Virus record (IMG/VR): IMGVR_UViG_3300020470_000131
Coordinates: 1-30,757 of that record
DNA length: 30,757 nt
Direction: 5' to 3' (one strand)
Source: a virus
The notes under the pieces were generated by a model. The model saw only the letters and a program-made list of their open reading frames with translations. It made no database searches and had not been told where the DNA came from. The translations under genes and the position numbers were made by a program. Below, one piece after another: positions 1 to 30,757 of the stretch; the first letter of the stretch is position 1, and each line of letters opens with the position of its first letter.

Positions 1-2
1 CA

Positions 3-956
3 AAAAACCTTCACATTGAACACCCTGAAGACAGCATCTTAACAGGAGACTTATCCGTGTTAGATGCTTTTTTATTGCCCCTGCTTCTATCACTCAAAAT
101 TGATGGGGCACCCGCTATCGTATGGGGTCGCAACCCTGCAAGTGGTTTGCAGTTCGTGGGAACCAAATCAGTTTTTAATAAGAAGAAAATTATCATATGT
201 GAAACCCCTTCAGATATTGAGAAGCATTATGGACATAAACCCGCACTCTTGAAAATCCTCATGGCGTGTCTGGCATACCTGCCAATAACTAAGAACATTT
301 ATCAGGGTGACTTTATCGGATTCGGCGGTGCTAAGAATTACAGACCGAACACCCTCACTTATAAGTTCCAGGAAACCGTTAGTGAGAAAATCATCATGGC
401 ACCCCATACAAAGTATTTTGCCATATCCGATTTGCGTGATGCCATCGCAAGTCCATTACTTGAAAAGTTAGAAAGCACCGATGACGTGAAGTACGTCCAA
501 CCCCGTGCTTATATCCGTTCCGAATACGGTGCCCCGTTGGGTGAGGGAGTTGACTCATTCCGTGATCTTGAAACTTTGGTTGACCATGCAAAGAGACTTG
601 CAGCGGATGTTGATTTTGTAGATGAGCGAACAGCAAAGAAAATTAAGGTCAACCTAAATGCTCTTATTCGTGAGGGTAAGGAAATTGACGGTGACGTTTT
701 TGAATGGGCGGGTCTATGCTCCGCTGAGTTGATCGACTTATGGCATACCGTAAATGAAATCAAGTTGGCAGCGTTGCAAAGTTGCAAAGATGATTCAGAT
801 TTTCAAACCTGCGTCATGGGAGACCCCGAACCGATTCAGGGTGAGGGGTACGTCATGATTACCCGCTTTGGATATTTTAAATTAGTCAACCGTAGAGCAT
901 TCTCATATGCTAATTTTAATAATGATAAGTTCGCAGCGTTCGCACCTGTTGCTTAA
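3..956 (+). CDS. DUF6267-like phage protein with nucleotidyltransferase/ligase-type motifs (5' truncated)
   Basis: The reading frame is open to the left edge, and the residues before the first possible GTG start at 57 (HIEHPEDSILTGD) look like the conserved lead-in of this phage family. I therefore read the gene as continuing upstream of the window, with GTG57 an internal codon. Numbering from codon 57, KIDGAPA (14-20) resembles motif I of the covalent nucleotidyltransferase superfamily (KxDG, with K as the nucleotide acceptor). QGDF followed by YRPNTLTY (83-102) sits where motif III is expected. EGYV (263-266) followed by FKLVNR (274-279) resembles motifs IV and V. Similar proteins occur widely in T4-like marine phages as DUF6267, without a proven function. 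Nucleic-acid ligase or capping-type chemistry is an inference from these motifs. The gene is followed by a hairpin terminator, so it probably ends its transcription unit. Its base composition is clearly less AT-rich than the structural genes downstream. Confidence 0.75.
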   Translation, partial: KNLHIEHPEDSILTGDLSVLDAFLLPLLLSLKIDGAPAIVWGRNPASGLQFVGTKSVFNKKKIIICETPSDIEKHYGHKPALLKILMACLAYLPITKNIYQGDFIGFGGAKNYRPNTLTYKFQETVSEKIIMAPHTKYFAISDLRDAIASPLLEKLESTDDVKYVQPRAYIRSEYGAPLGEGVDSFRDLETLVDHAKRLAADVDFVDERTAKKIKVNLNALIREGKEIDGDVFEWAGLCSAELIDLWHTVNEIKLAALQSCKDDSDFQTCVMGDPEPIQGEGYVMITRFGYFKLVNRRAFSYANFNNDKFAAFAPVA

Positions 957-983
957 GTTCATTCGTTCGTGATTTTGACAGTT

Positions 984-1007
984 GGGGGCGTGATGCCCCC
1001 CGTTTAT
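984..1007 (+). terminator. Rho-independent-type terminator after the DUF6267-like gene
   Basis: A perfect 6-bp stem GGGGGC (984-989) / GCCCCC (995-1000) closes a 5-base loop. It is followed by a short, imperfect T-rich tail (cgtttatt). The position 28 bases after the stop codon and the very stable stem support termination. The weak U-tract makes an RNA-stabilising 3' hairpin a possible alternative. Confidence 0.7.
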
Positions 1008-1054
1008 TAAAATCGGGTAACTACCCTAACCTACAAAGTGTTACCCAAGGCAGC

Positions 1055-1062
1055 TATAAATT
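1055..1062 (+). promoter_or_regulatory. T4-type late promoter box (TATAAATT)
   Basis: TATAAATT matches the T4 late box TATAAATA at 7 of 8 bases and lies in the short non-coding gap after the terminator. Late transcription normally begins a few bases downstream of the box, so the ATG at 1069 would be at or almost at the transcript start. This is one reason I place the start of the next gene further in. A second AT-rich element (CTATATAAA, 1111-1119) lies downstream. Confidence 0.5.
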
Positions 1063-1146
1063 CCCCTCATGACTAAAATTTTTTTCCCCAGCCCTCAAAG
1101 ATCACAAAGTCTATATAAAAACAAAATGGGTTTCTGGATGGAATGT

Positions 1147-1320
1147 ATGAAAAAAAATTTCGACCAAATTTTTTCGACCATAGAGATCGATAGAGTAACG
1201 GGGGAGTATTATACAATTATTCCAGAGCAATTAATGAATGAATTCGGTTGGTACGAAGACACCGAACTCAAATGGACTGTCGATAGCGATGAGATAATTA
1301 TTCAGGAGAGAGAAGATTGA
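1147..1320 (+). CDS. Small AbrB-like conserved phage protein
   Basis: This 57-residue protein has the look of a small AbrB/MazE-type swapped-hairpin protein: a short beta strand, a polar turn (EIDRVTGEYY), the strand-plus-helix start IIPEQLMNEFGW, then two strands (ELKWTVD, EIIIQE). Proteins with the same VTGxYYxxIPExxxNExGWYEDTE core and similar length are common in marine T4-like phages and have no proven role. DNA binding is an inference from the fold class. The frame is open back to an ATG at 1069. I prefer ATG 1147 because the residues before it look unlike the family, it has a purine-rich GGATGGA just upstream, and a late box sits too close to 1069. ATG 1126 and 1138 are also possible. 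The last codon and stop overlap the TTG start of the next gene. Confidence 0.65.
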   Translation: MKKNFDQIFSTIEIDRVTGEYYTIIPEQLMNEFGWYEDTELKWTVDSDEIIIQERED

Positions 1321-1490
1321 AAACATATCACATATATTTCGATAACATTTGTATATTCAAAAGCTTAACCGAGGGGCAGTTCAGGACAGTATGGTCATTA
1401 CTGAATACCGAATATAATTCCGAGATATCTTATGAAGAAATGACGGAAACCGTCCAAGAGAGCAGAGATATGGCAGAATCATCGTATTGA
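1317..1490 (+). CDS. Small conserved phage protein, TTG start
   Basis: This reading frame of 57 codons gives MKTYHIYFDNICIFKSL at the start and EMTETVQESRDMAESSY at the end. It resembles a small marine T4-like phage protein whose members begin with TYHLYFDN and end in SSY. There is no ATG at the conserved beginning. The only sensible start is the TTG at 1317-1319, which overlaps the stop of the preceding gene (ATTGA, 4 shared bases) and suggests translational coupling. The protein is acidic in its second half, with no signal peptide or membrane segment. I do not know its function. Its stop codon overlaps the -35-like element of the promoter in front of the glycosyltransferase gene. It is easy to miss because it is short and lacks an ATG. 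Confidence 0.65.
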   Translation: MKTYHIYFDNICIFKSLTEGQFRTVWSLLNTEYNSEISYEEMTETVQESRDMAESSY

Positions 1491-1515
1491 CTTCTGCTAT
1501 ATAAACTGATATAAT
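1487..1515 (+). promoter_or_regulatory. Sigma70-type promoter upstream of the glycosyltransferase gene
   Basis: TTGACT (1487-1492) and a perfect TATAAT (1510-1515) are separated by exactly 17 bases, and the ATG at 1538 follows 22 bases after the -10 box. This is the arrangement of an early or middle, host-sigma-dependent phage promoter. A late-box-like CTATATAAAC (1497-1506) lies inside the spacer, so the site could in principle be read in two infection phases. No strong Shine-Dalgarno follows. Confidence 0.55.
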
Positions 1516-1537
1516 TGACTTGTAATTACAAAACGTT

Positions 1538-2299
1538 ATGGCTAAAGGATTTACAGTAAAAGCAAAACCTCCAGCTGCCAGTAAAAAGAAAGAATCAGAG
1601 TTTGATTTGGACAAGGCAAAGGAAATGGTCAAAGGGAAGTCAGTAGTTTTCTGTCTACCTGGAAGAGGAGTCTCCTACCAGTTCTTAAAGAGCTTCGTTC
1701 AACTCTGTTTCGACTTGGTACAGTCAGGAGCAAGTATACAGATTTCGCAAGACTATTCATCAATGGTGAATTTTGCAAGATGCAAATGTCTAGGAGCGAA
1801 TGTTCTGCGAGGACCGAATCAGGTTCCATGGGATGGAAAACTACAATATGATTGGCAATTATGGATTGACTCAGATATCGTTTTCAACTCTGAGAAGTTC
1901 TTTCAGTTAGTATTGATGGATAAAGATATCGCAGGTGGGTGGTATTGCACCGAAGATGGTAAGACAACTTCTGTAGCACACTGGTTAGAAGAAGATGATT
2001 TCAGAAATAATGGTGGAGTCATGAATCATGAAACTCTAGAAAGTATTTCTAAGAGGAAAAAACCATTCACAGTAGACTATACAGGTTTCGGTTGGCTCCT
2101 AATCAAGAAGGGAGTATTCGAACACGAAGGTATGCCCTATCCATGGTTTGCGCCAAAGATGCAAGTCTTCGAAAGTGGTGAAGTTCAGGACATGTGTGGT
2201 GAAGATGTCTCTTTCTGTCTCGATGCAAAAGACGCAGGTTTCGAAATCTGGTGCGACCCTCGCATTCGTGTAGGACATGAAAAAACGAGAATTATATAG
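1538..2299 (+). CDS. GT-A-fold glycosyltransferase-like protein
   Basis: This is a 253-residue soluble protein, predicted to transfer a sugar from a nucleotide-sugar donor. After a basic, probably disordered tail (1-20) comes a Rossmann-like strand and turn, VVFCLPGRGVSYQF (36-49). WIDSDIVF (109-116) carries the DxD metal and nucleotide-sugar motif, with D111 and D113. GEDVSFC (221-227) supplies the acidic pair typical of the acceptor side, and the late histidine in VGHEK (245-249) fits the third metal or diphosphate ligand. All key GT-A residues are therefore present. Comparable proteins occur in many marine T4-like phages. The acceptor (phage DNA, virion protein or host surface glycan) cannot be read from the sequence. 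The gene has its own sigma70-like promoter, and its 3' end overlaps the next gene by 23 bases. Confidence 0.75.
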   Translation: MAKGFTVKAKPPAASKKKESEFDLDKAKEMVKGKSVVFCLPGRGVSYQFLKSFVQLCFDLVQSGASIQISQDYSSMVNFARCKCLGANVLRGPNQVPWDGKLQYDWQLWIDSDIVFNSEKFFQLVLMDKDIAGGWYCTEDGKTTSVAHWLEEDDFRNNGGVMNHETLESISKRKKPFTVDYTGFGWLLIKKGVFEHEGMPYPWFAPKMQVFESGEVQDMCGEDVSFCLDAKDAGFEIWCDPRIRVGHEKTRII

Positions 2300-2441
2300 A
2301 ATCATCATCGATGGTAAAGAAGTATATGATGGTCTAGGCCAAGTAGAATACTTTAACAGGATGGAGGACTTATCGATAGAATACTATCAGACGGGTTCTC
2401 CGTCTCCTGAATCCATCACAACTGAAATTTACACAGACTAA
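2277..2441 (+). CDS. Small conserved marine T4-like phage protein
   Basis: The ATG at 2277 lies inside the end of the glycosyltransferase gene, 23 bases before that gene's end, in another frame. It encodes 54 residues starting MKKRELYRIIIDGKEVYDG and ending in SITTEIYTD. The central stretch EYFNRMEDLSIEYYQTGSP resembles a family of tiny proteins in marine T4-like phages with the same core, so I take it as a real gene. It has a two-strand beginning (YRIIIDGKEVY), an acidic helix and a tyrosine-rich middle. No catalytic motif, signal peptide or membrane segment is visible and the function is unknown. The large overlap suggests translational coupling with the glycosyltransferase. Confidence 0.7.
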   Translation: MKKRELYRIIIDGKEVYDGLGQVEYFNRMEDLSIEYYQTGSPSPESITTEIYTD

Positions 2442-2444
2442 CTA

Positions 2445-2591
2445 ATGGCAAAATCCAAAATGGGCTCATGGGGAACCGTCCAACTCGAATCAATCCCCAA
2501 AAAGACTCGTCAAGGAACGGGAAAACACACTAAGTATGCGGCAACTTCCCGTAACTCGGCTCGTAAAAAATACAAAGGGCAGGGCAGATAA
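2445..2591 (+). CDS. Small basic conserved phage protein
   Basis: This 48-residue, strongly basic protein begins MAKSKMGSWGTVQLESIPKK and ends in AATSRNSARKKYKGQGR. The same pattern (KxGSWG near the start, then KYAATSRNSARKKY) recurs in tiny proteins of marine T4-like phages, which is why I call it although it is very short. Lysine and arginine spread over the whole length suggest binding to nucleic acid or to a structural partner, but this is inference. It starts three bases after the stop of the preceding small gene and ends five bases before a strong terminator, so it is the last gene of the glycosyltransferase unit. Confidence 0.7.
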   Translation: MAKSKMGSWGTVQLESIPKKTRQGTGKHTKYAATSRNSARKKYKGQGR

Positions 2592-2595
2592 AATA

Positions 2596-2621
2596 GGGAC
2601 TCCGAAAGGGGTCTCTTTTTT
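2596..2621 (+). terminator. Intrinsic terminator with GAAA tetraloop
   Basis: GGGACTCC (2596-2603) pairs with GGGGTCTC (2608-2615), giving eight pairs with two G-U wobbles, across a GAAA tetraloop (2604-2607). Six T residues (2616-2621) follow directly. This is a textbook rho-independent terminator that separates the small-gene cluster from the baseplate operon. Confidence 0.9.
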
Positions 2622-2635
2622 ATGGTTGAATGTGA

Positions 2636-2643
2636 TATAAATA
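2636..2643 (+). promoter_or_regulatory. T4-type late promoter for the baseplate wedge operon
   Basis: TATAAATA is a perfect match to the T4 late promoter box recognised by the gp55 sigma factor with the gp33/gp45 system. It lies between the terminator and the gp25 start, with the ATG 18 bases downstream of the box. The arrangement marks this as the probable start of the gp25-gp6-gp7-like transcript. Confidence 0.8.
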
Positions 2644-2660
2644 AATAAAAACTATGTCCA

Positions 2661-3062
2661 ATGGCGATCAAGAGGATATCAAGAGCATATAAAGATATTA
2701 GTTTATCTTTTGACCCTCATCCAGTATCAAGAGATTTAAAGGTTCTTCGTAATGAAAATGCGATTCGTAGGTCTGTAAGAAATATTGTTCAGACCATTCC
2801 CACCGAAAAATTCTTTAATTCACTCTTTGGATCTGATGTCTATCGTAGTTTATTTGATTTTGTCGATTTTGGTACTGCTTCCAATATACAGGGGCAAATT
2901 GAAATTGCACTAGATAACTTTGAGACAAGAATTGATAATGTGACAGTCGAAGTAGATCCTCAACCAGATATCAATAGTTTTGAAATAACGGTCACCTATG
3001 ACATTATTGGACAAGAGTTTCCACCACAAGAATATACATTCCTCTTAGAGGCAACAAGATAA
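2661..3062 (+). CDS. 25: gp25 baseplate wedge subunit
   Basis: The protein has 133 residues, almost the same as T4 gp25 (132), and has the typical layout of the GPW/gp25 family. A short N-terminal stretch, SLSFDPHPVSRDLKVLRNE (15-33), is followed by the conserved AIRRSVRNIVQTIPTEKFF segment (34-52) and the FGSDVYRSLFDF turn (56-67). A beta-strand half ending in FEITVTYDI follows. The EFPPQEYTFLLEATR end also fits. gp25 sits at the base of each wedge, binds the gp6-gp7-gp53 core and helps connect the wedge to the sheath. It is the first gene after a perfect late box. The stop is one base before the gp6 start. There is no clear Shine-Dalgarno, and an out-of-frame ATG seven bases upstream opens only a 12-codon frame. 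Confidence 0.93.
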   Translation: MAIKRISRAYKDISLSFDPHPVSRDLKVLRNENAIRRSVRNIVQTIPTEKFFNSLFGSDVYRSLFDFVDFGTASNIQGQIEIALDNFETRIDNVTVEVDPQPDINSFEITVTYDIIGQEFPPQEYTFLLEATR

Positions 3063-3063
3063 C

Positions 3064-4986
3064 ATGCCTTTTACTAAATTTACAGATCTTGATTTTGATC
3101 AGATAAAAACATCTATTAAGTCCTATCTCAGGGCTAATTCAGACTTTACTGGATTTGACTTCGAAGGATCTAATTTTTCTGTTCTAATTGATACTTTAGC
3201 TTATAACACATATATTACCGCATTCAACTCTAATATGATTGTCAATGAGTCCTTTTTGGATTCTGCGACTCTGAGAGAGAATGTAGTTTCTTTGGCAAGA
3301 AATATAGGTTATGTACCACGTTCTAGAACGGCAGCAACGGCGAATGTCACCGTAACGGTAGGATTCGGTGCCACCGACCCTGGAACCTCTACAGTATCCT
3401 TAAAAGCAGGTCTGGTATGTGTTGGAAATGCAAGTGATACCTCTTTTACATTTTCGACACCAAATGATATTTCTACTGCGGTATCTTTAAATGATGCCGG
3501 TAATTATCAGGCAACTTTTAGTAATATTGATATTAAAGAAGGTGTATTCTTAGAGAAGAAGTTTGTTATAGATGGATCATTAGATCAGAGATTTATATTA
3601 GATAATGAAGGTATTGATACATCGACCATTAAGGTTTATGCCAGTCAAGATAGTTCAGAATTAGGTGTAGAATACTCATTAGTAGAAAATATCTTAAATA
3701 TTGACAAAAATTCTACAATTTACCTCATACAAGAGGTTCAAGATGAGAGATATGAACTATTTTTTGGAGATGGTTACTTTGGTAAGAAAATACCCAACGG
3801 ATATACGGTTACCGTAAGATATATTGTTACAGATGGTAAAGCAGGTAACGGAATTGGTAAGGAAAATACCTTTTCTTTCTCTGGAAAAATCGTAGATGAG
3901 AACGGAAATCCAGAAGCACTCCTTTCTGATCCCACTATTCTCACAAATGAGACATCTAGTAACGGAGCTGACATAGAATCAATCAGTTCTATCAAATATT
4001 ATGCCCCAAAAACGTATTCTTCACAATATCGGGCGGTTACACCACGAGATTATGAAGCAATTATTAAGAAAATATACGCAGATACCGAATCAGTGGCAGT
4101 TGTCGGGGGTGAAGAGATGGATCCACCCGAATATGGCAACGTTGTCATAAGTATAAAACCAAAAAATGGTTATTTTGTCTCTGATTTTAACAAATCTAGG
4201 ATTTTATCCCAATTAAAACAGTATTCTGTATCGGGAATTAACCAAAAATTGGAAGATTTGAAGGTATTATACGTCGAAATTATCTCTTCGGTGTATTTTA
4301 ACGAAAATTTGGTTTCAACCGAAGATTCACTAAGGGCGAAAGTCATTAATTCACTCAATACTTACGCAAATTCAGTAGATTTGAACAAATTTGGTGGTAG
4401 ATTTAAGTACAGTAAGATACAACAGGTCATCGATGCCACCGATACTGCAATAACTTCCAATATTACTAAGGTAATTATTAGAAGAAACCTAAAAGCTGCC
4501 CTAAATCAGTTTGCACAGTATGAATTGTGTTATGGAAATCGATTCCATGCCACTGCTGCAGGATTTAATATTAAATCAAAGGGATTTTTCATTAGTGGAA
4601 ACTCTAAACCAGTCTATATTACTGATACTCCTGATGCAGATTTAAAAACTGGTGTACTTTCATTGGTTGAGATAAAAGATGACGGAACCTACATAGTGGT
4701 CGCTAAATCGGCAGGAACCGTTGATTATATAAAAGGTGAAATTCTCTTAGGAACTCTTAATATAACGTCCACTGTGGACGGTACAGGGGTCGTAGAGGTT
4801 CAGGCAGTTCCTGAGTCAAATGATGTCGTTGGATTGAGGGAATTGTACCTTGATTTTAGCGTTTCAAAAAGTAAAATAAATATGTTAAGAGATGTGATTA
4901 GTTCGGGTGATGAAATATCTGGAACTACATTTATTAAAGACTTCTATACCTCAAGTTATCTAAACGGACAATTAATACGAGAATAA
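3064..4986 (+). CDS. 6: gp6 baseplate wedge subunit
   Basis: This 640-residue protein is close in length to T4 gp6 (660) and sits at the T4 position directly after gp25. The N-terminal block (about 3-90) includes IKSYLRANSDFTGFDFEGSN, FSVLIDTLAYNTYITAFNSN and LRENVVSLARNIGYVPRSR, the most conserved part of the gp6/baseplate-J group. VTPRDYEAIIKKIYADTESV (about 325-344), then PPEYGNVVISIKP, is the second signature of that group. gp6 dimers form the iris-like ring that holds neighbouring wedges together and moves during sheath contraction. An AGAGG-like purine stretch lies about 12 bases before the ATG. The stop is one base before the next gene. Codon use is less AT-extreme than in the giant gene that follows. 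Confidence 0.92.
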   Translation: MPFTKFTDLDFDQIKTSIKSYLRANSDFTGFDFEGSNFSVLIDTLAYNTYITAFNSNMIVNESFLDSATLRENVVSLARNIGYVPRSRTAATANVTVTVGFGATDPGTSTVSLKAGLVCVGNASDTSFTFSTPNDISTAVSLNDAGNYQATFSNIDIKEGVFLEKKFVIDGSLDQRFILDNEGIDTSTIKVYASQDSSELGVEYSLVENILNIDKNSTIYLIQEVQDERYELFFGDGYFGKKIPNGYTVTVRYIVTDGKAGNGIGKENTFSFSGKIVDENGNPEALLSDPTILTNETSSNGADIESISSIKYYAPKTYSSQYRAVTPRDYEAIIKKIYADTESVAVVGGEEMDPPEYGNVVISIKPKNGYFVSDFNKSRILSQLKQYSVSGINQKLEDLKVLYVEIISSVYFNENLVSTEDSLRAKVINSLNTYANSVDLNKFGGRFKYSKIQQVIDATDTAITSNITKVIIRRNLKAALNQFAQYELCYGNRFHATAAGFNIKSKGFFISGNSKPVYITDTPDADLKTGVLSLVEIKDDGTYIVVAKSAGTVDYIKGEILLGTLNITSTVDGTGVVEVQAVPESNDVVGLRELYLDFSVSKSKINMLRDVISSGDEISGTTFIKDFYTSSYLNGQLIRE

Positions 4987-4987
4987 T

Positions 4988-7900
4988 ATGATACATACTG
5001 GTTTTGAGTCTAAGGTTAAGGTTCAGCAAATTATCGGGAACCAACTTCCCGAATTTGTCGTAGATGAAAATCCTGCAGCCGTCGATTTTTTAAAGCAATA
5101 TTATATTTCCCAAGAATTTCAGGGTGGGCCTACTGATTTATCGGATAATTTAGACCAATATTTAAAATTAGATAATTTAACACCAGATGTAGTGGTTGGA
5201 TCCACTACACTTACTACTGGTATAGGAACAGATGATAAAACAATCTCAGTTTCCAACACAAAAGGATTTCCTAATCAGTATGGATTGTTAAAAATCAATG
5301 ATGAAATCATAACATACAAAGGAAAGACATCAACCACGTTTACAGAGTGTATTCGTGGATTTTGTGGTATTACCAGTTACCATGAAGATCTAAAAGAGGA
5401 AGAATTAGTATTTTCTACTTCAGGAATTTCATCTCATACTCAAGATTCATATATTCAAAATTTAAGTTCTTTATTTCTTAAAGAATTTTATAAAAAACAG
5501 AAATCAACGTTAGTTCCAGGTTTAGAAGGAGTTGATCTTGCTTCTGATTTAAATGTAGGGACATTCATAAAGGAAGCAAAGTCATTATATGAGTCAAAAG
5601 GAACAGATGAGTCATTTAGAATCCTTTTTAATGCTTTATATGGAGAAACCCCTAAAGTAGTCAATTTAGAGGAGTTTTTGATTAAACCATCTTCTGCAAA
5701 TTATGTCAGAAGAGAAATTATTATTGCGGAAGCACTTGCTGGTAATCCTTTAGATTTGGTTGGTCAGACAATATACAAATTAGGTGATTTGAATACTAAT
5801 GCGTCTATTTCTGAAGTTGAAACATTCAGTAGAGCTGGAATAGCATTAACCAGTAAGCAGCAGTATTTCAAAATATCTCTTTTCCGTGGTTATTCGGATA
5901 TAGAAGATACAATACAAGGAGATTTTAAAATAACTCCTTCAACAAGAGCACTTGATACTGTCAGTGTCGGTTCATCAGTAATAACAGTTGATTCTACCGT
6001 AGGTTTTGGTACTACTGGAGTTTTAGTTGCAGGAATCAATACAAATATCACTTATACTGGAAAAAGTGTAAATCAGTTCTTTGGATGTGATGGTATTACT
6101 GGTGTTATTACATCTACTTACTCTGTAAGGAATGATGAGATTTATTATGGTTATGAAAATGGTGATACGACCAAAAAAGTTGATTTAAGACTTACAGGTG
6201 TATTATCAGAGTTTGAGCAGGTCTCTAAAACATTAGCTGTCGATGAAGGTCAGATAATTTCAGTAAAAAATGTCGGTGATTTAATAGAAGGTAATTATTA
6301 CAATAAAAGTTCATCTGTTTATGAGAATATGACTCATAAACAAAAATTTGCAAATTCTTTGATTTATAATACCTGTGTAAGATATAATATAAAATCTATT
6401 TCTAGTTCTAAAGTAATCTTTGATGGTGAAATTGACAGAAGTAGTCTAAAGAAAGATGATCAAGTAGAAATACTCGTCAGAGCATCGAATAATGTTGTTC
6501 TTGGTGATACTTTTGATGTATTTGTAGAAGAAGTTGGAGGTCTTGCAGGTGATGCTAAAGAAATAAAACTTACATCGTCATTTGTTCCTGTTCCTGATAC
6601 AGAATATGATCTAAGAAGAAAAGTTAATTATGCAAAGAGTAATGCGGTTCCTTTAGAAGTCAGTAAGATTGTATCTGACGTACAGAATTTATATACTGAA
6701 GAGGATGATTATGTTTATGTTGCTTCCAATTCATTACCTTCAAAAGTTTCTTCTGTATTTTCTGGATTTACTTCTTCTTTTGTTAATGATGTCAACACTG
6801 AATTAAAGGCAGTTTCTGTCGATTATCCTCCATCTGCTGTTGGTACTGGATTGACTGCATTGGTTGGAATAGATACTGTCACATTTGGTGCTATTCAATT
6901 TGGCAATGATGTTCCTTTTGTGACAGGAGATCAGGTATATTATCAACCTTCTGGAAATTCTTATGTTGGATTGGAAACGGGTAGTTATTTTGTAGGAATT
7001 TTAACCACTTCTAGTGACACAAGAACTATACAATTATATTCATCACAATCTTTTATTAATACTGGTAATTATATACAATTAAAATCTAATAGAATTGTAA
7101 GTACAGGAAGTTCTTTTATCACAGAATATTCAACAGGTAATCATAAGTTTACCTTATATTCTCAAAAAACTAATGAAATTGCTCCTCAGAAACTACTTAA
7201 AAAGTTTCCATTAGAACTAACCACTAATAGAGGAAAACAAACTGAAACACCTATAGGTTCTACTGGATTGTTAATTAATGGTGTAGAGATTACTAATTAT
7301 AAGTCGAAGGATAATATCTATTATGGACCTTTAAAATCTATTAATATTTTAAATGGTGGTTCTGATTACGATCTTGTCAATCCACCAAAAATAGAAATTT
7401 CTGCAGGATCAGGGACGACTGCATTAGTTCAACCAGTTATTGAAGGTGGTATAAAAAAAGTTTATATTGACAAACAGCAATTTAATATTAATGAATTTAT
7501 TTCTATTAATATTACTGGAGGAAATGGAGATGCTGTTTTAGAACCATCTATCGTCAGGTCAAGTAGAAGTGTTGAGTTTGATGGAAGAATCACCAATAAT
7601 GGCGGTGGAATTAGTACAGCTACTAATACCATTACATTTTTAACTGATCATGATTTTTATAATCAACAACAAGTAATTTATAATTCTAATGGTCAATTAG
7701 GAATAGGTGTTGGTATTGGAACAACAACATTAGTTACTAATTCATCTTACTTTGCTAAAGTGACAGCAAATAATAAGATTCAATTATATTATTCTCCAGA
7801 AGATGTTGTAGCAAATGGTGTAGGGGTTAATACTGTAGGATTAGGTGTTTCTAATACTTCAGGTATTCATAGATTTGTTACTTTACCAAATCAAAAATCT

Positions 7901-10900
7901 ATTGATAGTATCAAGGTTTTAGATGGAGGTATGTTTAGTAATAGAAAATTATTAGTTAAACCTTCAGGTATATCGACACAATATAATAAAATCACTTTTG
8001 AGAATCATGGATTTGATGATGGTGATGTAATTGAGTATAATATACAATCTGGTTTGGGTACTGTTTCTCCACAACCAATTTCTGGATTGACCACTGTTAC
8101 AGGAATAACGACAACCACACAATATTATAACATTGTAAAGTTGGATGATAATTCTTTCCAATTATCTGATGCTGGTGTAGGAGCAGGTGTAAGTGATACT
8201 AAGTTTGAACGTGGATTAACTATAGACTTTTTATCACAAGGTACTGGATATCAAATATTTAAATATCCAGATGTAGAGATAACATTAAAGTATAGTCCTG
8301 TTGGGTTTGGTACAACATCTCAAAGTTATACTGATATGGTATTAACTCCTGATATTAGGGGAAGTATTGTTGATTCTTATCTTTATGAACCTGGTACTGG
8401 TTATGGATCTACAATATTAAACTTTGAAAAGAAACCAACGATATCCATAAAAGCAGGAAAGAATGGAGTTTTAAAACCAGTTGTCGTAAATGGGTTAGTT
8501 GAAGCTGTCAATATTCAATATGCTGGAGAAGAATATTTTTCTATTCCAGAATTAGAGGTATTTGATCCTACTGGAGCTGGTACTGGTGCTGAAATAAGAC
8601 CAGTCATAGTTAATAATAAAATAAGTGATGTTAAAATTGTTAATACTGGAATTGGATATTCAAGCACATCTGTTGTAAAAGTTAATTCACCAGGTAAAAA
8701 TGCAGTATTAGATACTTCTATTAGATCATTATCACTCGATTTAAATAATAAAATGGGTGATCAATTGTTATTGGAAGGTCCTAATAAGTTATCTTATAGT
8801 CTTTGTGGTTATGCAAAGACCTTTAGAGAATCTTTTGGTGAAATAGGAAGTGGAACAACACAAGCTTCTAAGATCATTGGATGGGCTTATGATGGAAATC
8901 CAATATATGGACCTTATGGATATGAAAATGTATCAGATTCTAGTTCTCCAGCTAGAAGATTGGTTAGTGGTTATGAGGCAAATATTACAAATATTGTAGA
9001 TAGACCTGTTGGATTCTCTGCTGGTTTCTTTGTAGATGACTATAAATTTACAAATAATGGTGATTTAGATCGTAATAATGGTAGATTTGGAAAAACACCA
9101 GAATTTCCTAATGGTACTTATGCATATTTTGCTACAATAGATGATGCTGGTAAGACTCAATTCCCATATTTCATCGGAAATTCATATAGATCCGTTCCTT
9201 TAGAGCAAAATATTGATCAAGATTTTGATTTTAAGGGTTCAGAGTTAAGAAGAAATACATTTCCTTATAGAGTTTCTGATAAAAATGCTGATAATGACTT
9301 TATTATTGAAACCAATGAACTTGAAGATCAAAAAATAGAGATAGAATCAGTTACTGACGGTTCAGTTGATCAATTATTGGTCGTTTCAGCAGGAGAAAAT
9401 TATAAAATTAATGATTCTATTGATTTTGACAACACTGGTGGTGGTTCAGGAGTAATTTCTAAGATTTCTTCCTTAAAAGGAAAGGATGTTACCAATGTAA
9501 GTGTTGCAACATCTTCATATAATGATGCAGTATTCAGTTGGGTTAATAAAAATACCATAAGAGTTAGTGTTTTACCAAGTCATGATTGGATAAACAATGA
9601 TTATATTACAATTTCTGGTGTTTCTACTTCATCTGGCATTTCTTCTAGTATTTCGGCATTAAGTCAACTAGATGGAAATTATAATATTGGAGTTTCTTCT
9701 TTAAGTGCATCAATAATTTCGGATGTAATACCATCTGCATCGGGAGTAACAACTGAAATATATGTTACTTCGATACCAGAGACCATTTCAATAGGAAGTA
9801 GTGCTGTAATTGGTGGAACAAATACTGAAATAGTAAAAATTCTTAATATCTATAGAGATCTTAAGGCATTGAGAGTTATAAGATCTACAGGACTTGCTCA
9901 TACTATATCCTCACCTATAACTTATACTTCAGATTCTTTTACTATTGATAGGTCAACAGATTATTTTGAATCTGAAGTAAATGATATAGTATATTTTAAC
10001 CCATCACAATCAGTTGGTTTTGGAACGACAGCAGGAGTTACTCATACAACCTCCTTCCGTTTTGGTTCTACAGAAATAATTACAAGAAATATACCAACTA
10101 AGAGAATTTATCTTGGGGAACATCCATTTCAAGTTGATCAACAGATAACATTTGCTAAACCAACTCCAGGTGCAGCTTCTATTGTGATATCAGATACTCC
10201 CACATCAACCACGTATGACCTCCCATCCACTGTTTACATTGCTGATGTCACACCAAATACGATTGGTATAAAAACAGGTATTGGCACAACCAGTGGAGAT
10301 TTCACTGATGTATTCTTTACAAGTGGTGGTTCTGATATTGATGATTACTCATTTACAACTAATTATTCACAAGTAACTGGGAATCTTCAGAGATTGACAG
10401 GAACAGTTGCAATAACCACAACTGCTACGTGTAATTTAAAATTTGGAGATAGAATTAAATTAGATATTAAACCAGATTTATCAGTTGGAATCGGTACATC
10501 TACTGCTGTAAGAGTTGTAAGAGATTCTGATACTGGTTATATCTTAATAGATCCTGTTGAAACTTCTTCTGCAAATATAAATCTTACAGATGATACTATC
10601 AGGATTAATAGTCATGGATTTGAGAGAGGTGATAAGATATTCTATACCATTGCAGATGGTACTGTTCCAACTGGTCTAACAACTAATAGATCATATTTTA
10701 CATATGTTGTTGATGAGGATCATATTAAATTTTCTGAAACATCTGTTGATTGCTTTAGTAATCCACCAATAACTGTAAGTATTGCATCTACTGGTACTAG
10801 TCAAAGTAAATTCTATCAAATTAATCCTCAACTTGAGGTTGTTAAAAATAACAACTTAGTATTTGATTTATCAGATTCTTCTTTAGAGAATTATCAATTA

Positions 10901-13900
10901 AAATTCTATTATGATAATGAATTTAAAAATAATTTTGTATCTACAGGATCTACTACGAATACATTTAGTATAGTTAGTGCTGGTGGAACAATTGGAATAG
11001 GAACCACAGCTTCAACTACACTTAATCATAATGCATCTTATCCATCTAAGTTATATTATTCTCTAGAAAGATCTGGATTTATTAGTACAGCAGATACTGA
11101 AGTTAATAATCATTCTGAAATAAAATTTGTAGATAGTAGTTTCAATAGGTCATATAGTGTTGTTGGAGCATCTTCATCTACATTTAATATTTCTTTAGAC
11201 CAAATTCCAGAAAAACTATCTTATTCTGATAGTGAGTGTGATTCTATAACTTATACTACAACATCTTTAAATGAGACAGGTGGTATTAATGCTGCCAATA
11301 TTATTTCTGGTGGAGTTAATTATAAGAAATTGCCTAATTTTGTTGGATCATCTTCTACTGAAGGGACTGGTGGTTATGTGATTGCGAAATCAAGGACTAT
11401 TGGTAATGTTAAGCAAGTAAGAATTATTAATGAGGGATTTGAATATTCTACAGACAGTACCTTAGAACCTTCTGCATTAATTTCTCCACTCATTTCGATT
11501 AATAATTCCAATACCATAGGTGTTGTTAGTATTACTAGTGGTGGTTCTGGTTATATAGATGCTCCAGATATAATTATTGTAGATTCTACATCAAGAGAAA
11601 AAATTGATAGGGGTATTCTTAGACCAACTCTAACTGGATCAGCTATTTCTAAGGTTGAGGTTGTAAGTTCTCCAAATGGTCTTTCTGATGAACCACCTAC
11701 ATTATTCACAATTAATAATGATAATGGTGTTGGTATTTCATCTATTGTCTCTAACTCAACTGGAATATTTACATGTTGGTTAGATACTCCTTCATCAGGA
11801 TTTTCAACTTTACCATTCTTGGTTAATGATGAAGTATTCATAGAAAATGTTACTCAACATGATCCAGTATCAATAGGAGGATCTGGATTTAACTCTGAAG
11901 ATTATGGATATAGATTTGGTAAAGTTACCAATTATATTACTGGATTAAAAGATAGAGTTACAATTGATCTTGCTGGCATATCCACTAACACTGGAATAGC
12001 AGTTACTGATCAAGGCTCATTTGCAATGATAATCAATAGAAAGAATTATCCATCTTTCACTACAGTTGAGGAATCAAATAAATTTATTATTGGTGAAGAG
12101 TTAATAAAAGATAATGTTTTAGTAGGATTGGTAATTACACATTCTGAAACTGACTTTATTAAAGTATTTGGTAATCATGAGTTAAAAGTTGGTGATATTG
12201 TTACTGGAAGAACTTCTGGATCAATAGCTACTATTTCAAGTATTCAAGAGAACTTAGGAAAGTATTCTGTTAAATTCTCAGTTAAAAAGAATATTGGATG
12301 GTCTGATGATATTGGAAAACTTGATTTGGATACTCAGGTAACACCAGATAATGATTATTATCAAAATCTATCATATACTATTAAGAGTACAAAAGGATTT
12401 GATGAATTAAGAAGTCCAGTAAGTGCATTACTTCATACAAGTGGACTTAAGAATTTTGCTGATGTAGGAATAGGTTCTACGACAAGATCAACTGGTGGAA
12501 TTTCTACAGTAGGAGATTGGAGAGTTGGAACATCTAGTACTGATTTTTCAGTTGTAATACAGGATGTTGTAAATGACAATAAGGTTTGGACTATTAATAA
12601 TTATGATGAAGCATATGATTATGGTAATAGTGCTACTCAATCTCGATATATAAAATTTGAAAATAAGGTTTTATCAGATTATACTACTGCTAAGAGTAAT
12701 GAAGTTTTGTTGATTGATGATATCAATAGTCAATTCTCTAATTTGGATGGAGAACCAAGCGAATATTTAGATCTTATAGAATTAGATAGTAATGTTCCCT
12801 ATCAAAATATCTTCTATAGAATTACTAACTTAACAAATACTGCTGTTCAATCAAATGATGTAGTAGTATTGAATAATGGAACAGATGTAGTTTTATTACA
12901 AAAATCTAATTTAGAAGATTCATCTAGTATTGGAAACTTTAGTATTAATAAAGATGTTTTTGGGGTATACACACTTAGATTTACACCAAATCCAAATGCA
13001 TTTGATTATGACTATAATCTCAAATCAATTAAGACTACTTTTGATAATTCTGCAGGTGTTGGAACTTATCCAGTAGGATTTATCAATAAAACTGGATTTG
13101 TAGGTATTGCTACGACAGCTAGTGCTGGAGTAACCACTACATCAGTTGTTTCAGTAGATTCTGCTAAGTTTAATTCTTTCCATGTTCAGAATCATTTAAC
13201 TAATAAGACGACTGATGAAATGAATTATGTGGAAATATATGTTACACATGATGGAACAAATACTTATACTTCTGAATATTATATTGATACCCATAATCCT
13301 GTAGATGGATATTCAAACACTTTAATGGGATCTTTTAAGGGGAATCTTGATGGATCTGTATTTTCTTTAGAATATGAGAATGATTCGACTGATGAGATTG
13401 AAATTAATTCTGATATTGTGGGATTTGGTACCACTGCTGTAGGTGTTGGAACATATAGGTTCCTTGCATCTGGCCAATCAGAAGGTGCTGAAAGAACTGC
13501 AATTTATCAATCTGATTATACAGTTGGAATAGGAACGACAAATATTGTTCAATTAACTGCAGGTTTATTTAATTCAGCTAAATCTATAGTTCAAGTTAGT
13601 GCTGGATCTACAAGAATTGTTTCAGAAGTTATATTTAATCATGATGCTACTGATACTTTTGTACAGACTGGCCCGTTTTTAACACCTGTTGGTATTGGAA
13701 CAACCAATCCAGTTGGAGTCTTTAGTGGAATATATGATGGTACTAACTTCTCTTTATCATTTACACCTGAAAATGGATATCTAGCAAATAGTATTGAAGT
13801 ATCTGCTCTTACTCTAGCATTGTATACTGAGAATGAAGAAGATAATATTCCTTTGATTAATGACTTTGAATATGGTAAAGTAAATGAATCTATTGATCTA

Positions 13901-16900
13901 CAATACTATAATGCTATTAATGGGTTAAGAATTAATAGAACTGAGTTCAGTTTACTTCATGAAGGAACACCAATCTTTGCCAAGACTTTCGATCCTAGTG
14001 ATTCTAATATTGTTAATCTTTCCACAGGTTTATTCAGCATTGATAAACATTTCTTCAGAACAAATGAAGAGTTAATATACACACCCAATTCTTCATTTGT
14101 TGGTCTTGGAAGTACTGCAATGCAATATCAAAGTGGTGCATATCATCATCAACTTCCATCTTCAGTGTTTGCTATTAGAAACGATGCTAACAGTTTCTAC
14201 ATATCAACAACAAGAGCAGGAGCAGCTGTCACATTTGTCGGAGTTGGTACTGGAAATATTCACGAATTTGCTATGGCAAATTCAAATACAAAAACAGTAT
14301 TAACTATTGATAATTTAATTCAATCACCATTAGCATATTCTCCTATTAGTCATACATTACAAAATAACCCAGAATCAGTATTGGGCAGCACTGGTATAGG
14401 TACTGATGCAACTATATTTTCTATCAGTGGAATATCATCATTAGCTCCTACTGATATATTAAAGATTGATGATGAGTTTGTAAAAGTTCTTGATATTGGA
14501 ATAGGAACTCAGACTACTGGGCCAATTACAGTTGGTGTTGGAACAACTAATTTGGTTCAAGTTCAAAGAGGTTTTGTTGGATCAGCTGCAACTGCTCATA
14601 CAAATACAACAGCAGTTCAACTTTATAAAGGTTCATATCGAATTCTTGGTAAGAAAATTCATTTCACAGAACCTCCTAAAGGAAATCCTCAAGTAACTAA
14701 GAATGATAGTAATTTGGATTGGCCAACCTCTTCATTTACTGGAAGAGTTTTCTTAAGAGATGATTATACTACCAACCAAGTGTATGATGATGTTTCTACT
14801 GAGTTTACTGGAATTGCCACAAACTTTAGTTTAAAGGTTAATGGATCTGCTGCAGTTGGTATGGGAACCACAGGTGGTAATGGTATTGCATTGATTAATG
14901 GTATATTCCAAAGACCAACAGCAAAAAATAATCCACAAAATAATTATGAGATATTAGATCCTACCACAGGGGCAGCTTCAACTAGTATAATGTTTACTGG
15001 TATTACTACGGAATATGGAGATCCAGTAGTAATTAATGATACTGATATAAATGAAAATCAATTACCAAGAGGTGGAGTAATAATTTCCTTAGGATCCACA
15101 CCAGGATTAGGATATGCTCCTTTGGTACCAGCACAAGTTTATGCAGAGACTGATGCTAATGGTACTATTACAAGTTTAGTCAGTGCTGCTTCAACAGGAC
15201 CTAGTAATTCTATTACAACGGCATCTTATAATAATGAAACTGGATATTTAGAGATCACTACTCAAAATGCACATAATTTTGTAGTTGGAATTGTAGATCA
15301 AGTAAAACTTGCAGGTTTAGAATTTACTTGTAGTGGATCGTTCAATGTCTACGATGCAGATTATAATGAAACCACTGGTGATTTAATATTGACAGTTGGT
15401 GATCATTATCTAGCAGCAGGTCAATTTATTGGAATTAAAACTGATTCTTTGACATTTACTTGTGATGCCGATAACTATGCAACAAATCATTCTTATCCAC
15501 GTCATGGTACTGATCCAATTGCAGGAGTATCTACATATATCAATTCAACAACCAATAGCACTATTACTGTTAATGTTGGTGTTGGAACTACTAGTACGCA
15601 TCAATTTGTGGGTGTTGGTACAGAAGCAATTATTGTTAGAAGTGGATATTCAGGGACAACCAGTAATATCTTCCCATATGCTGCTGTAGGATTTGGTAGC
15701 ACAAGTTTTGATTATACGATTGTAAGTATTGGTGCTACAAATAAATTTACAACTGACGTTGGAATTAACTCCATACCTCATACTTTTGTTGGTGGTGGTA
15801 GTGTAATGCCTTGGTATGCAGACGCTAATCTTGGTTCTGGTTATTATGGTGATACCGTTTCTATTGGGGTTACAGATATACCATTTACTCATAAGTTTGT
15901 AAGTGCTGCATCAGGTACTATAGTAGGTTATACTACTGCACCTTCTTATGTTGATTATAATGCAGCAACTGGATATATGGTGGTATCTCTACCTAATCAT
16001 GGAAAGACTACTAGTGATACTGTAACATTTGCTGATAACAAGATTACTCTTACGTGCTCTAAGGATGACTATGCAACAGAACATACTTATCCAAGAGCAA
16101 GTGATCGTATCTCAGGAATAGCAACTGCTATAACTGCTTATGATACAGATACATTTACAGTATATGTTGGTGAGAATGCTGGTTCAGGTGCTTCAGTTAC
16201 AGCCACAATAGGCATTGGTGGAACTCTAACCTTTGCTATTGGTGCTGGTGGTACTAATTACCAGAATCCAGCGATTAACATTCCTGAACCATCATATGCT
16301 GGTCTTGGAATTACTGGAATATCCAGACTATCAACTGGATCTACTACCGATACTGGAGTTGGATTACTTTTAGATTTACAAGTATCGGCAGCTTCTACTG
16401 TTGGTGTAGGGTCTACACAGTTTAGTATTAATAATTGGGAAATTGCAAGAAATGGATATGCATTCCAACGTGGTGATGTATTTGCTCCTGTAGGATTAGT
16501 TACAGATTCTAGTTTGTCAAGTCCAATAGAAGAATGTCAATTTACTGTATTGGATACATATGCAGATCCATTTGCAGCATGGCAATTTGGACAATTTGAT
16601 TATATTGATGATATTAAACCGTTCCAAGATGGAATTAGAAAAAGATTTGATTTAAAATATGATGGAGATCTTTTAAGTTTCGAAGTTCCAGCAAATCCTG
16701 AGTTCCCATATATTAGTCTTGCAAATGCACTATTCATTGTGATAAATGGCATTATTCAAGAACCAGGAACTGCTTATTCGTTTAATGGTGGTACCTCGTT
16801 TATATTTACAGAAGCTCCTAAAGCAGTAGATGATGTTGCAATATTCTTCTATCGTGGAAGTGCTGACGTTGATACAGTATTAGTTACTAATGTTATTCCT

Positions 16901-18118
16901 TCTGTTAAAGAAGGTGACTTAGTTGAAATGAAGAAAATTACTGCATTGAATCCTCCTACAGAAATTAATCAGACTCCTAGAGTTATTGTTGATTTATCTA
17001 CATCAGATAGAATCGAAACTAATTTGTATACTGGAGAAGGAATTAGTGATACAAAACCTAAGTCAATAAGTTGGACTAAACAAAAAATTGATAGAATTGT
17101 AAATGGTGAAATATTCTATAAATCTAGAGAAAGTTTAGAATCATTAATATTCCCAACTGGAAGAATTATTAGTGATTTCTCAACAACTGATAATGAATTA
17201 TTCCTTGATAATGGAGATTTATTTGATTATGATGTCGTACCTTCGGTTACTCCTCTTGGTGGATTTATCGTAGATAATAGTAGTCCTGTTGCTGCTGCAT
17301 TAACTGCTACAGTATCTGCTGCTGGAACTATTTCAGGACTTACCATTGTTAGTGGTGGATCTGGTTATGTTGGAGCAACAACTTCAGTTTCCATTGCTAT
17401 GCCACCAGTGGGTGTAGGCACCTTTATTAAACCAGATGGTTCAGTTGGTATAGGATCAACTGCAACAGCAACTGTTACAGTAACTAACGGAATTCTTACA
17501 GGAACTCCAACAATTACTGGAATTGGATTGGGTTATACAACTACAAATCCACCTAAAGTAATTGCTGCTCTTCCTTCATATAAGTCTGAGTTAATTACCA
17601 ATATTACTTCTGTTAAGGGATTTGCTGGAATTGTTACTGGTATTGGAACAGCAGCAGGTGTTGGTACAATAAGTGCTGTTAAGTTTCATCTAACTGGTAT
17701 TGGAACAGCAGTATGGAGTGATTTGAGTGTAGGATATCCTATTTCTGTATTTGATACACAAGTTGGATCTGGAGTAAGTTCTGTCTATGAATCTGGTAAT
17801 GGTATAGTTGGAGTTGGAACAACCTTCTTAGATAATATCTACCGTATTGCTCAGATATCTTATCCATCTGCATCTGGTGCAAGTGGATTGGTTACATGTA
17901 ACGTTGAGTATTTTGGTAATCATACTGGAATAGGATCAACTGGAAGTGTTGCAATAGGAGGATTCTCCTGGGGCAGATTAGCTGGAACTTTAACCAGAAA
18001 TTCACCAGTCGGGTTTGCAGTTAGTAACTATACTGTTAATTCTGGATTGACTACTTTCCCAACATTACAAAGAAGAAGTGAGGGAATTAGAGATACTGGT
18101 GGAATTGAACCAAAATAA
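4988..18118 (+). CDS. Giant gp7-position baseplate wedge protein with YHYH domain and many beta modules
   Basis: This uninterrupted 4,376-residue frame lies exactly between gp6 and gp8, where T4 has gp7 (1,032 residues), so gp7 function is inferred from position. The N-terminal part looks conserved: VDENPAAVDFLKQYYISQEF (about 25-44), then AKSLYESKGTDESFRILFNA (about 197-216). A YHYH-type domain spans about 1267-1401, with the core GWAYDGNPIYGPYGY (1298-1312) and FPYFIGNSYR at its end. A block near 3859-3980 (FGQFDYIDDIKPF, then FIVINGIIQEPGTAY) resembles parts of other marine T4-like structural proteins. The rest is a mosaic of repeated beta-rich modules with many G[IVF]G[ST]T turns, described in separate entries. 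No protease, lysozyme or transmembrane segment is evident. Its N-terminal part probably docks in the wedge while the rest forms an outward arm. Codon use is extremely AT-rich. Confidence 0.8.
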   Translation: MIHTGFESKVKVQQIIGNQLPEFVVDENPAAVDFLKQYYISQEFQGGPTDLSDNLDQYLKLDNLTPDVVVGSTTLTTGIGTDDKTISVSNTKGFPNQYGLLKINDEIITYKGKTSTTFTECIRGFCGITSYHEDLKEEELVFSTSGISSHTQDSYIQNLSSLFLKEFYKKQKSTLVPGLEGVDLASDLNVGTFIKEAKSLYESKGTDESFRILFNALYGETPKVVNLEEFLIKPSSANYVRREIIIAEALAGNPLDLVGQTIYKLGDLNTNASISEVETFSRAGIALTSKQQYFKISLFRGYSDIEDTIQGDFKITPSTRALDTVSVGSSVITVDSTVGFGTTGVLVAGINTNITYTGKSVNQFFGCDGITGVITSTYSVRNDEIYYGYENGDTTKKVDLRLTGVLSEFEQVSKTLAVDEGQIISVKNVGDLIEGNYYNKSSSVYENMTHKQKFANSLIYNTCVRYNIKSISSSKVIFDGEIDRSSLKKDDQVEILVRASNNVVLGDTFDVFVEEVGGLAGDAKEIKLTSSFVPVPDTEYDLRRKVNYAKSNAVPLEVSKIVSDVQNLYTEEDDYVYVASNSLPSKVSSVFSGFTSSFVNDVNTELKAVSVDYPPSAVGTGLTALVGIDTVTFGAIQFGNDVPFVTGDQVYYQPSGNSYVGLETGSYFVGILTTSSDTRTIQLYSSQSFINTGNYIQLKSNRIVSTGSSFITEYSTGNHKFTLYSQKTNEIAPQKLLKKFPLELTTNRGKQTETPIGSTGLLINGVEITNYKSKDNIYYGPLKSINILNGGSDYDLVNPPKIEISAGSGTTALVQPVIEGGIKKVYIDKQQFNINEFISINITGGNGDAVLEPSIVRSSRSVEFDGRITNNGGGISTATNTITFLTDHDFYNQQQVIYNSNGQLGIGVGIGTTTLVTNSSYFAKVTANNKIQLYYSPEDVVANGVGVNTVGLGVSNTSGIHRFVTLPNQKSIDSIKVLDGGMFSNRKLLVKPSGISTQYNKITFENHGFDDGDVIEYNIQSGLGTVSPQPISGLTTVTGITTTTQYYNIVKLDDNSFQLSDAGVGAGVSDTKFERGLTIDFLSQGTGYQIFKYPDVEITLKYSPVGFGTTSQSYTDMVLTPDIRGSIVDSYLYEPGTGYGSTILNFEKKPTISIKAGKNGVLKPVVVNGLVEAVNIQYAGEEYFSIPELEVFDPTGAGTGAEIRPVIVNNKISDVKIVNTGIGYSSTSVVKVNSPGKNAVLDTSIRSLSLDLNNKMGDQLLLEGPNKLSYSLCGYAKTFRESFGEIGSGTTQASKIIGWAYDGNPIYGPYGYENVSDSSSPARRLVSGYEANITNIVDRPVGFSAGFFVDDYKFTNNGDLDRNNGRFGKTPEFPNGTYAYFATIDDAGKTQFPYFIGNSYRSVPLEQNIDQDFDFKGSELRRNTFPYRVSDKNADNDFIIETNELEDQKIEIESVTDGSVDQLLVVSAGENYKINDSIDFDNTGGGSGVISKISSLKGKDVTNVSVATSSYNDAVFSWVNKNTIRVSVLPSHDWINNDYITISGVSTSSGISSSISALSQLDGNYNIGVSSLSASIISDVIPSASGVTTEIYVTSIPETISIGSSAVIGGTNTEIVKILNIYRDLKALRVIRSTGLAHTISSPITYTSDSFTIDRSTDYFESEVNDIVYFNPSQSVGFGTTAGVTHTTSFRFGSTEIITRNIPTKRIYLGEHPFQVDQQITFAKPTPGAASIVISDTPTSTTYDLPSTVYIADVTPNTIGIKTGIGTTSGDFTDVFFTSGGSDIDDYSFTTNYSQVTGNLQRLTGTVAITTTATCNLKFGDRIKLDIKPDLSVGIGTSTAVRVVRDSDTGYILIDPVETSSANINLTDDTIRINSHGFERGDKIFYTIADGTVPTGLTTNRSYFTYVVDEDHIKFSETSVDCFSNPPITVSIASTGTSQSKFYQINPQLEVVKNNNLVFDLSDSSLENYQLKFYYDNEFKNNFVSTGSTTNTFSIVSAGGTIGIGTTASTTLNHNASYPSKLYYSLERSGFISTADTEVNNHSEIKFVDSSFNRSYSVVGASSSTFNISLDQIPEKLSYSDSECDSITYTTTSLNETGGINAANIISGGVNYKKLPNFVGSSSTEGTGGYVIAKSRTIGNVKQVRIINEGFEYSTDSTLEPSALISPLISINNSNTIGVVSITSGGSGYIDAPDIIIVDSTSREKIDRGILRPTLTGSAISKVEVVSSPNGLSDEPPTLFTINNDNGVGISSIVSNSTGIFTCWLDTPSSGFSTLPFLVNDEVFIENVTQHDPVSIGGSGFNSEDYGYRFGKVTNYITGLKDRVTIDLAGISTNTGIAVTDQGSFAMIINRKNYPSFTTVEESNKFIIGEELIKDNVLVGLVITHSETDFIKVFGNHELKVGDIVTGRTSGSIATISSIQENLGKYSVKFSVKKNIGWSDDIGKLDLDTQVTPDNDYYQNLSYTIKSTKGFDELRSPVSALLHTSGLKNFADVGIGSTTRSTGGISTVGDWRVGTSSTDFSVVIQDVVNDNKVWTINNYDEAYDYGNSATQSRYIKFENKVLSDYTTAKSNEVLLIDDINSQFSNLDGEPSEYLDLIELDSNVPYQNIFYRITNLTNTAVQSNDVVVLNNGTDVVLLQKSNLEDSSSIGNFSINKDVFGVYTLRFTPNPNAFDYDYNLKSIKTTFDNSAGVGTYPVGFINKTGFVGIATTASAGVTTTSVVSVDSAKFNSFHVQNHLTNKTTDEMNYVEIYVTHDGTNTYTSEYYIDTHNPVDGYSNTLMGSFKGNLDGSVFSLEYENDSTDEIEINSDIVGFGTTAVGVGTYRFLASGQSEGAERTAIYQSDYTVGIGTTNIVQLTAGLFNSAKSIVQVSAGSTRIVSEVIFNHDATDTFVQTGPFLTPVGIGTTNPVGVFSGIYDGTNFSLSFTPENGYLANSIEVSALTLALYTENEEDNIPLINDFEYGKVNESIDLQYYNAINGLRINRTEFSLLHEGTPIFAKTFDPSDSNIVNLSTGLFSIDKHFFRTNEELIYTPNSSFVGLGSTAMQYQSGAYHHQLPSSVFAIRNDANSFYISTTRAGAAVTFVGVGTGNIHEFAMANSNTKTVLTIDNLIQSPLAYSPISHTLQNNPESVLGSTGIGTDATIFSISGISSLAPTDILKIDDEFVKVLDIGIGTQTTGPITVGVGTTNLVQVQRGFVGSAATAHTNTTAVQLYKGSYRILGKKIHFTEPPKGNPQVTKNDSNLDWPTSSFTGRVFLRDDYTTNQVYDDVSTEFTGIATNFSLKVNGSAAVGMGTTGGNGIALINGIFQRPTAKNNPQNNYEILDPTTGAASTSIMFTGITTEYGDPVVINDTDINENQLPRGGVIISLGSTPGLGYAPLVPAQVYAETDANGTITSLVSAASTGPSNSITTASYNNETGYLEITTQNAHNFVVGIVDQVKLAGLEFTCSGSFNVYDADYNETTGDLILTVGDHYLAAGQFIGIKTDSLTFTCDADNYATNHSYPRHGTDPIAGVSTYINSTTNSTITVNVGVGTTSTHQFVGVGTEAIIVRSGYSGTTSNIFPYAAVGFGSTSFDYTIVSIGATNKFTTDVGINSIPHTFVGGGSVMPWYADANLGSGYYGDTVSIGVTDIPFTHKFVSAASGTIVGYTTAPSYVDYNAATGYMVVSLPNHGKTTSDTVTFADNKITLTCSKDDYATEHTYPRASDRISGIATAITAYDTDTFTVYVGENAGSGASVTATIGIGGTLTFAIGAGGTNYQNPAINIPEPSYAGLGITGISRLSTGSTTDTGVGLLLDLQVSAASTVGVGSTQFSINNWEIARNGYAFQRGDVFAPVGLVTDSSLSSPIEECQFTVLDTYADPFAAWQFGQFDYIDDIKPFQDGIRKRFDLKYDGDLLSFEVPANPEFPYISLANALFIVINGIIQEPGTAYSFNGGTSFIFTEAPKAVDDVAIFFYRGSADVDTVLVTNVIPSVKEGDLVEMKKITALNPPTEINQTPRVIVDLSTSDRIETNLYTGEGISDTKPKSISWTKQKIDRIVNGEIFYKSRESLESLIFPTGRIISDFSTTDNELFLDNGDLFDYDVVPSVTPLGGFIVDNSSPVAAALTATVSAAGTISGLTIVSGGSGYVGATTSVSIAMPPVGVGTFIKPDGSVGIGSTATATVTVTNGILTGTPTITGIGLGYTTTNPPKVIAALPSYKSELITNITSVKGFAGIVTGIGTAAGVGTISAVKFHLTGIGTAVWSDLSVGYPISVFDTQVGSGVSSVYESGNGIVGVGTTFLDNIYRIAQISYPSASGASGLVTCNVEYFGNHTGIGSTGSVAIGGFSWGRLAGTLTRNSPVGFAVSNYTVNSGLTTFPTLQRRSEGIRDTGGIEPK
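5250..5425 (+). repeat. DDE-I-x-Y / RG / H adhesin-like module, copy 1
   Basis: The encoded pattern is: a short strand, GFPNQYGLLKINDEIITYKG, a threonine-rich strand, CIRGFCGITSYH, then a closing strand. This matches a small module common in phage tail and fibre proteins: G-(f/p)..G-x-(l/i)-x-I-x-(d/n)-E-x-I-x-Y, then RG and H. Further copies are at 5960-6155 (degenerate) and 14415-14640 in this gene, and at 26035-26250 in the DUF4815 gene. Confidence 0.6.
5960..6155 (+). repeat. DDE-I-x-Y / RG / H module, copy 2 (degenerate)
   Basis: The reading VDSTVGFGTTGVLVAGINTN, then ITYTGKSVNQFFGCDGITGV, follows the same order as copy 1: an entry strand with GF, a short central strand, Y-T-G-K, then a C-x-G-I-T-G turn. 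It has lost the acidic pair and the RG. I read it as a diverged relative, with less certainty than the other copies. Confidence 0.4.
13160..13832 (+). repeat. Tandem pair of about 95-residue beta modules inside the giant gene
   Basis: Two neighbouring stretches (residues about 2726-2825 and 2859-2950) share the same order. First is KFNSFHVQ or LFNSAKSIVQ, then a strand with VTHDGTNTY or FNHDATDTF. Next is SFKGNLDGSVFSLEYEND or VFSGIYDGTNFSLSFTPENG, then a closing strand that runs to IEINSDIVGF or IEVSALTLALY. The pattern implies an ancestral tandem duplication with later divergence. The DNA is no longer obviously repeated, so the event is old. Confidence 0.55.
14415..14640 (+). repeat. DDE-I-x-Y / RG / H module, copy 3
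   Basis: The translation contains LAPTDILKIDDEFVKVLDIG, then LVQVQRGFVGSAATAHTNTT, preserving the IDDE strand, the RG turn and the histidine of copy 1. It differs by an inserted G-rich loop with two GxGT turns between the two halves. It lies about 9 kb downstream of copy 1 in the same gene. Confidence 0.55.
15227..16075 (+). repeat. Three-copy YN-xx-TG...TC repeat inside the giant gene
   Basis: Three segments of about 35 residues align by eye: YNNETGYLEITTQNAHNF (start 3414), YNETTGDLILTVGDHY (3459) and YNAATGYMVVSLPNHG (3657). Each ends in a strand with EFTC, TFTC or TLTC. Copies 2 and 3 are also followed by the same D-x-YAT-x-H-x-YPR stretch and a strand ending in VNVG or VYVG. The first copy lacks that second half. 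Confidence 0.65.
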
Positions 18119-18133
18119 AATTTTATTAACTAT

Positions 18134-18141
18134 TATAAATA
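18134..18141 (+). promoter_or_regulatory. T4-type late promoter upstream of gp8
   Basis: A second perfect TATAAATA lies in the 40-base gap between the giant gene and gp8, with the ATG 17 bases after the box. It would allow gp8 and the DUF4815 gene to be transcribed without reading through the preceding 13 kb. The gap is otherwise A+T only around the box, and no terminator hairpin is visible in it. Confidence 0.8.
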
Positions 18142-18158
18142 TCTAAAAAACTATTAAT

Positions 18159-19775
18159 ATGTCTGCCGTCGTAACAGATCAATTCCGAATATTTAATGCA
18201 GGTAATTTTGTAGATTCTGTACTAGATACTAATAATTCTTATTATGTATTTCTAGGACTTAGTAATCCTACAACTCCTAATCCTGGATTTGGTAGAACAA
18301 GTACTTGGAATGATGCATCTGGTCCTCCTAACCCAACTGATAACTTTCAATATGAATCTCAATATGGAGATACTTCTCTTTTTGGGAAGAGAATTGTTAG
18401 TAACAACATAAGAAGAGTTGTAAGAAAGGTCGAGTGGACTGAGAATACTTATTATGACATGTATAGACATGATTATAGTATTAGTAATAAAGCACCTAAT
18501 TCTCAAACTGGAAGATTATACGATGCAAATTATTTTGTAGTTAATAGTGATTTTAATGTTTATATTTGTATAGAGAATGGTAGTTCAGGAGCTCCTGGTT
18601 CTACAACTGCTAAAGGAGGTAAATCTAAAGATGAACCAACTTTTACTGATTTAGAACCTTCTGCTGCTGGAACTAGTAATGATGGTTATATTTGGAAATT
18701 CTTATTTTCTATATCTCCTAGCGATGTTGTAAAATTTGATTCTACTGAATATATTGTTGTTCCTAATGATTGGGCAACTTCAACAGATTCTCAGATTCAG
18801 AATGTTAGAGAAGCAGCTGATTCTGATATAAATTTAAATCAACTTAAAACGGTTTATATTGAGAATGGTGGTTCTGGGTATATAAGTGACACTAAAACAT
18901 TAGATATATTAGGTGATGGTACTGGAGGAAAAGTTTCAGTTACCACTACAGGTGGTGTTGTTACTTCTGCAATAGTTACAGCAGGTGGAAGTGGATATAG
19001 TTATGGTATGGTTGATTTAGGACCTCTTCAACCAGCATCATTCCCTCCAGGGAGTACAACAGTATATCCTGCTAAATTAATACCTATTATCCCTCCTTCT
19101 AGAGGTCATGGATATGACATCTATAAAGAATTGGGTGCTGATAGAGTTTTAGTTTATGCAAGATTTGATGATTCGACTAAAGATTTTCCAACTGATACAA
19201 AATTTTCTCAAGTTGGAATTGTAAAAAATCCAACAACATATACTAATAATAATACTATATTTACTGGTAATCAATATTCATCTTTAGGTGCACTTAAAAT
19301 TGATCCTACTACATGGGATAGTACAGGACTTGTTATAGGAAGTAAAATAACACAAGTACTTACCACTGCTACTGGCAATGCTAAAGGTTATGTTACTTCT
19401 TATGATAAGCAAACTGGTGTTTTAAAGTATTATCAAGATAGATCATTATATTATCAAAATAGTGCTAACCATAATGATCAAACAGATTATATTGGAATTA
19501 GTAGTGAAGCTAAAGTATTGGGATTCGAATCTAGTACATCTAGTATTCAGTTTGTAGGATCCACTCCAGGTGATGCTAATGTCTCTATAGCATTTACTGG
19601 AAGCACAGTAACTGATGGTGATAAAGAAGTAGATCTTGGGGTATATTTCACAGGCGGTCTTGCCAATCCTGAGATAAATAAAACAACTGGCGATGTCATC
19701 TACATTGACAATCGAAAGGAAGTCACTAGAGATAGTAGACAAAAAGAAGACATCAAAATCGTCCTGGAATTTTAA
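18159..19775 (+). CDS. 8: gp8 baseplate wedge subunit
   Basis: This 538-residue protein is recognised mainly by its C-terminus. GDVIYIDNRKEVTRDSRQKE followed by DIKIVLEF closely resembles the end of T4-like gp8. The N-terminus (VVTDQFRIFNAGNF, then YYVFLGLSNPTT) and the wedge position after the gp7-like gene agree. gp8 is a dimer that joins the wedge arm and bridges gp7 to the peripheral baseplate parts. T4 gp8 has 334 residues, so this copy is about 200 longer. Part of the excess is a GGSGY-type repeat at about 232-290 (VYIENGGSGYISD, then AIVTAGGSGYSYG), which is also found in neighbouring genes. A perfect late box lies 17 bases upstream of the ATG. The last 130 bases are noticeably less AT-rich than the rest. 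The stop is six bases before the next start. Confidence 0.88.
   Translation: MSAVVTDQFRIFNAGNFVDSVLDTNNSYYVFLGLSNPTTPNPGFGRTSTWNDASGPPNPTDNFQYESQYGDTSLFGKRIVSNNIRRVVRKVEWTENTYYDMYRHDYSISNKAPNSQTGRLYDANYFVVNSDFNVYICIENGSSGAPGSTTAKGGKSKDEPTFTDLEPSAAGTSNDGYIWKFLFSISPSDVVKFDSTEYIVVPNDWATSTDSQIQNVREAADSDINLNQLKTVYIENGGSGYISDTKTLDILGDGTGGKVSVTTTGGVVTSAIVTAGGSGYSYGMVDLGPLQPASFPPGSTTVYPAKLIPIIPPSRGHGYDIYKELGADRVLVYARFDDSTKDFPTDTKFSQVGIVKNPTTYTNNNTIFTGNQYSSLGALKIDPTTWDSTGLVIGSKITQVLTTATGNAKGYVTSYDKQTGVLKYYQDRSLYYQNSANHNDQTDYIGISSEAKVLGFESSTSSIQFVGSTPGDANVSIAFTGSTVTDGDKEVDLGVYFTGGLANPEINKTTGDVIYIDNRKEVTRDSRQKEDIKIVLEF
18847..19022 (+). repeat. GGSGY-type beta repeat inside gp8
   Basis: Two half-repeats, VYIENGGSGY and AIVTAGGSGY, flank the strand VSVTTTGGVV. 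The module reads V-x-I-x-N-G-G-S-G-Y, then G-x-G-G-K/A, then a G-V-V turn. The same layout occurs in the giant gene (about 7345-7450, 11520-11600 and 17340-17560), in the DUF4815 gene (25490-25740) and at the end of gp14 (30640-30757). Confidence 0.6.
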
Positions 19776-19781
19776 AGTAAC

Positions 19782-22700
19782 ATGGCACAGAAAAAAGATT
19801 TAAATATCAGTCCTTATTATGATGATTTTGATCCGAGTAAGAATTTTTACAAAGTCTTATTTAAACCAGGATATCCAGTTCAAGCTAGAGAATTAACTAG
19901 TTTACAGTCAATTCTTCAAAATCAAATAGAAGATTTTGGATCCCATATGTTTAAAGAGGGATCTATTGTTATTCCAGGAGCAGCTACAATTGACCCTGGA
20001 TATAATGCAGTAAAGTTAAATGCAACTCAATTTGGGATTGATATATCTCTTTATACTAGTCAATTAATTGGTAAAGTTGTAGAAGGTGAAACTACAGGTG
20101 TGGCAGCAACAGTTGATTTTGTTGCATTACCTGATGGTGGAGATGTAGAAGATTTAACAATATATGTAAAATATCAAAGTGCTGGTATATTTGATCCTAC
20201 AAAGGTTACATTTGCTGATGGTGAAGCATTATTGGTAAAAGAGAATTTGACATATGGAAATACTACTATTAATGCAGGAACTGCAGTTGCAACTCTAATA
20301 TCTAGTAATGCTACAGCTATTGGTTCTGCTGCTTCTGTTGATGATGGTGTTTATTTCATCAGAGGAACTTTTGTAAATGTAAATAAGCAAACTATAATTC
20401 TTGATCACTATACTAATAACCCTTCTTATAGAATCGGTCTAAAAGTTGATGAAGTAATAATAGGTGCTAAAGATGATCCTTCTTTATATGATAATGCTAA
20501 AGGATTCACTAATTATGCTGCACCAGGTGCTGATAGACTTAAGATTTCTTTAACTCTTACTAAAAAGTTACTTACTGATAAGAATGATACTGATTTTGTT
20601 GAGATAGCAAGAACTGATGATGGGGAAATTCAAAAAATTACCACAAAAACTCAGTATAATTTAATTAGAGATTATATTGCAGAAAGAACATACGAAGAAT
20701 CTGGAAATTATTCTTTACAACCTTTTGATGTTAGTATTGTTAATTCATTAAATGATAGACTAGGTAATGGTGGATTGTATTATGCCACTCAAAAAACTGA
20801 AGATGGAAATACACCATCTGATGATTTAATGTGTGTTAAAGTTTCTGAAGGTGAAGCTTACGTAAAAGGATATGATGTAACAATAGATGGTACTAATGTT
20901 ATAGATGTAGAGAAACCAAGAGATACCAAAAAAATTGATGCAGGAAGTGTTCCTTTCTCTATGGGGAATAAGTTAACCATTACTAATCTTGGTGGTCAAC
21001 CACAATATAGAAATGTTGTTCAATTATATGGTGAATTGCAACAACAAATTGATCATGTGGGAATTATAGGAGAAGCAAGAGTATATTCTGTTAATCCCAG
21101 AACATATCAATCTAGTGGAGATGCAACTACTTGGGATTTACGTCTTTATGATGTTCAGACATATGATAGAATTGCATTAAACGAGAGTTTACCAAGTTCT
21201 GGAATTACTACTGGATATCGTGTAAAAGGTTTAAGAAGTGGTGCTGAAGGTTATTCTGCTTCTCATGGAACAACAGCTACTTCATTAGGTTTAAATAGTG
21301 GAACTAATTGGGTAAATATTTCTCCTACTTCAGGAAGATTTGTTAAGGGTGAACAAATTAGTATTAATGGTATTTCTACATCAAGATCGATTACAGAAGT
21401 TGTTTCATATAGTCCTAGAGATGTTAAATCTGTTAAACAAACTGCAGTAAGTCCATATGTGCAAAATTTTGTAGCAGATTCTGTTTTAACTTCTGTTTCT
21501 TTTCCTAGTCAAATATCAGAAGGAGATATAACTGGTGGTAATACAATTAAAAGTCCTGGAAAAATATTTACTAATGTTAAAAAAGGTGATGTAATAAGAT
21601 ATCAACATGCAACTACTGATGACGTTAGTTATAATGTAGTATCATCTATTAATGATGGTGGTAAAAATTTAACTCTTACTGCTATTAATGATGTTCCTGG
21701 AGTATATGATGGATCTGTTAATAATGGTAATAATAGATCTATAAGTCTTGCTTATTCATCCATGGATTCTAATAATATTGGTTTATATGGAGTTCTTCCA
21801 GAACCAAATATTTCTTCCGTAGATTTTTCTAGCTCTACTCTAAATGTTTCTGCACAAATAACAGGACAATCTATATCTGGATTTGGTGCTACTGTTTCTA
21901 TAAGTAATGTAGAAGATGGTAGCGGTGTAGCTATATCAACTGCATTTTTTGAACCATATACTGTTAGTAAGTATTCGGTTCATTTTGGTAGTACTGCTGG
22001 TTTTGCCACAGTAACTTCTGATAGAGTAGAGTTATTAAGTGGAAGTTCTTCTTTAAGTTTCTCTGGATTAGAGGCTTCAGGTGGTGCAGATGCTAATACT
22101 GTAATTAGTGTAACTGCAGAGAAGCAAGGAATACAAAGTAAAATAAAGCAATATCAAAGAAGTCAATTTGTTACTGTAGATCAATCAAGTAATGCAGGAT
22201 CTGGTAGTTCTATTGCAAATCTTAATGATGGATTGACATATAATAGTACTGCTTATGGATTAAGAGTTCAGGATGAAGAAATATCTCTAAATGTTCCTGA
22301 TGTTTCTAGAGTATTGGCAGTCTATGAATCTGTTGATACATCTGCACCTACTTTTGATGTTATAGAATTTGCTTCAGCTGCAAATGTTTTAGATAATGCA
22401 ATAATTGGAGAAAATATTGCAGGACAAACCTCTGGTACTATTGCAAGAATAGTAACAAATAATGGTTCAACACCTTCATCTGGTGGAAATAATAGATTGG
22501 GTGTAGTGTATGTTAACGATAGTGTATTTGAATCTGGTGAAGAAGTTATATTTAATGAATCAAATATTCAAACTACTATTGAGAATATTAATTCACAACC
22601 CAATGATGGTCAATATCATGATGTTACAAATTCTTTCTATCTAGATAAAGGTCAGAGAGAGCAATATTATGATTATTCAAGAATTGTTAGAAGATCTAAT

Positions 22701-25700
22701 TCTTATATACCATCTAGGCAATTATTAATTGTATGTGATTACTATGATGTTGCTGTTGATGATACTGGAGATGTATTCTCGGTATTAAGTTATGGTGGAG
22801 ATAGGTATACGAATGATATCCCATTAATTGGTTATGGTCAAATACGAGCAACTGATACTTTAGATTTTAGACCAAGAGTTTCTAAATTTACTGCTACCGA
22901 TTCCTCACCATTTTCATTCGCTAGTAGAACTACTGGATTTGGAAATGCTCCTAAATTTATAGTAGCACCTGATGAAAATACTTTATTAGGGTATGAATAT
23001 TATCTTGGTAGAATTGATAAGTTATACTTGGATGTAGCTGGAAAATTAAATTTAGTAAAGGGTCAACCTGCCAAGCATCCAATTCCTTCAGCTAATAATA
23101 ACGATTCTATGTTATTGGCTGATATTATATTGCCACCATATCTCTATAATACAAGAGATGCTCAAATAACTCTCGCTGATAATAGAAGATATACAATGCG
23201 TGATATTGGAGTTCTTGAAGATAGAATTGAATCTTTGGAGTCAGTAACTACTTTATCTTTACTTGAAGTTGGCACTGAAGCATTAAGTATACAAGATGCT
23301 TATGGTAGAGATCGATTCAAGAGTGGATTTTTTGTAGATAGTTTTGCTAATGATAATTTTATAGATTTAAGTCAGTCTAGTGTCACTGTTGATGCAGATG
23401 AAAAGTTAATTAGACCACTTGTTTCTAGGAATAGTCTTGACAGTTTACTTTTACCATCTACAAGTACTATTGATGAGCAATTAGATTATGGAACAAATTA
23501 CCCTCTATATGATCCAAATGTCCAAAAAACTGGAGAATCGGTTACTTTAAAATACGATGAAGTTCCATGGGTTTCTCAGTCTTTTGCCACAGGACAAGAA
23601 AATGTTAACCCATTTCATGTTGTTTCTTTTACATCAGGAACTATTACATTAACTCCAGATTCTGATAGTTGGATTAGAACTATACAAAATCAAGAAGGTG
23701 ACGAAGAAAGAGCTATTCGACGTAGAATTAGTGATCTCAATGCATCATCTGTTAGATGGAGAAGAAAATATGGATCTTCTATAGCTCATTTAGATTTACG
23801 GCATATAGCTGATCATGATTTTGATGCTCTTGTCAATAGAATATATAATTCTAATTTAAATGTTGGAAGTGCTGTACAAACTAATAATCAGAATGTATCG
23901 TATACGGTTAGATCTGCTGGTGCTGGTCGTTTAGATGTATATACAGTTCGTAATAGATCAATTACTGTAAGACAGGGCGTTATATTTACTGGTGATGATG
24001 GGTTGATGAGATCCAGAAATACTGCATTTACTGCAACTGGATTAAGACCTTATCAAAGGCATTATCAATTCCTTGATGGAAATGGTGATGTATGGGTTAT
24101 TCCAAAGTTACTTGAAATTGCAAGTGATAAACTTAAAGAAAATTATGGTTCTTCTACTGCTTTTGAAGTTGGAGAAGAAGTTAAGGGATATATTCAAACA
24201 AATTTTAGTGGTGGATTTGGACCAACACAGATCTTCTCAGCAAGAGTTTGCACCTCTAATCATAAAGAAGGACCTTTTGCAAATCCTACTAAAATATATA
24301 CGGATAATCCATATGCACCTAATGAAAATATTCAGGCAAATTATACAAGTACTTCAAAGATATTGAATATTGATATTATTGCATTATCCCAAGAAGCACA
24401 AGGTAAGTATAGTGGTTATGTCACTACTACTACACGATTGGTTGGACAAAGCAGTGGAGCTATTGCTTATGTCAAGGATATAAGATTGATACCTGATGGT
24501 TCGGGAGAAGTTCAAGGTGCGTTCTTCCTTAATGATCCCCATACCAGTCCACCACCACAAGTTACAATTGAAACTGGATCAAAAACTTATAAACTTACAA
24601 GTAGTTCTGAGAATGCACAACCTGCTGTTGGAAGTAATTTAATTTCATCAGCAACTGCTAGGTATAGAGCCGTTGGTACTCTCAGGGTAGAGGGTTCTAT
24701 GATTCAAATTACAGATCAAGATGTAACCATATTAGATTATTGGGATCCTTTAGCACAGTCTTTCTCAGTTGGTGCAAATATAGAAGCACCAGATTCTAGT
24801 GGATCTTTGGGTGATGATGATAATGGTATATTCTTAACATCTGTAGATTTGTTCTTTGCAAATAAAGATTCTGGTAGTAAAACAGTCACAGTTCAAATTA
24901 GAACTATGGAATTGGGAACTCCTACAAGAACTAGAATTGGTAAAGGTGTAACTTTAACTCCAGATGAGATTACAACTTCAACTGATGGATCAGTTGCAAC
25001 AAACGTTAAATTCCCAGAACCAATTTATCTTCCACCTGGTCAAGAATATGCAGTTGTTCTTCTTGCTCCAACAAGTGATCAATTTGAGGTGTATACTGCC
25101 AAAATGGGTGAACCTACTTTAGCATCTCAGAATCTTCCTAATGCATCTTCTGTCATTTATTCTCAGCAATGGGCTCTTGGTAGTTTATTCAAATCCCAGA
25201 ATGGTTCGATTTGGACACCAAGTCAACTTCAAGATATGAAGTTGAATTTATATAAAGCAAAATTTGTATCTAGTGGTACTGCTTTCTTTGCAAATCCTAC
25301 TTTAAATTCTAGCAATGGTTTTGGTGCTAAACTTGGATCAAATCCAATTCTAACATTACCAAAAAATGGAAAGATTGGAATTACTACAATTTATGCTGGA
25401 ATTTCAACATTTAGTCCAGGAACCATTATTAATGGATCTACCAATAATGCAGTAACAGCATCAATTAGTGGAGTTGGATGCTCTGCACAATATGTTGGAG
25501 TTGTTACAGGTGGATCTGATTATGCTGCTGCAACTGATGTTGCAACATATGCACTTACTGGAAGGGGTGAAGGATTTAAGTGCACTATTAGTGTAGGTGC
25601 AGGTGGTAATATTACAGGAATAACAACTACTGACCATGGAAATGGATATCAGGTTGGTGATATTGTTGGTATCGTAACTTCTGTTTCAGCTGGTGGATCA

Positions 25701-27260
25701 GGTAGAGGTTCTGGTGCGTTATTGACAATTACGGCTAATAGTTCAGGAGTTGATACTTTATTCTTGGATAATATAAAAGGAACTTCTGGTAATGGATCCT
25801 TTAAAGATGGACAAGCATTTAGATATACTGATGGTGGTGGAAATATCCAAACAGTCGTTGGTACAACTCTACGTGGAGATTTGGTAGAAGATGGTACACC
25901 ATTTGATGGAAAGCATATCTATATTTCTCAATTTGACCATGGAATGTATGCAACCAATAATAAATTAAAAGTTGTTGATGTTAGATCAAATGACAAATTT
26001 ACAAATTTGGGTGTGGCATTGACAACAACAGAAGCAAGTACTATTAGTGTGGCATCTACTTCAGGATTTGCAACATTTGAAGGTATTGCCGTTGAATCTT
26101 TAAATCCTGGATATGTAAGAATTGATGATGAAATTATTGGTTATAGTTCTGTCGGTGAAGGAGTTTTAAATATTGCTGCTAGTGGAAGAGGTATTGATTC
26201 AACTCAAATTATACCTCATGACGCAGGATCTTATGTGGAGAAGTATGAACTTAATGGAGTTTCTTTAAGAAGAATAAACAGAGAACATACTATATCAAGT
26301 TATAATATAGAATTTGATAGTTATTATATTGAAATAGATAGAAGTGCAACTGGACCAGGTAGAGATAGATCTGTTGATGTTGCAGATAAACCACAATTAT
26401 CATTCAATAATCAAGCATTCTTGGGTGGTGATAATGCTAGTATTACTAGGAATATACAGTATGATGCAGTGGTTCCAAGTTATAATTTACGCACACCATC
26501 AAGTGCTACTAATGCAACAGCATCAATTAGAACTGTAAGTGGAACTAGTATTGGTGGAAATGAAACTTCATTCTTAGATCAAGGATTTGAACCAGTTCAA
26601 TTAAATACTGCAAATGAATTATCTACACCAAGAATCGTATGTTCTGAGGTTAATGAAAATGAGTATTTAAATAATATTGATAGGAATAAATCATTTACTA
26701 CTGCAATAGAATTTAAAACTACTGATGAAAGTGTTTCTCCAGTAATTCGTTTAAGACAGGCTCAGACAGAATTTAGAGGTAATAGGTTAAACAATCCTGT
26801 TTCTGATTATGCACGTAATGAGTTAGTAAAAACTTCTTTATATGATCCTCATACTTCAGTTTATGTTTCAAAGTTAATAAGTTTGGAAAAACCTGCAGAT
26901 GGATTAAAAGTTATTCTTTCTGCCAACAGGCCTCCTTCATCTGATTTTAGAGTTCTATATTCTTTGGTTAGAAAAGATTCTAGTGGAATTGATGACAGAT
27001 ATACATTATTCCCTGGATATGACAATCTAAGAGATATTGATGCTGATGGTTTTGGTGATGAGGTAATAGATCCTGCTAATAATAGTGGATTGCCAGATAC
27101 GTATGTTGATGGTAGTGTTGCTGGAGAATTTTTAGAATATCAGTTTACAGCAAATGATATTGGTGAATTTACAGGATATAAGATTAAGATTGTAATGTCT
27201 GGAACTAATCAGGCACAAGAACCAAGAATAACTGATTTAAGAACAATTGCATTGAAGTAA
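19782..27260 (+). CDS. DUF4815 baseplate/tail-fibre structural protein
   Basis: This 2,492-residue virion protein begins with the DUF4815 signature: SPYYDDFDPSKNFYKVLFKP, PVQARELTSLQSILQNQIED, then FGSHMFKEGSIVIPG. The N-terminal domain runs to about residue 390, where VKGYDVTIDGTNVIDVEKPR closes it. A second conserved block near 1135-1200 includes RRYTMRDIGVLEDRIESLES and DRFKSGFFVDSFANDNF. A third starts at DYWDPLAQSF (1652-1661) and continues through LTSVDLFFANKDSG and YAVVLLAPTSDQFEVY. DUF4815 proteins are tail or baseplate components of marine and other phages. Here it fills the place of T4 gp9-gp12/wac, so I infer a peripheral baseplate and fibre-anchoring role. Residues about 1904-2007 and 2085-2153 carry modules shared with the giant gene. 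The stop overlaps the next start by one base (TAATG). Confidence 0.82.
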   Translation: MAQKKDLNISPYYDDFDPSKNFYKVLFKPGYPVQARELTSLQSILQNQIEDFGSHMFKEGSIVIPGAATIDPGYNAVKLNATQFGIDISLYTSQLIGKVVEGETTGVAATVDFVALPDGGDVEDLTIYVKYQSAGIFDPTKVTFADGEALLVKENLTYGNTTINAGTAVATLISSNATAIGSAASVDDGVYFIRGTFVNVNKQTIILDHYTNNPSYRIGLKVDEVIIGAKDDPSLYDNAKGFTNYAAPGADRLKISLTLTKKLLTDKNDTDFVEIARTDDGEIQKITTKTQYNLIRDYIAERTYEESGNYSLQPFDVSIVNSLNDRLGNGGLYYATQKTEDGNTPSDDLMCVKVSEGEAYVKGYDVTIDGTNVIDVEKPRDTKKIDAGSVPFSMGNKLTITNLGGQPQYRNVVQLYGELQQQIDHVGIIGEARVYSVNPRTYQSSGDATTWDLRLYDVQTYDRIALNESLPSSGITTGYRVKGLRSGAEGYSASHGTTATSLGLNSGTNWVNISPTSGRFVKGEQISINGISTSRSITEVVSYSPRDVKSVKQTAVSPYVQNFVADSVLTSVSFPSQISEGDITGGNTIKSPGKIFTNVKKGDVIRYQHATTDDVSYNVVSSINDGGKNLTLTAINDVPGVYDGSVNNGNNRSISLAYSSMDSNNIGLYGVLPEPNISSVDFSSSTLNVSAQITGQSISGFGATVSISNVEDGSGVAISTAFFEPYTVSKYSVHFGSTAGFATVTSDRVELLSGSSSLSFSGLEASGGADANTVISVTAEKQGIQSKIKQYQRSQFVTVDQSSNAGSGSSIANLNDGLTYNSTAYGLRVQDEEISLNVPDVSRVLAVYESVDTSAPTFDVIEFASAANVLDNAIIGENIAGQTSGTIARIVTNNGSTPSSGGNNRLGVVYVNDSVFESGEEVIFNESNIQTTIENINSQPNDGQYHDVTNSFYLDKGQREQYYDYSRIVRRSNSYIPSRQLLIVCDYYDVAVDDTGDVFSVLSYGGDRYTNDIPLIGYGQIRATDTLDFRPRVSKFTATDSSPFSFASRTTGFGNAPKFIVAPDENTLLGYEYYLGRIDKLYLDVAGKLNLVKGQPAKHPIPSANNNDSMLLADIILPPYLYNTRDAQITLADNRRYTMRDIGVLEDRIESLESVTTLSLLEVGTEALSIQDAYGRDRFKSGFFVDSFANDNFIDLSQSSVTVDADEKLIRPLVSRNSLDSLLLPSTSTIDEQLDYGTNYPLYDPNVQKTGESVTLKYDEVPWVSQSFATGQENVNPFHVVSFTSGTITLTPDSDSWIRTIQNQEGDEERAIRRRISDLNASSVRWRRKYGSSIAHLDLRHIADHDFDALVNRIYNSNLNVGSAVQTNNQNVSYTVRSAGAGRLDVYTVRNRSITVRQGVIFTGDDGLMRSRNTAFTATGLRPYQRHYQFLDGNGDVWVIPKLLEIASDKLKENYGSSTAFEVGEEVKGYIQTNFSGGFGPTQIFSARVCTSNHKEGPFANPTKIYTDNPYAPNENIQANYTSTSKILNIDIIALSQEAQGKYSGYVTTTTRLVGQSSGAIAYVKDIRLIPDGSGEVQGAFFLNDPHTSPPPQVTIETGSKTYKLTSSSENAQPAVGSNLISSATARYRAVGTLRVEGSMIQITDQDVTILDYWDPLAQSFSVGANIEAPDSSGSLGDDDNGIFLTSVDLFFANKDSGSKTVTVQIRTMELGTPTRTRIGKGVTLTPDEITTSTDGSVATNVKFPEPIYLPPGQEYAVVLLAPTSDQFEVYTAKMGEPTLASQNLPNASSVIYSQQWALGSLFKSQNGSIWTPSQLQDMKLNLYKAKFVSSGTAFFANPTLNSSNGFGAKLGSNPILTLPKNGKIGITTIYAGISTFSPGTIINGSTNNAVTASISGVGCSAQYVGVVTGGSDYAAATDVATYALTGRGEGFKCTISVGAGGNITGITTTDHGNGYQVGDIVGIVTSVSAGGSGRGSGALLTITANSSGVDTLFLDNIKGTSGNGSFKDGQAFRYTDGGGNIQTVVGTTLRGDLVEDGTPFDGKHIYISQFDHGMYATNNKLKVVDVRSNDKFTNLGVALTTTEASTISVASTSGFATFEGIAVESLNPGYVRIDDEIIGYSSVGEGVLNIAASGRGIDSTQIIPHDAGSYVEKYELNGVSLRRINREHTISSYNIEFDSYYIEIDRSATGPGRDRSVDVADKPQLSFNNQAFLGGDNASITRNIQYDAVVPSYNLRTPSSATNATASIRTVSGTSIGGNETSFLDQGFEPVQLNTANELSTPRIVCSEVNENEYLNNIDRNKSFTTAIEFKTTDESVSPVIRLRQAQTEFRGNRLNNPVSDYARNELVKTSLYDPHTSVYVSKLISLEKPADGLKVILSANRPPSSDFRVLYSLVRKDSSGIDDRYTLFPGYDNLRDIDADGFGDEVIDPANNSGLPDTYVDGSVAGEFLEYQFTANDIGEFTGYKIKIVMSGTNQAQEPRITDLRTIALK
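25490..25740 (+). repeat. GGSGY-type beta repeat inside the DUF4815 gene
   Basis: The translation reads YVGVVTGGSDYAAAT, then an alternating G-rich strand, GGNITGITTTDHGNGYQVGD, and SVSAGGSGRGSGALLTI. This is the same strand, GGSxY turn, G-N/V turn and G-x-GY order as in gp8 and the giant gene. Confidence 0.5.
26035..26250 (+). repeat. DDE-I-x-Y / RG / H module, copy in the DUF4815 gene
   Basis: TISVASTSGFATFEGIAVES precedes GYVRIDDEIIGYSSVGEG. Then comes IAASGRGIDSTQIIPHDAGS, with the RG turn and the closing histidine in the expected places. It is clearly the same module as at 5250-5425 of the giant gene, which shows module exchange between the two genes or common recruitment. Confidence 0.6.
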
Positions 27261-27463
27261 TGAAGAGGGTTCAAGGGCACTCACATTTGTATCGTGATGA
27301 AAATACAGGAGCTATTATTAATACTAATAGTTCTCAGTATAAGCAAAGATTGAAATCTTTATCTGTTACTAAATCTGATAAAGATGAATTAAATAGACTT
27401 AGAGAAGAAATTGATGAATTGAAACTTCTCCTTACAAAGTTGACAGATAATGCGATTAGATAA
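27260..27463 (+). CDS. Small conserved virion-associated protein with C-terminal coiled coil
   Basis: This is a 67-residue protein. The N-terminal part MKRVQGHSHLYRDENTGAII matches the pattern K-R-V-x-G-H-x-x-L-x-R-D-x-x-T/S-G-A-I-I-N that I recognise from short proteins in the tail-gene region of T4-like phages. The second half, DKDELNRLREEIDELKLLLT, has leucine and isoleucine at heptad spacing and should form a short coiled coil, which suggests an oligomer or an adaptor. Its start codon shares one base with the stop of the DUF4815 gene, implying coupled translation. A structural or tail role is inferred from position. The exact function is unknown. Confidence 0.7.
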   Translation: MKRVQGHSHLYRDENTGAIINTNSSQYKQRLKSLSVTKSDKDELNRLREEIDELKLLLTKLTDNAIR

Positions 27464-27499
27464 TGCCTAAATAGGATTATAGAGATTCTGTGAGAATAC

Positions 27500-27838
27500 A
27501 TGGCTGCAGTCTATACAAGTAATTTAGTAATAAACACAGGGAGTTCTTTTTCTCAGACTTTTACATTAGAGGGAAGTGATGATTCAGCATTTGATTTGTC
27601 TGGATATACTGTTACATCTCAAATGAGAAAGTGGAGAGGAGCCGCAACTGCTACTGATTTTACCACGGCTATTCCTACTCCTGCCACACAGGGAAAAGTT
27701 CTTCTTAGTTTAACTGCCACAGAAACTGCGGCATTGACTCCAGGTAGGCATGTATATGATGTATTAATTACACAAGGTGCTACAAAAGAATTAGTAGTTG
27801 AAGGTTCTGTTCTTATACGGGAAGGGGTAACCAGATAA
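27500..27838 (+). CDS. Small beta-sandwich-like virion protein
   Basis: This 112-residue protein consists almost wholly of predicted strands. Its N-terminal part is SSFSQTFTLEGSDDSAFDLS, then GYTVTSQMRKWRG (52 residues in). The C-terminal part is GKVLLSLTATETAALTPGRH, YDVLITQ, then VEGSVLIREGVTR. The scheme (hydrophobic strand, G-Y/W-T-V-x-x-Q-x-R, L-T-P-G-x-Y-x-Y-D-V) resembles the small N-terminal, Ig-like domain of baseplate upper and fibre-adaptor proteins. Similar stand-alone proteins occur upstream of fibre genes in marine T4-like phages. I infer a connector or decoration role with the fibre-like protein that follows. The ATG of that gene overlaps this stop by one base. No catalytic residues are visible. 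Confidence 0.68.
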   Translation: MAAVYTSNLVINTGSSFSQTFTLEGSDDSAFDLSGYTVTSQMRKWRGAATATDFTTAIPTPATQGKVLLSLTATETAALTPGRHVYDVLITQGATKELVVEGSVLIREGVTR

Positions 27839-29178
27839 TGCCAGATATTAAAGTCAGAGTTGGTCAACAAAATGCGGTAAAAGTAGTTGCTAGTGCTTTT
27901 GGTGGATCGCTTACGGCTGAAAATGCGGTAAATGCAACAAATGTTCTTGGGGGTATTGCTTCAGTAACTCAATTGGACGTAAGTCCTGGTATTTCTACAT
28001 TTGCTGGTGCAGTAGGATTAAGTTCTAATTTATATGTTGCTGGAATATCTACGTTTGCTGCTAATGGGGGTATAACCACTACTGGTGGAGATCTTTATGT
28101 TGGTGGTGATCTATTTGTTTTAGATGATATAACACTTGATGAGGTTAATTTACGTAATCTTAATGTAACTGGTATTTCTACTCTTGGTATTACATCAGCA
28201 ACTTGGTTAGAAGCACAGCAATTAAATGTAACTGGTGTTTCTACATTTGTTGGATTATCAACATTTAGTGGTGATGTAGTTTTCCAGGGTGCAATTGCAG
28301 CTCAGAATATGACCTGGGATGCTTCTGAAAATGATTTAGAGTTTACTGATCTTGCTAGAATAAAATTTGGAAATAGTGATGATCTTGAGATATGGCATGG
28401 AAGTGGTAACAACAGTCATATAAAAAATTCTACTAATGATCTTAAAATTCGTAGTGATTCACTCATACTCAAAAGAGCAGATGATAGTGAGGCATATCTT
28501 AAAGCTACTGTTAATGAGGATGTAAAATTATATTATAATGGTAATGAGAAATTTGCCACTATTTCGACTGGTGCCACAGTTACAGGTGATTTATATGTTG
28601 GTGGAGATTTATATCTTGGTGATGATTTAGTCCTAGATAATATTACTGGTAATAGTTTAAATATAACAGGACTCTCTACATTTGTAGGTAATGCTCAGTT
28701 TGATGGCAATGTATCTGTTGGTGGTACATTAACTTATGAAGATGTAACCAATGTCGATTCTATTGGAATTGTCACAGCAGGACAGGGACTTAGAGCTACC
28801 ACTGGTGGATTAGTCGTAACTGCTGGTATTTCTACATTTGATGCGGATTTACAAGTAGCAGGTAACATCAGGCATAAAGGTGATGGTGATACATATATTG
28901 AATTTACTGGCGACCAAATACGATTAATTGCTGGTGGTAAACCATTAATTCATGCTGAAGAAGGTACACCTTCTGATACTGTTATAATCAATGATGGTGG
29001 TAATGATCTCGATTTTCGTGTTGAAGGACATGATGACGAGTATCAAATCTTTTCTGATGGTCTCACTAATATGGTTGGTATTGGATCAGCTATACCAACT
29101 GCTAAATTAGATGTAACTGGTTCTACAAATATTTCAGGAACCTTAACCGCAGGATTAATTGATGGAGGATCGTATTAA
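27838..29178 (+). CDS. Tail-fibre-like structural protein with YVGGDL and VTG repeats
   Basis: This 446-residue protein opens with a short conserved leader (MPDIKVRVGQQNAVKVVAS). It then runs as repeated beta-helix-like strands with N-V-T-G-[IV]-S-T-F turns. GDLYVGGDLFVLDDI (from residue 84) is repeated as GDLYVGGDLYLGDDL (from 250). Between them is the block DDLEIWHGSGNNSHI, NDLKIRSDSLIL, VKLYYNGNEKFATISTG (about 181-248). This is the fibre motif seen in many marine phages, usually written L-x-I-x-H-D-G-S-N-S-x-I and V-E-L-Y-Y-D-N. The end (VGIGSAIPTAKLDVTGSTNI) is a typical trailing segment. No C-terminal self-cleaving chaperone domain is visible. It is probably host-facing or part of the fibre shaft. 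A GGAAGGGG-like ribosome site precedes the start, and the stop overlaps the gp13 start by one base. Confidence 0.75.
   Translation: MPDIKVRVGQQNAVKVVASAFGGSLTAENAVNATNVLGGIASVTQLDVSPGISTFAGAVGLSSNLYVAGISTFAANGGITTTGGDLYVGGDLFVLDDITLDEVNLRNLNVTGISTLGITSATWLEAQQLNVTGVSTFVGLSTFSGDVVFQGAIAAQNMTWDASENDLEFTDLARIKFGNSDDLEIWHGSGNNSHIKNSTNDLKIRSDSLILKRADDSEAYLKATVNEDVKLYYNGNEKFATISTGATVTGDLYVGGDLYLGDDLVLDNITGNSLNITGLSTFVGNAQFDGNVSVGGTLTYEDVTNVDSIGIVTAGQGLRATTGGLVVTAGISTFDADLQVAGNIRHKGDGDTYIEFTGDQIRLIAGGKPLIHAEEGTPSDTVIINDGGNDLDFRVEGHDDEYQIFSDGLTNMVGIGSAIPTAKLDVTGSTNISGTLTAGLIDGGSY
28087..28690 (+). repeat. Direct repeat of the YVGGDL fibre unit
   Basis: Nucleotides 28087-28180 and 28585-28690 encode near-identical segments (GDLYVGGDL, then DDITLDEVN or DDLVLDNIT, then LNVTGISTL or LNITGLSTF). 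The DNA is also alike (tatgttggtgg at both places). The roughly 500-base spacing covers one complete fibre unit, so unequal recombination could add or remove a unit. Confidence 0.6.
29164..29168 (+). promoter_or_regulatory. Ribosome binding site of gp13 inside the preceding gene
   Basis: GGAGG lies nine bases before the gp13 ATG and within the last codons of the fibre-like gene. It is one of the best Shine-Dalgarno matches in the structural part of the window, where most starts have only weak purine stretches. It supports the overlapping ATG at 29178. Confidence 0.65.
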
Positions 29179-30023
29179 TGGCAAAACCAACCAGTAGAGC
29201 AGAACTTAAAGATTATTGTTTAAGACAATTAGGTGCTCCCGTATTAGAGATAAATGTTGCTGATGAGCAGGTTGAAGATTTGTTAGATGATGCTCTTCAA
29301 TTATTTCATGAACGTCATTTTGATGGGGTTGAGAGAATGTATCTCAAACATCAACTTACTCAAGATGATATAGACAGAGGAATAGCAACTGGTACATCTG
29401 GGGTTGGTATTGTAACCACTACAGGGATATCAACTAATGTTAGTGGTATTAGTAGTATAACTTCTAATTTTTATGAAACATCAAATTTCCTTCCTATTCC
29501 AGAGTCAGTTATTGGTATAGAGAAAGTATTTAAGTTTGATACCAGTACAATTTCTGGTAGTATGTTTAGTATAAAATATCAGTTATTTTTAAATGATCTC
29601 TATCAATTTAATTCGATTGATTTACTTCAATATTCAATGGTAAAGACTTACTTGGAGGATATTGATTTCTTATTAACAACTGATAAACAAATTAGATTTA
29701 ATCAAAGACAAGATAGGTTATATTTAGATATTGATTGGAAAACTGAAAGTGTAGGAGATTGGATTATTATTGATTGTTATAGGGCATTAGATCCATCTAC
29801 ATTTGGTGGAGTATGGAATGATAGTTTCCTTAAAAAATATTTAACAGCATTGATAAAACGTCAATGGGGACAGAACTTGACTAAATTTAGAGGAGTAAAA
29901 CTACCTGGTGGTATTGAACTTAATGGTAGAGAAATCTATGATGACGGACAAAGAGAAATAGATTATCTCAGAGAAAAAATGAGTATGGATTACGAAGCTC
30001 CACCTCTTGATATGATAGGATAA
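29178..30023 (+). CDS. 13: gp13 neck protein
   Basis: This 281-residue protein is slightly shorter than T4 gp13 (309). The N-terminal segment is typical of the family: SRAELKDYCLRQLGAPVLEI, NVADEQVEDLLDDALQLFHE, then RHFDGVERMYLKHQLT. The middle (VIGIEKVFKFD, then SMVKTYLEDIDFLL) and the end (YLTALIKRQWGQNLTKFRGV, then LPGGIELNGREIYDDGQREI) also fit. gp13 forms a ring below the portal and, with gp14, closes the filled head and accepts the tail. A loop at about 70-100 rich in G, T and S (GTSGVGIVTTTGISTNVSGI) looks like the glycine-rich turns of the fibre genes and is probably an insertion. A good GGAGG site lies nine bases upstream, and gp14 follows after four bases. Confidence 0.92.
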   Translation: MAKPTSRAELKDYCLRQLGAPVLEINVADEQVEDLLDDALQLFHERHFDGVERMYLKHQLTQDDIDRGIATGTSGVGIVTTTGISTNVSGISSITSNFYETSNFLPIPESVIGIEKVFKFDTSTISGSMFSIKYQLFLNDLYQFNSIDLLQYSMVKTYLEDIDFLLTTDKQIRFNQRQDRLYLDIDWKTESVGDWIIIDCYRALDPSTFGGVWNDSFLKKYLTALIKRQWGQNLTKFRGVKLPGGIELNGREIYDDGQREIDYLREKMSMDYEAPPLDMIG

Positions 30024-30027
30024 TAAT

Positions 30028-30757
30028 ATGGCATTAAATCCCTTTTTTCTACAAGGATCTCCTGGTGAACAGAGACTTGTTCAAAGTATCATAAATGAAC
30101 AGTTACAGATTTATGGTGTTGAGGTAACTTATATACCTAGAAAATTTGTAAATAGAGATACTGTTTTCAGAGAGATTGAAGCATCAAAGTTTGATGATAA
30201 TTTCTTACTTGAAGCATATGTTGACACATATGAGGGATATACTGGTGCTGGTGATATAATGACCAAGTTTGGTGTAAGTCTTAAAGATGACTTAACAGTA
30301 ACAATATCAAAAGAAAGATATGAAGATTTTATTTCTCCATTTTTGATTGGACAAGTAGAGGTTTCTACTAGACCTTCTGAAGGTGATTTGATTTATTTTC
30401 CATTGGGAGCAAGATTATTTGAAGTTAAGTTTGTAGAACATGAGAAACCTTTTTACCAGTTAGGTAAAAATTATGTTTATCAACTTCAGTGTGAACTCTT
30501 CGAATATGAGGATGAGGTTATTGATACTTCAATTGATGAGATTGATCAGACAATTGAAGATCTTGGATTTATGACTACATTGACATTAGCAGGATCAGGT
30601 GTTGTTGCTACTGGAACTGCTGCTACTACTGGTTTTGGTTATGTTAGAAATGTTGTTTTAAATAATGATGGTTATGATTATACTAAAGAACCATATGTTG
30701 CTATATCTACTTCACCTACAGGAGATAATGCTACTGCTGTTGCAATAACTACAGAAG
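30028..30757 (+). CDS. 14: gp14 neck protein (3' truncated by the window end)
   Basis: The frame is open from the ATG at 30028 to the end of the window (243 codons seen). MALNPFFLQGSPGEQRLVQS, NEQLQIYGVEVTYIPRKFVN, VYQLQCELFEYEDEVIDTS and IDEIDQTIEDLG are typical of gp14, the second neck protein, which sits between gp13 and the tail terminator. A TAGGA purine site lies seven bases before the start, and the gene follows gp13 as in T4. After about residue 180 the sequence changes to a glycine- and threonine-rich extension: SGVVATGTAATTGFGYVRNV, then VLNNDGYDYTKEPYVAIS. It resembles the GGSGY-type repeats of the baseplate genes and is not expected from T4 gp14 (256 residues in all). The true end lies outside the window. 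Confidence 0.9.
   Translation, partial: MALNPFFLQGSPGEQRLVQSIINEQLQIYGVEVTYIPRKFVNRDTVFREIEASKFDDNFLLEAYVDTYEGYTGAGDIMTKFGVSLKDDLTVTISKERYEDFISPFLIGQVEVSTRPSEGDLIYFPLGARLFEVKFVEHEKPFYQLGKNYVYQLQCELFEYEDEVIDTSIDEIDQTIEDLGFMTTLTLAGSGVVATGTAATTGFGYVRNVVLNNDGYDYTKEPYVAISTSPTGDNATAVAITTE

Follow-up and report, generated by a model that had tools for sequence, protein, structure and literature searches.

What does a protein family do that is near-universal in the T4-like cyanophages and so far has no assigned function? This question is raised by the first gene of a 30,757-base virus contig fragment (the whole stretch analysed here, hereafter the window), an open reading frame on the plus strand at positions 3..956 that is already open at the first base. 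Because the relatives of its product begin with M(T)KN[LT]H[IL]EHPED, the window protein falls short of its start codon and at most one further residue; residue numbers throughout are those of this truncated protein.

The protein matches the Pfam profile DUF6267 (PF19782) with an E-value of 5.3e-71 and 240.4 bits, against a Pfam cut-off of 27 bits, which confirms the family label given in a preliminary description of the window, and all 47 sequences of our conservation alignment match the same profile. It belongs equally to PHROG_455 (E 3.1e-102), which PHROG labels 'unknown function', and to T4-GC 71, a tag attached to the DUF6267 gene in P-SSM2, S-SM2, S-PM2 and others. Searches of open-licence PMC text for DUF6267, phrog_455 and T4-GC 71 found no paper.

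The gp6 protein of the window has 64.7% identity to gp6 of Synechococcus phage S-SKS1, in which the DUF6267 gene is ordered relative to gp25 and gp6 as it is here; given this identity and gene order, the window virus is very likely a T4-like cyanophage. A tblastn search of 50,697 phage records with a divergent DUF6267 member returned 470 records, nearly all of them from T4-like cyanophages (371 named Synechococcus, 61 Cyanophage and 24 Prochlorococcus). In these tblastn counts, compared by organism name rather than record by record, DUF6267 (371 Synechococcus and 61 Cyanophage records) is about as common as the core genes gp41 (376 and 61) and gp6 (373 and 61), and it is near-universal in T4-like cyanophages. 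Further carriers are phages of Methylophilales, Pelagibacter, Vibrio, Pseudoalteromonas, Xanthomonas and Stenotrophomonas, and 13 DUF6267 loci in bacterial and archaeal assemblies are taken to be phage contigs. The earlier attribution to marine phages was therefore right, and can be narrowed to T4-like cyanophages and their kin.

Conserved motifs and predicted fold

The preliminary description had singled out KIDGAPA, GD...YRPN, EGYV and FKLVNR as nucleotidyltransferase motifs I, III, IV and V. These do occur in the protein, at residues 32-38, 101-103 (QGD) with 113-116 (YRPN), 281-284 and 292-297, and the order K32 ... D103 ... E281-G282 ... K293 fits the covalent nucleotidyltransferase (ligase/capping) superfamily. 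The features of the gene are listed below by window position, with conservation counted among 322 full-length-like relatives.

3..956, plus strand: DUF6267 gene, 317 aa, truncated on the 5' side where the contig ends; product predicted to be a covalent nucleotidyltransferase
12..32, plus strand: N-terminal HIEHPED signature, residues 4-10; H7 in 321/322, E9 in 320/322, D10 in 319/322
96..116, plus strand: motif I (KxDG), K32-I-D34-G35-A-P-A, with K32 the predicted lysyl-AMP nucleophile; K, D and G each in 321/322
165..167, plus strand: K55, in 321/322
300..311, plus strand: motif III-like Y-Q-G-D103, the acid being Asp where Glu is usual; D103 in 322/322
339..350, plus strand: YRPN, residues 113-116; N116 in 322/322
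405..416, plus strand: H135-T-x-Y138, where the next core strand ends; H135 in 321/322
561..782, plus strand: residues 187-260, a helical insertion that separates the H135 strand region from motif IV, seen in the alignment and the models
843..854, plus strand: motif IV, E281-G-Y-V; E and G in 322/322
876..893, plus strand: motif V, F-K293-L-V-N-R297, with one Lys and no K-x-K; K in 322/322, R in 321/322
900..917, plus strand: C-terminal F300-xxx-N304-F305 helix, which closes the fold with no domain after it; F300 and N304 in 322/322, F305 in 321/322

By its spacing, K55 is probably the counterpart of the ligase motif Ia arginine. The relatives come from four viral-contig scans and annotated phage records (a fifth scan gave none), which together yielded a best match in 333 ORFs or loci; 322 pass a filter of at least 270 aa and an uncut 3' end, and 11 were dropped. 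Many of the 322 are near-identical to each other, and the same residues are invariant in 46 representatives with less than 78% pairwise identity together with the window protein. This set of 47 diverse sequences, in which the 46 others are 24-87% identical to the window protein, has 27 invariant columns. Loss of the motif I lysine among homologues, which the preliminary description had named as a way for its proposal to fail, was not the pattern found: the sole sequence without K32, D34 and G35 is the C-terminal half of a split gene in S-PM2, which is without the motif I region. A loose ligase-spacing pattern, devised after viewing the protein, is matched by 310 of 200,000 shuffles of the window protein, so that a chance origin of the motif spacing is unlikely, yet possible; the conservation just described is the more telling test.

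Sequence searches by phmmer, hmmsearch, Pfam and hhalign gave no significant link between DUF6267 and ligases. In Pfam the window protein matches DUF6267 only, with no match to PF01068, PF09414 or PF09511 at E<=1, and neither the protein nor the family profile finds a PDB chain at E<=10. Alignment by hhalign to our own Rnl1, Rnl2 and gp30 profiles gave nothing significant, a weak negative because these profiles are small (5, 4 and 2 sequences) and one Rnl2 row (L340) is mis-framed, with stops.

We modelled the window protein with AlphaFold2 from the family alignment and no templates, obtaining a mean pLDDT of 90.9 and a pTM of 0.86. Foldseek against the PDB returns no match for this model at E<=0.001 (best E 0.017); its ranks 1-19 are DNA or RNA ligases without exception, at E-values that are not significant. 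When VIA-align was run on Foldseek's top 1000 chains, all 50 matches listed were ATP-dependent RNA or DNA ligase entries, the best being Naegleria RNA ligase (Z 8.9 over 176 residues, 3.5 A), with T4 Rnl1 at Z 7.7, Trl1 at 7.2, Rnl2 at 6.9 and DNA ligases at 5.8 or less. The aligned ends, which pair model residues 1-307 with Naegleria chain residues 143-339, would place K32 near K170 and K293 near K326 of the Naegleria ligase (mutant numbers taken from the entry titles). When a 415-aa relative was modelled as well (pLDDT 82.1), Naegleria ligase again headed the VIA list (Z 8.2), with ligases making up 44 of the 50 matches listed; in Foldseek the first places for this model went to unrelated proteins, and ligases come in only at E>2. 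An extra domain had been considered for this relative, and the model shows a longer helical insertion instead.

Best VIA scores of 7-8 are common without true kinship, so a Z of about 8 alone is not enough, and it is the invariant catalytic residues that carry the superfamily assignment. In our reading DUF6267 belongs to the lysyl-NMP nucleotidyltransferase superfamily as a remote but true member, and we consider a nucleotidyltransferase fold with covalent lysine chemistry highly probable. Since the model has a fold of the nucleotidyltransferase/ligase type, the earlier proposal was not overturned by an unlike fold; together with the invariant motif I lysine, the model thus supports the suggested lysine-NMP chemistry.

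A minimal architecture and its precedents

Only 31 residues lie ahead of motif I in the truncated window protein, and the chain ends 20 residues after motif V, so that neither an OB domain nor a C-terminal RNA-binding domain could fit. The C-terminal OB domain with motif VI that characterizes DNA ligases is accordingly absent, and the protein is a minimal nucleotidyltransferase domain of the kind known from C12orf29/RLIG1. Classical ATP-dependent DNA ligases have an OB domain; with those of the T4 gp30 type (PF01068), DUF6267 has a nucleotidyltransferase core in common and differs in having neither OB room nor a PF01068 match. T4 Rnl1 (PF09511) and Rnl2 (PF09414) likewise have the superfamily fold in common with DUF6267 by VIA, but DUF6267 is matched by neither of their profiles, has no C-terminal RNA-binding domain, and is found beside both types in three phages. 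The best VIA match, Naegleria gruberi RNA ligase (5cot and the 6vt series), has an N-terminal OB domain, whereas DUF6267 starts 31 residues ahead of motif I.

The best precedent for so small a protein is C12orf29/RLIG1. As described for the Yasminevirus enzyme, C12orf29 is a proven minimal RNA ligase (active site K73, D75, R89, E174, H195, E240 and K253) that ligates tRNA halves, and its own top DALI match is 5cot (PMC11071452), so that Naegleria RNA ligase is the nearest solved fold for both proteins. From the same account, the two have in common a nucleotidyltransferase-only architecture and, in the same order, KxDG, a motif III acid, a later His and a motif IV Glu, the last standing 13 residues before the motif V Lys in C12orf29 and 12 in DUF6267 (PMC11071452). 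Judged from this order rather than from superposition, H135 may correspond to the active-site His195. DUF6267 differs from C12orf29 in its H(I/L)EH(P/L)ED signature, in the Asp of motif III, and in the helical insertion before motif IV, which is ~100 aa longer in other clades and is a candidate substrate-binding part. No sequence similarity between the two was found in a PDB search at E<=10, a set that may not include a C12orf29 structure, and C12orf29 is not among the 50 VIA matches listed for either model, an absence that excludes nothing.

Taken together, these comparisons lead us to regard DUF6267 as a divergent and domain-minimal member of the lysyl-NMP superfamily and, with moderate confidence, as a polynucleotide ligase that would act through lysyl-AMP and represent a new, minimal family. 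The preliminary description had left ligation, capping and protein AMPylation open; the protein's fold neighbours and minimal architecture, as predicted, now favour ligation. One feature counts against a ligase: motif V has no second lysine. That DUF6267 is specifically an RNA ligase is a plausible but more tentative reading. By analogy with RLIG1, T4 Rnl1 and the Naegleria ligase, RNA would be the more likely substrate, with DNA nicks as second choice, and the coexistence with gp30-type ligases described below, together with the lack of an OB domain, makes a separate RNA-directed role more likely. In such a reaction Lys32 would attack ATP and then carry AMP, which Asp34, Asp103, Glu281 and Lys293 (metal and phosphate contacts) and His135 would position; the AMP would pass to the 5'-phosphate at a strand break, and a 3'-OH would displace it to seal the break. 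The target may be tRNA, or some other RNA, that is cleaved in the course of infection. This proposal gives a testable catalytic function to a near-universal, uncharacterised gene of widespread marine phages, and if DUF6267 is active it would extend the minimal RNA ligase class beyond RLIG1.

Genomic neighbourhood

In several phages DUF6267 lies directly after uvsX, gp41 and MazG; in the window's clade it lies in an ORFan region by gp25 and gp6 rather than by replication genes. Downstream, within 1.5 kb, a HIGH-type nucleotidyltransferase gene is found in 53 of 54, 59 of 59 and 47 of 49 loci of three clades (counting loci with at least 2 kb of downstream sequence). In the window's own clade such a gene is nearby in 0 of 65 loci, so the HIGH enzyme is not an obligate partner. 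The PHROG_455 profile contains DUF6267 fused to a HIGH-type domain, and BFVD models such as A0A0M6VVW4 are judged by length and name to be fusions of the same kind; the loci of the relatives yielded none. The neighbour is annotated in GenBank as 'cytitidyltransferase', and its best NCBIfam matches are NMN adenylyltransferases, all below cut-off. The neighbours at L087:5893-7050, L172:4599-5771 and L170:7583-9535 appear nearer to NMN adenylyltransferases than to cytidylyltransferases in these matches, and no NCBIfam model matched that of S-CAM3 (L086:5035-5598). In S-PM2 (AJ630128, L172:3992-5771) DUF6267 is divided between p138 and p139, the latter also with a HIGH-type domain; a 591-residue S-PM2 protein in BFVD matches the DUF6267 model, which suggests that the fused protein has also been recorded unsplit.

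The slot directly upstream of DUF6267 is variable (L087, L132, L161, L227, L270, L283 and other loci). Its 224 ORFs of at least 250 aa, which stop close to where DUF6267 begins, sort into 16 mutually unrelated single-linkage families, one of which is gp41. In several of them a conserved Asp precedes S-x-K or E-x-K, an arrangement reminiscent of PD-(D/E)XK nucleases. A far-reaching extension of the ligase reading, which we hold to be improbable, would make DUF6267 the founder of a new ligase family and the missing end-joining enzyme of the T4-like cyanophages: with the NMN-adenylyltransferase-like enzyme that lies downstream in several clades, possibly supplying NAD+ as AMP donor, and the changing upstream protein, some forms of which are nuclease-like, it would couple cutting and sealing in a conflict or recombination system.

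Other ligases in the carriers and alternative readings

We surveyed ligase domains in 28 genomes, which were picked as DUF6267 carriers and so hold no information on its frequency; 25 are cyanophages or close kin, including one Methylophilales phage. Among these 25, PF01068 (DNA ligase) occurs in one, S-CRM01, and PF09414 (Rnl2 type) and PF09511 (Rnl1) in none, so that 24 have no other ATP-ligase domain; PF01653 (NAD+ ligase) is absent from all 15 cyanophage-type carriers examined. The three ATP-ligase profiles (PF01068, PF09414 and PF09511) were all detected in T4 as positive control. Outside the cyanophage type, Pseudoalteromonas phage XG4, Vibrio phage 2.275.O and Xanthomonas phage XaC1 carry DUF6267 together with all three, bringing genomes with DUF6267 and a PF01068 ligase to 4 of 28. 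According to a 2010 review, homologues of gp30 and RNase H were not found in cyanomyoviruses, the RNase H of S-PM2 excepted, and either distant homologues have escaped identification or the genes are absent, the latter being more probable because host enzymes substitute (PMC2984593). In the available part of a cyanophage genome paper, 'ligase' occurs only within the name of purM (PMC10436341). Our results reopen the question of which ligase T4-like cyanophages use, to which the review's answer was probably the host's (PMC2984593), and DUF6267 supplies a specific candidate for a distant homologue that has escaped identification.

Could DUF6267 then be an overlooked cyanophage DNA ligase that replaces gp30 in joining Okazaki fragments and in recombination? 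The near-absence of PF01068 (1 of 25) and absence of PF01653 (0 of 15) from cyanophage-type carriers, the review's option of distant homologues (PMC2984593), a frequency close to that of gp41 and gp6, and the position just after uvsX, gp41 and MazG in several phages are all consistent with this. Set against them are the missing OB domain, the ranking of RNA ligases above DNA ligases in the VIA list, the greater probability that the review gives to host ligase (PMC2984593), the location of the window-clade gene by gp25 and gp6 in an ORFan region, and the presence of a PF01068 ligase in S-CRM01 and the three non-cyanobacterial carriers. Since these three phages have all the classical ligases, the job of DUF6267 is not simply that of gp30, and a plain repair-ligase role would be redundant there. 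Because of the coexistence in 4 of 28 carriers, with all three types in 3, plain replacement of gp30 was dropped as the main reading; we think it rather unlikely.

Nucleotidylation of a protein or small molecule (AMPylation, or chemistry on cofactors or sugars), as part of one pathway with the adjoining HIGH-type nucleotidyltransferase, is suggested by the closeness of the two genes in three clades, by their fusion in the PHROG_455 profile and BFVD models, by the sub-cut-off resemblance of the HIGH enzyme to NMN adenylyltransferases, and by the assignment of some phage HIGH enzymes to NDP-sugar synthesis in a survey (PMC7824862). This too is unlikely, since the HIGH gene is near DUF6267 in none of the 65 window-clade loci and the nearest folds are nucleic-acid ligases. 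Capping enzymes also have motifs I and III-V, and human mRNA guanylyltransferase does appear in the Foldseek list, far down (rank 47, E 1.7); capping needs an OB domain with motif VI, however, which DUF6267 does not have. A degenerate nucleotidyltransferase that only binds nucleic acid would fit poorly with predicted catalytic residues that are all invariant, and which argue that DUF6267 is not decaying; we regard both a 5'-capping or guanylyltransferase-like enzyme and such a degenerate protein as very improbable. Hardly more probable is a convergent resemblance, in which an alpha/beta fold has acquired KxDG and EG by coincidence: the lack of any significant sequence match or Foldseek E-value would agree with it, but the predicted catalytic residues are invariant and correctly ordered, and the VIA matches listed for the window model are ligases only. 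We therefore retain the minimal polynucleotide ligase as the preferred reading.

Some further observations concern other genes and records. The ORF at window positions 1069-1320 (83 aa) matches PHROG_661 and has a MazE-antitoxin-like C-terminus below threshold (E 0.0027), and that at 1538-2299 encodes a PHROG_1574 protein, of a group without assigned function, with a weak glycosyltransferase match, a similar ORF following DUF6267 in L010 and L015. A single ORF of 4376 codons after gp6 occupies positions 4988-18118, in the baseplate region. In the metaG-MbCM1 genome (JN371769.1), the 728-residue protein H8ZNG8 contains DUF6267 and is annotated, apparently in error, as 'NrdB ribonucleotide reductase A subunit'.

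Follow-up and report, generated by a model that had tools for sequence, protein, structure and literature searches.

Between the baseplate wedge genes gp6 and gp8, P-SSM2 and other Kyanoviridae encode a giant protein annotated as gp7, the baseplate wedge subunit or initiator, and products of this interval have been recovered from virions. Proteomics found 71 peptides, with 13.5% coverage, for the 6619-aa S-SZBM1_208 (PMC9146016), and 91 virion peptides were reported for the 1937-aa gp7-position protein of S-CREM2 (PMC10665884). T4 gp7 itself has been described as absent from cyano- and pelagimyophages, with VrlC proposed as its replacement (PMC7029224). Here we examine this interval in the window, the whole stretch of DNA that was analysed, which has 30,757 bases and is an entire virus record; because it is far shorter than related phage genomes, the record is probably a fragment. 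The gene between gp6 and gp8 very probably belongs to a Kyanoviridae-type cyanophage and is orthologous to gp7 (baseplate wedge initiator); it is made of an N-terminal core and a giant extension.

A giant gene at the gp7 position

The features of the locus, in window coordinates, are as follows.

2661..3062, + strand: gp25-like baseplate wedge subunit (PHROG profile phrog_261)
3064..4986, + strand: gp6-like baseplate wedge subunit (PHROG profile phrog_219)
4988..18118, + strand: gp7-position gene, 4376 aa, 469 kDa, single open frame with a full-length PHROG 2885 match
4988..6097, + strand: N-terminal core, residues 1-370, in every cyanophage gp7 compared
5570..5926, + strand: block homologous, by profile comparison (hhalign), to T4 gp7 residues 729-820; residues 195-313
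6884..8281, + strand: beta-repeat modules, residues 633-1098 (at 633-726, 870-973 and 990-1098, by profile self-comparison)
8852..9142, + strand: C-terminal half of a YHYH domain, residues 1289-1385 (PF14240 positions 89-183 of 193)
12803..13828, + strand: three weakly similar repeats, residues 2606-2947 (2606-2687, 2711-2815, 2844-2947)
15158..16207, + strand: variable-length segment with YPR beta modules, residues 3391-3740
16208..18115, + strand: conserved C-terminal region, residues 3741-4376
18159..19775, + strand: gp8-like baseplate wedge subunit (PHROG profile phrog_438)
19782-27260: VrlC-type gene, 2492 aa (PHROG 358, DUF4815), directly after gp8

As an earlier note had read from the letters of the sequence, the frame between gp6 and gp8 is uninterrupted for 4376 codons, from an ATG at 4988, one base past the gp6 stop codon, to a stop at 18118, and the profiles for gp25, gp6 and gp8 around it place it at the gp7 position. 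The sizes given there also held, the gene taking up 42.7% of the window (about 43% had been claimed) and its product being 4.24 times as long as T4 gp7 (1032 aa; over four times had been claimed). A chance origin of the frame was rejected, its probability from composition alone being ~10^-155. The same note had raised the possibility that a sequencing error hides stops; this was rejected as well, because all 36 related loci keep the frame open, as far as each contig reaches, and because the gene shows purifying selection. When the gene was divided into 18 segments of 250 codons and set against a relative of 81% identity (loci L013 and L261 of a single contig), each segment gave a pN/pS of 0.18-0.55, the values for the neighbours gp6 and gp8 being 0.18 and 0.26, and judged by these ratios every segment is under purifying selection. 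Together with the 71 virion peptides of the longer S-SZBM1_208, this supports translation of the whole length, so that the entire frame is probably translated; the peptides are from the relatives S-SZBM1 and S-CREM2.

The protein matches the PHROG 2885 'baseplate wedge subunit' profile with 3391 bits, residues 3-4363 aligning with profile positions 3-4178 of 4179; it shares with Kyanoviridae gp7 and PHROG 2885 the full-length match, the location between gp6 and gp8 and the giant size. The gene order gp25-gp6-gp7-gp8-VrlC is also that of P-SSM2, P-HM2 and S-TIM4. Proteins of the gp6-gp8 interval in related phages have the following lengths.

Melnitz-2: 896 aa
HTVC008M: 1016 aa
S-CRM01: 1454 aa
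S-CREM2: 1937 aa
S-SSM7: 3007 + 3001 aa, two genes
S-RSM4: 3515 aa
S-SRM01: 3895 aa
B23: 2845 + 1081 aa
ACG-2014f: 4225 aa
P-TIM68: 4307 aa
S-CAM7: 4314 aa
P-HM2: 4454 aa
MED4-213: 4458 aa
S-T4: 4749 aa
P-SSM2 (PSSM2_111, YP_214343.1): 5195 aa, annotated gp7
syn9 gp101: 6076 aa
S-TIM4 ORF_101: 6603 aa
S-SZBM1_208: 6619 aa

The comparison spans 896-6619 aa, and most published marine cyanomyoviruses compared have ~3,000-6,600 aa at this position, with smaller members such as S-CREM2 (1937 aa) and S-CRM01 (1454 aa); in five uncultivated contigs containing both gene ends, the contig coordinates put the length at ~4185-4376 aa. With 4376 aa the window protein is mid-range, and the suggestion of an exceptional size for this type of phage is not supported, the long form in P-SSM2 being already annotated as gp7. 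Giant size is typical of Kyanoviridae gp7 and has stood in public records for years with proteomic support, and the window gene is in this respect ordinary.

In two Synechococcus phages the gene is in pieces. In B23 (L006:14362-26141) gp7 is split into genes of 2845 and 1081 aa with a four-base overlap, the split point corresponding to window residues ~2853-2966, and in S-SKS1 (NC_020851; L007:15992-28384) it consists of four overlapping open frames in different frames, with no annotated gene in the first ~7 kb; either frameshift errors in the S-SKS1 record or a real break-up would give this arrangement. Elsewhere in the window, the VrlC-type gene is a second giant gene, and positions 1538-2299 encode a 253-aa protein of PHROG 1574 whose match to a glycosyltransferase is weak (E 2.5e-5); this is also the sole stretch where the DNA is 74% identical to that of an isolate (S-SSM7) over ~800 bases. 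An Rfam search of the window gave no match.

The N-terminal core and T4 gp7

The block at residues 195-313 of the core carries the motif KSxYxSKGTxxSFxxLFxxLYGE ... LVGQTIY. When a profile of 71 N-terminal regions was compared by hhalign with a profile of 24 T4-type gp7 proteins, this block matched T4 gp7 residues 729-820 over ~92 aligned columns (E 1.4e-6, probability 89-90%), and reversed-profile controls gave P 0.09 or worse. Independently, T4 gp7 has matches to PHROG 26741 (E 1.7e-5) and, at the corresponding place, to PHROG 2885 (E 1.3e-4). From these profile matches we conclude that residues 195-313 are homologous to T4 gp7 729-820, and the relation to T4 gp7 that the earlier note proposed to look for by HMM comparison is borne out. 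Moreover, the 1016-aa gp7-position protein of Pelagibacter phage HTVC008M has a profile match to the core with E 3e-20. Its gene (L328:33435-36485) is annotated 'head closure Hc2', which is probably wrong because it lies between gp6 and gp8 and carries the gp7 core.

AlphaFold models of two parts of the protein were of low to moderate confidence (mean pLDDT 68 and 55; pTM 0.44 for residues 1-600), and the portions with good confidence were mostly beta. With either model, Foldseek found nothing in the PDB at E 0.001, PDB sequence searches with residues 1-800, residues 1101-1533 and the N-terminal profile were equally negative, and we found no structure of a giant-gp7 baseplate.

The extension and its variable segment

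The earlier note had seen conserved structural sequence nowhere but in the N-terminal part and in a block around residue 3859. This view proved too narrow: in an alignment with six giant relatives, identity is 25-54% in every 100-residue bin except those covering 3401-3700, where it falls to 15-17% with about half gaps. The bin 1301-1400 (53%) in the half-YHYH region is as conserved as the N-terminus, identity across 36 relatives is 50-86% in residues 3741-4376, and residues 3848-3982, the block noted near 3859, are common even to syn9 and S-SZBM1. The description of the remainder as a chain of beta modules agrees with the mostly beta portions of good confidence in the models and with profile self-comparison, which sorted diverged repeats within the protein into at least five families; a plain BLAST self-search had shown none at E 0.01. 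The family at residues 633-1098 recurs at ~1859-1952 and 3006-3127.

The Pfam YHYH match at residues 1289-1385 has 87 bits, and the region is conserved in 463 phage records. YHYH domains are predicted metal-dependent hydrolases (PMC7824862). A hydrolase function is unlikely here, because the N-terminal half of the domain is missing, and the histidine motif is absent from all gp7 proteins aligned, the window protein included. S-SZBM1_207 (L089:7634-9232), a separate structural protein adjoining gp7, keeps the complete motif that its neighbour lacks, which suggests that the domain was divided or duplicated between neighbouring genes.

Among six giant relatives, the aligned body at residues 1-3390 has 3251-3476 aa in all, and the segment corresponding to residues 3391-3740 ranges from 42 to 786 aa. 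Thus, within the group, length changes mainly in one place. The YPR modules of this segment are found, too, in tail fibres and in further structural proteins of both Synechococcus and Prochlorococcus phages; their use as a marker of Prochlorococcus phages was rejected, as they are present in many Synechococcus phage records. By its variability and its modules shared with tail fibres, this segment (also delimited as 3401-3700) would be the likeliest host-facing part of the protein. It is rather unlikely, yet conceivable, that it is an exchangeable host-contact cassette whose YPR modules are exchanged between gp7 and tail fibres and vary in copy number; if that were so, cyanophages would tune host range via the baseplate arm itself as well as via separate fibres.

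Alternative readings and comparison with described systems

One alternative is that an unrelated beta-module fibre protein merely took the place of gp7, VrlC having replaced gp7 itself. The published report of a missing gp7 (PMC7029224) speaks for this, and so do the lack of a T4 counterpart for most of the protein length and the lack of a match to any solved structure. However, the profile link between residues 195-313 and T4 gp7, with which the PHROG profiles agree, and the occurrence of the same core between gp6 and gp8 in HTVC008M argue against it, and VrlC, which in both the window and HTVC008M is an additional gene after gp8, need not replace gp7. Hence we regard this reading as improbable, and because these phages have both the core and a distinct VrlC gene, the published statement that gp7 is missing appears to be wrong.

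It could also be that only the first part of the gene is used, the product being cut, terminated early, or its extension decaying. The broken genes of B23 and S-SKS1 would fit such a situation, but the C-terminal part is still coded even in these two phages, purifying selection reaches the end in every segment, all 36 related loci are free of stops, and the identity of residues 3741-4376 to 36 relatives is 50-86%, so we give this explanation little weight, although the protein may be processed proteolytically in the virion. A reading of the extension as an enzyme that opens the host wall draws on the 87-bit YHYH match, its conservation in 463 phage records and the predicted hydrolase activity of YHYH domains; with half of the domain present, and the histidines missing from every aligned gp7 and kept in the neighbouring S-SZBM1_207, it was rejected and is very improbable.

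Under the preferred reading, that of a gp7 orthologue with a giant extension, the N-terminal core would take the part of T4 gp7 in the wedge with gp6, gp25 and gp8, and wedge incorporation as in T4 would give six copies per virion. The ~3,900-residue C-terminal extension may form a large arm, as the earlier note had proposed for each of the six wedges, or an outer baseplate layer, in which the conserved body (~3,400 aa) and the C-terminus (~640 aa) would act as a scaffold, and the length-variable YPR segment between them might be exchangeable and perhaps touch the host surface or other fibres. By sequence, cyanophage gp7 is a T4-gp7 core followed by a giant extension at the C-terminal side, an anatomy that would correct the published absence of gp7. 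Moreover, in the closest relatives of the window almost all variation in length is confined to a single segment carrying fibre-type modules, which offers structural and host-range studies of these very abundant ocean viruses a precise target.

The gp7 of P-SSM2 and of other Kyanoviridae likewise lies between gp6 and gp8 and belongs to the same family over nearly its whole length, the window protein being ~39% identical to P-SSM2 gp7 and 43% to the S-SRM01 protein. P-SSM2 gp7 exceeds it by 819 aa, chiefly through a variable segment with nine YPR motifs where the window protein has two. S-SZBM1_208, S-TIM4 ORF_101 and syn9 gp101 occupy the same position but are longer and are followed by two or three extra genes before gp8; syn9 and S-SZBM1 share with the window protein the N-terminal core, the half-YHYH region and the block at 3848-3982, and differ from it by a ~500-aa insertion in the core after ~residue 115. 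HTVC008M gp55 (1016 aa) has the same position and the core, but lacks the giant extension. T4 gp7 likewise lies between gp6 and gp8 and contains the homologous block, but there the core is preceded by ~640 residues and is not followed by a large extension, whereas in the window protein the core is at the N-terminus and ~3,900 residues follow.
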